From a virus: a stretch of 51,193 nt of DNA. Both the position numbers and the translations under genes were made by a program. The stretch is taken from the IMG/VR virus record IMGVR_UViG_3300020196_000058, positions 1-51,193 of that record; one strand, given 5' to 3'. Of the stretch, positions 1 to 51,193 are shown piece after piece; the stretch's first letter is position 1, and every line of letters begins with the position of its first letter. The notes beneath the pieces are model-generated. The model ran no database searches. It saw only the letters and a program-made list of their open reading frames with translations, and was not told where the DNA came from.

Positions 1-137
1 CCCCAATAGGTTCTGGATTTGACTCCGGTAGATACTTTAAAGGAAATATAGCTTCGACGTTGATATATAACAGAGCATTAACCGCGACGGAAGTATTACA
101 AAACTATAATGCTACAAAAACAAGATTCAATTTATGA
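1..137 (+). CDS. LamG/ConA-like lectin-fold virion protein, C-terminal end (partial)
   Basis: Open from the left edge in the frame starting at base 3, giving the last 44 residues of a protein. The end of the protein (ASTLIYNRALTATEVLQ, then NYNATKTRFNL) is nearly the same as the C-termini of the next two genes, so this is a third tandem paralog of the same family. In phage LamG (concanavalin A-like lectin) proteins this stretch is the last beta strand plus a conserved tail. The TGA stop overlaps the ATG of the next gene (ATGA), which suggests translational coupling. It is probably a virion surface or glycan-binding protein; that role is inferred from the fold. The start lies outside the window. 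Confidence 0.75.
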   Translation, partial: PIGSGFDSGRYFKGNIASTLIYNRALTATEVLQNYNATKTRFNL

Positions 138-901
138 ACATGGGTCCTAGAATAGTAAGAAGTGGTTTAGTATTGAATTTAGATGCCGCACAAAAAACAA
201 GTTATTCAGGCACAGGAACCGTTTGGAATGATTTGAGTAACAATAATAATAGTTTTATATTGGCGAATTCTCCGACATATTCTAATAATTTTTTTACATT
301 AAATGGCACAACTCAATTCTTTTATATAAGCACTGGTGCTGGTTTTTTTAATTCAGCTGGAAACAATTTTTATGCAGATGTTGGATACGCGTGGAGCATT
401 TCAGTTTGGTTTAAATTTCCAATCTCTCCCACAACAACAAGAAATTCTACAAATAATGGAGGCAATTGTTCTTATTGTATGGTAGGTAATTCAGGCGGTA
501 TTGGTGGTGCAGAAACATTATCACTATTTGTGAGCGGTGGTGACAACACAACAAGTGCTGGATCATTAACTCCATATTTTTGTGTTGTAGGTGTAAGAGG
601 AGCAAAAACTCAGTTATCAGACGGATCTGTAAATACTAATACTTGGAATAATGCGATAGTGACTTGGAATGGATCTGCTGGTAGAGGATATTTTAATGGT
701 GTTGATAAAGGCGCTTTAAATATTGGTGGCGCTGGTATACAAATAAACGGAGCCTATACTATAGGAACAACAGCAGGAGGCAATCAAGGATCTCATACAT
801 ATGAGGGCGATATAGCTTCTACATTGGTTTATAACAGAGCATTAAGTGCAACTGAAATACTTCAAAACTATAACGCCACCAAAGGGCGTTTTGGTTTATA
901 G
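134..901 (+). CDS. LamG/ConA-like lectin-fold virion protein
   Basis: A 255-residue protein with the phage LamG signature: N-terminal GLVLNLDAAQ, then VWNDLSNNNN, a central WSISVWFKF strand, and a C-terminal tail ILQNYNATKGRFGL. This fold (jelly-roll laminin G / concanavalin A-like) usually binds sugars or decorates capsids and tail fibres. The second ATG at 140 (residue 3) is an equally plausible start; the first ATG overlaps the stop of the upstream paralog by 4 bp. It is the middle of three tandem paralogs just upstream of the head-tail connector genes, so a head-decoration or fibre role is likely but not shown. No signal peptide or membrane segment is visible. Confidence 0.75.
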   Translation: MNMGPRIVRSGLVLNLDAAQKTSYSGTGTVWNDLSNNNNSFILANSPTYSNNFFTLNGTTQFFYISTGAGFFNSAGNNFYADVGYAWSISVWFKFPISPTTTRNSTNNGGNCSYCMVGNSGGIGGAETLSLFVSGGDNTTSAGSLTPYFCVVGVRGAKTQLSDGSVNTNTWNNAIVTWNGSAGRGYFNGVDKGALNIGGAGIQINGAYTIGTTAGGNQGSHTYEGDIASTLVYNRALSATEILQNYNATKGRFGL

Positions 902-907
902 TGTAAT
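901..907 (+). promoter_or_regulatory. GTGTAAT box upstream of the third LamG gene
   Basis: GTGTAAT lies in the 18-bp gap after the stop of the previous LamG gene, 12 bp before the ATG at 920. The same heptamer or a one-base variant recurs ahead of other gene groups. It may be a -10-like late promoter element. No Shine-Dalgarno sequence is visible before this ATG. Confidence 0.4.
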
Positions 908-919
908 TTTATTTATATT

Positions 920-1966
920 ATGGCTACAGTGGGAGGACCAAGAATTGTTAGAAGTGGACTGGTTTTGAATTTGGATGCGGCACAAAGAACTAGTTTTACA
1001 CTTCCCATAATTGTATATAGCGTGCAGTGTTATTCTGTATATGGTGGTGGACTAAGAAGCGCTAACTATACTGTGCAATATAGTGATGATAATTCTACAT
1101 GGACAACTGCTTTTACAGGCGTGATGAGTAATAATTCTTCTTGTGGAATCATCACTGGTACTGGCGTCAACACTAGTGATTTAACTCCGCACAAATATTG
1201 GAGATATGTAGAAGGATCGGCTGTTGCGGGACATCATCCTAGAGTATCTAGGATAGATTTTATTACTTCGGCTGGAAGTATAATTAATCTTGTCACATAT
1301 ACGTCTGATAACTGCGCTGATTCGGGTACATATATAGTTGGAACTGTTAGTAAAGATTTTGGTCCATCAACTTGGAACGATCTTAGTGGTAATAGAAATA
1401 ATGGTACATTTTTTAATAATTTAACATTTAGTTTTGCAAATGGAGGAACCATTGTATTTGATGGTCTTAATGATTATATAACATTTTCGAGTTCTCAACT
1501 CGCTCCGGGTACAGGTGCTTTTACTTGGAATTTTTGGTGTAAATTAAATGATTTTTCAACTTATTCTATTCTTTTTTCTGGAACTGGTTCTAATACCAAT
1601 TATGGTGTTATATTTCTTAATCCAACAAATGGTAGTGCTGGATTAGGTTATTATGCTTTGGGCAATCGTATACAAGATGATAATACATCATTTGGTTCAA
1701 ATTGGTGGTGCATAACTTTTGTAGGAAATGGAGGTGCTAATGGATCCAGAAATTTAAAGTTATATAGAAATGCAGTGCAAGCTGGAAGCACTTATACATA
1801 TGATTATAATTTCACTTCTTCTACGCCAATCGTTGGGACGAATCATGACTCTTATAATGAAGTAATGAGGGGAAACATTGCTAATTTTTCGTATTATAAC
1901 AAAGCTTTATCTGCTTCTGAAATTTTACAAAACTACAATACCACAAAAGGCAGATTTGGGTTGTAA
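920..1966 (+). CDS. LamG lectin-fold protein with inserted discoidin-like domain
   Basis: A 348-residue paralog of the preceding gene. Residues 1-25 (RIVRSGLVLNLDAAQ) and about 150-348 (TWNDLSGNRNNGT, FTWNFWCKL, ILQNYNTTKGRFGL) form the LamG fold. Between them, at roughly residues 26-148, is an extra domain containing YTVQYSDDNSTWT, KYWRYVEG and a following HPRVSRIDF strand. This is the pattern of F5/8-type-C (discoidin, galactose-binding) domains. The insertion sits between the first and second LamG strands, so the protein probably carries two sugar-binding modules. The start ATG has no clear Shine-Dalgarno but follows a GTGTAAT box. A virion surface, glycan-binding role is inferred. Confidence 0.7.
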   Translation: MATVGGPRIVRSGLVLNLDAAQRTSFTLPIIVYSVQCYSVYGGGLRSANYTVQYSDDNSTWTTAFTGVMSNNSSCGIITGTGVNTSDLTPHKYWRYVEGSAVAGHHPRVSRIDFITSAGSIINLVTYTSDNCADSGTYIVGTVSKDFGPSTWNDLSGNRNNGTFFNNLTFSFANGGTIVFDGLNDYITFSSSQLAPGTGAFTWNFWCKLNDFSTYSILFSGTGSNTNYGVIFLNPTNGSAGLGYYALGNRIQDDNTSFGSNWWCITFVGNGGANGSRNLKLYRNAVQAGSTYTYDYNFTSSTPIVGTNHDSYNEVMRGNIANFSYYNKALSASEILQNYNTTKGRFGL

Positions 1967-1973
1967 TTTTTTA

Positions 1974-1980
1974 GTGTAAC
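1974..1980 (+). promoter_or_regulatory. GTGTAAC box (first of two) upstream of the connector genes
   Basis: A one-base variant of the recurring GTGTAAT box, in the 39-bp gap after the LamG genes. A second, exact copy lies 18 bp downstream. Confidence 0.35.
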
Positions 1981-1991
1981 TAACATATATA

Positions 1992-1998
1992 GTGTAAT
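1992..1998 (+). promoter_or_regulatory. GTGTAAT box (second of two) upstream of the connector genes
   Basis: An exact GTGTAAT ending 7 bp before the ATG at 2006. No Shine-Dalgarno is visible between box and ATG. If the box is a -10 element, the transcript would be nearly leaderless; the copy at 1974 would allow a short leader. Confidence 0.4.
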
Positions 1999-2005
1999 CC
2001 TATAT

Positions 2006-2500
2006 ATGAAAATAGTTGATATTGCCCAAGAAATTCATTTCGAATTGGGAAGTCCTACTGATGTTTCGATTCCTGCGATAACTTATTGGTTAAGAAATAA
2101 CATTGGCATTCTTAATAATAGAATAAATAAAAGTATCACCATTAATGACGAAGACAGAGAGTTCAGTGAAACTCTTGGTGAAGCTGAAAAATCTATTTAT
2201 AAGAAAATGTATGATTGTTATTACTTTGAATTGAAACTAAAGGGCAGCTTGGGCGCTGCATCTATTGATACCGTATTAGAGGTTTCAGATGGCGGGGGTA
2301 CAGTTCGTAAACTAAATAAAAACGAAACCACAAAGCTCTACCTTCAAGCTAAACAGAATGCTTATCAAGAACTTCACGATATGGTTCATGATTATACTGT
2401 CAATGACGTTGGTCCTCTGCAGGTCGCAGGTGATGATACTGTTGTCGGATCATTTACTACTGATAAATATTTTTCAATTAGACCATTTAATAGAATTTAA
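2006..2500 (+). CDS. Putative head-tail connector (adaptor) protein
   Basis: 164 residues, predominantly helical, beginning MKIVDIAQEIHFELGSP. I recognise this N-terminal pattern (IxxEIxxELGSPxDxSIPxIxYWLR) from phage structural proteins placed between capsid and tail genes, but the family has no firm functional name. Position is the main evidence: it is the first of four short genes before the tail-tube genes, where siphoviruses encode adaptor, stopper, tail-completion and tail-terminator proteins. It is separated by only 2 bp from the next gene. The assignment as adaptor is by synteny, not by a recognised motif. Confidence 0.5.
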   Translation: MKIVDIAQEIHFELGSPTDVSIPAITYWLRNNIGILNNRINKSITINDEDREFSETLGEAEKSIYKKMYDCYYFELKLKGSLGAASIDTVLEVSDGGGTVRKLNKNETTKLYLQAKQNAYQELHDMVHDYTVNDVGPLQVAGDDTVVGSFTTDKYFSIRPFNRI

Positions 2501-2502
2501 TT

Positions 2503-2943
2503 ATGGCTTCTTTATTAACAAGTGGAGAAAAAAGTTCTTTTGGGCAAACGTATATTGATTTATTTGATACTTTTGCTAGAGATGTTATTGTTTTTAAAGA
2601 GCCAATTAGAGTAATTAACTCTGTTAATGACACTCCATCTTTCGGCTATCCTACTGATCAATTGCCAGAAAGCGTAACTTATATACCTGTTTCAGGTATT
2701 TATAAAGCTAGAATTTATTACCCGCAACCAACTCAAGATATCGTCTCATTAAATTCCGAAATTAAAAATCCAAACACTTCTGCAAGAATGAGAGTTAGAG
2801 AAGAAGCTAAAAATTATATAGAAAATGGTAGAACTGAAAAAATTACATTCGATAATAAATCATGGAATGTCAACTATGGGTTTGTTGTTAAAAGATATAT
2901 TGAACAGGATTTTTATGAATACGTAATGAAGGAAATTTCATAA
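2503..2943 (+). CDS. Putative head closure / stopper protein
   Basis: 146 residues, mixed alpha/beta, no recognised catalytic motif. The middle (YKARIYYP, a strand-rich segment, then a helix around RMRVREEAKNYIENGRTEK) resembles small neck proteins in size and composition. It is the second of the four connector-type genes, where the head stopper is normally encoded. Its TAA stop overlaps the next ATG by one base (TAATG), so the two are probably translated together. The function is inferred from position only. Confidence 0.4.
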   Translation: MASLLTSGEKSSFGQTYIDLFDTFARDVIVFKEPIRVINSVNDTPSFGYPTDQLPESVTYIPVSGIYKARIYYPQPTQDIVSLNSEIKNPNTSARMRVREEAKNYIENGRTEKITFDNKSWNVNYGFVVKRYIEQDFYEYVMKEIS

Positions 2944-3557
2944 TGCCAAAACTTAACAGAACAATTTTCAAAAGAGAAGTTAATAAACTTATTTTTTCTA
3001 AAGATATTCAATCTTTGGCATATCAAAGAGCATCTAAAGAATTAGAAACATATAAAAAACAAACTATCAAAGAATTTAATAATCATATAATTACTCAAGA
3101 ATTAGAAGCGGGCTCTAAAGGCACAAATATTTCCGATACATTACCCGGAACAAAAGATGATGCTAACTTATTTTCTTTTATTGGATTCAATCAGGGGGAT
3201 AAGCCAACAGATCAGGTTCGACAAATTTTAACTAATCAAATTACCTTAGAACAAAAGCCATTTTCAAAACAACAGCAAAAAGGAGTTCTTTTTCAATTTC
3301 CAGTAAATATTCCTACTCTGAAAGATATATATTCTCAAACTCCTATGCCTTGGGAAAAAGGTAGGAGCTGGATAAAGGGCATTGAAAGAGGTATCTCTGG
3401 CTTAGGGTATTTTTTATCTGGGCTTTTTGCTTCTCCAGATCCAAGTCGATCTGGGGGCGGCATTCAATCAGATTTTAAAATTCGAAAAGGATCTTTCACT
3501 CCAACGAAATATTTAAGTGAAATTTTAAATAATCTCAAAGAAAAATTAAAGCAATGA
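2943..3557 (+). CDS. Putative tail completion / neck protein
   Basis: 204 residues. The N-terminal third is a charged helix (REVNKLIFSKDIQ to FNNHIITQELEAG), as in HK97 gp10-like tail-completion proteins, followed by a Gly/Ser-rich C-terminal part with a basic end (FKIRKGSFTPTKYL). It lies between the stopper candidate and the terminator candidate, the usual place for the tail-completion gene. Its stop overlaps the next start by 4 bp (ATGA). No enzymatic motif is visible. Assigned by synteny with weak sequence support. Confidence 0.4.
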   Translation: MPKLNRTIFKREVNKLIFSKDIQSLAYQRASKELETYKKQTIKEFNNHIITQELEAGSKGTNISDTLPGTKDDANLFSFIGFNQGDKPTDQVRQILTNQITLEQKPFSKQQQKGVLFQFPVNIPTLKDIYSQTPMPWEKGRSWIKGIERGISGLGYFLSGLFASPDPSRSGGGIQSDFKIRKGSFTPTKYLSEILNNLKEKLKQ

Positions 3558-4402
3558 AAGAACAATTCGATAATCAAGTAGCGGCTTCTTTTTTGTTGTG
3601 GTTTGATCATACTTTATTAGATAAAGGTCAAGCTTATTACGACGTTACGACTTCTTTTCCATTAAATTCTTCCTATTTTAATGGACTTTATTCATATAAT
3701 GGGCCTTTTCAAGGTTTAGTTTATGATACTTCTATTGATGATGCGATAGTAATGACAGGAGTTACCATAAACGGTAATTATTATAATATCGGAGAAGGCC
3801 CTTTAAGCGGTATAAATTATACTAAAGGACAAGTATATTTATCTTCAGGAAATTTAGATGTTACTGGAAATTATTCAGTAAAACAATTCAATGTTCTCCT
3901 CACTTCTATACCAGAAGAAGTATTATTATTTGAAACTCAATACGTTCAAAGAAACAAAACCCCAACGGGCTCTTTAAAAGATTCTTTAGCACAAAATGTA
4001 ATCACATTCCCTGTAATTTTTATTAAAAATAATGGAAGCACAAATACACCCGCCGCTTTTGGAGGAACAGACGAAACGAGAATTGATTATAGAGCTATCG
4101 TGGTAGCTGATTCTCAATATAATTTAGATGCCGTATGCTCTTTGTTTAGAGATAGAAATTATGATAATTTTCCACTGATTAATAGTAATTATAATCCATT
4201 TAACGTACTTGGAAGTTTTAAAAGTGGTATTCCTTTTAATTATGATACTGTTACCGCAGGTAAAGATTATTGTATGATAGACAGCGTTTCCGTATCAAAG
4301 ATACCAAGTGTAAGAGATAGAGAGAATAATATCAATTCAAGTTCTTACTATGGATTAATTGATTTTGAAGTTATTAAGTTTAGAGAACCGAGAAAAACAT
4401 AA
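3554..4402 (+). CDS. Putative tail terminator protein
   Basis: 282 residues, beta-rich, with no domain I can name with confidence. It starts with a helix (VAASFLLWFDHTLLDKG) and contains alternating strand segments (NYSVKQFNVLLTSIPEE, YRAIVVADSQYNLD). Its position directly upstream of the two tail-tube genes is where the tail terminator, which caps the tube at its head-proximal end, is normally encoded. It is longer than most terminators (about 130-200 residues), perhaps because of an added N-terminal domain. A general neck or minor tail role is the alternative. Confidence 0.35.
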   Translation: MKEQFDNQVAASFLLWFDHTLLDKGQAYYDVTTSFPLNSSYFNGLYSYNGPFQGLVYDTSIDDAIVMTGVTINGNYYNIGEGPLSGINYTKGQVYLSSGNLDVTGNYSVKQFNVLLTSIPEEVLLFETQYVQRNKTPTGSLKDSLAQNVITFPVIFIKNNGSTNTPAAFGGTDETRIDYRAIVVADSQYNLDAVCSLFRDRNYDNFPLINSNYNPFNVLGSFKSGIPFNYDTVTAGKDYCMIDSVSVSKIPSVRDRENNINSSSYYGLIDFEVIKFREPRKT

Positions 4403-4404
4403 GT

Positions 4405-6129
4405 ATGCCAAGGAATAGAGTAATTTATCAAAATGAAGCTTTATATGTAGGTCCTTCACCTGCATATTCTGGACATTATAAATTTGTCACTGGCTTTCTC
4501 AACAATGCTCCAACTCAAAGACTAAATCAGTTAGATCCTTTAAATACAAGGACAATTGAATTAGGGGGCTCTTTGACTAATATTACGTTGGGTCAAATGA
4601 GGGCTCAATTAGAGTCAAATGTAACTAATTTAGATAGAATTCAAAACATAAGTTACAATTTTAATATTCCTCGTACTGATGTGAATCAATTCGGTACTTT
4701 GGCTGCTATTGATAGAGTTATATTAGATCAACCAACTGTTGGGCTTGATTTTAATTATTTGCAAAATGGTTTTCAAAATGAAAAAGAATTAGGATTTGAA
4801 GTTAAAGCAATAAAAAGACCAGCATTAATTAATTTAACTTTAGCTGCAAAAAATGCTAACTTTGAAATTTCATCTGTTTCTTTAGTAGATGGCGGTCAAG
4901 GTTATCTAACTCCTTTCACAATGAGTTTTCCGGGTATCGAAGCTGCAAATTTAAATTTAGTCGTTTCTACTGGGGGTCTTTACGCAGGTCAGGTCACTGG
5001 AGTTAATATAGCCGACGCTGGCGAATTGACTTTTAAAATAAGTGGATCAGTCGCATCCGCAGGTTCATATACAAATATTAATGTTAATACTGCAATTACT
5101 AATGATAGTGATATTATAAATTTTAAAGTTAATTCTGTAACAAGACCTCTAAACAATATAGTAGCAGAAGGCACTGGAATCGTAGCCGTGAGTTGTATTT
5201 CTGGGATCTTAACAAAAGTTAATGATGATAAAAATTATTTTATAAGAACTGTTTCGGCGGGAAATGATGTCACTGTGGCAACTACTGGTACTCTTGACCA
5301 ATCTATTATTGCAATTGGAAATGCTGTTATAACTAATTATACCGCAAATGCTGTTGTTGGAGAGTTTCCAAATGTTTCTTTAACTTGTGAAGCTCGTAAT
5401 ATGAGTTTTTTAACTGGCGCTAATAATTTTAAATCTACTGTTGCTGGAGAAAGATACCCTCTTCCTTCTATTGATGAAAATAATAATAAAACTAATGGCA
5501 CATTCTCTTTACCTAATTTTAATCCAAGAGATAATCTTTCAAATACAATTTCAGTATTTAGACCCGGTGACATTATTTTGGATCTTTCGGCCTTTAGTGT
5601 TTCTGGTTTTGGTATAGATACTGCTACTCAAGCGTCTCTAAATGCTCAAAGTTTTTCATTATCAATGGATATGTCAAGAGAAAACTTAAGGCGTTTAGGT
5701 ACGGCTTTTGCGTATAGCAAAGAAATAACTTTTCCAATTAGTTATTCCTTTTCTGTTGATGTTTTGGTTTCTGATTTGAAAGCTGGCAATTTAATTAATA
5801 TTATTAGCGGTACTGATTTTAAATTTGATGCTAATGTTTCTTATTTGAAACCCGGAACAAAGACCTCTCCGTTTGGAGCAATAACTGGTTCTAAATATAC
5901 TTTAAAAAATACACAACTTGAATCTTTAAATTTTTCATCATCAATAGGAGCTAATAAAACAGCTACTTTAACATTTGGAGGACAAATGAGTTCTTCACAA
6001 GATTCTACCAAAGGTATCTTTATGGATGGGGATTTTTGGATGCAAATTACTAACAATATTAATCTTAATAAAAGCATTTCTGAAATTAATAATGAATATA
6101 AATTTAATATCCCTATTGATGCGATTTAA
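4405..6129 (+). CDS. Tail tube protein paralog (long form, with GGxGY-type insertion)
   Basis: 574 residues. It aligns along its length with the next gene: NRVIYQ, DVNQFGTLAAIDRVILDQPT, NYFIRTV, VVGEFPN, RPGDIIL, LGTAFAYSKEITFP, FSSSIGANK, KGIFM. Relative to that paralog it has about 70 extra residues near the N-terminus (15-85) and an insertion at about 137-255. The insertion contains LVDGGQGYLTPF and a second strand unit GGLYAGQVTGVNIADAGEL, which match the GGxGY beta modules seen elsewhere in this window. The pair are tail-tube proteins that polymerise into rings around the tape measure. The long form is probably the minor or decorated version, since its ribosome-binding site is weak. Confidence 0.65.
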   Translation: MPRNRVIYQNEALYVGPSPAYSGHYKFVTGFLNNAPTQRLNQLDPLNTRTIELGGSLTNITLGQMRAQLESNVTNLDRIQNISYNFNIPRTDVNQFGTLAAIDRVILDQPTVGLDFNYLQNGFQNEKELGFEVKAIKRPALINLTLAAKNANFEISSVSLVDGGQGYLTPFTMSFPGIEAANLNLVVSTGGLYAGQVTGVNIADAGELTFKISGSVASAGSYTNINVNTAITNDSDIINFKVNSVTRPLNNIVAEGTGIVAVSCISGILTKVNDDKNYFIRTVSAGNDVTVATTGTLDQSIIAIGNAVITNYTANAVVGEFPNVSLTCEARNMSFLTGANNFKSTVAGERYPLPSIDENNNKTNGTFSLPNFNPRDNLSNTISVFRPGDIILDLSAFSVSGFGIDTATQASLNAQSFSLSMDMSRENLRRLGTAFAYSKEITFPISYSFSVDVLVSDLKAGNLINIISGTDFKFDANVSYLKPGTKTSPFGAITGSKYTLKNTQLESLNFSSSIGANKTATLTFGGQMSSSQDSTKGIFMDGDFWMQITNNINLNKSISEINNEYKFNIPIDAI

Positions 6130-6152
6130 CATTTCCCAACAATCAATAAATA

Positions 6153-6159
6153 CTGTAAT
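6153..6159 (+). promoter_or_regulatory. CTGTAAT variant of the GTGTAAT box before the major tail tube gene
   Basis: Located in the 58-bp intergenic gap, 28 bp before the ATG at 6188. It differs from GTGTAAT at the first base. It is followed by a good ribosome-binding site (AAAGGA about 8 bp before the ATG), consistent with a separate strong transcript for the major tail protein. Confidence 0.35.
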
Positions 6160-6187
6160 ACTCAATAGAATTTAAAGGATTAAAAAT

Positions 6188-7369
6188 ATGGCAAGAAATC
6201 GTGTAATTTATCAATCAGAAGCTTTATTTAACACAAAAGATACTGTCGATGTAACTTCCGCCGCAAATCCCCTTTATCAATCTGGCGCTCTTTACATTAA
6301 TCAGTTCTCTCGTGTGCAGTCTTGCAATTATAATTTCAATGTTGCAAGGCAAGATGTCAATCAATTCGGTGACTTAGCCGCAATTGATCGTGTTATTCTA
6401 GAGCAACCCACTGTCGGCATGGATTTTACTTATCTATTGTCGGACATGCATAATGAAAAAGCTTTAGGTTTCGCTGTTATTCAAACTCAAGATGTCATCA
6501 CTGGAATTAACAGAGGAAACGCAACACAAACAGCGCTATCTGGAATTTTAACCAGCGGATTTGTAAATACAAAAAATTATTTTATCAGAACCGTAACTGA
6601 AGGTAATGATGCTTCAAGCTTTGCAAATGATTCTGCTAGCAATTCGGTTTCAAGCACTATCGGAATTGGCAACGGATTCCTTACTAATTATACTGTTAAT
6701 GCAGCAGTAGGTGAGTTTCCAAATGCTTCAGTAAGCGTCGAAGGATTAAACATGAATTTCAGTGCTGGTAATTCAGGTGTCGCTCCCGGAGTTAACGTAT
6801 CTGGAAATACAGTAGGCAATTTATTCTGGCTACCTCAAGCATCTACTAATCCAAATACTGAAAATTCTTTGGGCAAAATTTCTGCATTGCGCCCCGGTGA
6901 TGTCACTTTAACTCTTACTAAGACTACTGGTACTCTTTATGGTGGCGTCGATGTTACTCAAAGCGCTGCTCTTCAAAATTTCTCTTTAACATTAGCTTTA
7001 GACAGAACTCCATTATTGAAACTTGGTAGTAGATACGCATTCTCAAGAGAAATTAATTTCCCTGTTAATGTTAGCTTGAGTTGTTCAGCTTTGGTTCAAG
7101 ACTTAACTACTGGTAATTTAGTTGATTTGGTAGACAATGACTCTACTTATGATGCAACAATTAAACTAGCTACTCCAATTTCAGTTAATACTGGTTTAGA
7201 GGGTATCGGATATGTAGTTAAGAGATTAACTCTTGATTCTCAAGACTTCTCTTCTTCAATCGGTGCTAACAAAGAAGTTACTTTAAACTTCAGCACTCAA
7301 ATTGGTTCTCCTCAACAACAAGATCGTGGTGTCTTCATGTTCGAGACTTTACCTCTTGCTGGTGGCTAA
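6188..7369 (+). CDS. Major tail tube protein
   Basis: 393 residues, the compact paralog of the gene before it. Conserved blocks include NRVIYQSEAL, DVNQFGDLAAIDRVILEQPT, RPGDVTLTL, LGSRYAFSREINFP and FSSSIGANKEVTLNF. The fold appears to hold two related beta units, as in duplicated tail-tube proteins. Evidence for high expression: a strong AAAGGA ribosome-binding site, its own upstream gap with a box motif, more C-ending codons than its neighbours, and an intrinsic terminator 19 bp after the stop. Position upstream of the tail-chaperone candidates and the tape measure gene is also that of the major tail protein. It forms the tube through which DNA and TMP leave the particle. Confidence 0.7.
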   Translation: MARNRVIYQSEALFNTKDTVDVTSAANPLYQSGALYINQFSRVQSCNYNFNVARQDVNQFGDLAAIDRVILEQPTVGMDFTYLLSDMHNEKALGFAVIQTQDVITGINRGNATQTALSGILTSGFVNTKNYFIRTVTEGNDASSFANDSASNSVSSTIGIGNGFLTNYTVNAAVGEFPNASVSVEGLNMNFSAGNSGVAPGVNVSGNTVGNLFWLPQASTNPNTENSLGKISALRPGDVTLTLTKTTGTLYGGVDVTQSAALQNFSLTLALDRTPLLKLGSRYAFSREINFPVNVSLSCSALVQDLTTGNLVDLVDNDSTYDATIKLATPISVNTGLEGIGYVVKRLTLDSQDFSSSIGANKEVTLNFSTQIGSPQQQDRGVFMFETLPLAGG

Positions 7370-7387
7370 TATTAATTAACCAAAACG

Positions 7388-7415
7388 AGCCCCAGTGAAA
7401 ACTGGGGCTTTTTTT
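7388..7415 (+). terminator. Intrinsic terminator after the major tail tube gene
   Basis: A perfect 8-bp stem (AGCCCCAG / CTGGGGCT) with a TGAAAA loop, followed by a run of seven T's, then ATTTT. It is GC-rich in a very AT-rich genome, so the hairpin is unlikely to be chance. It separates the strongly expressed tube gene from the chaperone-tape measure genes. Confidence 0.9.
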
Positions 7416-7424
7416 ATTTTTTAA

Positions 7425-7430
7425 GTGTAA
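7425..7430 (+). promoter_or_regulatory. GTGTAA box just after the terminator
   Basis: GTGTAA follows the terminator T-run by about 10 bp and lies 29 bp before the ATG at 7460. This is where a promoter for the following gene group would be expected. The ATG has an upstream AAAGG. Confidence 0.4.
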
Positions 7431-7459
7431 AGATTATTAGGTAAAGGTTCCTAAAGGTT

Positions 7460-7681
7460 ATGGGTTTAGATAATATTAAGTTAAAAGAGTATATCTTATT
7501 TCAAAATAAGAGAAAAGTCACTAATTTATATAAAAATTTTTTAATAATTCTTGAGGATTTGAGAGAAGATGGATATAATATTTCTGACGAAAGGTATCAA
7601 AGATTAAGAAAAAGAGTTCTTGATTCAGGCAATGATTCTATTCGTCAATTTGAAGAAGAATTAAATAATATAAATTTTTAA
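7460..7681 (+). CDS. Small helical protein between tail tube and tail chaperone genes
   Basis: 73 residues, highly charged and predicted helical (LKEYILFQNKRKVTNLYK, RYQRLRKRVLD, RQFEEELNNINF). No family recognised. AAAGG lies about 6 bp before the ATG. The TAA stop is followed directly by the ATG of the next gene, in the same frame, so the two ORFs are one reading frame broken by a single stop codon. Genes in this place are often tail-assembly chaperones or minor tail factors; a role in tail assembly is inferred from position only. Confidence 0.55.
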   Translation: MGLDNIKLKEYILFQNKRKVTNLYKNFLIILEDLREDGYNISDERYQRLRKRVLDSGNDSIRQFEEELNNINF

Positions 7682-8422
7682 ATGAAAACAATCTACGAAT
7701 TTTTTATTGATAAAGAAGTAATAGTACAAGAAAAAGAAGAAAAAGTAAATGAAGCTGGCGAGAAAATTACTATTACTAAAGATGTAAAAAAGCCAGTCCC
7801 ACAAAAATATTTTATTAAAAAGCCTACTCGCGCTTTGTTTGATGATGCAGAATTGTTTTACGGCGTTAAGCTTTCAGAAGGAGTTAAAGCTGGTCTTCTT
7901 ACCCGTACATTATTGAATAAAAGATATGTTGATGATGGCGGAGTTTTATCAGACAGAACTAAAACCGCAGAGAATGCAGCTTACAAAGATTTATTTGAAT
8001 TCCAAGACAAGTTAGAAAGATTAAATTCATCAAAGGAAGATGAAAGAGCCGCAGATTTTGAAAATCAAAAGAAAGATTTAACTGATAAAATTGAAATTCT
8101 AAAAAATTCTCTTACTGAACTAGAAGTTCAAAAAGAATCTTTGTTTGATAATACCGCTGAAACTAGAGCAAGAAATAAGGTTATTACTTGGTGGATATTG
8201 CAATTATCTTATTTAGAAAAAAATGGAGATCCTGCCCCATTTTTTGGAGATGGCTCTTATGATCAAAAGATGGACAAATATGATTCTATTTTTGAATCTG
8301 AAGATGAGCATCTTTTAAAAGTAGCGAATGCTTTTATTTATTTTATTAGTTTTTGGTATGTAGGTAGAGCTTCTTCTAAAGAAGATTTTGATAAGTTAAA
8401 ACTTGACCAAAATTTGGCATAA
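7682..8422 (+). CDS. Putative tail assembly chaperone
   Basis: 246 residues. A beta-rich start is followed by KKPTRALFDDAELFYGVKL and GVKAGLLTRTLLNKRY, a pattern I associate with phage proteins encoded just before tape measure genes, then a coiled-coil at about residues 105-160 and a helical C-terminal part (NKVITWWILQLSYLEK). Chaperones of this class coat the tape measure protein during tail assembly. In lambda the equivalents (G and GT) are joined by a ribosomal frameshift; here I see no frameshift to the next gene, but the preceding 73-residue ORF is in frame with this one. A terminator-like hairpin follows the stop by 19 bp. Confidence 0.45.
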   Translation: MKTIYEFFIDKEVIVQEKEEKVNEAGEKITITKDVKKPVPQKYFIKKPTRALFDDAELFYGVKLSEGVKAGLLTRTLLNKRYVDDGGVLSDRTKTAENAAYKDLFEFQDKLERLNSSKEDERAADFENQKKDLTDKIEILKNSLTELEVQKESLFDNTAETRARNKVITWWILQLSYLEKNGDPAPFFGDGSYDQKMDKYDSIFESEDEHLLKVANAFIYFISFWYVGRASSKEDFDKLKLDQNLA

Positions 8423-8441
8423 AATTCATCGTTTAAATTCT

Positions 8442-8467
8442 AACCCCTGCGAAAGCGGGGGTTTTTT
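8442..8467 (+). terminator. Intrinsic terminator or attenuator between chaperone candidates
   Basis: A 9-bp stem with one G-T wobble (AACCCCTGC / GCGGGGGTT), GAAA tetraloop, and a run of six T's. It ends only 5 bp before the ATG at 8473, which has no other clear ribosome-binding site apart from the G-rich 3' arm. It probably lowers transcription into the next gene and the tape measure gene, and may also mask or supply the ribosome-binding region. Confidence 0.8.
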
Positions 8468-8472
8468 AGTAT

Positions 8473-9489
8473 ATGGACATTGATTCTTTTAATAAAAATT
8501 TAAAAACAAGTTATTGGGAAATCGTACAAGGGTCTTCTGGTTTTGAATTCAATAAGCAAATGTATTACATGAAGCATTTGTCCGCTCAAGACGCAGGAAT
8601 AATAGAAGCAAAAGAGAATTTTTACTTTAATAAAGCAAAATCACAAGGAATTCCAACTAATCAAGAGAAAATAGAAGAACTAATAAAAGAAAATTTATAC
8701 GATCCAAAAAATGACAAAAGAATTTTAGATCTTAAATTAAGTTTAGCCACTATGAAAAAAACACGCAGCAAATTATATTTGACTCGTGATTTAAATAATA
8801 TAGACAAGCAAATAAAAGAAACTTCACAAGAATTAAATAAACTATTAGAGACAAAAGAATCATTATTAGAAACTACATGCGAAAGATATACAGCGAAAAG
8901 AATGAATGAATTTTATATTTATTATTCTGTTTATTCTGATATTAATTGCAAAAATCATAGTTTTATTTTAAAAGATTTCGAAGAATTAGATCAATTTGAA
9001 TTAAATAGCCTTGTTGATGGATACGCTGATACTTCATTAAAATTCAATAGTACTAATTTAAAAAGAATTGCTGTTAGTAATTTTTTCTTAAATTATTTTT
9101 ATTTATCAGATGATAATCCGTATTTCTTTTTTGGCAAGCCAGTTTCTGATCTTACATTTTATCAAATTGAATTATTTGGTTACGCTCGATACTTTAAAGA
9201 TTTAATGAGTAAAAGTACTGTTAAGCATCCTGATGAGTATAATGAAGATCTTGACAAACTTATTGATTGGTATGAATCAGGAAACAATCTTGAAAAAATA
9301 CAAGAAGAGAACAATCAAAAAGCAGGAAAAGAAACCGCTGTTCAAGCAGTTTCCGTCATGGGAGCTAGCAAAGAAGACCTTAAGAAATTAAAGAAAGAAA
9401 ATACTGGAGCTATATCATTAGAAGAAGCAGCAAAGAAGAAGGGTGGATCCTTAAATTTCGAAGATTTAATTAAATTACACGGCGTTTAA
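8473..9489 (+). CDS. Putative tail assembly protein upstream of the tape measure gene
   Basis: 338 residues, mostly helical, with a coiled-coil at about residues 85-135 (LTRDLNNIDKQIKETSQ to LLETKESLL) and a Lys/Glu-rich C-terminus (ASKEDLKKLKKEN, then SLEEAAKKKGG). No enzymatic motif seen and no family firmly recognised. Its place between the chaperone candidate and the tape measure gene suggests a second chaperone. It starts 5 bp after a terminator-like hairpin and its frame is closed by a TAG just upstream, so it is not made by frameshifting from the previous gene. Confidence 0.45.
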   Translation: MDIDSFNKNLKTSYWEIVQGSSGFEFNKQMYYMKHLSAQDAGIIEAKENFYFNKAKSQGIPTNQEKIEELIKENLYDPKNDKRILDLKLSLATMKKTRSKLYLTRDLNNIDKQIKETSQELNKLLETKESLLETTCERYTAKRMNEFYIYYSVYSDINCKNHSFILKDFEELDQFELNSLVDGYADTSLKFNSTNLKRIAVSNFFLNYFYLSDDNPYFFFGKPVSDLTFYQIELFGYARYFKDLMSKSTVKHPDEYNEDLDKLIDWYESGNNLEKIQEENNQKAGKETAVQAVSVMGASKEDLKKLKKENTGAISLEEAAKKKGGSLNFEDLIKLHGV

Positions 9490-9496
9490 GTGTAAT
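9490..9496 (+). promoter_or_regulatory. GTGTAAT box upstream of the tape measure gene
   Basis: An exact copy overlapping the end of the previous stop codon region, 21 bp before the ATG at 9518. It is followed by an AAGGAA ribosome-binding site. Confidence 0.4.
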
Positions 9497-9517
9497 TATT
9501 TTTAGGTTTAAGGAAAT

Positions 9518-12500
9518 ATGGCTACTTCATCAGGTTCAATAACTATTAGCGCGACGATTGATACTTCCGCTGCGGAAAGAGATGTTTTAGCAGCGTTACG
9601 TCGCATAGAAAGAAAAAGTACTCTTAATTTAAATACCAAGAACTTTTCTCAACCTTTAGGCAGAATCACTGGGCAAGCAGATGAGTTTCAAAAGTCACTT
9701 GAAGCTTCAAATGCTCGTGTTGTAGCATTCGGCGCTTCAGCGGGTATTATTTATAATGTTGAAAAAGCTTTTTCTGCTTTAATTTCCAGCACTATAGAAG
9801 TAGAAAAATCTCTTACTGACATTAATGTAGTATTAAATTCTTCTACTAAAACTTTAACTCAATTTGGTGATCAATTATTTAATGTCGCAAAACAAACTGG
9901 TTCTTCTTTTAATCAAGTAACTGAAGCTGCAATTGAGTTTTCCCGTCAAGGTTTATCGTTAGAAGATACTTTAAAAAGGACTAGAGACGCTCTTATTTTA
10001 ACTCGTCTTGCCGGTTTAGATGTCGTTTCTAGTACTGAAGCATTAACTTCAGCAGTTAACTCTTTTACAAAAGAAGCGCTAACAACAACTGATGTCGTTA
10101 ATAAATTAGCAGCAGTTGACGCAAAGTTCGCTGTTAGTTCAAGAGATCTTTCTGAAGCGGTCAAACGTGTAGGTTCTTCTGCGAGTGAAGCAGGAGTAAG
10201 TTTTGATGAGTTATTAGGTATTGTAACTTCAGTTCAGCAAACTACTGCTCGTGGTGGTGCTGTCATTGGTAACGCATTAAAAACAATATTTACAAGAATT
10301 CAAAGACCAGAAGTTATAAATGATTTAAGAGATTTCGGAGTTGCCGTAAAAGATATTGAAGGAAATACTTTACCGATAGTTCAAGTATTAGAAAACTTAG
10401 CAAAATCTTTTGAGGATTTAAATCCAGTTATTAGAGCTCAAGTCGGAGAATTGGTTGGCGGTGTATTCCAAATTAACATTTTAAAAGCTGCATTATCTGA
10501 TTTATCTAAAGAGAATTCTATTTTTCAAGCAGCGACTTCTGCATCTAATAAAGCAATTGATGATGCAATTATTAAAAATAACGCTCTAAATAAAAGCATC
10601 ACAGCTTTAGTTAATGAAGCTAGTGTTAATTTAGTTCAATTTGGCAAAAATATTGGTAATGTAAGCGTCGGTCCCGGAATTAAAAATTTAGTAGGTATTT
10701 TAAATGATTCTCTTAATCAAATTAATGAAAAGAGCGGGGAAAGTGTTGGAGCTAAAATTGGATCAGGATTATTAAAAGGAATTACTAGTTTTATAACTGG
10801 TCCCGGTTTAATTTTGGGTAGCGTTGTTTTAGGTAAATTATTCGGACGTTTTGCCGGATTTACTGCTGACGCTACTAAAAATCTCCTTGGTTTAAATAGC
10901 GTATCTCAACAAAGAGGAAAACTTGAAGAATCAATTAAAGGAATTCTGCAATCAAATCCTGCTATAATAGGTCAATTAATTACTGGCGAAAAAACTCGTC
11001 TTCAAATCGAAAAAGAAATAAGAGATGTTTTAATTCAACAGTCTAGTTTAGCGGAGAGTATAAAAAATACATCAGAAAGTTTTAGTAAGTCTTTTATTGC
11101 TTCCGGAATGGGTGTAAATGCATCAAATCTTGTAGTTTCTAATAGATTGGCCCCCACTAGGAGGACTTCAAAAGGCTTTTTGCCTAATTTTTCTGATTCG
11201 ATGGCTTCACAAATGACTTCTGAAGTTTCAGAAGCTACAAAGTTAGGAGCTAAAAAGGGAGTTAGAGCTAGACTAAGCGAAGGAACTATTGGCGGCAAAA
11301 AATTTATTTTAAATACAGACGAAAAAGAATTTGTGGGAGTTGGTCGCAATGGAGATTCAATGGTGATTCCAAAGTATGGCGGCGGAATGGAAAAAGCTAT
11401 TGGAATGATGAAGTCTGGTAAAATGGGATCTATTCTTGGTGGTAGCAATTCAGGAATGTCATTTGATGGGTTTATTCCTAATTTTGCTCAAGATGATGAA
11501 GAGTCTGGGGGCTTTGGACCTAAACAATTTAGAGACTACATGAGGAAAATAGGAAAAGCTTATCGTGTCGATAAAATTATAAATAAACAAGGAAAAAAAG
11601 TTGCTGGCCCTCTTACTTGGAATTTATCAGATAAAAATTATTTTACAAATCTTAAACCACAGGAATTAGAGGAATTTCAAACAGATTTACAAGGTTTTCA
11701 AAAAGAATACAATACTAGTTATCTTCCAACTGGTTATGCAAACTATTTAAGAGCTATTACAACACAAATAAATAGAGAAGAAAGAAAGGGTAACCGATCT
11801 AAATCTTCTATTCCCGTACCAGAAAAATTATTAGATGAACCTACAATTAATGCTGCTGTTCTAGTAGCGACGATGGAAACTTTTAAAAATTTTATTCAAT
11901 CTAATTATCCGGCTGAATCACAACAAAAACAAGCCATTTCAAAGAAACTAAGAATAATAAATGATCAGTTAAACACTGCTACAAAATTACAAAAAGAAGG
12001 CAAGCCTGTACCTGTTCAATTATCACAAAGACTAGAGCGATTAAAAAAGTTTGAAAAGTTATATCAAAAACAGGAAGGCATTGTTTCTCAAGTTCCAGCA
12101 AAAGCTTTCGGAGCAAAATATGAAGATTTCGCTTTAAAATATTTAAAAAATTCTGCATATCCAGATATAAAATCTGCTAAAGAAATTGGATTGTTTGGAA
12201 CTGGTGGAGAAGAAACTACAGATGTCGACGCTGTAGATACAGTAAAAAGAGCATTTTTTGAATTTAAAGCTGGTGGAATTGAAATAGATAAAACTAATAA
12301 AAAATTTAAAAACGTCAGAAGTAGACCAGAGAATTGGCCGCTTCTTTTGGGTGTTAAATTTAGTGATGTTTTTGATCAAATAAAAGGTCCATGGCAAGAT
12401 ATTTTAGTATCTAATAATTTAAGAGATCCTATATATAAATTTAAAGGCAATAAACTTTTGCGTTTGCCTTCTGAAGGAGGCACTCAAGACAAAAGACTTT

Positions 12501-15500
12501 ACGCAAATGTTCCAAGTCAAAGAAGAGCAGATCAAAGAGCTGCCGCCATAAGTCCATTCAGTGGAAGTCTTACTGAATTTATTGATGAAGAGTATTCCAG
12601 AATCATGATGGAAAAACCTAAAGCATATTCAAAAGGTTTTATCCCTAATTTTGCGGCTACTAAATTTGATAAATTTAAACTAAATGATCGCTTAGTAATG
12701 GCTTATGGAAAGAAAAATGATCCTGAATCCATAGCAAAATATTTAGTTAACATTGGAAGAATAGATCCTATTTTAGATAAAGCTACTAAAAATCCAATTT
12801 TAGATTCTAAAGGTTCACCAGTAGTAAAATTTTCAGGATTTACAACTAAGTATGGCGCTGATGGATATCAAAACTTAATAAGACATTTTAGAAGTGATGG
12901 AGTTTTAGATTACAGAATTGTTCCATCAAATGATGAAAAGAGCATTACTTCTTATTTGAGACAAATTAGATTATCTGATTTTTCTAAAGGGTATATTCCT
13001 AATTTTGCAGATAACAATTTAAAAGATTTATTAACTGAAGCAAAATTAAAATCTTTTTCTTCGCCAGAAGATTTATATTTATGGTTGACACGTTTAAGTC
13101 AAGAAAAAGGTTTACGAATTAAAAGAGGATCATCTAGAATTGGAATTGCTCTTGATGATAAAATGTTTTTAAAAATTGCAGCTAACAAAGCTGGAATTGC
13201 TCAAAATTTTGTTGAAAATAGAATTTTAAATGATCGATCTGCTAGAGAAAGATATTCTGATATTTTACCAGAAATTTTTGCTTCAGATAATAGAAAAAAT
13301 CTTTGGAGTATCACAGAAAGATTAAACGATGTCCAAGAGTTAGATGGTTTCAAAAGACCAAGACCATCTGAACAATTACTTGGCAAACCCGCTAGCCATT
13401 TCATGCTTTTTTCGCCTTATTCAGATCTTGAAAACCAAATATTAAAATTTGGAGAGGAATACGATATTGACGTGTCTGATTTTTTTGGAGGTAGAAATAT
13501 TGGTTTTACTAGAACAAGTAGTCCAAAACTTAAATTAATGGATTTAGGTTTCACCGAAAGAATCGCTAAAGCTTTTTATCGACAAGGAAGAATTCCAGAA
13601 CTCGGACGCTTTGATAAAGGTTTTATTCCTAATTTTAGTTCTTCTGATGCTTTACAACAGTATTTAAATAATTTTGATTCTCAAACTGTTTCTGAATTTT
13701 CAAACACTAATATCCGTGGGGGTCGCGGTATGAGTGTATTGTCAGCCAGAGTAAAATTTGTTAAAGATCTATTAAACATTAATCCAGATCTTAAAGCAAA
13801 AGAATTAGTTCAAATTTTAAACGAAAGAAGAACTAAAGGAGTTAATGTCAATTTTACAGAAAAATCTATACCATTTGGGCCAGAAGAAGCAAGAAGATTA
13901 ATCGCTAAAGTTCGAAACAGTAGAACTAAATCAATTGATTATTTAGGTAGACCATCTGTTTCTGGAATTTCTCCAGAAGATTTTAGTAGTGGCTTTATTC
14001 CTAATTTTGCTTTTTCCGACTTAGGAACTGGAGCTGTAATACAAAATGATAATAATTATGGAGGACCCTCTGGACGAGCAAGATATTTAACTTTTTCAAA
14101 ACTTAAAAAAGAAGGAATATTTAAAAAATATATTAATTATTTCAAAACCTACGAGTCAGTTGACAAATATATTAACAGGGATGCGCCGAAATATTTTAGA
14201 AATTTTTTTATGCCTAATGGCTCAGTTCCAAAAGATAAAGAACTAGAAGTTTTTGGTAGAAAATTAACAAATGACGAGTCTGATTTTTTTAATGATTTTT
14301 TTTCAAATGGTGATTTTATAGGAACTAGTAGATATCTCAAAGCATTTTTTCCCAAAAATGATCGTTTTTATAAAGATCCATTGGAAAAATCTATTTCTGA
14401 TAGACTTCCGCGTACTCAAGATTATTTTATTAATGAAGATATACAAGACAGATTTAAGAAAACTTTGATTTTTCCTGATGTAAGAAAATCTTACTTAGCT
14501 TTCTTAAAAGAACGTTCTATTCGTCGAGGAATTTTTGTAGATAGTGATCCAGCAATTTTTTTTGAATTTGCTTTGCAAAATGATAAATTGAAAGATGTAG
14601 CTCAAAAAATTAGATCAATGGCACCGCCAATTACTTCTAAAGATTTACAAAAACAAGCCGAGTTCTTTGATAGTCCAGAAAAAGTAGATAAAGATTTGCT
14701 TACTCAGCTTGCGGAATTTGATAGAGATGAAAAATTTTCTTTTTCTGTATTTGGAAGTGTTAAAAAAGCCCCTTTTAATAAAAAGTCTACCGATAATATA
14801 CTTTTTCAATCTTTATATGAAAATTTTAAAGATATAGATGCAGGAGAAGTATTTAATATTCCTAGTTATATTCTACATTCAGGAATACGAGGTTTAGATA
14901 GAGCTATTTATCTAGAATCTAGAAGCCCGCTTGAAGCTTTTAAAGAAGTGACGAATAAGAAAGTGTTAAATTCTAATAAAGAAGTTGTTGATTATTTAAA
15001 ATGGCGAATTTCTAGACCTTCTCCAAGCGAACCAATTGATTTATCTCCTGAAATAACAAAATTTCTTTTTAAAAACGACTATGGTTTATTAAAAAAATCA
15101 CGTTTTGTAAAATATGATTTGGAAAATAGAAAAATAATTGATTTTTTAGTTAAAAATAAAAATTCCATACAGTTTGAAAAAACATTTGCTGAATATGGAG
15201 CAGCAGGACAACAAAGACAATACACATATATAGATTTAATAAATAATTTAACAGAAGCTGATTTACCAAATGGAGATAAAACTTCTCTCCCAAAAGCTTT
15301 TGAAAGTGTTAAAACTAGATTATCAGAACAAGCTAGACAACAAATCGAGAAAAAAATCGCTGTTTCTAATAGGACTTTTCCAATAATACCTCACTTAAGT
15401 AAAGAAACGGATAGAGTAAAAATATTAAAAAATGAAAAATCTTTATATGAAGAAGGAAATAGAATGGATCATTGCGTTGCTGGCTATGGAGACGCATGTT

Positions 15501-18500
15501 CTAATATTGATACGAAAACAGGATTACCTAAAAGCTTAATCGTTTCAACTGGAACGGCAACTGCAGAATTAAATCCTCAAAGAAAAAGAATAATACCAAA
15601 TTCTGATTTTAACACTAGGCAAAATCGCGCTGAAATAAGAAATTTTATTAAAAGCCTCAAGTATCACGCTACTTCTTTAGGCAAATCCAGCACCACCACC
15701 GCAATGGCGGAGTTGATGGCTGAAAGGAGCATGATAGCGGAGGAGGTAAGATTAAATACAGTTAAATCTTATTTGCAATTGAGAAAAGCAAGAAAAGGCC
15801 CACCTTTATATTCAATAGATGCTTATCAAATAAAAGGAATTAGAAATAAAAATCCATCGCAAGAAGATTTAGAGTTGTTTCGCGATTTTGTAAGAAAAAA
15901 TGGGTTGCAGCCAAACTTTGCTTCTGGTTTTGTTCCTAATTTTGCGAAATTTAAAACTTTTTTAGGAAAAGGATTTATTCCAAATTTCAATGCCGTTCGA
16001 GAAGCTATTAATAGAGAAATGGACGCTGGCTTTTCAGCTTCCCAAGTTAAAATCGGACAAAGTAATTCTTTAAAAACTTCATTTAATCCTCAAGGACTTG
16101 GAGTTTATAATACGGTCCAAGAACCCGGCGGTTTAAATCAGGGCATGGCATTTGCGCGTGAAGCCGGAATCAATCCTAAAACAAAAGGAATGAGTTCTGG
16201 ATTTGTACCAAATTTCGCAGAAGGAGGATTTGATAGATTTGATGTTACTTTAATTGCAGCGACTTTAATTGGGTTAAATACTCAAATTCGAAGTGTTATT
16301 GACGCTTTTAAAAACATTAAAGAATCTGTAAAAGCAGTTAACTCTGCTTTAGCAGAAGATGTAAAAGGGATTAGAAAATCAGCTGCAGAAAGAATAAATG
16401 AATTAAATAGTCAACTTAAAGCTGAGAAAACTGTTAGAAATCAAAGTATTGATGCTGCAAAACAAAATATTTCTGATTTAAAAAAGCAAAGAAAAACAGA
16501 GAAGGCTGCTCTTGATGCTTCTACTAAATTACGTGCAGGTCTTGGTCTTGGCCCTGATCCAGCGGAAAATACTAAATATTTAAGTTCATCTCGCGCAATA
16601 GGAAAACAGATAAGGCAACAAGAACAGTTAATAAAAAATGAAAATCTAGCAATACAAACTTCAACTGCGGATTTTGTAACTAAATCTAAAGAAATTGGCG
16701 CAAAATCAAAAATATTAGAATCTGAAAAAATTGCCGAAGCAGCATCGAAAACCACTACAAAAGCGAAAGCTGATACTTTAATTAAAAATGCAGGGTTCGG
16801 GGTTGGTTTGATTGGCGCGGGAGTCGCTAATATAGCTGAACAATTTATCCCTCAACAAAATTTTCAAGCTAGAGCATTAACTTCTGGAGTGGGAGACGTA
16901 TTCTCTTATGCTGGAACAGGAGCGGCTTTTGGTCCAGCAGGAGCAGCTGCTGGAGCGCTTTTGGGAATTGGTATTGCTGCTAAAAAAGTTGTTGATTCTA
17001 ATTTAGAAGAATATATTTATAAAATTGGTAAATCTATAGATTTAATCAGAGATAAAACTAATACTTTTGCTAATGCATCTCAAGGTTATTCATCTTCATT
17101 AGAGCAATTAAAAACAGCATTAAATGATCCTAATGCTAGACCAGATGCTTTAATTAGATTTCAAAATTTAATTCAAGAATCATTAGGACAAATTCCTGAT
17201 GAGTTTAGACAAAAAGTTTTAGCGGCGGGATCTGATTTAACAAAAATAGCAGAAGCTATTTCTGATGTTAATAAAGAATTAGGTAGATCACAGCAAAATT
17301 TAGAATCAGTAAGTAGCGTTTTGCAACTTATATCAAATAATAAAGGTTTCCTTTCTTATTTTGGATCCGCAATACAATTAAGATCTAATGATCAACAATT
17401 ATTAAACAGAAGTTTCACAAGAAATATTAATCAACAAGATTTAACAAAAAGATTTGGCAACCAACAAGATTTTGACAAATTTATTTCTCGATTATCAGGA
17501 GAATTGTTTACTACATATCAGTCAGGAAGAGGCTTGCAGGCTAACGCTCCTCAAGTATTAAATTTAAGAAATTTAAATAAAGTCGAAAGTTTACTTGGTT
17601 CTCAGGGTTTGCTAACTCCAGAGTTGGCATCAGCTTTTAAAAAAGCAGCTGAAAATTTTGATATCAAAGTTATTCGTGGACTTGTTTCATCTCTTCGCGA
17701 ACTCGGCATTACTGCTTTCGCAACCAAAGAAGAAGCCGCTAATTTAACTTCAATTCAAACAGATAATGTAAAAAAGAATAAACAAGCTGCCGAAGCATTA
17801 AGACTTTTAAATCAACAGTATACAAATTTAAATTTTCAACTTTCTCAACAAATTCAAATTGAACAAAATAGATCATCTGCTATTAGAGATATAAATAAGA
17901 TATTTTCTGAAGGAGTTATTAATGTTCAAAGATCAAGAGTTAAAAATTTATTAGAAGTATTTTCACCATTTATCACAGATCAACAACGCAATAATATCCA
18001 AGGTCAATTAGATTTAAATGAAATTACCACTCGTCAAAATTCACAAATTCGAGACGCATTAAATAAAACCTTAGATTCTTTTAATGAAAGTTTAACTTCT
18101 AAAATAAAAGAAATAACAGATCAAGCAATTGGAGTTACTGCTGATTTAAATAGAGAACCAAATCAAATTGTAAAAGATACCAATTTATTTATTAATAATC
18201 TTAGTAAATTAAGTAATTTAGCTAGTCAAGGCTTAGAGGCAGCAAGAGGCGGAGTAAACGTTTCTAACGTACGAGATAAATTAGCTCAAGAAATTCGAAG
18301 TACTGCTACTTTAACTGGAGGTCAACAAGAAGTTCTTATACAACAATTAGAGAAAGAATTTGCTTCTTTTCAAAATGAATTAGCGCGTATTAAAGCTCAA
18401 GGTGAGGTAGATTTGCTTTTACAAAAAAGTCAAGTTGATTTTCAAAGAAAAACTTACGAATTAAATCAACGTTTAAGTTTTGCAGGTGGTGGTCGAGCAC

Positions 18501-21457
18501 TAGCTTCAACAGGAAGATTAGGAGTTTCTGATCTTTATGATAGCATTGCTGATTTAGTTGGAGAACTTAGGCAAAATAATGCAATAGGTAATAGAGGTGA
18601 AAATATTTCCCTTTTGGGATCTAGTGTTTTTAAACTTTTAGATACCTTAACTAATCAATTACAGTTAAATAGAGCAACTACTTCTCCAATTCCTTTTGTT
18701 AGTCCAGAAAGCTTTAATAAAGCTGTATCTGATCAATTGCGTCCTTTAACTGCAATTTCTATCGCAGGAAGAACTAGTCAAATTAGAGAATCTCTTAATT
18801 TAGCTAGACAAACCACTGAAGCTCAAATCGGATCAATTGGAAAAGAAAGTCCATTAGCTTTAGCATTTAAAACTGCTAATGAAAATGCAGTAGGCACAGC
18901 GTTGTTACAGATTTCTTCAGAACTTAAATTACAAAATATTGGTACTTATTTAGATATTTTACAAGAAGAGGCAGGAATTTTAAATCAATTAACTAATGAG
19001 CAAACAAATTATTTAAAAGAACAAATTCCAAATTTAAATAAAAATTTTGCTAGTGTAATTCAAAAAAATGTAAAAGATCAATTAATTACAGTCAATAAAA
19101 CTCTAGAAAGTAAACTGACGGAATTAATTATTGCCACTAAAGAAGCTGATATAAATAAACAAATTAGAGATTTAATACCTTCTAATGTGCCATTTAATGA
19201 TAGAGAAAAGTTTTTACAAGAAATTAAAGATTTGCAAAAGGGGATTTTTAACTTAAATACAAATTTACCCCCAGAAACAGCGCAAGCATTTCAAAAAGTC
19301 ACGAATAATTTGTTGCAGCAAATTCCTCAAAGTACTTTTACTCCTAGTGGTGGATTTGGAGGTAATAATAACCAATCTAAAGATGTACAAATTAGTGATA
19401 TTGTTCGAAGATATTCTGGAGTAACCTCGGGTACTGTTGAATCAATACTTGAGCTACTTAATAAATTTCAAAAATTTTCAACTTCTGTAACTGCAAAACC
19501 TTTAGATAAAAAACAAAATATTGCTTATTTAGAAGGACTAATGGCAGATGCTTTAAAAAATTCTATATATTATGAAAAACTTTTAAATAATAATTCATCT
19601 AATCAACAGCCCGATAAACCAACAGATCCTAATGAAAGAATTCAAAGCTTAAGACAACAATTAAAAGGTTTAAATTTACAAACTGAATTTTATTTACAAT
19701 CCAATACAGAATTAGTCAAGTTACAAGAAGAAGTTAATGAAATTTTAGCTGAAGGAGTTCAAACTAAAGAACAACAAGAAAAACAATTACAAATTCAACT
19801 TAAAATTAGAAAGAAAGAATTAGACTTAGAACTTGCAACTACTAAAGATAGAGAAAAACTTTTATATGAAACCGCATACGGAAGAAATTTCTTTAGAGAA
19901 GAAAAACAAGCAGCTGCTGAAGCAAGAATTACAGCTGAAGCTCGACAAGGAAATGTACCAGTAGGTTCAATTGTTAGATCTGTTTTTGAATATGGACCAG
20001 CTGATGCCGCAAAAGATACGGGGGATACTTTAAAAATATTACTTACTGATTTTAAGACAGGAATTGCTGGCGCATTTAGCGAAGCTATAAAAGGAACTAA
20101 AACACTAAGAGAAGCTTTTTCTGATTTCTTTCAATCTTTATTAAATAGATTAACTGATAGAGCTACCGCTCAGTTGGTTGATACAGTTTTAGGAGCAGCA
20201 CAAAAAGGATTTTCCTCTTTCAATTTTGGAACAGGAAATGCATCGGCATCTTCAGATGGTGCATATACAGCAGGAGGAGTTAATACTGTAACCGGAGCTG
20301 GAGCTAAAAAATACGGCGGCTTAATTAAAGGTTATAACTTTGGCGGTTTAGTAACTGGTGGATCAGGATTTAGAGATGATGTGCCAGCTATGATGAGCGG
20401 CGGCGAATTTGTTATTAAACAAAGCTCTGTTAAAAAATATGGCGCTGATTTCTTAGATCAATTGAATAGTGGTCAAATTCAAACTGCTGCTGATGGTGGT
20501 TCATTCTCAGTTGGTCCAATGAGAAATGAATTTCTCTACAATGATCCAGAACGTCCAACTTCAGGGGAATATTCAGTTGATCCTCGTTTGTCTGCTTTTG
20601 CATTAACTGATGAAAATAATCCTCAAAATAAAATCAGAGAACAGCGTTTTGAGGAATTAGATAGATACTTACAGGATCGCGACCAGTATGAAAAAGATAG
20701 AAAAAAAGCCATCAGTGATTTTAATAAAAAAGTTCAAAGTGTTTTTAATCAAGCTTTAATTGCTGCAGCTATTCAAATTGTTGCATCTACTGCTGCCGGT
20801 TACGCTTCTAAAGGGGGTGGTGATACCAAAACTGAACCACCTGCGAAAAATGCTAAAGGAGGTCTTATTCCAAAATTTGCTTTTGGCGGTGCGGTTAGAA
20901 AACTAAAAGCGGGTGGAATGGCGGGCAAAGATAATATACCCGCATTGCTAATGGGCAATGAATATGTAATGAGCCCAGAAGCTACTAAATATTATGGTAC
21001 TCAATTAATGAGCGATTTGAATAAAGGAACCTTTAATAGAGTTGGTGCTCGCACAAGATTTGCTGAAGGAGGTTTAGTTGGTAGCGGTTCTTCTGTAAGT
21101 TATAGAGGTAATGCTGTAAATAATAACTTTGATGAATTGGTTGTTGCAATAAATACTTTAAATGAAAGTATAAGTAAGAGCAATGGTATTACTCAATCTG
21201 AAACTGGTGGTGTATCTCCAAACTTTAATGCTCAAGGGCAACTTGCTACAAGTTCTATTGTAAATAATATCTCTGTTAATGTTTCTTCTGGAAATGTTTC
21301 GGCTACTTCAGAAACAAATTCAGACAATAAAAATTCAAATCAAAATCAAAACTTGCAAAACAATCAAAAACTTGCTGAATTACTCAAAGGTAAAATTGTG
21401 GAAGTTATTGTCGAACAAAAGAGACCCGGAGGTTTATTGGCTAGCGTTAAGCCTTAA
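9518..21457 (+). CDS. Giant tape measure protein carrying an array of passenger domains
   Basis: 3,979 residues. Residues about 1-360 are the classical tape measure core (IIYNVEKAFSALISSTIEVE, ARGGAVIGNALKTIFTRIQ, LVGGVFQINILKAAL). Residues 553-2234 hold repeats of the motif GF[IVL]PNF[AS] separating globular segments: a PD-(D/E)XK nuclease-like domain (about 860-1010), a kinase-like domain (1165-1367) and a PcfJ-like domain (about 1960-2128). Residues about 2255-2400 are coiled-coil, 2425-2490 hydrophobic (possible membrane insertion), then mostly helix to two C-terminal units with GEFV / NEYV motifs. Fully extended helix (about 0.15 nm per residue) would give about 600 nm; without residues 559-2228, about 350 nm. 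Start follows AAGGAA. The TMP sets tail length and is ejected at infection; delivery of the passengers is inferred. Confidence 0.92.
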   Translation: MATSSGSITISATIDTSAAERDVLAALRRIERKSTLNLNTKNFSQPLGRITGQADEFQKSLEASNARVVAFGASAGIIYNVEKAFSALISSTIEVEKSLTDINVVLNSSTKTLTQFGDQLFNVAKQTGSSFNQVTEAAIEFSRQGLSLEDTLKRTRDALILTRLAGLDVVSSTEALTSAVNSFTKEALTTTDVVNKLAAVDAKFAVSSRDLSEAVKRVGSSASEAGVSFDELLGIVTSVQQTTARGGAVIGNALKTIFTRIQRPEVINDLRDFGVAVKDIEGNTLPIVQVLENLAKSFEDLNPVIRAQVGELVGGVFQINILKAALSDLSKENSIFQAATSASNKAIDDAIIKNNALNKSITALVNEASVNLVQFGKNIGNVSVGPGIKNLVGILNDSLNQINEKSGESVGAKIGSGLLKGITSFITGPGLILGSVVLGKLFGRFAGFTADATKNLLGLNSVSQQRGKLEESIKGILQSNPAIIGQLITGEKTRLQIEKEIRDVLIQQSSLAESIKNTSESFSKSFIASGMGVNASNLVVSNRLAPTRRTSKGFLPNFSDSMASQMTSEVSEATKLGAKKGVRARLSEGTIGGKKFILNTDEKEFVGVGRNGDSMVIPKYGGGMEKAIGMMKSGKMGSILGGSNSGMSFDGFIPNFAQDDEESGGFGPKQFRDYMRKIGKAYRVDKIINKQGKKVAGPLTWNLSDKNYFTNLKPQELEEFQTDLQGFQKEYNTSYLPTGYANYLRAITTQINREERKGNRSKSSIPVPEKLLDEPTINAAVLVATMETFKNFIQSNYPAESQQKQAISKKLRIINDQLNTATKLQKEGKPVPVQLSQRLERLKKFEKLYQKQEGIVSQVPAKAFGAKYEDFALKYLKNSAYPDIKSAKEIGLFGTGGEETTDVDAVDTVKRAFFEFKAGGIEIDKTNKKFKNVRSRPENWPLLLGVKFSDVFDQIKGPWQDILVSNNLRDPIYKFKGNKLLRLPSEGGTQDKRLYANVPSQRRADQRAAAISPFSGSLTEFIDEEYSRIMMEKPKAYSKGFIPNFAATKFDKFKLNDRLVMAYGKKNDPESIAKYLVNIGRIDPILDKATKNPILDSKGSPVVKFSGFTTKYGADGYQNLIRHFRSDGVLDYRIVPSNDEKSITSYLRQIRLSDFSKGYIPNFADNNLKDLLTEAKLKSFSSPEDLYLWLTRLSQEKGLRIKRGSSRIGIALDDKMFLKIAANKAGIAQNFVENRILNDRSARERYSDILPEIFASDNRKNLWSITERLNDVQELDGFKRPRPSEQLLGKPASHFMLFSPYSDLENQILKFGEEYDIDVSDFFGGRNIGFTRTSSPKLKLMDLGFTERIAKAFYRQGRIPELGRFDKGFIPNFSSSDALQQYLNNFDSQTVSEFSNTNIRGGRGMSVLSARVKFVKDLLNINPDLKAKELVQILNERRTKGVNVNFTEKSIPFGPEEARRLIAKVRNSRTKSIDYLGRPSVSGISPEDFSSGFIPNFAFSDLGTGAVIQNDNNYGGPSGRARYLTFSKLKKEGIFKKYINYFKTYESVDKYINRDAPKYFRNFFMPNGSVPKDKELEVFGRKLTNDESDFFNDFFSNGDFIGTSRYLKAFFPKNDRFYKDPLEKSISDRLPRTQDYFINEDIQDRFKKTLIFPDVRKSYLAFLKERSIRRGIFVDSDPAIFFEFALQNDKLKDVAQKIRSMAPPITSKDLQKQAEFFDSPEKVDKDLLTQLAEFDRDEKFSFSVFGSVKKAPFNKKSTDNILFQSLYENFKDIDAGEVFNIPSYILHSGIRGLDRAIYLESRSPLEAFKEVTNKKVLNSNKEVVDYLKWRISRPSPSEPIDLSPEITKFLFKNDYGLLKKSRFVKYDLENRKIIDFLVKNKNSIQFEKTFAEYGAAGQQRQYTYIDLINNLTEADLPNGDKTSLPKAFESVKTRLSEQARQQIEKKIAVSNRTFPIIPHLSKETDRVKILKNEKSLYEEGNRMDHCVAGYGDACSNIDTKTGLPKSLIVSTGTATAELNPQRKRIIPNSDFNTRQNRAEIRNFIKSLKYHATSLGKSSTTTAMAELMAERSMIAEEVRLNTVKSYLQLRKARKGPPLYSIDAYQIKGIRNKNPSQEDLELFRDFVRKNGLQPNFASGFVPNFAKFKTFLGKGFIPNFNAVREAINREMDAGFSASQVKIGQSNSLKTSFNPQGLGVYNTVQEPGGLNQGMAFAREAGINPKTKGMSSGFVPNFAEGGFDRFDVTLIAATLIGLNTQIRSVIDAFKNIKESVKAVNSALAEDVKGIRKSAAERINELNSQLKAEKTVRNQSIDAAKQNISDLKKQRKTEKAALDASTKLRAGLGLGPDPAENTKYLSSSRAIGKQIRQQEQLIKNENLAIQTSTADFVTKSKEIGAKSKILESEKIAEAASKTTTKAKADTLIKNAGFGVGLIGAGVANIAEQFIPQQNFQARALTSGVGDVFSYAGTGAAFGPAGAAAGALLGIGIAAKKVVDSNLEEYIYKIGKSIDLIRDKTNTFANASQGYSSSLEQLKTALNDPNARPDALIRFQNLIQESLGQIPDEFRQKVLAAGSDLTKIAEAISDVNKELGRSQQNLESVSSVLQLISNNKGFLSYFGSAIQLRSNDQQLLNRSFTRNINQQDLTKRFGNQQDFDKFISRLSGELFTTYQSGRGLQANAPQVLNLRNLNKVESLLGSQGLLTPELASAFKKAAENFDIKVIRGLVSSLRELGITAFATKEEAANLTSIQTDNVKKNKQAAEALRLLNQQYTNLNFQLSQQIQIEQNRSSAIRDINKIFSEGVINVQRSRVKNLLEVFSPFITDQQRNNIQGQLDLNEITTRQNSQIRDALNKTLDSFNESLTSKIKEITDQAIGVTADLNREPNQIVKDTNLFINNLSKLSNLASQGLEAARGGVNVSNVRDKLAQEIRSTATLTGGQQEVLIQQLEKEFASFQNELARIKAQGEVDLLLQKSQVDFQRKTYELNQRLSFAGGGRALASTGRLGVSDLYDSIADLVGELRQNNAIGNRGENISLLGSSVFKLLDTLTNQLQLNRATTSPIPFVSPESFNKAVSDQLRPLTAISIAGRTSQIRESLNLARQTTEAQIGSIGKESPLALAFKTANENAVGTALLQISSELKLQNIGTYLDILQEEAGILNQLTNEQTNYLKEQIPNLNKNFASVIQKNVKDQLITVNKTLESKLTELIIATKEADINKQIRDLIPSNVPFNDREKFLQEIKDLQKGIFNLNTNLPPETAQAFQKVTNNLLQQIPQSTFTPSGGFGGNNNQSKDVQISDIVRRYSGVTSGTVESILELLNKFQKFSTSVTAKPLDKKQNIAYLEGLMADALKNSIYYEKLLNNNSSNQQPDKPTDPNERIQSLRQQLKGLNLQTEFYLQSNTELVKLQEEVNEILAEGVQTKEQQEKQLQIQLKIRKKELDLELATTKDREKLLYETAYGRNFFREEKQAAAEARITAEARQGNVPVGSIVRSVFEYGPADAAKDTGDTLKILLTDFKTGIAGAFSEAIKGTKTLREAFSDFFQSLLNRLTDRATAQLVDTVLGAAQKGFSSFNFGTGNASASSDGAYTAGGVNTVTGAGAKKYGGLIKGYNFGGLVTGGSGFRDDVPAMMSGGEFVIKQSSVKKYGADFLDQLNSGQIQTAADGGSFSVGPMRNEFLYNDPERPTSGEYSVDPRLSAFALTDENNPQNKIREQRFEELDRYLQDRDQYEKDRKKAISDFNKKVQSVFNQALIAAAIQIVASTAAGYASKGGGDTKTEPPAKNAKGGLIPKFAFGGAVRKLKAGGMAGKDNIPALLMGNEYVMSPEATKYYGTQLMSDLNKGTFNRVGARTRFAEGGLVGSGSSVSYRGNAVNNNFDELVVAINTLNESISKSNGITQSETGGVSPNFNAQGQLATSSIVNNISVNVSSGNVSATSETNSDNKNSNQNQNLQNNQKLAELLKGKIVEVIVEQKRPGGLLASVKP
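12095..12547 (+). other. Embedded PD-(D/E)XK nuclease-like domain in the tape measure protein
   Basis: TMP residues about 860-1010, in the segment between the motif copies at 651 and 1040. The order of candidate catalytic residues fits the restriction-endonuclease fold: E869 in AKYEDFALKYL, D902 and D904 in TTDVDAVD, then E915-x-K917 in FFEFKAGG. A strand-turn-strand with Asp followed after about 11 residues by ExK is the core signature. Family assignment is by motif only; the flanking residues 658-860 are helical and unassigned. Confidence 0.55.
13010..13618 (+). other. Embedded protein-kinase-like domain in the tape measure protein
   Basis: TMP residues 1165-1367, bounded exactly by motif copies at 1158 and 1368. 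Kinase-fold features in order: a lysine in a beta strand (K1219 in MFLKIA), a helix-C-type glutamate (E1233 in IAQNFVEN), an Asn (N1327) and a DFG-like DLGF at 1342-1345. No clear HRD catalytic loop is visible, so it may be a pseudokinase or a divergent phosphotransferase. Confidence 0.5.
15395..15901 (+). other. Embedded PcfJ-like domain in the tape measure protein
   Basis: TMP residues about 1960-2128, ending at the motif GLQPNFA. It has the PcfJ-family pattern: an acidic-Gly lead-in (LYEEGNRMDHCVAGYGD, with H1985-C1986), a strand TGTATAEL, and a later strand AYQIKGIRNKNPS. About 80 residues appear inserted between the last two strands. PcfJ proteins are known from conjugative elements and phages; their biochemical role is not established. 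Confidence 0.5.
20342..21028 (+). repeat. Two C-terminal GG..D.(V/I)PA.(M/L)..(G/N)E(F/Y)V units in the tape measure protein
   Basis: Residues about 3609-3652 and 3790-3837 share the pattern GGxV-(x)n-GxxDxxPAxxxGxExVxxxxxxKYxGxxxxxxLNxG. Such units are common at TMP C-termini, which face the head-distal end of the tail. The linker before the second unit also carries GLIPKFA, a relative of the GFIPNFA motif. Confidence 0.65.
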
Positions 21458-22276
21458 TTTATCATTAATTTCTTGAAGTTTGCTGTCTATAGTCAAGATG
21501 GCTTGATTATAAAGATTTTGAATATTATTTGATTTTGCCAGAGGTAGTTTCAAATATGGAGTTTGCTCCTCTACCAAAAAAAAAGGCTGATAAGAGTAAT
21601 TTTTATCAATCTTTTTGTTCACTGTTATTCTATGTCGAGATAAAGAAAATTCGCCTTGTTTAAAATCAATAGGTATTTCTTCTTCAATAATAATATCTGT
21701 TTCTTTTTCTTTATAAATACAGTCATTAACGCTCAAAAACAATTTAACTTTTTCCTTAGTTTTTCTCATTATTACATTGAGAATTACTTCTTGTCCATTC
21801 TTTGCAATGGCATTTACTTGAGTAAGGTTTGAAAGATATTTTCCTTTTTTAATTACTTCTAATTCTGTAATAGTTCCAGTATTATTTATGGATTTTACTA
21901 ATACTTGAGCAGACTCTTTTTGATCATTTGTTTTATTAAAGAAAGCTCCATTTTCTATAGTTAATACATCACCAGTTTTATGATTAGACCCTCCATTAGT
22001 TATTTCATTAATAATTATTAATTCATAACCTTCAAATTCACAATTCAAAGCGTCTCCATCTAAAACAACTTCTGGGCAATTTCCTGTTATTGAAATTGTA
22101 TTTTTATTTTTAACAATGAATTTTTTATTGTTTTGAATTATATCATTTTTTACAACAATATATTTACTTTCATCACTGCTAATTACAATCTCTGAACCAG
22201 CAGTTAGTTCTTTCCAGTTCGCTAAATTATTTGAGTAAAAATACTCATCTCCAAAACAAAATAAAAAGTCTATCAT
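21434..22276 (-). CDS. Distal tail / fibre-associated beta-rich protein
   Basis: 280 residues, strand-rich, ending in a short helix (NLYNQAILTIDSKLQEINDKL region) that could trimerise or bind a partner. The middle has GGSNHKTGDVLTIENG followed by ITELEVIKKGKYLSNL, two strand units of the GGxGY/GDxLTI type common in phage baseplate and fibre proteins. It is the last gene of the minus-strand tail-tip operon, 2 bp after the previous gene. Its 3' end overlaps the convergent tape measure gene by 24 bp. A structural role at the tail tip is inferred from location and composition. Confidence 0.45.
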   Translation of the reverse strand: MIDFLFCFGDEYFYSNNLANWKELTAGSEIVISSDESKYIVVKNDIIQNNKKFIVKNKNTISITGNCPEVVLDGDALNCEFEGYELIIINEITNGGSNHKTGDVLTIENGAFFNKTNDQKESAQVLVKSINNTGTITELEVIKKGKYLSNLTQVNAIAKNGQEVILNVIMRKTKEKVKLFLSVNDCIYKEKETDIIIEEEIPIDFKQGEFSLSRHRITVNKKIDKNYSYQPFFLVEEQTPYLKLPLAKSNNIQNLYNQAILTIDSKLQEINDKLRLNASQ

Positions 22277-22278
22277 TA

Positions 22279-22974
22279 TTATATTATATTGTCAATGATA
22301 GGTTTTAGTACAGGATGTTTTGCGTTTTCTGATTCATATCCTGATATTTTTATTTCAGGCATCTGAGTGTATCCAGAGCCTAATCTTTCAACAGTTATTT
22401 TAATTAATTGACCATCTGCGCCTACTACAGCTTTTGCCGTAGCTTTAAATCCAAAGTTTTTATCTGTCTCTACTGGACTGGAAATATCTACTGTAGGTAT
22501 TTTTTCTGAACATCCATAACCCGGATCTAATATTTCAATATCTACTAAATTATAAAAAGGATTAAACTTAGCTATTTTTTCGCAATCATGTATGCTATAT
22601 AATTCTTTTCTGCAGGACAAATCTCGAAGAAAGTTTTTATTTCTTTTAATTACTTCTGTTTTTTTATTGTTGTGTACTTCTAATGAAATGAGAAAATCAA
22701 TGTCTAATTTTTTAAATAATGATTCTCTTTTAATTACTGCGTTTTTGATTTTTTCTTGAATTAGTTTTTCTTTTTTCCAGATAATGCTTCCATCGGGAAG
22801 ATGTTTTTTGAAGTTTAATATATGAGGGTCAATTTTTTTATCTGTTTTAATCAGATAATCGAAGTTTTCATATTTGATATTTAATTTTGGCAAATTATCT
22901 ACGTCTTCTAAATTAATACTCGTTGTTATGTATTGATGCGTACCGTCAACAAAATATACTATATAATGATTCAT
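22279..22974 (-). CDS. Distal tail protein with GGxGY-type beta modules
   Basis: 231 residues. The N-terminal half is a small alpha/beta region with a charged helix (KKEKLIQEKIKNAVIKRE). The C-terminal half has two copies of a beta module: VDIEILDPGYGCSEKIPTVDI and ITVERLGSGYTQMPEIKIS, where the second matches the frequent phage pattern VxxGGSGYTxxPxVxIS. It lies 5 bp downstream of the J-like gene and 2 bp before the last gene of the operon, so it is probably a fibre or tip-associated protein. No enzymatic residues seen. Confidence 0.45.
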   Translation of the reverse strand: MNHYIVYFVDGTHQYITTSINLEDVDNLPKLNIKYENFDYLIKTDKKIDPHILNFKKHLPDGSIIWKKEKLIQEKIKNAVIKRESLFKKLDIDFLISLEVHNNKKTEVIKRNKNFLRDLSCRKELYSIHDCEKIAKFNPFYNLVDIEILDPGYGCSEKIPTVDISSPVETDKNFGFKATAKAVVGADGQLIKITVERLGSGYTQMPEIKISGYESENAKHPVLKPIIDNII

Positions 22975-22979
22975 ATGTA

Positions 22980-25900
22980 TTAATAAGTTATTAGAATTGA
23001 TAGTTCCATTGTCTGTATATAAAAATTATGTTCAGGGAAAAATCCTAGTTGTTTTCTAGCAGATAAATGTGCAAAGGATAAATTTTTAACGTCATTGAAA
23101 CTCCATAGCTCAGGGTTTATTATAACGTCGCCATTTTCATATGTTCTTTTATAAGTATAATAATTTTTTGGTGTTATTCTAGGGATAAGAATAACTATTT
23201 CTCTCCAACTAGGAATATCAATAGACCCCAAACTTCCTATAACCGTTTGAGTTGTTGTAGAGGATATTAATTCTTCTCCATGATATACAAATACCTCTAA
23301 ACTTTTGTTATCTAAAAACGAAGCTCCATAAACGTCTCCTTGATAAGGAATATTTATTACTAATGAAAATAAATAATCATTTATTAGTGGAACTCCGGGA
23401 TAATATGAAGAATTGTTAGTTAAACTAGTTCTATTTGTTATTTCTGAAGAGGATAAAGCTGCAATGTAATTTGTTTGTCTTGGATTTGTTATGGTGTAAT
23501 TTAAATATTGTTTTTGAAAAGTTGGTGGTATTGGATAATTTAAATCCCCGTCTGGTGATCCGAAATTTTCATCTGGTGTAACATTAAATAAATTGAATCC
23601 ATCACTTAAGTTACTTTCATAATCTTTTATTAAATTTTTTGCAGACTGCTCGCTTGAGCATGTAGCATTATTTATTAAATATTCTTTAATTTCGCTTGTT
23701 TCTGTAGTAATTAAATTACCAGCATTATCACCACTTAAGTCATAGTCTTTTATAATATGTAAGTCTGCTAGGCAAATTGCTTGAGGAGAAGCGGTAAATT
23801 TTCTATTTACCTTTATATCTAAATGTTGTACGGCATTAGTTTGAGAGTTCTCAGGAAATATTCCATTTAGTAAATTAGCAATTGTTTTTATTCCAGCTAA
23901 TAAAGAAGTAAAGATTTTATTACCCAATAAAGTATAAGCTCTGAAGTTAAAAGGTATTATTCTTAAATTGTTGAAATTATTACCGCTCGATTGATGATTA
24001 TATTGAATTTTTCTATTTGCTATAGATAAAGCATAGTAAGCGCCTTCTTCATCGGAAGATGATACCCTGTCGTCTTTTACTTGAACGTGCTCGTCAGTTG
24101 TTGGTTTATATAAAACATTTCTTCTTGTTAATTTATAAGAATTGGGTATTGAGGTTGATTGATTGTTTGTGGGGTTATCGAAAATACCTTCAATTAAAAC
24201 GCTATTATTTAATGTTAAATGAATATAATTAATTCCAGCTTTAAGTATTTTACCTTGTAGACTCTTATCTTCCACTATTATTTCTTCTGGTATTTTAATT
24301 TCTTTATTTACTGAACTAATTACTGCATAAGAAAGTTTTTGTGATCCATTAGAATTTAAAATTGGAGAATCGTAATTTAAAATATTTTTTGTAATAGAAA
24401 CTCCATCTGGCATACTAGATGAAGATGATTGCCAAAGATTCATAAATAAATCAACAGCTATCAAATAAGGTTTATATGCAAAAAGAGTAAATGGTTTACC
24501 AATAGTATCAACTTGATTATTAAAATAGAAAACTTCTGGTTGGTTATCTATGTTAATAAAATGAGAATCAATGATTTCTTTATTGTTTTTATCTTTTATT
24601 GATTTAGGATTATTGTTATCGTCATATACAATTTGATTGACACTAAAATCAAATATCTCTGTTACTGGAATTAACAATAGATATAAATTAGAAACAAAAT
24701 TAGTCATCTTTAATTCCATATTGAAATTAAGTATAACATCTGCAGCGTCTCTAGTTAGTTTAAATTCTGAATTATTTAAAAGATTATCTAATGTTTGTTT
24801 TAAATCATTATCTAAACTATCGTAAGTTACTAATCTGAATCCTTTTGGATCCTTGAAATTTTTAGAAGTAGAAGATAAATTATAGCTATTAAATTTATCA
24901 ATAGCTATTGAAAAGTTTCTTATTTTTCTATTTGTTGCTTGATGAGAAAATAGATAAACTTCGCCTTGAGAAGATTTTTCTTCTTCGTATAAATAATCAG
25001 TTTGGTCGACGTATTTTTGGTAAGCCGCAGCAAATGAAGCTTTATTGTCTACTTTTTCTGGTATGATTTTAATTCTGTATGGATAATATTTATTTGGATA
25101 AATTTGATTATCAATAAATTTTAAATCTGTTCCAATTTGTAAATCTGATGGTAATGGATTTTGAATTGATAATCCATTAAAGAAATCTTTTCTAGTATAA
25201 GAAATAACTTCGTCTTCAAAGTTGCTAACATTAACTATGCAATTTGTTAATTCTTTAAAATATCCTACGTTTGTAATTGTAGAATCACCACGATATTTTG
25301 CGGTAGAATAAGTTGGTGAGCATTCGTTATTAATATTAACTCCATAAACTCTGATAATTCCATTTCTGTTTGTTGCATCAATAGAACTAGTAACAAAAGA
25401 TTTTTCTAAATCTACTGGAGTAAAAATAAAATTAGTATCAATATTAGGATCAAAACTAGAATTATATTCTGGTTTGATGAATATTCTAAAACCTATTGTT
25501 GCTGTTTTTATGTCAGAGTTATAATAAATATCAATATTTAAAATATCTTTCTTGCAGCTCTCGGAATCCTTTGCGTAAGATTGGAAATCAAAAATAACTT
25601 GATCAGGAGCAGATGCTGGTGGTGATGGGGCTCTACTTGGTGTTAAATTTAACCCTGATTCGATTTGAGTAAATTTTAAATTATACATTTGTGCTGCAAG
25701 CACTGTATAGTTATCTGATTGAGAAGCTTCTTGAACCCTAAATATTCTATAAAAATCATAATCTCCATCAGTTGTTCCATCTAAAGAACCAGAATTTCCT
25801 AAATTCCAAATTATTGATGCTGGAGCATAACCGGTTCCTCCTGTATAAGGCAATAAACCACTAATATTTAATCCAGTATTCAAAAATGAATTAAGCCCCG

Positions 25901-28900
25901 TGAGGCGAATAGTGTCATAATTTTGACCTGTTATCAAATCTCCGCTGCCTATAATAAATGAATTTGTAAGAGATTTTCTGAACTCGGCGAAATCGATACT
26001 TCCTGTAATTGCTCCACTTGTTCCGGGGTCAAGTATGTATTTAGGAGAAACAATAGAAAGTTCATATTTAGCTGAATTTTGGAAATTAAAATCTAGTTTT
26101 CTGTCTAAAGTTAAAAATCCAGTAGTAGTATTTGCTTCTAATCCTGAAAAAGAAATAGCATTTAATCTTCCACCAACTGTTTTGTATTTTTTATTGTAAT
26201 CATAGATTTTAATAACGTCTCCCGGTTTAAACATTACTGCTTCTGGACCAGTTTCAAAAGAAACCGTTTCTGTTTCATTATATTCTGAAGCAAGGACCCA
26301 TCTACCTAATCTTTGGGCTTGTCCTCTACTTGTGCATCCAAAAGCTGTGATTTCTGTTTCTTTAAATCCATGTTTTCTAACTGCTTCAACATTTTCTACA
26401 TATTCGATTCCGGGTTTATATAAATTATTTTTATCAATATATCTTACATAAACAGATGTATTTCTATCTTTTAGAGAAGTTGATTCATAATTAAAATTAC
26501 CATCTACTACATTTGAATTTGTAAAACAATATACAGGTGTATTTTGGGGCATATCATTTGTGCTATAAATTGCCCCATTAGCATAATAAAACATGCCTCT
26601 AAATACTGAAGCCATATCTCCAAGAACTTTCAAGGCTTCTTCTTGGCTTTGAATATAAACATTACATGTAAAGCGCGGCTCAATTCCTCCAAATCCATCA
26701 GAAACTAATTCATCACAATATTTACCTATCTGATATAAAGACCATTTATCTACAGAGCTTTCATTAACATAATTTCCTGCGCCATATCTTTTATTAGTTA
26801 ACAAATCATAAAAACACCAAGCAGGATTATCTGTCCATTGCTTTTCTGTTTTAAATTCGCCATCCCACATGTCATTCGATAAACTATATTTCGAGACGCC
26901 ATTTGGAATTAGTATTTTTTGTACCGAGTATTTATCGCTAGAAAATAATGCTTTACTTGTTGCTAATTCTAAAGAAGCGACATCAAAATTTATTGAATCA
27001 ACAGAAATTGAACTACATGAACCTTGAATTTTACCTCCATATTGTTTGGCACTTTCGTCGGTAAATAGTTTTATGGGTTTATTTGAATCTATAAATTCAA
27101 ATGGAGTAAACTTATTACCATATGAATTTTTAAAACTAGAAATTGGTAATAATACTTTGTTTTGAGTATCTGTAAGATTTATAGTATTGTTTGCATTTGA
27201 ATTAACTGAAAAAACACCATGATAGTTTGCAGAATTATTTACTTTATCTAATTCTACTTGATTGACCGAGGATTGCTTTTTTTCATCCCAGCCATAAGAA
27301 ACGGATTCTTCATTAGAAAGTATCGAGCTTGCATTTAAAAATTGAATATAATTAATATGATTAGCTACATTTAAATCACAGATAATTTCTTCTTTAAAAT
27401 CTAATAAAACTATAAATTGAGAATTTAAAATTGTTGGATTTGAAGATTCATAAAGAAATATAGAATCATAAAGCGCACCTTGTTTTTGACCTCCAGAATT
27501 TATTTCTTTCGCAGGAAATTTTATATAATTATTGTAAAGTCTATTATCTTTTATATAAGTGTTTATTAATGGATTTAAGTTTGAATCGGTGCTTAATGAG
27601 ACTTCTTCAATAAATCCTTTAGTTTCAGCTGCTTTTACTAAATCCGGCCATCCTCCCTCAAAATAAAGTCCCATGCTTGCTGGGCCTTTACTTATTAAAG
27701 AGTCTACATTTCCTAAATGACCATATTGACGATGGTTTTGATACCAAGTTTTATTGTATTTTGCGTTTTGTTGTAAAACTTTCGGTAAAATATAAGCGGT
27801 TATTCTTCTTGGATATATTTCTTTAAATTCGCTAGCTGTTGCTTTGAGTTTTTTCTTAATTTGAAATTTTTGAGAAGTTTCTTTATTAATTAAAGTTAAT
27901 ATTAAATATAAAGTTTCTCCTGTTACTTGTAATGATAAATTAAATTGATCATCTCTTTGCATTAGAGAATAATTACCATCAGCTATTGTATTTTTTAAAT
28001 TTATACTGCAATCAGAGTAAAAACTGCAAAAGCCTTGATTTGCTAAATTCCATTTGCTAGTTAAATTTCTTTGTCTTTGAGGTATTCCTGCGTAATAAGC
28101 ATTTTGATAATCTTGAGTAGAATCTTTAGCTACTCCTCTAATGCTAGTAGTTGCTCCTTGTCCATTTCTGCATATTGTTTTTAATGGAATATTTACAGAA
28201 GAAGAGTCTAAAACTAAAATCTTTTTTGTATTATCAAATGTTGTAGTAGCTAAAACATTCCATTTTTTATTTAACCAGTTTCTAATACTAAAACATTCAC
28301 TTTTTGTAAGAGATCTATTAAAAATTAATAGCTCAAATAAAGTGCATTTACTTTTTTGATTTGCGTAAATTGTTCCTGATCTATTGACTGCTAATCCTTG
28401 TGGAGCATATGTAAAAGTTAAATCAGTAGTTGAAAAATTAGTATTTTGCCAGTATGTATCTACGCTTTTAGACTTTGTTCTTACTGATGCTCCTACAATA
28501 TAGCAATTAGAATCTTTTTCATTAAGCGTATATTCATTTATATCATTCCCTCTTGCAGTATTCGTCGTTTCATTTGAGTTTATCCATGTTCCAAACCAAA
28601 ATGCTTTATTATAATTATCAAAAAATCCTAAAATTACTTGATTTTCTGCATTGCTGCTATGCAATATCATTTTTCTTTCGTTATGTAATGCAAAATCATG
28701 TATTTTTGCTACGTAAAAAACTGTATAGTCGCCATTAGGGCCATCAAAAGTTTTTTTCGGGTCTTCATAAGTGAATCTTACGTTTTGACTGGTTGTAAAA
28801 GTTACTCCATATTTTCCATTTGGACTTGTTTCAGAATTGCCAGCTCCCTTGGTTGGCCCATTTGCTCCTGCTGGACTAGCATACGTTCCACCCCCGATAA

Positions 28901-30356
28901 TGCATTTTATTGAAGCGTCTGAACCATTATTAGGCCATGAAGTTATTGATCCATTAGGAGATGCATTAGTTGCATCAAATCGACCAATTAATCCATTCGT
29001 TATTGGTGGAGTTTGATCATCTGTATTAGTATAATCAGTATTCCCAACAGCAGAAAAAAAGTTTTGCGATTGTGAATTAGATGAAGAATTTATAGTTACT
29101 TTTTCTTCTATAGTTAATGGAATTTCATTACCGTATGTTTTGGTTATTGGATCATAATTAGATGGAACTTTTACTTTTAAAAGATTTACATCATAATTTC
29201 TATCAGGAATTCTAGAAAAATATTCAGCATTAAAATTAGCACTAGCAACAGCAGCGTTAGGATATCTAAAATTTGAATAATATATTTCAGTTAAGCTTTC
29301 AATTGATATATAAGCTGACTTTGAAGATGTAATTCCTTCAGGAGTAGTTTTTAAAACTGTAATATCCCAACCTACCCAGTTATCATTATTTGATAGATTT
29401 TTAAAAATATTTGTTAAATCTATTGCTACTTGTTTTAAATATCCTTGAGTTACTTTACCATTAAAGTTTATTTTATATAATGATTCAGTGGTATCGGGTT
29501 TTAAAAGTAGATTTTCTTGATTTACAACAGATGTAGCTTTTGAAGCATCTGTGATATCTATTTCAGTAGAAGTATTTGAATAAGTTCTATATACAGGAAC
29601 AATTTTAATATGAACGTCAAAATTGTATCTTATTACAGATCCAACACCCGCGATAACATCCTTTCCTGTTTCTGATCTGCCTCTTCCTATTAAAGTGAAT
29701 GTATTGAAAGTTTTATCAGTTTTTAAAATATCTGGATCATCTTTTATAGAAGCAGCAAGATCTTGATATTTTAAAGTGCGATATAAAGAACCAATTTTAA
29801 AATTGATTTTGATTTTTCGGCACTCTTTATTTACTATTCGATAATTTTTTTGGAAATCTGATATTTGTGATGCTGTTACAGCTGTTTCATTTGGTCCTCT
29901 TAATCTTTCTCCGATAGATCTTATGTAACTTGTTGAATCAGTATCTTCGATATTGGCAATACCTCTGGGACCACCTTTAGATACATTAATGTTTATTTGT
30001 TGATAATTATATTTGTTTTGAGAGTCAACTAATGGATTTTGATTCCATTGAATGGACCTTAAATATTTTACTTGCGTATTTTGATTTCCGATAGCAAGAG
30101 GATATTCATTATAATATACCCCAGTATAACCTAAATCTCCGGCATTACCTTTAAACTGATATTCTCCTTCGCATAAACCTTCTATAGGTCCTTCGGAAAG
30201 TAAATCTGTAACTCTTGCAAATTGATATACGTTATCAACTGTATCATTATATAAAAATCCTTCTGCATCTTCATAGGCTGGAGTTGGAGGCGGAGGATTA
30301 TTTGGCGAACCACCGCCAAAACCTTTTACAAATTTAAAATCTTCAAAATTATTCAT
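22980..30356 (-). CDS. Central tail-tip / host-attachment protein, lambda J family
   Basis: 2,458 residues, about twice lambda J. The N-terminus has the J-family signature TDLLSEGPIEGL (about residues 50-61). The conserved hub region is at about 1180-1440: CFYDLLTNKRYGAGNYV, IGKYCDELV, FRGMFYYANG, RLGRWVLASEYNETE and FKPGDVIKIYDY. A LamG-like lectin domain is inserted at about residues 452-700 (GLIGRFDATN to NRSLTKSECFSIRNWLNKKW). The C-terminal 1,000 residues are beta-rich and unassigned; this end of J proteins usually contacts the receptor. It is preceded by the I-like gene with a 1-bp gap, as in lambda. The protein closes the tail tube, triggers ejection and binds the host. Confidence 0.85.
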   Translation of the reverse strand: MNNFEDFKFVKGFGGGSPNNPPPPTPAYEDAEGFLYNDTVDNVYQFARVTDLLSEGPIEGLCEGEYQFKGNAGDLGYTGVYYNEYPLAIGNQNTQVKYLRSIQWNQNPLVDSQNKYNYQQININVSKGGPRGIANIEDTDSTSYIRSIGERLRGPNETAVTASQISDFQKNYRIVNKECRKIKINFKIGSLYRTLKYQDLAASIKDDPDILKTDKTFNTFTLIGRGRSETGKDVIAGVGSVIRYNFDVHIKIVPVYRTYSNTSTEIDITDASKATSVVNQENLLLKPDTTESLYKINFNGKVTQGYLKQVAIDLTNIFKNLSNNDNWVGWDITVLKTTPEGITSSKSAYISIESLTEIYYSNFRYPNAAVASANFNAEYFSRIPDRNYDVNLLKVKVPSNYDPITKTYGNEIPLTIEEKVTINSSSNSQSQNFFSAVGNTDYTNTDDQTPPITNGLIGRFDATNASPNGSITSWPNNGSDASIKCIIGGGTYASPAGANGPTKGAGNSETSPNGKYGVTFTTSQNVRFTYEDPKKTFDGPNGDYTVFYVAKIHDFALHNERKMILHSSNAENQVILGFFDNYNKAFWFGTWINSNETTNTARGNDINEYTLNEKDSNCYIVGASVRTKSKSVDTYWQNTNFSTTDLTFTYAPQGLAVNRSGTIYANQKSKCTLFELLIFNRSLTKSECFSIRNWLNKKWNVLATTTFDNTKKILVLDSSSVNIPLKTICRNGQGATTSIRGVAKDSTQDYQNAYYAGIPQRQRNLTSKWNLANQGFCSFYSDCSINLKNTIADGNYSLMQRDDQFNLSLQVTGETLYLILTLINKETSQKFQIKKKLKATASEFKEIYPRRITAYILPKVLQQNAKYNKTWYQNHRQYGHLGNVDSLISKGPASMGLYFEGGWPDLVKAAETKGFIEEVSLSTDSNLNPLINTYIKDNRLYNNYIKFPAKEINSGGQKQGALYDSIFLYESSNPTILNSQFIVLLDFKEEIICDLNVANHINYIQFLNASSILSNEESVSYGWDEKKQSSVNQVELDKVNNSANYHGVFSVNSNANNTINLTDTQNKVLLPISSFKNSYGNKFTPFEFIDSNKPIKLFTDESAKQYGGKIQGSCSSISVDSINFDVASLELATSKALFSSDKYSVQKILIPNGVSKYSLSNDMWDGEFKTEKQWTDNPAWCFYDLLTNKRYGAGNYVNESSVDKWSLYQIGKYCDELVSDGFGGIEPRFTCNVYIQSQEEALKVLGDMASVFRGMFYYANGAIYSTNDMPQNTPVYCFTNSNVVDGNFNYESTSLKDRNTSVYVRYIDKNNLYKPGIEYVENVEAVRKHGFKETEITAFGCTSRGQAQRLGRWVLASEYNETETVSFETGPEAVMFKPGDVIKIYDYNKKYKTVGGRLNAISFSGLEANTTTGFLTLDRKLDFNFQNSAKYELSIVSPKYILDPGTSGAITGSIDFAEFRKSLTNSFIIGSGDLITGQNYDTIRLTGLNSFLNTGLNISGLLPYTGGTGYAPASIIWNLGNSGSLDGTTDGDYDFYRIFRVQEASQSDNYTVLAAQMYNLKFTQIESGLNLTPSRAPSPPASAPDQVIFDFQSYAKDSESCKKDILNIDIYYNSDIKTATIGFRIFIKPEYNSSFDPNIDTNFIFTPVDLEKSFVTSSIDATNRNGIIRVYGVNINNECSPTYSTAKYRGDSTITNVGYFKELTNCIVNVSNFEDEVISYTRKDFFNGLSIQNPLPSDLQIGTDLKFIDNQIYPNKYYPYRIKIIPEKVDNKASFAAAYQKYVDQTDYLYEEEKSSQGEVYLFSHQATNRKIRNFSIAIDKFNSYNLSSTSKNFKDPKGFRLVTYDSLDNDLKQTLDNLLNNSEFKLTRDAADVILNFNMELKMTNFVSNLYLLLIPVTEIFDFSVNQIVYDDNNNPKSIKDKNNKEIIDSHFINIDNQPEVFYFNNQVDTIGKPFTLFAYKPYLIAVDLFMNLWQSSSSSMPDGVSITKNILNYDSPILNSNGSQKLSYAVISSVNKEIKIPEEIIVEDKSLQGKILKAGINYIHLTLNNSVLIEGIFDNPTNNQSTSIPNSYKLTRRNVLYKPTTDEHVQVKDDRVSSSDEEGAYYALSIANRKIQYNHQSSGNNFNNLRIIPFNFRAYTLLGNKIFTSLLAGIKTIANLLNGIFPENSQTNAVQHLDIKVNRKFTASPQAICLADLHIIKDYDLSGDNAGNLITTETSEIKEYLINNATCSSEQSAKNLIKDYESNLSDGFNLFNVTPDENFGSPDGDLNYPIPPTFQKQYLNYTITNPRQTNYIAALSSSEITNRTSLTNNSSYYPGVPLINDYLFSLVINIPYQGDVYGASFLDNKSLEVFVYHGEELISSTTTQTVIGSLGSIDIPSWREIVILIPRITPKNYYTYKRTYENGDVIINPELWSFNDVKNLSFAHLSARKQLGFFPEHNFYIQTMELSILITY

Positions 30357-30357
30357 T

Positions 30358-31076
<719 letters not shown>

Positions 31077-31080
<4 letters not shown>

Positions 31081-31817
31081 AGTAGATTGTGCCTCATTGT
31101 ATAAATTACCCATTTTTTCTGAAGTCTGGAAAGTCTTTCCTCTTTAGAGATGCTGTTTCCAGGATGATGTAAAACTTTATCTCCTCCTAAAAAAATCATA
31201 CAATGTATTGGAAAATTATAATTAGCAGTTCTTGTTATAAGAATATCATTCTTTTTGGGGCTTTCGACTCCTTTAAAACCGTTTAACTCAAAATATTTTT
31301 TTAAATAATCACTTCTAGTTTTAAGAAAATCTACTTCGTTAATACATCTTTGTTTTACTAAAATATCGTATTCCTCTTGCGAGGCATTATTTTTAATTAT
31401 TTCTTGCTCGGAAGCTAAATCTATATTTAAATTATACGAATAGTAATCTTTGACTAGCCATAAACAATCTGCGAAACCTAAAACGAATGGTCTTTCTGTA
31501 TATTGAATTTTTAAACCATTTGGATTATATTGATGAAATGTATTAGAATTTTTATTATAAACAATACAGGGCAACCCTAGTCTTTCTGAAACTATTTCGT
31601 CTTCTCTAGAAATGCGATCATAATCAATATGAGAATGATAATAAGCAACAGTGTCTCCATCTATTCCTTCCATCATGAATTGTGTTGCTGAATTTAATAT
31701 ATTTTCTTTTTTTTCAATTACTAAGATATCGCCTTGCATTTTTATAAAGCCGCAAACTTCATTTGGGCTAGATAATGCATGATTTATTATTTCATGTTTA
31801 ATTTCTAAATTTAACAT
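31077..31817 (-). CDS. Tail-tip peptidase K paralog 2 (JAB/MPN + NlpC/P60)
   Basis: 246 residues. N-terminal JAB/MPN metallopeptidase domain: E20 in PNEVCGF, then H61-S-H63 with S70 and D73. The spacing between HxH and SxxD is six residues instead of the canonical seven. C-terminal NlpC/P60 domain: catalytic C118 in FADCLWLV and H205 in FPIHCMIFLG. Lambda K has the same two-domain layout; the NlpC part cleaves peptidoglycan peptides during entry. It overlaps the upstream K-like gene by 7 bp and the I-like gene by 4 bp. It is a diverged tandem duplicate of its neighbour. Confidence 0.85.
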
Positions 31818-32566
31818 AGTTGTTTATGTCTTGCGAAACAATATATTCTTCTTTTCTCTGGATTTGAAAGTTTTTCTATCAAAGATTGCTTGTTTCTTGG
31901 TTGATGTAAAATATGATCGTTGCCTAAGTAAATTCCAAAATGAGAAGGGTAATTGTCTAAATATTTAAATATTATGATATCATGTTTTTTAGCTTTTTGT
32001 ATTTCATCTATTTTAATAAAATTTTCTTTAGCAAGAAATTCGTCAAAGTTTTTATTATTTGTGAAACAAGAAAGTTTATATTCTATGAAATCTTTGTAGT
32101 TTTTATCCCAGTTTTCATGTCTTTCATAGTGAAATATTTTTAATCCAAATTCTTCATTATAATATTCTTCGATAATAGATAAACAATCTGATTGATTAAT
32201 TTTGAATTGTTTATCTGTATATTTAGAAAAATAATTTTCTGGGCAATATTCTTCGAATTTATTTTGTTTGTGAATATAGACTATGTTTTTTAAATTTAAT
32301 CTGTGGCTTATTTGTTTGTCTAATTCTGAAAATGAATTATCTTGAATACAATGAGAATGATAAATACCAATTATTTTACCATTTCTAGAAGCTTTTAAAT
32401 AATCTTTTGGATTTATTATAAATTCATTAACTTTGTCTATAGCGGTATTTTGGGCATTTAGTATTTTTAGACAATTATCTTTTATATAAAGTAATCCGCA
32501 GCATTCATTTGGATAATCTTTAATTGCATGCTCTTTGATAGCATTTTTTATTTCTTCATTAACCAT
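31811..32566 (-). CDS. Tail-tip peptidase K paralog 1 (JAB/MPN + NlpC/P60)
   Basis: 251 residues. The JAMM zinc site is complete: E21 in PNECCGLL and H70-S-H72-x7-S80-x-x-D83. The NlpC/P60 domain has C128 in QSDCLSII and H209 in YPSHFGIYLG, followed by ILHQP. Between the two, about 80 residues are helical. The protein would act in the periplasm-facing tip as a peptidoglycan endopeptidase, with a JAB protease or scaffold half. It starts at a TAATG overlap with the L-like gene and overlaps the second K-like gene. Two K genes in a row is unusual for lambda-type tails. Confidence 0.87.
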   Translation of the reverse strand: MVNEEIKNAIKEHAIKDYPNECCGLLYIKDNCLKILNAQNTAIDKVNEFIINPKDYLKASRNGKIIGIYHSHCIQDNSFSELDKQISHRLNLKNIVYIHKQNKFEEYCPENYFSKYTDKQFKINQSDCLSIIEEYYNEEFGLKIFHYERHENWDKNYKDFIEYKLSCFTNNKNFDEFLAKENFIKIDEIQKAKKHDIIIFKYLDNYPSHFGIYLGNDHILHQPRNKQSLIEKLSNPEKRRIYCFARHKQLC

Positions 32567-33690
32567 TACATTGATCCTCTTTGGTAATTAGAAACTCCAT
32601 AAAATCCACCAAAGGGTAATGCATTTTGACCGTATCTTATTCTGCAGCCTTTTAGCGTTTTAGAACATTGATCTGCCAACCAATAATTACCATTTGGTGG
32701 TGGCATATTAATAGGAACATTGACTTTGGCTACAAAATAAAAATTAATATTCTTTTTAGTTATGTATACAACTGATCCTTTTTCATAAGATTCTTTTGAT
32801 TTCCATTCAACTGGATTATTTGATAAAACAGTAGGGGAGATTATATCTTTAATTAGTTGATCGTCTTCAGTTGCACAAACTGGAGCAATTTCTCCTGTGG
32901 TATCACTTTGATTTGGAATAGCAGTTGTTGTTCCATGAGTATCTTCATTTAATCTAGATTGATATTCATACAAACAACCCTCTCCTCTGTATTGCCATGG
33001 GCAAGCATAACTTAAAACTCTTCTTCGTGGTAATTTTACTCTATCTAAATCAATGGCGCTGGATAGTTCAAATTGAATTGAATTTTTATTTTCAAATGAT
33101 TTTCTGTCTAAATAATAGATATCTTTAGGAAATTCGCAATTTGGATCTGGGTCAAATCCTTCCGGAATAGAAGCGTAATCTGAAGTAAGAGGAGTGTTTG
33201 AATCTGTTTGATAAAAATTTTTTCTATCTAGAAATTTCGCAAATGTGCGTCTTCTAGTAAATTTTGCTCCTATTAAACTTCCAAAATTTACTGTTCCTTT
33301 AAACAAAGAAAAAACATCAAGCATTTCATCTGAAAAAGAAATCGTAATTTTCGGTTTTGGGAATACTCCTTTAGAGGCTAATTCAAATCCTTCTGCAGCT
33401 AGTGGTGCAGGTAAATAAGGACTATTATTCCAATAAATAACATTTTTTCCTAATTTTAAATTATTATGAAGTCTAATAATTCTATAATTAAAATCATTAT
33501 TTATTGTTTCTGTCGAGCCGGGTAATGCAATTTGAATTTCTCTTAAATTAATAATGAATTGGTTATCTGTGCTAAAACCTAAATCGCTTAAATCAATTTC
33601 AAAAAGATTTATTATCGATGAAGGCTCCAAAGAGAAAAACTCTTTGTTCATCTTTAATGAAGCATTTTTGATTTGTTCTTGAGTTGCCAT
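32566..33690 (-). CDS. Minor tail protein L family with inserted carbohydrate-binding-like module
   Basis: 374 residues. Lambda L family features: CPWQYRGEGCLY with C230 and C239, then C342 and C349 in DQCSKTLKGCRIRYG, ending LPFGGFYG. In lambda L the four cysteines hold an iron-sulfur cluster. Here about 100 residues lie between the second and third cysteine. That insertion contains EWKSKESYEKGSVVY, a YFVAK strand and a WLADQ end, the pattern of CBM5/12 (chitin-binding type 3) modules. It is preceded by the M-like gene with a 1-bp gap and overlaps the K-like start by 1 bp. Role: tail-tip assembly, with likely sugar contact. Confidence 0.82.
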   Translation of the reverse strand: MATQEQIKNASLKMNKEFFSLEPSSIINLFEIDLSDLGFSTDNQFIINLREIQIALPGSTETINNDFNYRIIRLHNNLKLGKNVIYWNNSPYLPAPLAAEGFELASKGVFPKPKITISFSDEMLDVFSLFKGTVNFGSLIGAKFTRRRTFAKFLDRKNFYQTDSNTPLTSDYASIPEGFDPDPNCEFPKDIYYLDRKSFENKNSIQFELSSAIDLDRVKLPRRRVLSYACPWQYRGEGCLYEYQSRLNEDTHGTTTAIPNQSDTTGEIAPVCATEDDQLIKDIISPTVLSNNPVEWKSKESYEKGSVVYITKKNINFYFVAKVNVPINMPPPNGNYWLADQCSKTLKGCRIRYGQNALPFGGFYGVSNYQRGSM

Positions 33691-33691
33691 A

Positions 33692-34255
33692 TTATGCTGG
33701 GACTTCTTCGAATGACGCTTTTATGGAAAAATTATTATGGAATGGATTGGATGATGCCCATTTGCGGCAAACAAATAGTTTAGCATTTGTGCTTGCAACT
33801 GTAAATGGTGCTGCTGGTTTATATATGAAAGCATGTTTAGCGGCTCTCAATGTTAGAAAATGTAAAATAGCAGTAACCTCATCTAAAGTTAATCCATCAA
33901 AATTTAAGTCAAAATTCAATAAATTAAAATTAATTTGATCACTTACTCTTTTTTCATAACCATCTCCGTATTTTACTACATTTACTTTTGGTTCAAAATT
34001 AGCTTGCGTTTGATAAGATGGTTTCCAAAAGAAAAAGGGATAATCTTTTTGAGTGATTGGATGTTTTAAATATCCTCCCCAGTAAGCGTCTGAATCAGAA
34101 AGAATATTCTGATAGTTGGGCGCATTGCCTGCCCCAGCAGGCACATTGTTTTTAGCATAATAAAACCTAGCATCAGAAGAATAATAAATTACATCATTTT
34201 TATTATAAGCAGTTGATGCGCTCCATGGAGCTATATCGTATATGGACGTAGACAT
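33692..34255 (-). CDS. Minor tail protein M family with N-terminal carbohydrate-binding-like module
   Basis: 187 residues. Residues about 8-60 (PWSASTAYNKNDVIYY, FYYAKNNVPAG, YWGGY) resemble a CBM5/12-like module. Residues about 75-187 are the lambda M family: WKPSYQTQANFEPKVNVVKY, GDGYEKR, LNFDLNFDGLTLDEV, FIYKPAAPF, FVCRKW. This is the first gene of the minus-strand tip operon, with AAAAGG about 9 bp before the ATG and a GTGTAAT box 25 bp upstream. M proteins join the tail tube to the tip complex. In most siphoviruses this gene follows the tape measure gene on the same strand; here it is on the opposite strand. Confidence 0.8.
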   Translation of the reverse strand: MSTSIYDIAPWSASTAYNKNDVIYYSSDARFYYAKNNVPAGAGNAPNYQNILSDSDAYWGGYLKHPITQKDYPFFFWKPSYQTQANFEPKVNVVKYGDGYEKRVSDQINFNLLNFDLNFDGLTLDEVTAILHFLTLRAAKHAFIYKPAAPFTVASTNAKLFVCRKWASSNPFHNNFSIKASFEEVPA

Positions 34256-34280
34256 TTCCTTTTGCCTTTTACCAAATAAT

Positions 34281-34287
34281 ATTACAC
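34281..34287 (-). promoter_or_regulatory. GTGTAAT box for the tail-tip operon (minus strand)
   Basis: Reads GTGTAAT on the minus strand, 25 bp upstream of the M-like gene's ATG. It is the left arm of an inverted pair whose right arm reads GTGTAA on the plus strand, with six T's between. Likely one half of a divergent promoter. Confidence 0.45.
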
Positions 34288-34293
34288 TTTTTT

Positions 34294-34299
34294 GTGTAA
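34294..34299 (+). promoter_or_regulatory. GTGTAA box for the rightward tail/fibre operon (plus strand)
   Basis: The right arm of the inverted pair, 13 bp before the ATG at 34313. The whole 57-bp gap between the two divergent genes contains little else, so the two boxes are the best candidates for the promoters of both operons. Confidence 0.45.
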
Positions 34300-34312
34300 A
34301 TAATAAGATAGA

Positions 34313-35131
34313 ATGGCGTTTTCAAGATTAAACAAACAAAATTTAACATTTTATCTAAATCAATCTCAAGTTCATGGTATACAAGATATCCAAGCTTCAT
34401 ACCAAATGCCCATTGAGCATGTTAAATTTTTGGGAATGAATAGTAGTTTTTATACCCCAGAAGGGACAAAAACTGCTAATTTATCTATTACTAGTTTGCT
34501 TACTACTACAAATGAGTTTTATAATTGTACAGGAGATTCAGGCAATTATGGATTTATTACTAAAAAAAATAATCCTAGTTCCAATATACTTTTCGGTTTT
34601 CAAAGTGGTTATTTAAATTCTTATTCTTGTGGTGCTCAAATAGGTGAAATACCAACCATAAGGGCTGGATTCTCAATTTTTGAAAACGCGGGCTCTATAG
34701 CAGCTCAAGGAAATTTTAACTCTACACCTGTACCTAGTCTTGCTAACACTAATTCTATTGATATTAATATAGGAGATTTTACTACTAATAGAGTTTCTTC
34801 TTTTAATTTAAATTTAAATATCAATAGGACTGCTAATTATTATGTAGGACAAAGCACTCCATTTTTTGTTAAAACAATATATCCTATTGAAGTTAATTGT
34901 GATTTTAATATTGCTCAAGATAATTATGTTCTTCAAAAGTTATCTGATTTGACTTATGATTTAGATAATGTTTCTAATTTTTCAATAAAAATAAAAGATT
35001 TTGAAGGATTTGCTATAGATTTTGATTTTTCTAATTCTTTATGTTATTTCATTAATTCTTCTGAGGATTACTCTGCTAGTGTAAATTCTCCTGTAGGAAT
35101 AACGGTAAGGTATAAAGGTTATTTAAAATAA
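34313..35131 (+). CDS. Tail-tube-fold-like virion protein 1
   Basis: 272 residues, beta-rich, with two internal units. The second unit (SFNLNLNINRTANYYVG, then TIYPIEVNCDFNIAQDNY) resembles the second half of the tail-tube genes at 4405 and 6188 (FSLSMDMSRENLRRLG, EITFPISYSFSVDVLVSD). The first unit ends with GYLNSYSCGAQIGEIPTI, matched by SGYVTSYSIIGSP in the gene at 35951. It is the first of three related genes on the right-hand operon. It may form rings at the tail tip or a fibre base. No strong ribosome-binding site is visible. Function inferred from the internal similarity. Confidence 0.45.
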   Translation: MAFSRLNKQNLTFYLNQSQVHGIQDIQASYQMPIEHVKFLGMNSSFYTPEGTKTANLSITSLLTTTNEFYNCTGDSGNYGFITKKNNPSSNILFGFQSGYLNSYSCGAQIGEIPTIRAGFSIFENAGSIAAQGNFNSTPVPSLANTNSIDINIGDFTTNRVSSFNLNLNINRTANYYVGQSTPFFVKTIYPIEVNCDFNIAQDNYVLQKLSDLTYDLDNVSNFSIKIKDFEGFAIDFDFSNSLCYFINSSEDYSASVNSPVGITVRYKGYLK

Positions 35132-35140
35132 GGCAAAAGG

Positions 35141-35950
35141 ATGAAATATTTTAATGAATGTGACGTAGCAATCAATTCTAATTTTGGTTCGGCAGTTATT
35201 TTAGCTGAAAATGCTAGTATTGATATTAATAGAAATATTAATTCAACTTATGTTTTAGGTCGAAGAAATTCATCTCAAATGGTAAAAACAAAAGCTGACG
35301 AGGCTACTGTAAGTTTATCATATTATACTAATATAGAAGATCCAATTTTCAAAGTTTTTGAATATATTAAAACAGGAATATTCACGGGAAGTTTTCCAGA
35401 AGTTTCTATTCCAATAACTTTAAAAATAGCAGGAATTAGTGGATCATTTTATCCTTCTCGTTATTCATTAACGATAACGCCCAATTCTAAAATTCAATCG
35501 ACCGCTTCTTTTTCTTGTTATTCTGATTTATCTGGATTTTTATCTAATAAACTTTCTAATAATAATTTAAATAGCGGATCTGGAATAGCTCATTCATGGA
35601 ACGCAAGAGTTTCTGGAAATTTAACTAATCAAAATTATAATGTTTTGGACTTTTCTTATAATTTAGGTTTTAGTTGGGATCCTATTTATGCCGTTGGAAA
35701 ACAAAGAGCATCACAAATCCATTTGAATGGAGGTCAAGAATCGTTTGATTATACAATTGATGATTTTAATACTAATTTTTCTAGCTCTAATTTATCAACT
35801 GCTGAAAATTCTACAGTTTATATAAATACTTTTGGAAATCAAAATATTTTTAGTATTAATACTTCTGGTTCTAAAATTGATAGTTCTAGTTTAAAAAATT
35901 ATATTGATGGTTTTATTCAAAATAAAATATCATTAAAAAGGAGCTTCTAA
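35141..35950 (+). CDS. Tail-tube-fold-like virion protein 2
   Basis: 269 residues with the same two-unit plan as its neighbours: first unit ASIDINRNINSTYVLGRRN, then ATVSLSYYTNIEDPIFKVFE and GSFYPSRYSLTITPNSKI; second unit FSYNLGFSWDPIYAVGKQRA, then FDYTIDDFNTNF. It starts 9 bp after the previous gene with AAGG seven bases before the ATG. Its TAA stop is followed directly by the ATG of the next gene, in the same frame. It is probably a structural tail or fibre-base protein. Confidence 0.45.
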   Translation: MKYFNECDVAINSNFGSAVILAENASIDINRNINSTYVLGRRNSSQMVKTKADEATVSLSYYTNIEDPIFKVFEYIKTGIFTGSFPEVSIPITLKIAGISGSFYPSRYSLTITPNSKIQSTASFSCYSDLSGFLSNKLSNNNLNSGSGIAHSWNARVSGNLTNQNYNVLDFSYNLGFSWDPIYAVGKQRASQIHLNGGQESFDYTIDDFNTNFSSSNLSTAENSTVYINTFGNQNIFSINTSGSKIDSSSLKNYIDGFIQNKISLKRSF

Positions 35951-37030
35951 ATGTTTTTCAATTATAAAAACTGTAGTTTTAAATTAAGTGGAGTTGATAT
36001 TTTGGCGACTAATGTCAACATGTCGCTTGATACTAGTAATACTCCTGTATATAATGAAGAGTTTAAGAAAAATTCTTATTCTTATGCGCCTGAAAATACA
36101 ACAGATACTACATTCTCGGTTTCTTATTATTTAACTGGAAAAGATTTTGTTAAAGAATATTTGTTAGGAGCTAACTCAGAGCAAGGAATTTCTGGCAATT
36201 TCGGAGGTTTATATTTTAATAGTGGCTATGTAACTTCATATTCAATTATTGGAAGCCCTGACTCTTTAGCTAAAGTTGATTTAGAAATTAAAGTTTTTGA
36301 ACCTCTCAAGGGAACTTTTTCAGTTACTCCTCCAACTAATAAAAATGAAATTGCTCCATTAAATTTTTCTAATTTTTATTTATCAGGAAATGCCAATAAC
36401 GTAAAATTTGATTCTAATACTTACAGTTTTATTTCTTTTAATTATAAATATCAAAGAGAAGTTGATAAATATAATAAAGAAGGATCTACTGAATTTGATA
36501 ATAATAGCAGAGCTTATTTAGGTAAACGTAGTCAATCTTTATCTTTTGTTTTAGATAATTATGATATTTCTTTACCCGCTTCTGGAGTTCCATGTTCTTT
36601 TCATGTTTCTTTATTAACAGGATCTAATCCTTTAGACACATTATCATTTTCAGGAATAATTTCATCAAAACGAATATCTTTAGATAACCAAGGATATGCG
36701 ACTGCAGAATTTTCCTTGAATCAAGATTTTTCTCATTTTAAACCAAGTATTACAGATTTTACTCCACGAGTTATTTTGCCGGGTGGAACTATGACGATAA
36801 ATGGCAAAAATTTTATTAATGTTAAAAAAGTATTTTTTGGTAATTCATTAGCTTCTTCTTTTAATGTCGCTTCTACAGATTTAATCACAGCTGTTGCGCC
36901 AGCATCTTTAAAAGGAGCTAGTATAATTACAATCGAAACAGAAGAAACGAGTTCATCTTCTGTTTTTAATTTTAGAACTAGTGTATCTAAAGAAGATATT
37001 CGATTAGCTCAAAATTTCGAGGGTCTATAA
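35951..37030 (+). CDS. Tail-tube-fold-like virion protein 3 with C-terminal IPT/TIG domain
   Basis: 359 residues. Residues about 1-270 repeat the two-unit plan (VNMSLDTSNTPVYNEEF, TTFSVSYYLTGKDFVKEYLL, SGYVTSYSIIGSP; then FISFNYKYQREVDKYN, QSLSFVLDNYDISLP). Residues about 275-350 form an IPT/TIG immunoglobulin-like domain: ITDFTPRVILPGGTMTINGK, NFINVKKVFFGN, ASTDLITAVAP. An AAGGAG ribosome-binding site lies 7 bp before the ATG. The TIG domain links it to the next gene, which is built almost wholly of such domains, so it may anchor that fibre to the tail. Confidence 0.55.
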   Translation: MFFNYKNCSFKLSGVDILATNVNMSLDTSNTPVYNEEFKKNSYSYAPENTTDTTFSVSYYLTGKDFVKEYLLGANSEQGISGNFGGLYFNSGYVTSYSIIGSPDSLAKVDLEIKVFEPLKGTFSVTPPTNKNEIAPLNFSNFYLSGNANNVKFDSNTYSFISFNYKYQREVDKYNKEGSTEFDNNSRAYLGKRSQSLSFVLDNYDISLPASGVPCSFHVSLLTGSNPLDTLSFSGIISSKRISLDNQGYATAEFSLNQDFSHFKPSITDFTPRVILPGGTMTINGKNFINVKKVFFGNSLASSFNVASTDLITAVAPASLKGASIITIETEETSSSSVFNFRTSVSKEDIRLAQNFEGL

Positions 37031-37031
37031 A

Positions 37032-40000
37032 ATGCCTACTTATAGTACAGGAAATATAAATCAAACAATGCGCGTAACCGGATATGGGTTATATGCGTTA
37101 AGCGGCCTTGAATTACCAAGGGCTGGTTTTGTTGATTTTTCCTATTATGATGCTAATCCGGAATATATTGAATTTACAGTTCCAAAAAATATTTCTTATG
37201 GTCCTGCTAATTTTTATTTTATAACTGGGCAGTCAATAACTGATCCTTTATACGTTAGTGGAATTGATTTTTTCCCGATTCCAAAAATAGAGACTATTAC
37301 TCCAAATACACAAGAAGTTGGAGAATACGTGGCAATCAGCGGAAGTTCTTTAACGGGAGTATCTTATGTTTCATTCAATAATATAACTGGAACTAATGTT
37401 TTTTATAATGAAACAAGTGGTGGTTTAATGGTTAAAATTCCAAGTGGTTATACTACTGGACCAGTTAGAATTAGCGGATACAATGGAAGTGGAATAGTTT
37501 ATTCAGTAAGTGATATTAATTTCTTTGGTAAAATTTTTATTAGTGGATTCAGCAATAATTTTCCTTATGAAGGTGATTTATTAACTATTAGTGGTAGAAA
37601 TTTTAGTACCTCTTTCGTTGATGAAAGTTATTTCCCTGTATATTTTACTACTTCTATGGATGGAATTACTACTGGATTCGTTAAAGCAAACTTTACGGGT
37701 TCAGCTAATAATGGAGATAAAATTTCAGGAATAGTTCCTCAAGAGGCTCATCAGGGTTATGTAGTTATAAATTCTAAAGACAATACTTCATTTACTTCTA
37801 AATCTCAAATAAATGTTTTACGAGCGCCAGATGTATTTTCTTCTTTAAATTATTATGCTATATCTGGAGATTCTAATACGGTAATAGGAAAAAATCTAAG
37901 TAATGTTACTAATGTAATTTTAAGTGGTTTAAATTTTAGAATTCCTAAAACTATTTTAAATAGCGGAGTTATTAGCAATCCAACAGGTAAATTTAATAAT
38001 GCTATTTATTTTTCTGGAGGAAGTTATTTAGTTGCAGATAGCCAAACAAATCAAGATTTTAATATTGGAGCAGGAGATTTTACTTTAGAGTTTTTTGTAA
38101 AACCTTCAGTAATACCTTCTGCAAGAGTTGATTTAATTAATGATGCAGGTTTATCTAATAATGGTTTCTTTTTATATAAAGCAGCATCTTCGTCTAATTG
38201 GACTTTTCAAGTGAACGGATCTTCTATTGCTACTATAGCTACTTCAAATACTCCGATTAATACTTGGACAAAAGTTTCAATTTCTAGAACTAATGGAAAT
38301 ACTCATGTATTTACAAAAAATGATAGTTCTCAAACAAGTACTACTAATTCTTCTACAACTAATTCTTTAAATGCGGGAGCAGGTTTATATATAGGCAGAT
38401 TATATACAGGTCTTGAATCAACTAATGGAGTTAATTCTTTTGAAGGTTATTTAGATGAAATTAGATTTTCTAAAGTTGGAAGATATACTTCGTCTTCTCT
38501 TCCTGATACGACACTTCAGCTAAATGATGATCAAAATACGATTTTATTTTTGCAATGTAATTTTTCTGATTTTGATAGTAAAGGTAATAGAAATAAATTG
38601 CCTAAGATTCCATATATAAGTGGATATGTAGAAGATTCTAACTATGGAGCGTTTAATCAAAATTATTCTTTCAGTTCTTTGACCAAAAATTCTGCTGGAT
38701 CAACTATCTCATATACAAATAATGTAGCTCCCGGAATATACGATATTACTTTAACAAATACTGGAGGCAGAAATTTCTTTTTTGAAAATTTTCAAATAGT
38801 AAAAAGCATACCAGCTATTAAGAATATTTCTTCTGTCGAAAATTACATGGGAGGTCAAATTGATATTTTGGGCCATAATCTTTATCCTGATACTCAATTT
38901 ATATTTCAAGATACTGGCAATGAATTTTCTTTAGTTGAAGCTCCAGAAAATACAGCGAGTTACGATTATCAATCTACATATAGAACGCGAAAATCAATAA
39001 CTCGTAATTCCGTTAGCATCGTTAATGCTAATTCTATATATGATGGAAAGACTTTTGCATTTTTAAATGGTTCTTATAGTTATTTAAAATTTAATATTAC
39101 AGGATTGGGCTCTAATCACCCAATGAGTTATGGAAATTCATTTGATTTAGAAGTTGATTTTAAACCTTCTTCATCTTTAACTTCATCGGATAAAAGATTT
39201 ATTATAGGAAGTTCAAGCGGCGTCAATATTTACGCTAGTGCAAATAAAGTGTTTGTTTCTGGAATTTATTGGCAAGGAGTAGATTCAATTTTTTCTGGAG
39301 ATTTTATAGAAAGCTCTTGGAATCATATTTCGATTTCTAAGACGTATTTATCTTCTAGTTCTATTTCTGGAAAAATTTTATTAAATGGAAGCGGTTTAAA
39401 TTTGTCTGGAAATGGAATAAATTATTCAACTTCTAATCTTGATTTTTCTTTAAACAATGACACGTCTCCAATAGCAAATTTTGAGGTTTTTGTTGGTTCT
39501 GATGCAGATGGGTCCGCCTCTTCAGTTTGGGATGGAAATATTGATGAAATAGTTCTGCAAAAAGAAGACCCTTATAAATACAGTAGCTATCAACCTAAAA
39601 AACGCGCAAGAAATAATATCAATACTCAAATTTTAATTCATTCTAATGTTGGATTAGTTGATGATAATATTAGAGACTTTGGATATTTACAAGTTAGTGT
39701 TCCTAATTTATCTTCAACAAGAAAAACAAATACATTAATTAATAATGGATTTTCTATTTTAACAGGAGGATTCGATAAACAATTTACATTCCTTAAAACT
39801 CCTAATATTACAGGAATTTATCCTTCGTTATTGGTGCAAGGAGAACCTGTAACTGGATATGGCACAGATATTTATTATGTTGATACTGTTAAAGTAGGAG
39901 ACTTTGCTGCTACTGGATTTCAAATTATTAATTCTGGTTCGGAGTTTGATCAAGTAATTATATTCACTCTTCCTGATTTAGCTCAAAGTGGAGATTTTCT

Positions 40001-42533
40001 TACTTTAAATTCTTATCATTATAATTATACTTACCCAAGTGGTCTTTCTATTAAAAGTGGTAATTTAGTAATTGATGGATTTTCTCCTGCCTCGGGAATG
40101 GCAGGAACATTAATAAATGTAACAGGAAAATTTTTAAATACAGTTACTTCTGTTCTCTTAGGGTCTAAAAATGGAAATTATAAAGTAATAAATGGATTAT
40201 TCAATCAAACAATAAGCAGTTTAAATTTTTATGTTCCTAATGTTTATGATATTGCGGATGGACCAATTACTTTAGTTAATCCTTATACCTCTGTTACAAG
40301 TTCTGGAGATTTTACTTTTTTAAATCCTTCTATAAATAAAATAATTCCTTCTTCTGCTTATTTTACTGGTTATATAACTTTATCAGGAAACAATTTAAGT
40401 GGTCTTGAATTTTATGGACTTGGAATTAATAATGATCTTGTCAAATTTCCAAATATATCTAGCGTATCTGGAACAGGAGTTGTTGTAAGTGTTCCAAGAG
40501 ATATAAAAGCTTCCGCATTCCGATTTTTTTATTCAGGTATGTCTGGAGTTACTGGAGAGGTGGCGGGATATTCAAGAACCTTTTTACCAAGCACAACTAT
40601 TTCAGGAGTAAATTCAACAGGTTATTACTTAAAAGATTCAATAATTGTTACTGGAATTAACGCTCATCAGTTACAATCTAGAGATCTTTATATAAGTGGA
40701 TATAATCATCTAACAAATAAAACAGGTCAATATATAATTGCACAAAATCTTTCAATTATAGATATTTCTACTTTAACGGGTTCAGGATTTTATCAGCCTT
40801 ATACAGGATACAGTATTTTATCTGGTAATCTTAATGTTTCTGTTGCGGCATATTCTAGTTTTCCTGATTTTAATTTAATTTATAGTGGTACAGATCCTAT
40901 TGGAATTGGAAATGATGCTAATTATGTTGATTACGGATCATTAAACTTAGATGGATTTATCGGAAGTGGGCAAGTATTCTTCCAAAGAAATAGTTTTGAT
41001 CCAGACAAATTATATAATACCATTACAATAATGCCTCCAGTAATTAAATGCTCTGGATTAAATATATTAACTGGATCTACTTTTTCTCTGATCACTCTTT
41101 CGGGAGAAAATCTAAATTATGTTACAGGTATTCAATTTAGTGGTTTAGGGAAATTAATAGTAGGAGCGTCTGGTGGTTTAAGCGCACCAGAACAAGTTCG
41201 TTCTGGATACAGCACGGGCATTGATTTTACTTTCAGTACTCAAGATATTAATAGTAATTTAATTTATAAAGATTTTAATAAAATGCAATTTTACCCTCCT
41301 TCAATGGCTGGTAAAAATGTACACGGAAAAGATGTCGAGGATATAAGACCAATTACTGGAAGATTCTATCTTAAAACATATTTAAATCAAGTTTATCCTA
41401 TTTCTGGGGTATTTAATTATGCTCCATTAATTTCTATCCAAGACGCTTTCTTAAATAATAAATTAAACTATGTTCAGGATGGAATGAATTTAGTTAGTGG
41501 TTGGGATGGTTCATTAATTTCCTTTAAAGGAAATGGAGTTAAAAATATTAGTGGTGTGGATTTCTTTTCTGAGTCTAATAATTCAGTAATAGAAGTTTTT
41601 CCAACTGTTTTTAACAAAGGCAAGAAAAAAGCAATAGTAGAGTTTTACAATGCTTTTAATGACTTAGTTACTGGTTATAAAATTTTAGACGGAGGAGCGG
41701 GATATACGGTTAATTCGATTAATATAACCGGTAAAGTTATAGGAAAAGATGCTTTAATAACAAGTGGAATTATTTCATTTTTGCCGCCTTTTGTCGGTCA
41801 AGTTACAGGTATAAAATTAATATCTCAAGACGCAGGGGGGTATACTACCAATCGTTTTACTTCAGACATTGTTCAAGTTGACTCTCCATTATCAGGATAT
41901 ATAATTAAAGAGCCTAGTGTCTTACTTTTTACAGGAGATAACTATTCTACTCAAAGTACAGATGGATCTAAATATAATGCTGACTATGTATTATCCACCA
42001 CTTTTCCTTTGGATAATGATTTCGTTGTTGGCGAAAAATTAAATATTAGTTTGCTAACTCCGTATTCTAATTTTACTACAAGTAATTTTCCATTTTTAGT
42101 TATTCAGAATCCGAATAACTATGCTAGAATTACAGATATTGTTTTAACTGGATCTTATCAAAATAATAAATTTTTTAGAATTAATTATTCTGAATTTTAT
42201 ACTAATGATGATTCATATTTTGATCTTTTAGATGCCCCAGTTAAAACTTCTATTTTATATCCGACTGGATATGCATCAAAACAAATTATGCTAACCTCAT
42301 TTAAACCATCAAGAAATGAAAAATTTATTGATGTGCAATTTTCATCTAATATTCCTCCTACTGGAGACTATGTAATCGCTAATGATCCAGAAGAATCTAA
42401 ATATCTAAAACTAAGAATTGAAACTATTAATACAGAGGCATCAACTTTTAAAGGACTGGGATCTGTTTCTTCTACTTCGGTAATCTTAGGTGGGAAACTT
42501 GCTTCTAGAGGATCAACTAATCCTCCAGTATAA
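37032..42533 (+). CDS. Giant IPT/TIG and LamG domain adhesin / tail fibre
   Basis: 1,833 residues. About ten IPT/TIG-like units start near residues 83, 166, 263, 593, 921, 1013, 1099, 1188, 1333 and 1465 (typical lines: IETITPNTQEVGEYVAISG, IDGFSPASGMAGTLINVTG). Two LamG domains lie at about 315-515 and 656-866 (DFTLEFFVKP, FDLEVDFKP), each interrupting a TIG unit. A GGxGY module follows at about 1553 (DGGAGYTVNS). There is no signal peptide, so it is a virion component rather than an exported adhesin. TIG chains usually make long rigid stalks and LamG binds glycans, so a long side or tip fibre for host recognition is likely. The frame begins one base after the previous stop. Confidence 0.7.
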   Translation: MPTYSTGNINQTMRVTGYGLYALSGLELPRAGFVDFSYYDANPEYIEFTVPKNISYGPANFYFITGQSITDPLYVSGIDFFPIPKIETITPNTQEVGEYVAISGSSLTGVSYVSFNNITGTNVFYNETSGGLMVKIPSGYTTGPVRISGYNGSGIVYSVSDINFFGKIFISGFSNNFPYEGDLLTISGRNFSTSFVDESYFPVYFTTSMDGITTGFVKANFTGSANNGDKISGIVPQEAHQGYVVINSKDNTSFTSKSQINVLRAPDVFSSLNYYAISGDSNTVIGKNLSNVTNVILSGLNFRIPKTILNSGVISNPTGKFNNAIYFSGGSYLVADSQTNQDFNIGAGDFTLEFFVKPSVIPSARVDLINDAGLSNNGFFLYKAASSSNWTFQVNGSSIATIATSNTPINTWTKVSISRTNGNTHVFTKNDSSQTSTTNSSTTNSLNAGAGLYIGRLYTGLESTNGVNSFEGYLDEIRFSKVGRYTSSSLPDTTLQLNDDQNTILFLQCNFSDFDSKGNRNKLPKIPYISGYVEDSNYGAFNQNYSFSSLTKNSAGSTISYTNNVAPGIYDITLTNTGGRNFFFENFQIVKSIPAIKNISSVENYMGGQIDILGHNLYPDTQFIFQDTGNEFSLVEAPENTASYDYQSTYRTRKSITRNSVSIVNANSIYDGKTFAFLNGSYSYLKFNITGLGSNHPMSYGNSFDLEVDFKPSSSLTSSDKRFIIGSSSGVNIYASANKVFVSGIYWQGVDSIFSGDFIESSWNHISISKTYLSSSSISGKILLNGSGLNLSGNGINYSTSNLDFSLNNDTSPIANFEVFVGSDADGSASSVWDGNIDEIVLQKEDPYKYSSYQPKKRARNNINTQILIHSNVGLVDDNIRDFGYLQVSVPNLSSTRKTNTLINNGFSILTGGFDKQFTFLKTPNITGIYPSLLVQGEPVTGYGTDIYYVDTVKVGDFAATGFQIINSGSEFDQVIIFTLPDLAQSGDFLTLNSYHYNYTYPSGLSIKSGNLVIDGFSPASGMAGTLINVTGKFLNTVTSVLLGSKNGNYKVINGLFNQTISSLNFYVPNVYDIADGPITLVNPYTSVTSSGDFTFLNPSINKIIPSSAYFTGYITLSGNNLSGLEFYGLGINNDLVKFPNISSVSGTGVVVSVPRDIKASAFRFFYSGMSGVTGEVAGYSRTFLPSTTISGVNSTGYYLKDSIIVTGINAHQLQSRDLYISGYNHLTNKTGQYIIAQNLSIIDISTLTGSGFYQPYTGYSILSGNLNVSVAAYSSFPDFNLIYSGTDPIGIGNDANYVDYGSLNLDGFIGSGQVFFQRNSFDPDKLYNTITIMPPVIKCSGLNILTGSTFSLITLSGENLNYVTGIQFSGLGKLIVGASGGLSAPEQVRSGYSTGIDFTFSTQDINSNLIYKDFNKMQFYPPSMAGKNVHGKDVEDIRPITGRFYLKTYLNQVYPISGVFNYAPLISIQDAFLNNKLNYVQDGMNLVSGWDGSLISFKGNGVKNISGVDFFSESNNSVIEVFPTVFNKGKKKAIVEFYNAFNDLVTGYKILDGGAGYTVNSINITGKVIGKDALITSGIISFLPPFVGQVTGIKLISQDAGGYTTNRFTSDIVQVDSPLSGYIIKEPSVLLFTGDNYSTQSTDGSKYNADYVLSTTFPLDNDFVVGEKLNISLLTPYSNFTTSNFPFLVIQNPNNYARITDIVLTGSYQNNKFFRINYSEFYTNDDSYFDLLDAPVKTSILYPTGYASKQIMLTSFKPSRNEKFIDVQFSSNIPPTGDYVIANDPEESKYLKLRIETINTEASTFKGLGSVSSTSVILGGKLASRGSTNPPV

Positions 42534-42534
42534 T

Positions 42535-43224
42535 TTATTTCATTTTTTGAATTCTTTCAATCAACTCAAAGATTTTAATTTTTGGAATATCAGATAATGA
42601 AATGAAATTTTCGGCATTAGTGTAATTTTCTTTAATTAACTTTTCCTTCAGTTTAGAAAAGGAAATATTCTTTTCTTTCATTACTTTTTCTAAAATTGCA
42701 TTCGGTTCAAACACAGGACTAGAATCGGATGATTCATCAATATTATTTTTTGACTTGCCAATTTCGTCTTGGCCAACAATATTAATTTTTAAAAAATTTC
42801 TGACGCACCTAATGAATGCTCTATTCTCGGCTATAGGTCCTAGAAAATATTTAGCAAAATCTTTAGTGTTAGCTGGGGAAGCATCTCCTATCGCCGAAAA
42901 TCTAATTGCCTTATTTTCGCTCTCGTAATTTGGAATCCAATCAATTGTGCATGTTGCCACAACATAATCAGAAGATGGACATTTTACATCATACATTACT
43001 GACGTAAATCCTCTTTTTTGAGCAACATCTTTAATTCCACCCAAAAGGATTAATAGATCCTTATCTTCTAATTTTGATATGTCTGTTTCTGAGGTTCTGT
43101 CTCGATTAGAGACCAAGAATTCAGTTTTAATCATTTTTCTCCAATTAATAGAATTATCTTCATTAAAATGATAATTTAATCCATTAATGAGACCCTTTTC
43201 GTTTCGAACGCTTAAATTTTCCAT
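42535..43224 (-). CDS. Putative Rad52-like single-strand annealing / recombination protein
   Basis: 229 residues. An N-terminal alpha/beta part contains INWRKMIKTEFLV and LLILLGGIKDVAQKRGF; residues 113-142 hold GDASPAN and AENRAFIRCVR, similar to the GDAS...xRAxxRxxR pattern of Rad52/ERF/Sak-type annealases. After a Ser/Asp-rich linker the C-terminus is a small helical domain (ISFSKLKEKLIKEN to IFELIERIQKMK). Phage annealing proteins pair complementary ssDNA during recombination and replication. It has its own sigma70-like promoter immediately upstream and no Shine-Dalgarno. Family assignment is by pattern only. It ends 1 bp from the convergent fibre gene. Confidence 0.45.
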   Translation of the reverse strand: MENLSVRNEKGLINGLNYHFNEDNSINWRKMIKTEFLVSNRDRTSETDISKLEDKDLLILLGGIKDVAQKRGFTSVMYDVKCPSSDYVVATCTIDWIPNYESENKAIRFSAIGDASPANTKDFAKYFLGPIAENRAFIRCVRNFLKINIVGQDEIGKSKNNIDESSDSSPVFEPNAILEKVMKEKNISFSKLKEKLIKENYTNAENFISLSDIPKIKIFELIERIQKMK

Positions 43225-43233
43225 TAGGACAGT

Positions 43234-43261
43234 AGTATATAATGCAATGCTTACTTGTCAA
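43234..43261 (-). promoter_or_regulatory. Sigma70-like promoter for the Rad52-like gene
   Basis: On the minus strand: TTGACA (43261-43256), a 16-bp spacer, TATACT (43239-43234). The -35 is consensus and the -10 matches five of six bases. The expected start point, about 7 bp downstream, falls only about 3 bases before the ATG at 43224, so the transcript would be nearly leaderless. The promoter overlaps the end of the upstream glycosyltransferase gene. Confidence 0.7.
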
Positions 43262-44408
43262 CTTTTAAAATCCAAAAATCCTCTGCTTCTCTCCAAAAAT
43301 CTTCATTATCAATTAGTAATTCAAACTCATTTTTCATCTCAATGTTTTCCTTGTAGCAAGTTTCACTATTGAAAATTTTTCCTTGGCTAACTATTCTTTT
43401 ATTTGATTTATAATAAAGATTATCTAAGTTAAATAGATTAATTTTTTCTTTATTGTCAGTTTCTATTTCCGCAATGACTTGTTGATCTAAATATTTTATT
43501 TTAATTTCATCTAAAGCTTTGCCTTTTAAAAATGTAAAAAGCTCAAATGGAATACTGTTTAATTCTAAAAAATTAACAAAATCTAAATCGTTTTCTTCTG
43601 TAATTTTATAAAAGATTTTTTTAATATTATTTTTATGATTTAATATTAATTGAGTATTAATTGGTTTATCAGTAGTAATATAACAAGGGCAAATATTTAA
43701 TTGATTTTCAAGAATTTGAACATTATGCTCTAAATCCATTCTAACTATTAAGAAATCAGAATTAAACTGTTTCGGATTTATATTTACATTTGGAACTAAT
43801 TCTAATTTCGGTTGATTGTAATTTAATCCAAAATATTTTGTTTCGATATTAATTAGACTAGGAATATTTAATAGATTGAGTATGTTTTTTGCAATTGTTT
43901 CTGGTTTAATTTTGTTGATTGTTTTCGGATTTTCTTCAAGAGAAAAATTTGGCTTTCCAGTCCTTTCTGGTTCTAGCAATATATGATTTTCAGAATTTCC
44001 AAAATAAGGTTTAACACAAGAAATGTAATTATTTGCATAAAGAGCAACGATTTTTTTTCCGTAGTGAGATGCTACATGAGTTGGGAAACTGTCAGCTCCA
44101 AAATGCAAAAGTCCATTTCTGATTATATAAGCAGTCTGATTAAAACTGGTCATTCCTGTTGTATTCAAAATATTTTGATATACTTTTTCATTTGTTTGAC
44201 CCAGTTGAATAATTTTAATATTATTTTTTTCTAATATTGGAAGAATTATATTTATTACTTCTTGCCAGTAATCATAAGTTTTTGATGGCTTCGAAGTTGG
44301 ATGAAAAGTTAAATATTTCTCTACAGTTAATGGAAAAAACTGTTCATAAACAAAGGGATTTTTAATTTTAGCTCCGCTATTTAAAGCATATTGTTCTAAA
44401 ATGTGCAT
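43251..44408 (-). CDS. Glycosyltransferase family 9-like protein, C-terminal half plus extra domain
   Basis: 385 residues from the ATG at 44408, which lies one base after the stop of the upstream gene; the frame stays open to a TTG at 44423. Residues 1-185 look like the second (nucleotide-sugar-binding) Rossmann domain of GT9 heptosyltransferases: LTFHPTSKPSKTYDYW, IKIIQLGQTNEKVYQ and GADSFPTHVASHYGKKIVAL (104-123). The first GT9 domain is missing here but is present at the end of the upstream ORF. Residues about 190-385 are an additional alpha/beta region I cannot assign. Acceptor unknown: phage proteins, host glycans or modified DNA bases are all possible. Termination-reinitiation is the likely mode of translation. 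Confidence 0.65.
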   Translation of the reverse strand: MHILEQYALNSGAKIKNPFVYEQFFPLTVEKYLTFHPTSKPSKTYDYWQEVINIILPILEKNNIKIIQLGQTNEKVYQNILNTTGMTSFNQTAYIIRNGLLHFGADSFPTHVASHYGKKIVALYANNYISCVKPYFGNSENHILLEPERTGKPNFSLEENPKTINKIKPETIAKNILNLLNIPSLINIETKYFGLNYNQPKLELVPNVNINPKQFNSDFLIVRMDLEHNVQILENQLNICPCYITTDKPINTQLILNHKNNIKKIFYKITEENDLDFVNFLELNSIPFELFTFLKGKALDEIKIKYLDQQVIAEIETDNKEKINLFNLDNLYYKSNKRIVSQGKIFNSETCYKENIEMKNEFELLIDNEDFWREAEDFWILKVDK

Positions 44409-44409
44409 A

Positions 44410-46317
44410 TTACTTAAGGTCAAAAGCTATTTTATCTTTACCGTTGTGAATGTAATTTAATATTTTTTGAGTTCCAATATATGGAAGAAATGCTATTTCA
44501 AAATATCCATTATGATCTCCTCTTCCCTCTAGCCATAATAGATTATCCATTTGAGGTATATATTCTATTATTCTATGAATGAAAGGATTTCCTTTCAGGA
44601 TGGAAAAATTTTCTTTTTTTGTAGCAAAGTATAAATTATGATTAGGATATGTTTCTTTAATTGATTCAAGTAATGCGGTTGACAAAAATACATCGCCAAT
44701 GCTTTCTGGCATGATAAAGAGTATTCTTTTACCTTTGTCATTAGGATCTAAAATTTCTTCAAAATCAATTTTTTTATTTTTTTGATTTTCTTGTTGAGCT
44801 ACTTGTCTGAAATATTTTTCAATATTTTCCTCACTGTCTCCTTCGGAGAGTCTTTTCATCCAATGCTTATGACCATCATCTTTTTGATCTACTGAGGTCA
44901 TTTTTAATATATTATGATACAGATAAATCAACCATTGCGAATTATCTTTAATATCAGGAATAACTGCGTCTGGATTCTTTTCTTCTTCTTTTAAAGAAAA
45001 ATCATAAGAAGTAAAAGGCACATTATCTATAAAATTTTCAAAGACTTTCCCTAATACTTCAATAGAGTAATTTTCGATTGTCCATTTTCTTGCTTTTCTT
45101 CCTATTTCTCTTCTTTCTGCTTCTGACATTCTATAGACTTTAAGAAGCTGCTTTGCTATTGAAGATGGGTATGTGGAAGCTTTTCTGAATTGAGTCCCAT
45201 GTTCTCTGTATTCAGACCATTCTAAAGGAATAGACATAGCGTTGGGAACACACATGTCTTCTCCGCAGCTATAATTCGTTACAAGAGTTACGAGTTCACA
45301 ATATTTAGCTTCTTGAATTGGAATTTCTTGACCCCCTGATGTAAATGGATGACAATAAACATCCATTAAATTGTAGATTTCACATAATTGCTTTTCAGAA
45401 ACTCCATTGCTAGGATTAGTTGTTGAGCAGGTTTTCTCAGTATTGCAAACTCCGCATTTTAATTCCTGCCCCTTGAATGAATTAACGAAGTAGTTTTTGC
45501 ATTTATTGCATAAATAAGTAGTTAAAATATCTTCTCTAGAAACATTGTATTCATCAGCTAGTTTAAAAATATCCCAGCCTTCGCTCCAATGCGTATGCAA
45601 AAGTAACTTAGCATTTTTTACTTCTGGATTATTTTTAACAAAATCTCTAAAACCTTCAATTAAATTAGGAACAGATTTTCTTAACTGATTTCTAAAAACA
45701 AATCCTACTATAAATGAATCTTGAAGATTATACTTTTTCCTTAATTCATTTCTTTTTTCAATTCCTAAATAGTTAAAATTTGAATAGTTAACTGGTCCAT
45801 GTACTGTTTTAGCATTAGATACGCCTATCTTATGCATTTCTTTAGTAGCAAATCCACTCCAGATCCAATATTCAGAGGAATTTTTTGCCTGTTTTATAGC
45901 TTCATCATAAATAGGCAACGAATCTAAGGTAACCCACAATAAAGAAGTGATATTCTTATACCACTTTTTATTATAGTATTGACCAAAAGCCCAAGGGTCT
46001 TGAGCTCCAATCCAGAGATCGGGTTTTTCTGATTTAATTACTTCATCTATATAATAGGATCCATAAGAAACATCTCTTGCTAACGATGGATCTGAATTTA
46101 TTCTATTGATTTCAGAGGGATCAGTAGGAATACAGCCCAATGTTTTCCAAGGAGTTTTGGAAAGCAAAGGGCTGTTGGTATGGGTGCCGCAGCAATAATG
46201 CACTATTTCATATTTATTAGTGCTGTATAAATATGATATTAGCTCTTTCGCTGCTCTACCAAAGCCGGTTTTTGCAAGAGACCAATCTGTTTGGATGACT
46301 ATTTTTTTCTTTCGCAT
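44410..46317 (-). CDS. Glycosyltransferase (GT-B, GT4-like) with zinc ribbon, fused to the N-terminal half of a GT9-like enzyme
   Basis: 635 residues. Residues about 1-440 are a GT-B fold glycosyltransferase: IVIQTDWSLAKTGFGRAAKE, FRNQLRKSVPNLIEGF, LLLHTHWSEGWD, and GGQEIPIQEAKYC (about 325-337), the ExxxE-type donor site of GT4 enzymes. A four-cysteine zinc ribbon (CNKC and CGVC, about residues 269-291) is inserted before the donor site. Residues about 525-635 are the N-terminal Rossmann domain of a GT9 heptosyltransferase (RILFIMPESIGDVFLSTALL), cut off by a TAA just where the second domain starts in the next ORF. It begins at a TAATG overlap with the ssDNA-binding candidate. Confidence 0.75.
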   Translation of the reverse strand: MRKKKIVIQTDWSLAKTGFGRAAKELISYLYSTNKYEIVHYCCGTHTNSPLLSKTPWKTLGCIPTDPSEINRINSDPSLARDVSYGSYYIDEVIKSEKPDLWIGAQDPWAFGQYYNKKWYKNITSLLWVTLDSLPIYDEAIKQAKNSSEYWIWSGFATKEMHKIGVSNAKTVHGPVNYSNFNYLGIEKRNELRKKYNLQDSFIVGFVFRNQLRKSVPNLIEGFRDFVKNNPEVKNAKLLLHTHWSEGWDIFKLADEYNVSREDILTTYLCNKCKNYFVNSFKGQELKCGVCNTEKTCSTTNPSNGVSEKQLCEIYNLMDVYCHPFTSGGQEIPIQEAKYCELVTLVTNYSCGEDMCVPNAMSIPLEWSEYREHGTQFRKASTYPSSIAKQLLKVYRMSEAERREIGRKARKWTIENYSIEVLGKVFENFIDNVPFTSYDFSLKEEEKNPDAVIPDIKDNSQWLIYLYHNILKMTSVDQKDDGHKHWMKRLSEGDSEENIEKYFRQVAQQENQKNKKIDFEEILDPNDKGKRILFIMPESIGDVFLSTALLESIKETYPNHNLYFATKKENFSILKGNPFIHRIIEYIPQMDNLLWLEGRGDHNGYFEIAFLPYIGTQKILNYIHNGKDKIAFDLK

Positions 46318-46892
46318 TAAAAAATGAGCTCTTCAGCCTGAGCTTCGGCCTCAGATTGATTTTGAGTAATTTGAACTTTATTATAAATTGGCTTTTTATC
46401 TGCAGTGGGCTCCGCTCCATCAGTAGACTCTTTTTCAGTTTCGATCTTAGTAAATGATTCTGAAATAAATCTAAGCAAAAACTGCTTGACAAGAATTGCC
46501 TCCGCAAAAGAAAAACCAATTAAAAAACTATTCTTGTTTACCGTATCTCCTTTACTCTCTTTTGTTGCATTAAATGAGTATCCAATCTGCTTCCCATCTC
46601 TTACATAGGGGCAAAACTTTCCCATTGAGTTACCATTTTTAGATGTGTGATAGTAGCTATACTCCGTATTCCTATCAATAGAATCAATAATTCCAGCGGC
46701 TTCAGTTGTAGTAAACTTGACTACGCCAGACTTTTCTGGATTCTTGGCGTTTTCTCTAAAAGATCCAACATTTCTAGCCTCATTCCAAGAATGCTGCTTA
46801 ATGAAGTTGACAAATAAAGAAGCCCCTTTCGCTTGAAAGGAGCATGCAGTACCGGTGATTTTCTTATTTCCTTTATAAAATTGAAGATTCAT
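46317..46892 (-). CDS. Putative single-stranded DNA-binding protein
   Basis: 191 residues from the ATG at 46892; the frame extends to a TTG at 46928, but GGAG about 12 bases before the ATG favours the shorter form. A compact alpha/beta N-terminal domain (LQFYKGNKKITGTACSFQ, FVNFIKQHSWNE, GVVKFTTTEAAGIIDSIDRN, YSYYHTS, GYSFNATKE) resembles Whirly/PC4-type ssDNA-binding folds in strand order. An acidic, unstructured tail follows and ends EAEAQAEELIF. Acidic tails ending in Phe are typical of SSBs, where they recruit replication proteins. It lies directly after the polymerase gene. The family is not firmly identified. Confidence 0.45.
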   Translation of the reverse strand: MNLQFYKGNKKITGTACSFQAKGASLFVNFIKQHSWNEARNVGSFRENAKNPEKSGVVKFTTTEAAGIIDSIDRNTEYSYYHTSKNGNSMGKFCPYVRDGKQIGYSFNATKESKGDTVNKNSFLIGFSFAEAILVKQFLLRFISESFTKIETEKESTDGAEPTADKKPIYNKVQITQNQSEAEAQAEELIF

Positions 46893-46924
46893 CTGGATTA
46901 TATTCTCCAGAAAACTTCGTTTTA

Positions 46925-49513
46925 TCAAGTATTTTTGTCTGCTTTTAGTTGAGAAAGTTTTGTGTAAACTTTATGGGTTTGAATAGCTACAGTTTTCGCA
47001 AAAACTGAGTCAGTAAATTTTTGACCAATTACGATAACAATATCTTCTTCTTCTGGAACTTTATTATTTAAAGACTGCATTAGGTCAATATTTTCTGAAA
47101 AAACCATTGTGTTGATGCTAGCAGTCTCATCCGAGATTTGCATTTTAAAATATCTCGTTTTCTTTTCTCTAGAAACACCCATCTTGCATTCTTTAACTAC
47201 TCCAATGAATGCTACATAGTCTTTTTCTGGAAATCTCTCGATGTCTTTTATAAAGACTAAATCGTCTTTTTTGCTTATAAATACATCTCTCAGTTTATTT
47301 TTAACACTGTATCCAATAATTGAATTTTCATAAAACCAATTAGCAAAACTTTCTGATTTACTATTTAGCTCATAAATCTTTTTGTATGGATCAGCTTTTT
47401 TCCTTAATGTATCAAGTCTAGACTCTTTTATATAAAGTTTACCTTTAGCATCTTTAGCTTGAGTTAAATGAATAACTATCTTTACTAAATCATATTCAAA
47501 CTGTTCAGCAAATAATTTTGCGTTGACTTTTTCTTTTTCAGTAAGAAGATTCCATAACTGAGCTTCATAGACTAATTTACTTCTAGACTGCTTAAAGTCT
47601 CCATCTAAAGCTCCTGCCTGAATAAGAGCACACAAAACGCCTATGTTCAAACTTACTTGAGATGCTGTTTCAAAAATATCAAATTTGTTTTTAAATTCGC
47701 CTCTGAATTGATTTACAGCAGTTATGGTTTTCTCACTAATTCCTTTTACAGATAGAAGCCCAAATCGAATATCATTATTTTCTATAGAGAATTCTTCTTT
47801 TGATTTTAATAAGTGAGGAGGAAGAAGTTTAATGTTAAAATAAGCTAATTCTTTTTCAATTTTAGAAATTTCTCCAATAGGATCTGGCTCATGCTTGCTC
47901 ATCTTGAGCAAAGACAAAAAGAATTGTTGAGGATACTTGAACTTTAAGTAAATAGAAATAGCGGCCAATGCTGCATATGCAACTGAATGAGATTTATTAA
48001 ATTGATAATTAGCTGAATCATTTGCAATTCTCCAAAGGATTTCGCCAATTTTAGGATCAAGTTTTTGTTGGGAGATTTTATCTTTAATTTTTTGCTCCCA
48101 TTCTTTCATTTCATCAACTTTCTTTTTGCCAACGCAGCGGCGGACAATTTCTGCTTCATCAAGAGAAAAGCCCACTTTGCTAACCATCTTCATTAATTGC
48201 TCTTGATAAAGACATACACCTCCAGTAACGCCAAGAATATCGTCAAAAAAAGGATGAATGCTTTCGTAATGATCGTTATTAGTGTAGTTCGCATATTGAT
48301 CTATAAATTGAAGCGCACCGGGGCGAGCCAAAGCTAGAACACCGCTTAATTGCTCTAAATTTTTTGGCTTTACTTTTTGGCAAACTTTGAAATTTGTTTC
48401 TGCTTCAATTTGAAATAGCCCATGAGGATTTCTCAATTCTTGAAGCTTTTGATAAATAAAATTATCATTAACATCAATATCCTCATATTTAATACCTAAA
48501 GACTTACATACATCATCTACAACAGAAACTCCTCTTAATCCAAGAAGATCAAGTTTAACGTTGTACGCAGTTATATTGTTCATGTCATAACTTGATACAA
48601 CTTGTTTGTCAGAAGAAAGTTCTGTTGGACAAGATTGTTCTAGTTCTGAGTGAGAAAGTAGTAATCCAGATGGATGAACTCCTTTATTTTTAATTAAGTT
48701 TTGTAGTTTTAAAGCTATCTTGTAAACTTCTGTGTTTTCTTCTGTCCATTTTGCAAATTTTTCGGATTCAACAACAGCTTCTTCAAGACTTCTTACTTGT
48801 CCGAAGAGTTTAGGAATGAATGAAGACACATCATTCATTTCGGCTTCCTGCTTTTCAGCTACTGTCTTCCCCGCTTCTTTTATGCAGAGTTTGGAACTTA
48901 AAGTATTAAGTGTTAAAATTTTGGAAGTTTTACCCTTAAATTTTTCTTCAAGATAGTTAATTACTTTAGATCTATTATAATAGCAAATATCAAGGTCTAC
49001 ATCAGGAAACAAAGAGCCATCAAAATAGGTAATACCATCAATAATAGTCTTTTTTGCTCTTGCTTTTGAAATAAATCTTTCAAAGAACAAGTCGTATTTG
49101 ATTGGATCAATTTTAGTAACATCAATTAAAAACAAAATTAATGATCCTGCACAAGATCCTCTTCCGGGGCCAGTTGGAATATTTGTTTCTCTGCAATAAT
49201 TTACAACATCCCAAATCAAAACGATATAATCAATAAATTCAAGTTCTGTAAGAATGTCTAATTCATATCTAGCTCTATCGATATATTTTTTTTGAATTTC
49301 AGAACCTTTAGGTAGATTTAATTTTTTAAATCCTTCTCTTGCTAGTTCTCTTAAAAATTCAAAATTAGAAGCTGAACTTGATAGATTAAGTTTAGTCTTA
49401 TGCTTTTCTTCAATATCGAACACAGGCATTCGAAGCCCATGTAATCCTAAATCATATTTCTGAAATGACTCGATGAAGTTTAAATTGCTATTTGAAATTT
49501 CAGCTTGTTCCAT
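46925..49513 (-). CDS. dnaE: Family C DNA polymerase (DnaE-like alpha subunit), lacking the PHP domain
   Basis: 862 residues. Core motifs are intact: TGPGRGSCAGSLILF (about 112-126), catalytic D171 and D173 in FPDVDLD, and the third Asp D322 in KLDLLGL. The fingers and thumb region follows (PHGLFQIEAETNF, ARPGALQFI, GGVCLYQEQLMKM, NKSHSVAYA), then an OB-fold near the C-terminus (FIGVVKECKMGVSREKK, QISDETASINTMVFSE). The N-terminal PHP domain is absent; it is encoded separately two genes upstream, with an exonuclease gene in between. The start at 49513 overlaps the exonuclease ORF by 34 bp. It is the replicative polymerase of the phage. Confidence 0.9.
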   Translation of the reverse strand: MEQAEISNSNLNFIESFQKYDLGLHGLRMPVFDIEEKHKTKLNLSSSASNFEFLRELAREGFKKLNLPKGSEIQKKYIDRARYELDILTELEFIDYIVLIWDVVNYCRETNIPTGPGRGSCAGSLILFLIDVTKIDPIKYDLFFERFISKARAKKTIIDGITYFDGSLFPDVDLDICYYNRSKVINYLEEKFKGKTSKILTLNTLSSKLCIKEAGKTVAEKQEAEMNDVSSFIPKLFGQVRSLEEAVVESEKFAKWTEENTEVYKIALKLQNLIKNKGVHPSGLLLSHSELEQSCPTELSSDKQVVSSYDMNNITAYNVKLDLLGLRGVSVVDDVCKSLGIKYEDIDVNDNFIYQKLQELRNPHGLFQIEAETNFKVCQKVKPKNLEQLSGVLALARPGALQFIDQYANYTNNDHYESIHPFFDDILGVTGGVCLYQEQLMKMVSKVGFSLDEAEIVRRCVGKKKVDEMKEWEQKIKDKISQQKLDPKIGEILWRIANDSANYQFNKSHSVAYAALAAISIYLKFKYPQQFFLSLLKMSKHEPDPIGEISKIEKELAYFNIKLLPPHLLKSKEEFSIENNDIRFGLLSVKGISEKTITAVNQFRGEFKNKFDIFETASQVSLNIGVLCALIQAGALDGDFKQSRSKLVYEAQLWNLLTEKEKVNAKLFAEQFEYDLVKIVIHLTQAKDAKGKLYIKESRLDTLRKKADPYKKIYELNSKSESFANWFYENSIIGYSVKNKLRDVFISKKDDLVFIKDIERFPEKDYVAFIGVVKECKMGVSREKKTRYFKMQISDETASINTMVFSENIDLMQSLNNKVPEEEDIVIVIGQKFTDSVFAKTVAIQTHKVYTKLSQLKADKNT

Positions 49514-50118
49514 ATTTTAATATTTAGATGAAGATCGTTTAAAGCGTCGTGAAGAGTTTCGTAATTATGATCTATATTATATTCTTTACCAAGACTAGTT
49601 AAATTAGTTTTAATCCCTTTTCTTCTTTCATTTACGATTTTATATTGATATTCAATCAAAGATAAGTCTGATGAATAAGGAATGCCATATTTTATACCTT
49701 TAGCAATACAGTTAGTGTCGATAATTTTTTCAATTAAATGCTGCCAAGGCGCATTATATAATTGGTAAAATTCTTTAATAAGATAAATATCAAAGTTTAG
49801 GACGTTATGTCCGACTATGTAATCACAATTCTCAAGCCATTCTTTTATTGCTACAAAAGCTTCAGAAGAATGAATTGCTATTCTGGCATACTTATAAGGA
49901 TCAAATCTTGTTATTGCTGCAGCTTCTTTGCCTACCTGAATTGGCTTATCCCATTTAATGTATATATTTTTAGAGCCTAAAATTTCTTGACCTTTGACTT
50001 TTATCATGCCGCATTGCCAAGGTCTATTATTAATAAAATTAAGGCATAAATTTTCTGTTTCTAAATCGATAAATGTATAGACTTTGTCTTTATCGAATCT
50101 AAGTAAATTTTCCATCAT
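49480..50118 (-). CDS. DEDDh 3'-5' exonuclease (DnaQ/epsilon-like)
   Basis: 212 residues with all DEDDh residues: D18 and E20 in TFIDLETENL, D110 in GHNVLNFDIYL, and H190 and D195 in LHDALNDLHL. This is the proofreading exonuclease family of replicative polymerases (DnaQ, and the exonuclease domain of PolC). The start overlaps the PHP ORF stop (ATGATGG), and the end overlaps the polymerase start by 34 bp. An alternative start is the second ATG at 50115. Its place between the PHP and polymerase ORFs points to joint action as proofreader; a C-terminal clamp-binding or polymerase-binding motif is not evident. Confidence 0.9.
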   Translation of the reverse strand: MMENLLRFDKDKVYTFIDLETENLCLNFINNRPWQCGMIKVKGQEILGSKNIYIKWDKPIQVGKEAAAITRFDPYKYARIAIHSSEAFVAIKEWLENCDYIVGHNVLNFDIYLIKEFYQLYNAPWQHLIEKIIDTNCIAKGIKYGIPYSSDLSLIEYQYKIVNERRKGIKTNLTSLGKEYNIDHNYETLHDALNDLHLNIKIWNKLKFQIAI

Positions 50119-50897
50119 CGCGAATTCACCTCTTTCCAGCTTTCGAAGCTAAATTCATTACTACCCATATGTTCAAGATTTGGTTTACTTAAAGTTGTTC
50201 TATTATTAATGCATCTAAAAGTAAGATATGATTTAAAATCTTCTTTTTTATTATAGTAGATGCTTTTTGCTAGGATTCGTTTATTTGGATCTTTGCAAAA
50301 GTTTAAAATTTTCTTTTCTACTATTTTATCAAAAGGAAGATTGTTATTTTCAATAATAAATGTAGGTTTAGTAAATGCAAATTCTGGACAGCAAATAGAA
50401 TAAGTCATTACATTTTTGAATATAAACGAATCATAAAATGGAATACATAGTGTTAAATTATCTTCATTCCAGAATTGAGCCAGTTTATTTTCATCTATTC
50501 TTGGAACATAATAAAATCCATTTGTTGAAGCAATAGTATAAATTTTGATTAGATTTTTATAACCTTCGCCGTTCTTAGCAAAAATAATTATTTTGCTAGA
50601 CTTGCTGATTGATTCTTCTGATTTATCTTCTATATTTGGACAAAGTTCCAATCTTAGACCATAAAAAAATGGAACCTTAATTGATGCGAAATTTTTAAAC
50701 GCATCCAAAAAAGAAGACATATTTTCTTCAACTAAGAAAGCGCGTTTTAAATTATTGTCTTTAACCAAGTCGATTATAGAAATTGATCCATCTTGGCCTG
50801 AAGTTCCCGCTTTATCAAGAGTTAATATGGATTTGCCTATACTATAATGACTCTTAAAAAAGGGTAAAATCTTACTTCCATCTGGGGCATCCGTCAT
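50115..50897 (-). CDS. Detached, degenerate PHP domain of the DnaE-like polymerase
   Basis: 260 residues. Order of features matches the PHP domain of DnaE: an early SHYSIGKSILTLDKAG where LHTHSEYS is expected, FFYGLRLEL (for GxE), KIIIFAKNGEGYKNLIKI, FYYVPRIDEN, and a C-terminal IYYNKKEDFKSYLTFRCINN, which corresponds to the DnaE segment before the palm. The HxH pair, the TDH motif and most other metal ligands are replaced, so it is probably inactive and structural. In one-piece DnaE the polymerase follows directly; here an exonuclease gene intervenes. It overlaps the upstream ORF by 26 bp. Confidence 0.75.
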   Translation of the reverse strand: MTDAPDGSKILPFFKSHYSIGKSILTLDKAGTSGQDGSISIIDLVKDNNLKRAFLVEENMSSFLDAFKNFASIKVPFFYGLRLELCPNIEDKSEESISKSSKIIIFAKNGEGYKNLIKIYTIASTNGFYYVPRIDENKLAQFWNEDNLTLCIPFYDSFIFKNVMTYSICCPEFAFTKPTFIIENNNLPFDKIVEKKILNFCKDPNKRILAKSIYYNKKEDFKSYLTFRCINNRTTLSKPNLEHMGSNEFSFESWKEVNSR

Positions 50898-51193
50898 ATT
50901 TAAATTTTTTTACAATGTGAGATTCATTAATTTTTGAATTTTTTGCTTCTTCCAAAGTTAAATAGGTCTTAAGAAGGTTTCCTTCTATATCATAGACTCC
51001 ATAAAAAAACAAGGGATTTTTAAAGGGGCATACCCATTTTCCAGCTTCGCAAAGCCATTTATTTTTAGGTGAATCTCCAGCGTAGTTTTCTTTAGCGTCT
51101 TTTTCAGAAAAGTTTACAATTTTATCATAAACATATTTTAAAGCATATTCAAATCCGCTAAGTTGATCATCTGTAAATTCTACTGGCTGAACC
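50872..51193 (-). CDS. Uncharacterised protein, C-terminal part (partial at window edge)
   Basis: Open from the right edge on the minus strand (first whole codon at 51192), giving the last 106 residues up to a TAA at 50872. The visible part has a helix (DQLSGFEYALKYVYDKIVNF), a Cys pair (WLCEAGKWVC), FFYGVYDIEGNLLKTYLTL and an end DGCPRWK with another Cys. The three cysteines could help bind a metal, but no family is recognised. It overlaps the PHP ORF start by 26 bp, so it is probably part of the same replication operon. The start lies outside the window. Confidence 0.55.
   Translation of the reverse strand, partial: VQPVEFTDDQLSGFEYALKYVYDKIVNFSEKDAKENYAGDSPKNKWLCEAGKWVCPFKNPLFFYGVYDIEGNLLKTYLTLEEAKNSKINESHIVKKFKYDGCPRWK

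Follow-up and report, generated by a model that had tools for sequence, protein, structure and literature searches.

A motif-delimited array of exchangeable domains within the tape measure protein of uncultured tailed phages

What are a series of segments, each bounded by the same short peptide, doing inside the tape measure protein (TMP) of a tailed phage? The window analysed here, the whole 51,193-nucleotide stretch of IMG/VR virus record IMGVR_UViG_3300020196_000058, raises this question through one gene.

The array in the window TMP

The gene is assigned to the TMP class as it lies in a tail gene cluster and encodes a very long protein with PhageMin_Tail near its N-terminus (PF10145, aa 123-309, E=1.2e-29 in a Pfam scan). 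Tail-tip JAB/NlpC genes and a Phage-tail_3 gene are found nearby. The 70.6 kb contig L008, a separate IMG/VR record, encodes this TMP over 3885 residues with 99.97% identity, making a one-off assembly artefact less likely.

The motif G[FY][IVL]PNF[ASN] occurs nine times in the protein (aa 553, 651, 1040, 1158, 1368, 1492, 2137, 2152 and 2228), and the motif stretch covers residues 553-2234. The last residue is A or S in eight of the nine copies and N in the other (aa 2152), and codon usage is not the same from copy to copy. No match appeared in 2000 residue shuffles of the TMP, and the motif is absent from every other listed ORF of the window. The array proposed from the sequence-only reading is thus real, and its coordinates, 11174-16219, are exact. 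The features of the gene, with the motif copies as located by motif search, are as follows.

9518..21457, + strand: TMP gene, 3979 aa; matches PhageMin_Tail and many TMP PHROGs; near-identical copy in L008
9884..10444, + strand: PhageMin_Tail domain (aa 123-309), within the conserved N-terminal part (aa 1-552)
11174..11194, + strand: motif copy 1, GFLPNFS (aa 553)
11195..11467, + strand: short module, 91 aa, recurring in other TMPs (segment cluster 10)
11468..11488, + strand: motif copy 2, GFIPNFA (aa 651)
11489..12634, + strand: cargo 1, 382 aa, a helical part followed by a predicted PD-(D/E)XK-type nuclease (E869, D904, E915-x-K917)
12635..12655, + strand: motif copy 3, GFIPNFA (aa 1040)
12656..12988, + strand: cargo 2, 111 aa, no family match
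12989..13009, + strand: motif copy 4, GYIPNFA (aa 1158)
13010..13618, + strand: cargo 3, 203 aa, tentatively kinase-like (phrog_4301, E=2.2e-7, and shared positions)
13619..13639, + strand: motif copy 5, GFIPNFS (aa 1368)
13640..13990, + strand: cargo 4, 117 aa, no family assigned
13991..14011, + strand: motif copy 6, GFIPNFA (aa 1492)
14012..15901, + strand: cargo 5, 630 aa, with a PcfJ-like domain (PF14284) at about 15284-15595 (aa 1923-2026)
15902..15922, + strand: degenerate motif GLQPNFA (aa 2129), the one weaker copy
15926..15946, + strand: motif copy 7, GFVPNFA (aa 2137)
15971..15991, + strand: motif copy 8, GFIPNFN (aa 2152), aligning with the second motif of L009-L013
15992..16198, + strand: terminal short module, 69 aa, which closes most arrays
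16199..16219, + strand: motif copy 9, GFVPNFA (aa 2228), the last of the array
16220..21454, + strand: TMP C-terminal part, 1745 aa, motif-free, homologous to L009-L013

Three of the segments had been said to resemble known families, and the three assignments fared differently. PcfJ passes the curated threshold of PF14284, with 28 bits in the whole TMP and 30.8 bits (E=2.9e-7) for the cargo 5 segment alone against a cut-off of 25. Cargo 1 is a predicted PD-(D/E)XK-type nuclease on the basis of its relatives and an active-site signature, E...VDA...ExK, common to relatives L106 and L113 (ExK as EFK or EMK). The kinase-like label of cargo 3 is tentative: the matched phrog_4301 is a PHROG of unknown function, of the kinase set of G-loop, Lys, Glu, catalytic-loop Asn and D-x-G, the positions in common with the kinase-like cargos of L038, L058, L068 and L129 are K, E and D-x-G, a partial motif match, and sequence and profile searches gave no Pfam or PDB match. 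Single-sequence scans for relatives of cargos 1, 3 and 5 recovered the near-identical contig alone.

Recurrence of the array and exchange of domains at the motif

The same motif array is present in about 150 other non-redundant proteins, all from uncultured phages, and wherever the N-terminus is present nearly all of these carriers are demonstrably TMPs. All 46 intact N-termini of the motif-bearing family match PF10145, as do 23 of 27 in a replicate sample, and the conserved N-terminal domain measures about 540-650 aa. In its strict form the motif occurs 265 times in 99 non-redundant proteins, where 0.003 would be expected; its information is concentrated at positions -4 to +5, and the extended family consensus is [AK][AS]xG[FY][IV]PN[FY][AS]. 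Motif number follows the span of the cargo (r=0.97) and not the remainder of the TMP (r=0.26), and the motif is confined to domain boundaries, in Gly/Ala/Ser/Lys-rich linkers modelled with low confidence, that is, flexible ones. Among cultured phages, tblastn with motif arrays returned no significant match, and four of the cultured TMPs related by their N-termini have no [IVLM]PN[FY] in the TMP region.

Comparison of these sequences shows that whole domains are gained, lost and replaced exactly at the motif. L098, L112 and L021 have N-termini that are 92-95% identical, yet three different first cargos, and L129 differs from L068 by one additional cassette. In the opposite sense, one cargo is common to L021 and L042, 96.9% identical in its DNA from motif to motif, while their N-termini are 69% identical. 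In 82% of cases the end of a DNA homology block lies no more than 10 nt from a motif, against 11% expected, and a second sample gave 74% against 10%. The test is partly biased towards motifs, since a conserved motif lets an alignment run on to the motif's far edge. The modular arrangement proposed earlier, of independent domains delimited by the motif, is therefore borne out by different domains in equivalent slots and by the replicated break of homology at the motif. The opposite pattern, a single helical register with no swapping, was sought in related TMPs, and the relatives show otherwise.

Motif codons vary near background, with 183 distinct 21-mers among the 265 copies, so that selection acts mainly on the protein. 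In some TMPs most copies have drifted jointly, to GLIPNFA in L138 and G[MHKA][IV]PNYA in L140, although this joint drift is slight (z about 5, at a single position), and Pro codons are shared within TMPs above expectation; together these make some DNA homogenisation possible. As one protein motif is common to all boundaries, its DNA is a natural recombination seam. An origin of the motif as a copy of the FAxGG...DDVPAMLxGGEYVM element of the TMP C-terminus was considered and dropped, the likeness being found in few TMPs.

The cargo repertoire and related systems

The cargo domains belong to unrelated types, mostly predicted PD-(D/E)XK-type nucleases, the other types being SNase, GNAT, HAD-like, kinase-like, cytidylyltransferase-like and PcfJ. 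One profile cluster takes 82 of 159 cargos and has a near-invariant G..FE...D...K; these G, F, E, D and K residues are near-invariant across 30-42 nuclease-like sequences, in active-site order. The PD-(D/E)XK signature is found in 54% of cargos, against 16% after shuffling. Pfam matches comprise four GNATs (E 4e-7), an SNase (1.9e-9), a cytidyltransferase-associated domain (3.4e-8), a HATPase (5e-5) and a weak P-loop, and the SNase cargo profile matched PDB thermonucleases (E=8.7e-7); PDB sequence searches with the nuclease, kinase-like and HAD-like profiles gave no significant match. The majority of cargos are without a family match, and NCBIfam and PADLOC scans were mostly uninformative. AlphaFold models were poor, with a mean pLDDT of 56 for the window cargo 1 (core model of low confidence, AlphaFold2, 42-row alignment) and of 44 for the L096 array (AlphaFold2, 18 rows), so the cargo folds rest on sequence; within the L096 model the terminal short module is alpha-beta-beta-alpha at a pLDDT of about 80.

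Polyvalent proteins typically carry MPTase, ART, MTase/helicase and LPD domains. The polyvalent-typical content here consists of GNAT and an HExxH segment in relatives (the latter encoded in one array, L074) and of PcfJ in the window, which we take to fit the same mobile-element theme; the Pfam listing for the relatives' cargos holds no LPD, MTase or ART match. Each polypeptide bears several distinct effector-type domains. Polyvalent proteins were described by Iyer et al. (2017; PMC5512222) as large, multidomain proteins of phages and conjugative elements that were proposed to be injected with the DNA, and the repertoires overlap in GNAT, metallopeptidase and nuclease. The likeness suggested at the outset thus holds for the cargo, but the main text of that study mentions neither TMPs nor PcfJ, and in the present case the carrier is the tail ruler and one short conserved motif separates the domains.

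Other systems offer partial parallels. The TMP-derived effectors Sle1/Tme of contractile injection systems (CIS) also place exchangeable functional domains on a TMP-like coiled-coil carrier inside the tail tube; as presented in the available part of PMC13277306, they belong to a bacterial nanomachine and have a single functional domain, at the C-terminus, with no separator array seen, whereas several internal domains are found here in a phage TMP. Of CIS-type traits, a Pfam scan of 13 window proteins showed no DUF4157, and the recognised tail genes are phage tail-tip genes. The TMP of mycobacteriophage TM4, with its peptidoglycan hydrolase motif (Piuri and Hatfull, 2006, as cited in the same part of PMC13277306), likewise has an enzymatic function embedded in a TMP, although by that account a cell-wall function only, with no swappable motif-bounded cassettes. 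MuF polymorphic toxins of temperate phages (PMC5576092) are also phage proteins with variable effector domains and proposed phage delivery, but join a toxin domain to a packaging-module carrier rather than holding an internal array in a TMP. Polyvalent proteins and TMPs with enzymatic domains are known already, and the motif-bounded array in a TMP is a variant of these. In the open-access literature we found no published description of it, and no paper containing both 'PNFA' and 'tape measure'.

A proposed cargo bay and the role of the motif

The TMP is ejected at infection, and it is from this property that delivery into the host would follow. We propose that the TMP is probably a tail ruler with a cargo bay, whose domains would be delivered at infection and whose motif would be read by a conserved partner. 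The bay would hold serial unrelated small domains, mostly nucleases, between the conserved N-terminal domain and the long C-terminal part, each flanked by the short linear motif. The domains may travel with the TMP inside the tail lumen, exit with it and act inside the host as early effectors in nucleic-acid attack, counter-defence or protein modification. More speculatively, one conserved phage-encoded partner, perhaps a TMP chaperone, the tail tube, the hub or the conserved N-terminal domain of the TMP itself, might recognise the motif and handle every linker alike, such that any domain between two motifs would become legal cargo. A point against this proposal is crowding, as the tail lumen would have to accommodate several TMP copies with their folded domains of 150-400 aa.

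For the motif itself we favour, tentatively, a docking or handling tag read by such a partner. It is rather unlikely that the motif is instead a processing site, at which a protease from the phage or the host frees the domains, either during assembly or once the TMP has been ejected. Its restriction to flexible linkers at domain boundaries, the dependence of motif number on cargo, the HExxH segment of L074 and the embedded peptidases of polyvalent proteins (Iyer et al., 2017; PMC5512222) would all suit cleavage. However, the arrays yielded no shared protease, the JAB/NlpC proteins encoded close to the TMP appear to be ordinary tail-tip proteins and, in our judgement, the invariant P-N and aromatic anchors resemble a binding motif more than a typical cleavage site. 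We also consider it unlikely that the motif acts solely as a permissive linker and a seam for recombination, copied along by recombination in an insertion-tolerant region of the TMP, with a partner unnecessary. Homology blocks that stop at the motif, and the sharing of Pro codons within TMPs, would be explained in this way, but the other codons do not depart from background and the majority of 21-mers occur once, which makes the peptide the thing conserved, and the P, N, F and G positions are much stricter than a linker requires.

That the cargo nucleases are selfish homing elements, inserted in frame at the motif DNA with the other domains hitchhiking, is very improbable. Nuclease-like domains make up about half of the cargos, and nuclease genes sit at phage genetic-exchange boundaries according to the available part of PMC10448857; yet about half are not nuclease-like, some arrays are without any nuclease-cluster member, several stack 2-4 of them, and the motif is kept as peptide, not as DNA. 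We can give hardly any credence to ordinary divergence of a variable TMP middle, with the domains as functionless degenerate remnants. Uneven rates can mimic TMP mosaicism (PMC10684548), but this explanation is contradicted by a cargo at 97% identity in TMPs whose N-termini match at 69%, by the conserved catalytic signatures and by the Pfam-recognisable enzymes.

A systematic survey of mosaicism in phage proteins (PMC10684548) found mosaic signals in TMPs but confirmed no genuine recent case; the TMP cassettes described here are genuine recent mosaicism of that kind. In metagenomes the motif provides a simple handle by which candidate early effectors and anti-defence enzymes could be located by the hundred and their limits set, and it is a testable tag for asking how tail cargo is loaded and unloaded. 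It may be that in a widespread class of uncultured tailed phages the TMP serves as a general effector magazine, in which a dedicated peptide code, GFIPNFA, read by a conserved tail partner, would license whatever domain lies between two copies for loading and delivery, and a single recombination would swap the payload. The pattern suggests an interchangeable payload released when the tail fires, and thus a phage route for enzyme delivery ahead of gene expression: the tail ruler itself.

The motif array and its distribution

Nine copies of a heptapeptide separator, G[FY][IVL]PNF[ASN], lie between residues 553 and 2234 of the tape measure protein (TMP), as the sequence-only reading had claimed, and 2000 shuffles of the protein gave zero matches. 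An extra variant copy, GLQPNFA, is found at residue 2129, codons vary from copy to copy, and no copy was found outside the TMP in the remaining listed ORFs of the window. The window is an IMG/VR virus record, and another record, L008, codes for this TMP too (99.97% identical over 3885 aa). The relevant window features are:

9518-21457 (+), TMP gene, 3979 aa, with a PhageMin_Tail domain (PF10145) at aa 123-309
20858-20960 (aa 3781-3814), near the TMP C-terminus, GGLIPKFAFGG then DNIPALLMGNEYVM, with a slight likeness to the motif; rejected as a copy, it is more probably a separate element common among TMPs
31077-32566 (-), two neighbouring NlpC/P60 genes, one also with JAB, a duplicated lambda gpK-like tail-tip arrangement
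46925-50118 (-), an 862-aa DnaE-like DNA polymerase III alpha gene overlapping an RNase T-type exonuclease gene, a pair that probably forms a phage replicase whose proofreading subunit is encoded separately

Viral contigs were scanned for GFIPNFA-encoding DNA, which gave at least 120 stretches; removal of redundancy and tiny ORFs left, among the matches listed, 99 proteins with 394 copies under a relaxed definition and 265 strict copies, against 0.003 expected. Wherever the N-terminus was intact (46 proteins, again among the matches listed), the protein matched PhageMin_Tail, and the N-terminal region of these proteins is well conserved (mean column identity 51%). As a rule the first motif is found at aa 538-650, and the stretch after the last motif is usually about 750-1800 residues long. 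The survey consensus is [AK][AS]xG[FY][IV]PN[FY][AS], with low information content beyond positions -4 to +5. A second scan, for GFVPNFA, added 55 non-redundant proteins as a replicate sample. Related TMPs with arrays also occur on contigs binned with Halobacteriovorax, Flavobacteriales, Verrucomicrobiales and Neomarinimicrobiota genomes, the bins being only a hint of the hosts. The motif was absent from four of the cultured TMPs related by N-terminus, and arrays had no significant match in 50,697 phage records.

Exchange of cassettes at the motif

A modular array delimited by the motif had been proposed from the window alone, and the different domains in equivalent slots that this implies were seen in three TMPs with N-termini 92-95% identical (L098, L112 and L021). 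What fills the first slot differs: SNase-like in one, a member of the nuclease cluster in another, and an unrelated domain in the remaining one. The second slot holds one family common to all three and a third slot exists in L098 alone. DNA alignments among the three run to the final bases of a motif and resume where the next motif starts. Similarly, L129 has one additional motif-bounded cassette relative to L068. L021 and L042, with N-termini only 69% identical, have in common a single cargo, 96.9% identical in DNA over the whole stretch between its bounding motifs; this is a recent transfer of one cassette. When all pairs were pooled, 844 alignment ends fell inside the motif-bounded bay, 82% of them no more than 10 nt from a motif (11% of random positions); in the replicate, 74% of 127 ends were this close to a motif (10%). 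These percentages are inflated, as a conserved motif can stretch an alignment to its own far edge, which still requires homology blocks to abut the motif. Motif number followed cargo span (r=0.97) and hardly the length of the TMP outside the bay (r=0.26).

Five relatives, contigs L009-L013, are about 67% identical to the window TMP at the N-terminus, yet have only three motifs each. About 290 aa with a different nuclease-like domain replace window residues 662-2152, and homology picks up again at the motif at aa 2152. Their bay is about 380-395 aa, compared with 1682 aa in the window, the longest among 20 complete TMPs, and flank lengths are similar. A systematic study of phage protein shuffling reported mosaic signals in TMPs with no recent case confirmed (PMC10684548).

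Cargo repertoire

The window cargos include a predicted nuclease (active-site signature E869, D904 and E915-x-K917), a PcfJ domain, a tentatively kinase-like domain and two domains without assigned family. Iterated profiles placed 159 inter-motif segments of at least 100 aa in 37 clusters, one of which takes 82 segments, although single linkage may have admitted strays such as the third segment of L061, with its cytidylyltransferase-like start. The near-invariant G, F, E, D and K of this large cluster are ordered as in a PD-(D/E)XK active site, and a simple nuclease signature occurs in 54% of cargos (16% of shuffled cargos). Pfam matches comprised GNAT (4), SNase, cytidyltransferase-associated and HATPase domains, with a weak P-loop; the SNase cargo profile matched solved thermonucleases (E=8.7e-7). 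Sequence motifs suggest putative HAD-like (DWDGT...IVDD), kinase-like and HExxH cargos.

The spaces between motifs also hold recurrent short modules (50-95 aa), one of which closes most arrays. Modules of this kind (window 15992-16198 and equivalents), present in most arrays, carry either YNT.[DE]E or YNSAE as their core and the motif at their end; one is predicted to fold alpha-beta-beta-alpha. Among other arrays, one segment of L074:428-1939 (-) has a GNAT-like domain together with an HELFH metallopeptidase-like segment, and an internal GFIPNFL motif. The Neomarinimicrobiota-binned L140 (aa 546-1477) has at least six drifted separators, G[MHKA][IV]PNYA, with a GNAT-like cargo that lies beyond aa 640, and the Halobacteriovorax-binned L138 (aa 633-2145) has a GLIPNFA array with several cargos of 140-360 aa without assigned family.

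Role of the motif and of the array

Motif codon use was near background and 183 of the 265 21-mers were distinct, which argues that the peptide is the object of selection; the proline codon was common to copies somewhat more than expected. Most copies have changed in concert in some TMPs (mostly GLIPNFA in L138, G[MHKA][IV]PNYA in L140), and this suggests one reader molecule per phage, although the overall signal is mild (z ~5 at the second motif residue). No copy occurs elsewhere in the TMP, which speaks against a general site for tube lining or chaperone binding all along the ruler. Given this absence, the selected peptide and the joint change of copies, our tentative preference is a docking or handling tag on the cargo linkers. 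A cleavage site ranks second and is a rather doubtful candidate, followed by a passive linker, which we consider similarly unlikely.

The nearest known ideas are polyvalent proteins, TMP-derived contractile-injection effectors, MuF toxins and lytic motifs in TMPs. One paper, reviewing earlier studies, describes TMPs as cargo of the tail lumen that is ejected into the host envelope, and proposes for effectors of the TMP type that their globular domains adapt to the lumen and attain their fold once ejected (PMC13277306). Because TMPs ride in the lumen and are ejected, the array would most likely serve to deliver early effectors, mainly nucleases, ahead of phage gene expression.

Follow-up and report, generated by a model that had tools for sequence, protein, structure and literature searches.

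The tape measure protein (TMP) encoded in the 51,193-nucleotide window, which spans positions 1 to 51,193 of the IMG/VR virus record IMGVR_UViG_3300020196_000058, contains a domain that very probably adopts the PD-(D/E)XK fold with an intact E-D-ExK site and is a predicted nuclease (residues 861-982), as judged from its sequence and a structural model. The domain lies within one of several cassettes of the protein, and comparison of related TMPs demonstrates that whole cassettes have been exchanged between the phages of the lineage, exactly at the peptide G[FY][IV]PN[FY]A.

The roles known for TMPs are those of ruler, chaperoned rod and, in some cases, cell-wall enzyme. The assignment of the 3979-residue protein to this group is supported by a PhageMin_Tail match (PF10145, residues 123-309, E 1.2e-29), matches to tape-measure PHROGs (best E 7e-46), tblastn matches to named TMPs, and the presence of further tail genes in the window (Phage_tail_L, a JAB/NlpC gpK-like protein, and a gpJ-like Phage-tail_3 protein). 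The next gene downstream is encoded on the opposite strand from the TMP. The TMP has seven cassettes marked off by [AS]-x-G-[FY]-[IV]-P-N-[FY]-A, a peptide present in nine copies, and the array is located between a constant N-terminal domain and a constant C-terminal rod (Table 1).

Table 1. Features of the tape measure protein gene and its cassette array (all on the + strand)
Feature	Residues	Nucleotides	Remarks
TMP gene	3979 aa	9518..21457	nine G[FYL][IVL]PNF copies, seven cassettes in between
N-terminal region	1-552	9518..11173	constant part of the lineage; PhageMin_Tail PF10145
Motif copy 1	553-559	11174..11194	GFLPNFS
Cassette 1	560-650	11195..11467	short first-slot module; homologs occupy the first slot in other TMPs of the lineage
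Motif copy 2	651-657	11468..11488	GFIPNFA
Cassette 2	658-1039	11489..12634	bears the predicted PD-(D/E)XK domain
Predicted PD-(D/E)XK fold core	~861-982	12098..12463	inside cassette 2
Putative catalytic-site codons	E869; D904; E915; K917	12122-12124; 12227-12229; 12260-12262; 12266-12268	
Motif copy 3	1040-1046	12635..12655	GFIPNFA
Cassette 3	1047-1157	12656..12988	
Motif copy 4	1158-1164	12989..13009	GYIPNFA
Cassette 4	1165-1367	13010..13618	phrog_4301 match (unknown function, E 2e-7)
Motif copy 5	1368-1374	13619..13639	GFIPNFS
Cassette 5	1375-1491	13640..13990	
Motif copy 6	1492-1498	13991..14011	GFIPNFA
Cassette 6	1499-2136	14012..15925	PcfJ-like PF14284 at residues 1923-2026
Motif copy 7	2137-2143	15926..15946	GFVPNFA
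Motif copy 8	2152-2158	15971..15991	GFIPNFN
Cassette 7	2159-2227	15992..16198	conserved ~68-aa last-slot module; 54-63% identity to that in other TMPs of the lineage
Motif copy 9	2228-2234	16199..16219	GFVPNFA
C-terminal region	2235-3979	16220..21454	alignable in relatives, 33-42% identity

The original prediction had placed the active site at E869, D902/D904, E915 and K917, and all of these residues are found at those places in the translation (the D902 codon starts at nucleotide 12221). On its own, the residue pattern is weak: E-x28-38-D-x6-14-hh-[DE]-h-K arises by chance in 31% of whole-protein shuffles and in 2.9% of region shuffles. The match rises above chance because four divergent homologs of the domain (29-36% identical) all retain E869, D904, E915 and K917, which are among the 12 invariant columns of the 80 ungapped core columns common to the four. 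The expected conservation did not extend to D902, which makes D904 the likely metal-site aspartate. The proposed extent of the domain (nucleotides 12095-12547, residues 860-1009) covers the fold core but reaches too far at its C-terminal end.

The core predicted by AlphaFold has the alpha-beta-beta-beta-alpha-beta topology that the assignment demanded (H31-48, a short strand near 56, E75-77, E82-87, H93-105 and E130-135 in the numbering of the AF2 model). Its pLDDT is about 70-85, with a mean of only 54 over the 208 residues modeled from an alignment of four sequences; because model confidence is moderate, the fold counts here as a prediction. Among the 50 top-scoring VIA-align matches, almost every one is a PD-(D/E)XK enzyme; they include EndoMS/NucS (Z 8.4 and 8.0), FokI (6.9), NucC (6.8), CdiA-CT (6.5), an Hjc-type resolvase (6.1) and BamHI (5.2). 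A Z of 8 is close to what models that lack clear relatives also reach. A Foldseek search of the model against the PDB gave no significant match (best E 0.5). Such E-values, together with the frequency of the pattern among whole-protein shuffles, would suit a coincidental E/D/E/K match in a domain of some other fold; this is very improbable given the conservation of the catalytic residues at low identity, the predicted topology, and a VIA list dominated by PD-(D/E)XK enzymes. The domain is like EndoMS/NucS, NucC, FokI, CdiA-CT toxins and Hjc in its predicted fold and conserved E, D and ExK, and differs from the members of that superfamily in being embedded in a tape measure protein and in matching no named family by sequence (sequence and profile searches against Pfam, PHROG and PDB). 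The absence of such a match is common for divergent members of the superfamily.

Exchange of the cassettes is seen in pairs of TMPs whose N-termini are at least 85% identical: in 24 of 32 such pairs, one or more cassettes are unrelated. Where such a cassette begins, an identity of roughly 40-75% drops to 0-10%, counted from motif position +7 onward; where it ends, the motif brings identity back up from about 5% to 90-100%. In one pair (L126 and L127), the N-terminal parts are 99% identical, the nuclease cassettes 98% and the C-terminal parts 81%, while the neighboring cassettes are unrelated. An independent set of TMPs repeats the exchange in 55 of 99 pairs. The TMPs closest to that of the window (60-69% identical in the N-terminal part) lack counterparts of six of its seven cassettes, the nuclease cassette among them; elsewhere in the lineage, unrelated enzymes take its place. 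Both observations speak against the idea that the domain keeps its fold and acts on the phage's own DNA or in tail and genome handling (e.g., end processing or ejection gating), since a domain with a housekeeping role should be conserved throughout the lineage. That idea, which the original prediction had offered as an alternative and which fits the position of the domain in a virion protein contacting the leading DNA end, is considered unlikely.

The TMP lineage is encoded in at least 531 IMG/VR stretches. Among 80 TMPs picked by the N-terminal domain alone, 76 contain two or more motif copies, and three of the remaining four are incomplete. Conversely, the same N-terminal domain is present in all 140 ORFs with an intact N-terminus (49 others begin at the edge of the locus), and motifs are located behind it in 541 of 541 cases. 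Searches of named phages by tblastn with the nuclease domain, one of its homologs, the common 68-aa module, and an entire N-terminus plus cassettes matched the N-terminal TMP domain only, with no cassettes. When genome contigs of bacteria and archaea were scanned for the motif pattern, most matches were attributable to chance; one of the 80 loci fetched, a short MAG contig, has at least two copies in one ORF. No description of the motif peptide or of TMP cassette exchange was found in the literature searched, with subscription papers and preprints outside its scope.

In a partial sample, 503 cassettes were sorted into about 141 families, mostly without a family name and 96 of them with a single member. 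Several families show an invariant or near-invariant E..D..[DE]xK or D..ExK, and others match SNase, GNAT, GHKL ATPase or PcfJ. Profile-profile comparison of the nuclease domain with the other E..D..ExK families gave no link, and a single nuclease family is therefore not claimed. In 57 diverse members of the commonest nuclease-like family (cluster 0), G98, E102, D123 and K150 are the only positions invariant or nearly so. Its model is confident (pLDDT 88), and a fold search with it found nothing above Z 3.3 and listed no PD-(D/E)XK enzyme; the statement that many cassettes are nucleases is therefore drawn from residues, and the putative PD-(D/E)XK label of this family from residues only. Readings of other cassettes by eye as ART-like ('LYRG'), HAD-like, zincin-like (HExxH) or kinase-like have no Pfam support, and the kinase-like reading of cassette 4 of the window's TMP was not confirmed.

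The many unannotated and single-member families, along with altered catalytic positions in some nuclease-like ones (in cluster 18, ADAH replaces ExK), would agree with cassettes being inert spacers or structural ornaments, that is, captured enzyme folds left unused. Against this, nuclease families conserve their catalytic residues better than any other positions, as in cluster 0, and the four residues of the window's domain are held at low identity, so that unused folds appear quite unlikely.

Nuclease cassettes might also be selfish, homing-like elements: cleaving TMP alleles that are foreign or lack a cassette, they would be copied in by repair, with the motif as their landing place. Nuclease-like cassettes are common, exchange occurs often and precisely at the motif, and boundaries of genetic exchange in phages are known sites of nuclease genes (PMC10448857). 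This explanation is improbable to a similar degree: cassettes without nuclease residues (GNAT, GHKL, PcfJ and unknown) are swapped as well, and a homing enzyme has no need of in-frame fusion to a virion protein. Moreover, the motif is conserved as a peptide more than as DNA. Copies within one gene share synonymous codons at 0.61 compared with 0.54 expected, and with DNA conservation this weak, the reading of the motif as a DNA-level recombination site was rejected.

The original prediction proposed that a nuclease in the tail lumen could act at entry on host DNA, plasmids or defense elements, or process the phage end, a putative role that is plausible. TMPs are ejected ahead of the genome or with it, and this passage would take the cassette domains into the cell. 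The tail lumen may be too small for a folded domain; the cassette domains might be threaded through and regain their fold afterward, or be separated by cleavage at the motifs. The nuclease cassette would then cut non-phage DNA (host chromosome, plasmid, resident prophage or defense element), while other cassettes would do other jobs in the cell. This explanation, in which the nuclease is one item of a motif-bounded, exchangeable array delivered by the TMP and directed at non-phage DNA, is the favored one and is considered fairly probable. With slightly better than even confidence, the TMPs of this large, uncultivated phage lineage may be regarded as multi-slot polymorphic effector carriers, the nine-residue peptide serving as a processing site or docking element. 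Since cassettes are swapped exactly at this peptide, each phage would eject its own set of entry effectors, often including nucleases. If true, exchangeable enzymes on the ruler would provide protein delivery before phage gene expression, the period when restriction and other immediate defenses act. The cassette families offer a defined place to seek new phage effectors, and the shortness of the peptide allows processing and docking to be tested directly.

Several known systems share parts of this arrangement, and the literature searched contained nothing closer to it. Polyvalent proteins, found in phages and conjugative elements and presumed to accompany the DNA into the cell, likewise unite several dissimilar enzymatic domains in a single polypeptide (Iyer et al. 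2017, PMC5512222; the words 'tape' and 'PcfJ' are absent from its full text). Effector-type domains are similarly unlike here, with PcfJ and the predicted PD-(D/E)XK domain in the window's TMP and SNase, GNAT and GHKL in its relatives; the differences are that the carrier is the TMP itself and that cassettes are bounded by, and swapped at, one repeated peptide. MuF polymorphic toxins of temperate phages, for which phage delivery has been proposed (Jamet et al. 2017, PMC5576092), also join a constant phage-derived N-terminal part to variable effector domains, and close relatives in the present lineage do bear unrelated cassettes behind a constant part. The MuF carrier is a DNA packaging module protein with a variable end, whereas the TMP has many internal slots followed by a constant, homologous C-terminal rod. 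In contractile injection systems, TMP-related effectors (Sle1 of Streptomyces lividans, PMC13277306; a related effector, PMC11126660) show that a TMP architecture can carry interchangeable functional domains, in that case one domain in a bacterial nanomachine rather than a motif-bounded array in a phage. Enzymatic domains inside TMPs are also known as lysozymes, transglycosylases or peptidases (e.g., PMC10194240), which act on the cell wall, in contrast to the predicted nuclease, acetyltransferase, ATPase and other folds in the exchangeable slots. A survey of protein shuffling in phages detected a mosaic signal in TMPs and confirmed no genuine recent case (PMC10684548); the TMP pairs found here are cases of that kind, their breakpoints located at single-residue resolution.

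All of the residues proposed as the active site of a PD-(D/E)XK-like domain in the second cassette of the tape measure protein (TMP), E869, D902/D904 and E915-F-K917, are present in the window. The E..D..ExK-type pattern is by itself not significant: when the whole protein is shuffled, a similar one arises in 31% of cases, and when the region is shuffled, in 2.9%. Homologs of the domain were found only in other TMPs, encoded by the loci L184 (same contig as L429), L126 (L096 and L430), L127 (L431) and L103, with 29-36% identity to the domain of the window or among themselves. The putative catalytic residues of the nuclease cassette are conserved in this alignment: 12 of the 80 ungapped core columns are invariant, including E869, D904, E915 and K917, and D907 and G919 are likewise invariant. 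Of the four positions for which the original prediction called for conservation, only D902 is variable.

The AlphaFold model built on the homolog alignment has a mean pLDDT of 54, with poor flanks and a core (approximately residues 861-982) at roughly 70-85. The predicted order of the core elements (helix, strand, strand, strand, helix, strand) is the one anticipated for the fold. Foldseek returned no significant match of the model in the PDB; its top rows, though not significant, were restriction and repair nucleases and one CdiA toxin. The best VIA-align matches were to EndoMS/NucS, with Z of 8.4 and 8.0, although values of about 8 may reflect a common arrangement. Further top matches included FokI, NucC, BspD6I, Card1, CdiA-CT, a Hjc-type resolvase, Bse634I, SgrAI, Hachiman HamA and BamHI, while other folds were almost absent. 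As this list comes almost wholly from one superfamily, whose active-site residues are conserved in the domain, another explanation is hard to sustain. The modeled domain very probably adopts the PD-(D/E)XK fold, and it is likely to be an active nuclease.

The cassettes are delimited by a short peptide, G[FYL][IVL]PNF, present in nine copies in the TMP of the window (consensus A-[AS]-x-G-[FY]-[IV]-P-N-[FY]-A, with variable flanking positions). Nearly all listed IMG/VR matches to a degenerate DNA pattern for GFIPNFA are large multi-copy ORFs. With three patterns, at least 240 ORFs with two or more copies were found among the matches listed; their motif density is 2.0 per 1000 aa, compared with 0.054 in the remaining ORFs of the viral loci retrieved. 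Because such sampling is biased towards the motif, the N-terminal domain alone was searched as a reverse check (profile A7), which gave relatives in at least 531 IMG/VR stretches. Two or more copies are present in 76 of the best 80 of these TMPs; of the four exceptions, three are truncated where the DNA ends, and the fourth is a closed ORF of 500 aa. All 541 motifs of ORFs whose N-terminal domain is intact are located C-terminal to it, the first usually 78-176 residues past its end. Codon sharing among copies within a gene is slightly higher than expected (0.61 vs 0.54); conservation is thus mainly at the peptide level. The motif may serve as a site of processing, as a docking site on the tube or on a chaperone, or as a structural seam tolerant of any insert.

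As judged from sequence comparisons, the ends of the TMP are constant and the cassettes variable, with swaps exactly at the conserved peptide. At least one cassette lacks a counterpart in 24 of 32 nonredundant pairs with N-termini at least 85% identical; the compared pairs share members, and hence are not independent events. At the first motif (21 such pairs), identity falls from ~40-80% before the motif to 0-10% from position +7 onward, whereas at 20 right-hand boundaries it rises from ~5% (except A/S at -2) to 55-100% from the first residue of the motif. The nuclease cassette gives a direct example of exchange: L126 and L127, from different samples, have N-termini 99% and nuclease cassettes 98% identical, unrelated adjoining cassettes, and C-terminal 1577 residues 81% identical. 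An independent TMP set showed the same pattern in 55 of 99 pairs. Among the A7 relatives listed, those closest to the window (N-termini 60-69% identical) have at most the last 69-aa module in common with it. Contig IMGVR_UViG_3300020204_004643 agrees with the window at 99.98-100%; it is therefore the same virus and not an independent confirmation.

A nonredundant set of 189 ORFs, some of them truncated, yielded 503 cassettes, which form 141 families, 96 of them single-member. Few could be named (SNase, GNAT with three members, GHKL ATPase, PcfJ and cytidyltransferase-like). Nuclease-like residues are retained in several families, i.e., clusters 3 (E188, D215, K242), 8 (D156, E168, K170), 16 (E17, D36, E46, K48), 21 (E15, D35, D62, K64) and 0, the commonest (82 cassettes), in which only G98, E102, D123 and K150 are invariant or nearly so (57 sequences). 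A confident model of cluster 0 (pLDDT 88) matched no PD-(D/E)XK structure and no solved fold well. Cluster 18 cassettes, nuclease-like with ADAH at the ExK position, are possibly inactive or altered. The PcfJ family is known from conjugative elements.

Coordinates of the TMP gene, selected cassettes and other genes
Source	Position	Strand	Feature
Window	9518-21457	+	TMP, 3979 aa
Window	13010-13618	+	Cassette matching phrog_4301 (unknown function, E 2e-7); kinase-like by eye, PDB sequence search without match
Window	14012-15925	+	Largest cassette, PcfJ-like domain (PF14284, E 2e-6 to 3e-7)
Window	22980-30356		gpJ-like protein, 2458 aa
Window	31811-32566	-	gpK-like tail protein, JAB and NlpC/P60 domains
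Window	32566-33690		Phage_tail_L
Window	43251-46317; 46925-49513	-	Two glycosyltransferase-like genes and one DNA polymerase III alpha-like gene, downstream of tail genes
L237	7033-7773	+	Cluster 0 cassette
L103	8760-9341	-	Staphylococcal-nuclease homolog (PF00565, E 1.9e-9) in a TMP that also has a homolog of the PD-(D/E)XK domain
L027	4352-6748	-	799-aa cassette, GHKL-type ATPase match slightly below Pfam cut-off
L171	5703-6320	-	Cassette starting with LYRG-type stretch like that of ADP-ribosyltransferases; Pfam search without match
L185	2532-3278	+	As L171
L041	7921-8547	-	As L171
L094	1674-2198	+	Cluster 18 cassette

TMPs fill the tail tube and exit it on infection. The cassettes would travel with the TMP, be threaded or cut apart at the motif peptide, and then fold and act inside the cell, where the nuclease cassette might cut DNA other than that of the phage; phage DNA might be spared by modification, location or sequence choice. 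Such a mode of working is like that of polyvalent proteins (PMC5512222) and polymorphic toxins (MuF, PMC5576092), and the system also resembles TMP-derived effectors of contractile injection systems (PMC13277306, PMC11126660); what sets it apart from all of these is that the slots lie inside a phage TMP and are bounded by a motif. In a survey of protein shuffling, TMPs gave a mosaic signal, but no recent case could be confirmed (PMC10684548). The multi-slot TMP quite possibly merits a class of its own.

The gpK-like gene of the window adjoins those for Phage_tail_L and the gpJ-like protein. Together they indicate a lambda-type tail tip, so that the phage is probably a siphovirus.

Follow-up and report, generated by a model that had tools for sequence, protein, structure and literature searches.

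Introduction

According to Barros et al., all members of the C family of DNA polymerases hold their domains in a single polypeptide (PMC3666897). In the Escherichia coli Pol III core, PHP and polymerase form one DnaE chain; loss of the PHP ligands goes with a separate exonuclease, and the dead PHP still stabilizes the polymerase, a structural role (PMC3666897). The DEDDh proofreader of E. coli, epsilon, is a separate chain encoded elsewhere, and it carries the alpha-binding C-terminal tail by which a bona fide epsilon subunit is defined (Barros 2013; PMC3666897). PolC of Gram-positive bacteria brings together PHP, exonuclease and polymerase in that order, but in one chain, with the exonuclease nested in the PHP and with another polymerase type and OB position. 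DnaE1 of Bacteroidetes, also a DnaE-type enzyme, carries a DEDDh exonuclease as a fusion to the N-terminal end of its PHP (PMC3919608).

In Pbunavirus E217, Wifcevirus WFH and Luteibacter phage Pluto, an exonuclease gene adjoins the gene for a DnaE-like polymerase with an overlap of a few bases; there PHP and polymerase are fused, and the exonuclease lies upstream of the PHP. The minimal Pol III alpha of jumbo-phage group 2.2 is spread over separate genes, with the cut in the catalytic module, no PHP and an additional B-family polymerase (PMC7824862). Separate genes for PHP and a DnaE polymerase, cut near the end of the PHP, are already known independently from the Microbacterium phages Kate and Annapurna (cluster EF) and from Arthrobacter phage Wollypog; the cluster EF phages were reported only as having two genes for DnaE-like alpha subunits (PMC13080520). 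Here, we describe a phage clade in which PHP, exonuclease and polymerase are three genes in this order. No description of the clade or of a PHP-exonuclease-polymerase operon was found in the open-access literature.

Results

Organization of the locus

The window analysed here is a viral record of 51,193 bases (IMGVR_UViG_3300020196_000058), and the locus under study spans positions 46925-50897. The initial annotation had placed three overlapping ORFs there, for PHP, exonuclease and polymerase, and all three were found to be open at their coordinates, with the following features in and around them:

50872..51192, minus strand: upstream nuclease gene, C-terminal part, interrupted by the window end (PHROG_69 match of the L002 copy)
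50897-50115, minus strand: PHP gene, 260 aa (Pfam PHP PF02811, 3.7e-10)
50115..50118, minus strand: 4-bp ATGA stop/start overlap of the PHP and exonuclease genes, read from the sequence
50118-49480, minus strand: DEDDh 3'-5' exonuclease gene, 212 aa (Pfam RNase_T PF00929, 1.5e-9)
49480..49513, minus strand: 34-bp overlap of the exonuclease and polymerase genes, read from the sequence
49513-46925, minus strand: polymerase gene, 862 aa (Pfam DNA_pol3_alpha, 5.5e-57)
46317..46928, minus strand: gene downstream of the polymerase, at a conserved position, with an acidic C-terminal tail (..EELIF)

A near-identical copy of the locus was present on another contig of 70.6 kb (L002), where the upstream nuclease is complete (307 aa) and matches the exonuclease family PHROG_69 at 6.2e-20. 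The acidic-tailed gene usually comes next after the polymerase in relatives too; it had no PHROG or Pfam match, and its product is a possible candidate for an SSB-like protein.

Relatives whose polymerases are 84-89%, 57-63% and 48-52% identical share this organization. In IMG/VR, at least 538 clade matches were confirmed for one query and 406 for another, two sets that may overlap. Clade contigs reach 211 kb, and four of the six tested gave a terminase-type match; the clade is a large group of uncultured tailed phages from water. Three loci met in the contig scan of genomes sit in metagenome-assembled bacterial bins and are probably misbinned phage. When named phages were searched with tblastn, the PHP gave 14 weak matches and the exonuclease none. 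Each large record has one polymerase and never a second RNase_T-type exonuclease, and no convincing match was obtained to a beta clamp in six large contigs or to a clamp loader in the large contigs.

The polymerase and the position of the cut

The polymerase ORF contains a palm, fingers (4.8e-31), a helix-hairpin-helix (HHH_6, 1.5e-15) and a weak OB match (770-831; E 0.011, which does not reach the Pfam cutoff), which is C-terminal as in DnaE. The catalytic aspartates D171, D173 and D322 were invariant in 12 sequences. Among NCBIfam models, NF004226 matched with 446.6 bits and TIGR00594 with 434.9 bits against a cutoff of 434.35, and no PolC model matched this ORF. In addition, a profile of the clade polymerases scored 265-338 bits on DnaEs (338 on Taq DnaE) but only about 6 bits on a PolC polymerase core. 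These matches place the polymerase with DnaE and not with PolC, and a PolC origin of this chain was rejected. Phylogeny of the polymerase had been the check first proposed for this locus. In a maximum-likelihood tree the clade is a single, long-stemmed branch (SH-aLRT 100) that lies among enzymes of the DnaE type; the tree was made by a quick method and has several long branches, so that the nearest relative of the clade is unsure. Phages outside the clade mostly have PHP and polymerase fused; in no clade locus were the two in one polypeptide, the arrangement by which a DnaE is usually recognized.

On PHROG_405, a full-length DnaE-like family of 1190 positions, the PHP ORF covers positions 65-284 and the polymerase ORF 309-1089; aligned to a continuous DnaE, the two ORFs tile it with nothing lost or duplicated. 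Such clean tiling points to fission of a dnaE rather than to a polymerase gene with an unrelated PHP gene next to it. The junction falls between ..EFYFKTPEEM and the following helix, near residue 249 in the alpha subunit of E. coli and slightly ahead of the PHP/palm border, so that the polymerase ORF appears to begin with the last PHP helix. The initial annotation had the PHP ORF stop where the palm begins; a cut near the PHP end stands, whereas its exact place is a little earlier. We consider it probable that a dnaE underwent fission near the end of its PHP, a DEDDh exonuclease gene now lying between the two parts, and that the three chains reassemble. An exonuclease gene captured inside dnaE, one of the two explanations offered at the outset, is thus right in outline and the likeliest reading.

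A rival account concerns the origin of the split and is compatible with a three-chain mechanism: a homing endonuclease would first have broken dnaE at the PHP border and later have been replaced by the exonuclease gene. In Wollypog the order is PHP gene, small ORF, NUMOD4/HNH endonuclease and polymerase gene, and its dnaE seems to have been broken by a mobile endonuclease at the PHP border, while the related Microbacterium phage Kate is split without an endonuclease. HNH or homing endonucleases also occur in other phage C-family genes, and two clade members have a polymerase intein, one of them with an HNH endonuclease. However, no endonuclease was recognized at the PHP/exonuclease/polymerase junctions of the clade, where the inserts identified were genes for cupins and sugar kinases or a small ORF that is conserved, and we regard this origin as rather doubtful. 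Unlike the clade, Kate, Annapurna and Wollypog have no exonuclease between the two genes (Wollypog has its HNH endonuclease there), and they belong to a separate lineage of the tree. Kate branches together with Mycobacterium phage Thoth, which has a fused gene, and away from the clade; the cut in Kate is therefore independent.

The PHP chain

The best match of the PHP in both NCBIfam and PDB was the N-terminus of DnaE, which it prefers at 45 versus 24 bits. When 24 clade members were aligned with the catalytic reference pattern of nine ligands (HHDHEH[C/H]DH), all nine metal ligands were replaced, among them those of HxH (FKSHYSIGK and similar), GxE (GLR or GLK) and DxH (SIY). The clade PHP would accordingly no longer bind metals, whereas the PHP of Kate keeps the ligand motifs. 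The dN/dS of the PHP was 0.04-0.08, a rough value with synonymous sites near saturation in most pairs, and by this estimate the chain is under strong purifying selection. Furthermore, pairwise distances are correlated between the three proteins (Mantel r 0.45-0.69; 0 of 2000 permutations), which argues for their co-inheritance.

The free PHP protein might instead serve another function and no longer the polymerase, as could be supposed from the PHP gene often not adjoining the polymerase gene and from the PHP being the fastest evolving of the three proteins in most pairs. Yet it always lies upstream of the exonuclease and polymerase, is homologous to precisely that N-terminal part of DnaE which the polymerase lacks, is held by purifying selection and co-varies with the polymerase, all of which makes such a change of function improbable.

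The exonuclease chain

The catalytic residues D18, E20, D110, H190 and D195 (DEDDh) were invariant in 15 and in 45 sequences, and the exonuclease matched PHROG_192 (DNA polymerase exonuclease subunit) at 3.7e-21. It ends about 17 residues past motif III, where E. coli DnaQ continues for about 70 residues; hence the C-terminal alpha-binding tail of a bona fide epsilon is absent from the clade exonuclease.

The gene order had initially also suggested an unfused or broken-up PolC, that is, an ancestral PolC with its PHP-nested exonuclease disintegrated into three genes. The exonuclease does lend this reading some support, since it is modestly similar to those of PolC: the best PDB match of its profile was the exonuclease domain of Thermotoga maritima PolC (2.9e-7), the profile scored 33, 22 and 19 bits on PolC exonucleases versus 12.5 on E. 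coli DnaQ, and the exonuclease of a deep member of the clade (L103) best matched a PolC model (46 bits). On the other side, a stand-alone phage exonuclease scored as high as the PolC ones, and the best-matching model of the window exonuclease itself was an epsilon model. The PHP is also intact and continuous at the point where PolC holds its insertion; the PolC exonuclease sits within the PHP after the ..GxEAY strand, whereas that of the clade follows almost the whole PHP. With polymerase and PHP both DnaE-type and the weak OB match C-terminal, descent from PolC did not hold up and is very improbable. A PolC flavour remains in the exonuclease only. Exonucleases adjoining phage DnaE genes showed weaker similarity to the clade exonuclease, those of E217, WFH and Pluto being only distantly similar, and that of Bacteroidetes DnaE1 scored low on the clade profile. 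Judged by profile scores, the family is a generic DEDDh exonuclease of ambiguous origin.

Gene junctions and the reality of the split

In 51 loci the distance from PHP to exonuclease was -11 to +6 bp, and in another 40 it was 336-2300 bp; that from exonuclease to polymerase was -34, -19, -4 or +1 to +287 bp. As about 40 of the 91 loci have 0.3-2.3 kb of other genes between PHP and exonuclease, strict coupling would be unnecessary. A frameshift at the overlaps could in principle give a fused PHP-exonuclease-polymerase, for which the 4- and 34-bp overlaps of the window leave room. But overlaps vary among the loci (34, 19 or 4 bp), in many relatives these junctions hold gaps of as much as 287 bp or additional genes spanning as much as 2.3 kb, and the exonuclease ORF has its own start codon with a ribosome-binding-like AGAGGTG about 8 nt 5' of it in the window. 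The variable overlaps and gaps favour separate translation over a recoded fusion; recoding is extremely improbable and was rejected on junction spacing and on the exonuclease start with its ribosome-binding-like site.

Profile searches found php, exo and pol as separate genes in the same order in all 95 loci with upstream sequence in a first set (92 standard, two with an intein-interrupted polymerase, and the window) and likewise in 75 of 75 loci of a second set. A few counted loci are near-copies of one another, and a further 15 that end at contig borders are not in these counts. Among the approximately 170 loci with enough upstream sequence, at polymerase identities down to about 48%, none had the three fused and no intact PHP-polymerase was present. 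The split noted at the outset is confirmed. With the same split in loci out of many metagenomes and in the near-identical copy on contig L002, the chance that a sequencing or assembly error divided a single gene is negligible.

Discussion

The clade shares with the E. coli core a DnaE polymerase, a degenerate PHP and a DEDDh proofreader as a separate chain, and differs from it in that PHP and polymerase are not one chain. We infer that the PHP, exonuclease and polymerase chains form one complex, and likewise the surfaces that they would use. In the proposed mechanism, the three genes would be translated separately from one operon, and the metal-free PHP chain would dock non-covalently on the palm of the polymerase chain, where it could act as a structural scaffold and as the seat of the exonuclease; the exonuclease chain would proofread while the polymerase chain synthesizes DNA. 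Against this proposal stand the absence from the exonuclease of the epsilon tail that binds alpha, by which it could have docked, the other genes lying between PHP and exonuclease in about 40 of 91 loci, and the lack of a beta clamp match in six large contigs. A more far-reaching view, which we put forward tentatively, is that the PHP may have become a specialized subunit, itself not catalytic, on which the exonuclease sits in a modular core, whose parts evolve and could be exchanged separately, and that this core may be an independent intermediate between a DnaE with a separate epsilon and the one-chain PolC.

In bacteria and most phages, scaffold and polymerase are held in one chain, and the clade departs from this. 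Together with the phages split independently, it indicates at least two cuts at the border of PHP and palm, and it indicates that proofreading exonucleases can join replicases via gene order without fusion. The role of the PHP after loss of its nuclease is debated as structural. The ligand-less, free PHP of this clade is a natural experiment on that question because the PHP chain can be omitted, restored or swapped in vitro.

Insertions within the polymerase array

Among the related viral loci that carry PHP, exonuclease and polymerase as three separate genes (the clade), two have inteins in the polymerase gene. A natural split intein was found in the polymerase gene of L028 (L028:6016-8974) at the insertion site FNK|SHS, three residues away from the position at which the familiar split DnaE intein of cyanobacteria is inserted. 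Its N-intein of ~80 aa ends in a stop, and a new ORF then opens with the C-intein. The polymerase gene of L021 (L021:6001-9542) also contains an intein at this site; here a NUMOD4/HNH endonuclease comes after the N-intein, the reading frame then stops, and the C-intein lies in an overlapping second ORF. Compared to the window, the first segment of the L021 polymerase is 73% similar and the remainder 83%.

A conserved ORF of ~71 aa (MASLDDIYDMIQKLDDSNIEYLLIT...) was also observed between the exonuclease and polymerase genes in more than 60 loci (e.g. L034, L041 and L008); it is absent from the window, and in L009 it occurs further downstream, ~7.5 kb beyond the exonuclease gene. In some clade members, sugar-kinase and cupin-type genes are inserted between the PHP and exonuclease genes (L009:3089-5389; L008:4728-5090).

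In Arthrobacter phage Wollypog, outside the clade, an HNH endonuclease sits between separate PHP and polymerase genes (L135:3501-7377), likely a case of endonuclease-driven gene fission.

Neighboring genes and clade distribution

Other features of the window are as follows:
46928-46317, minus strand, gene following the polymerase, acidic tail EELIF
9518-21457, very long ORF (3979 aa), strand opposite to the 2458-aa ORF
30356-22980, very long ORF (2458 aa), strand opposite to the 3979-aa ORF

No family match was found for the gene following the polymerase; its acidic tail, EDDLW-like in the relatives' counterpart, resembles SSB tails. Upstream of PHP in L002, an almost identical copy of the window locus, lies a replication module (L002:36-4642) in the order RecA/UvsX-like, homing-endonuclease-like ORF, small acidic ORF, DnaB helicase, primase, exonuclease and PHP. 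This exonuclease is a PHROG assignment and, by our reading, of the PD-(D/E)XK type.

Clade members L103, L104 and L105 come from MAGs that carry the labels Flavobacteriaceae, Woesebacteria and Halobacteriovorax; they are probably phage contigs that were either placed in the bin of a host or misbinned.
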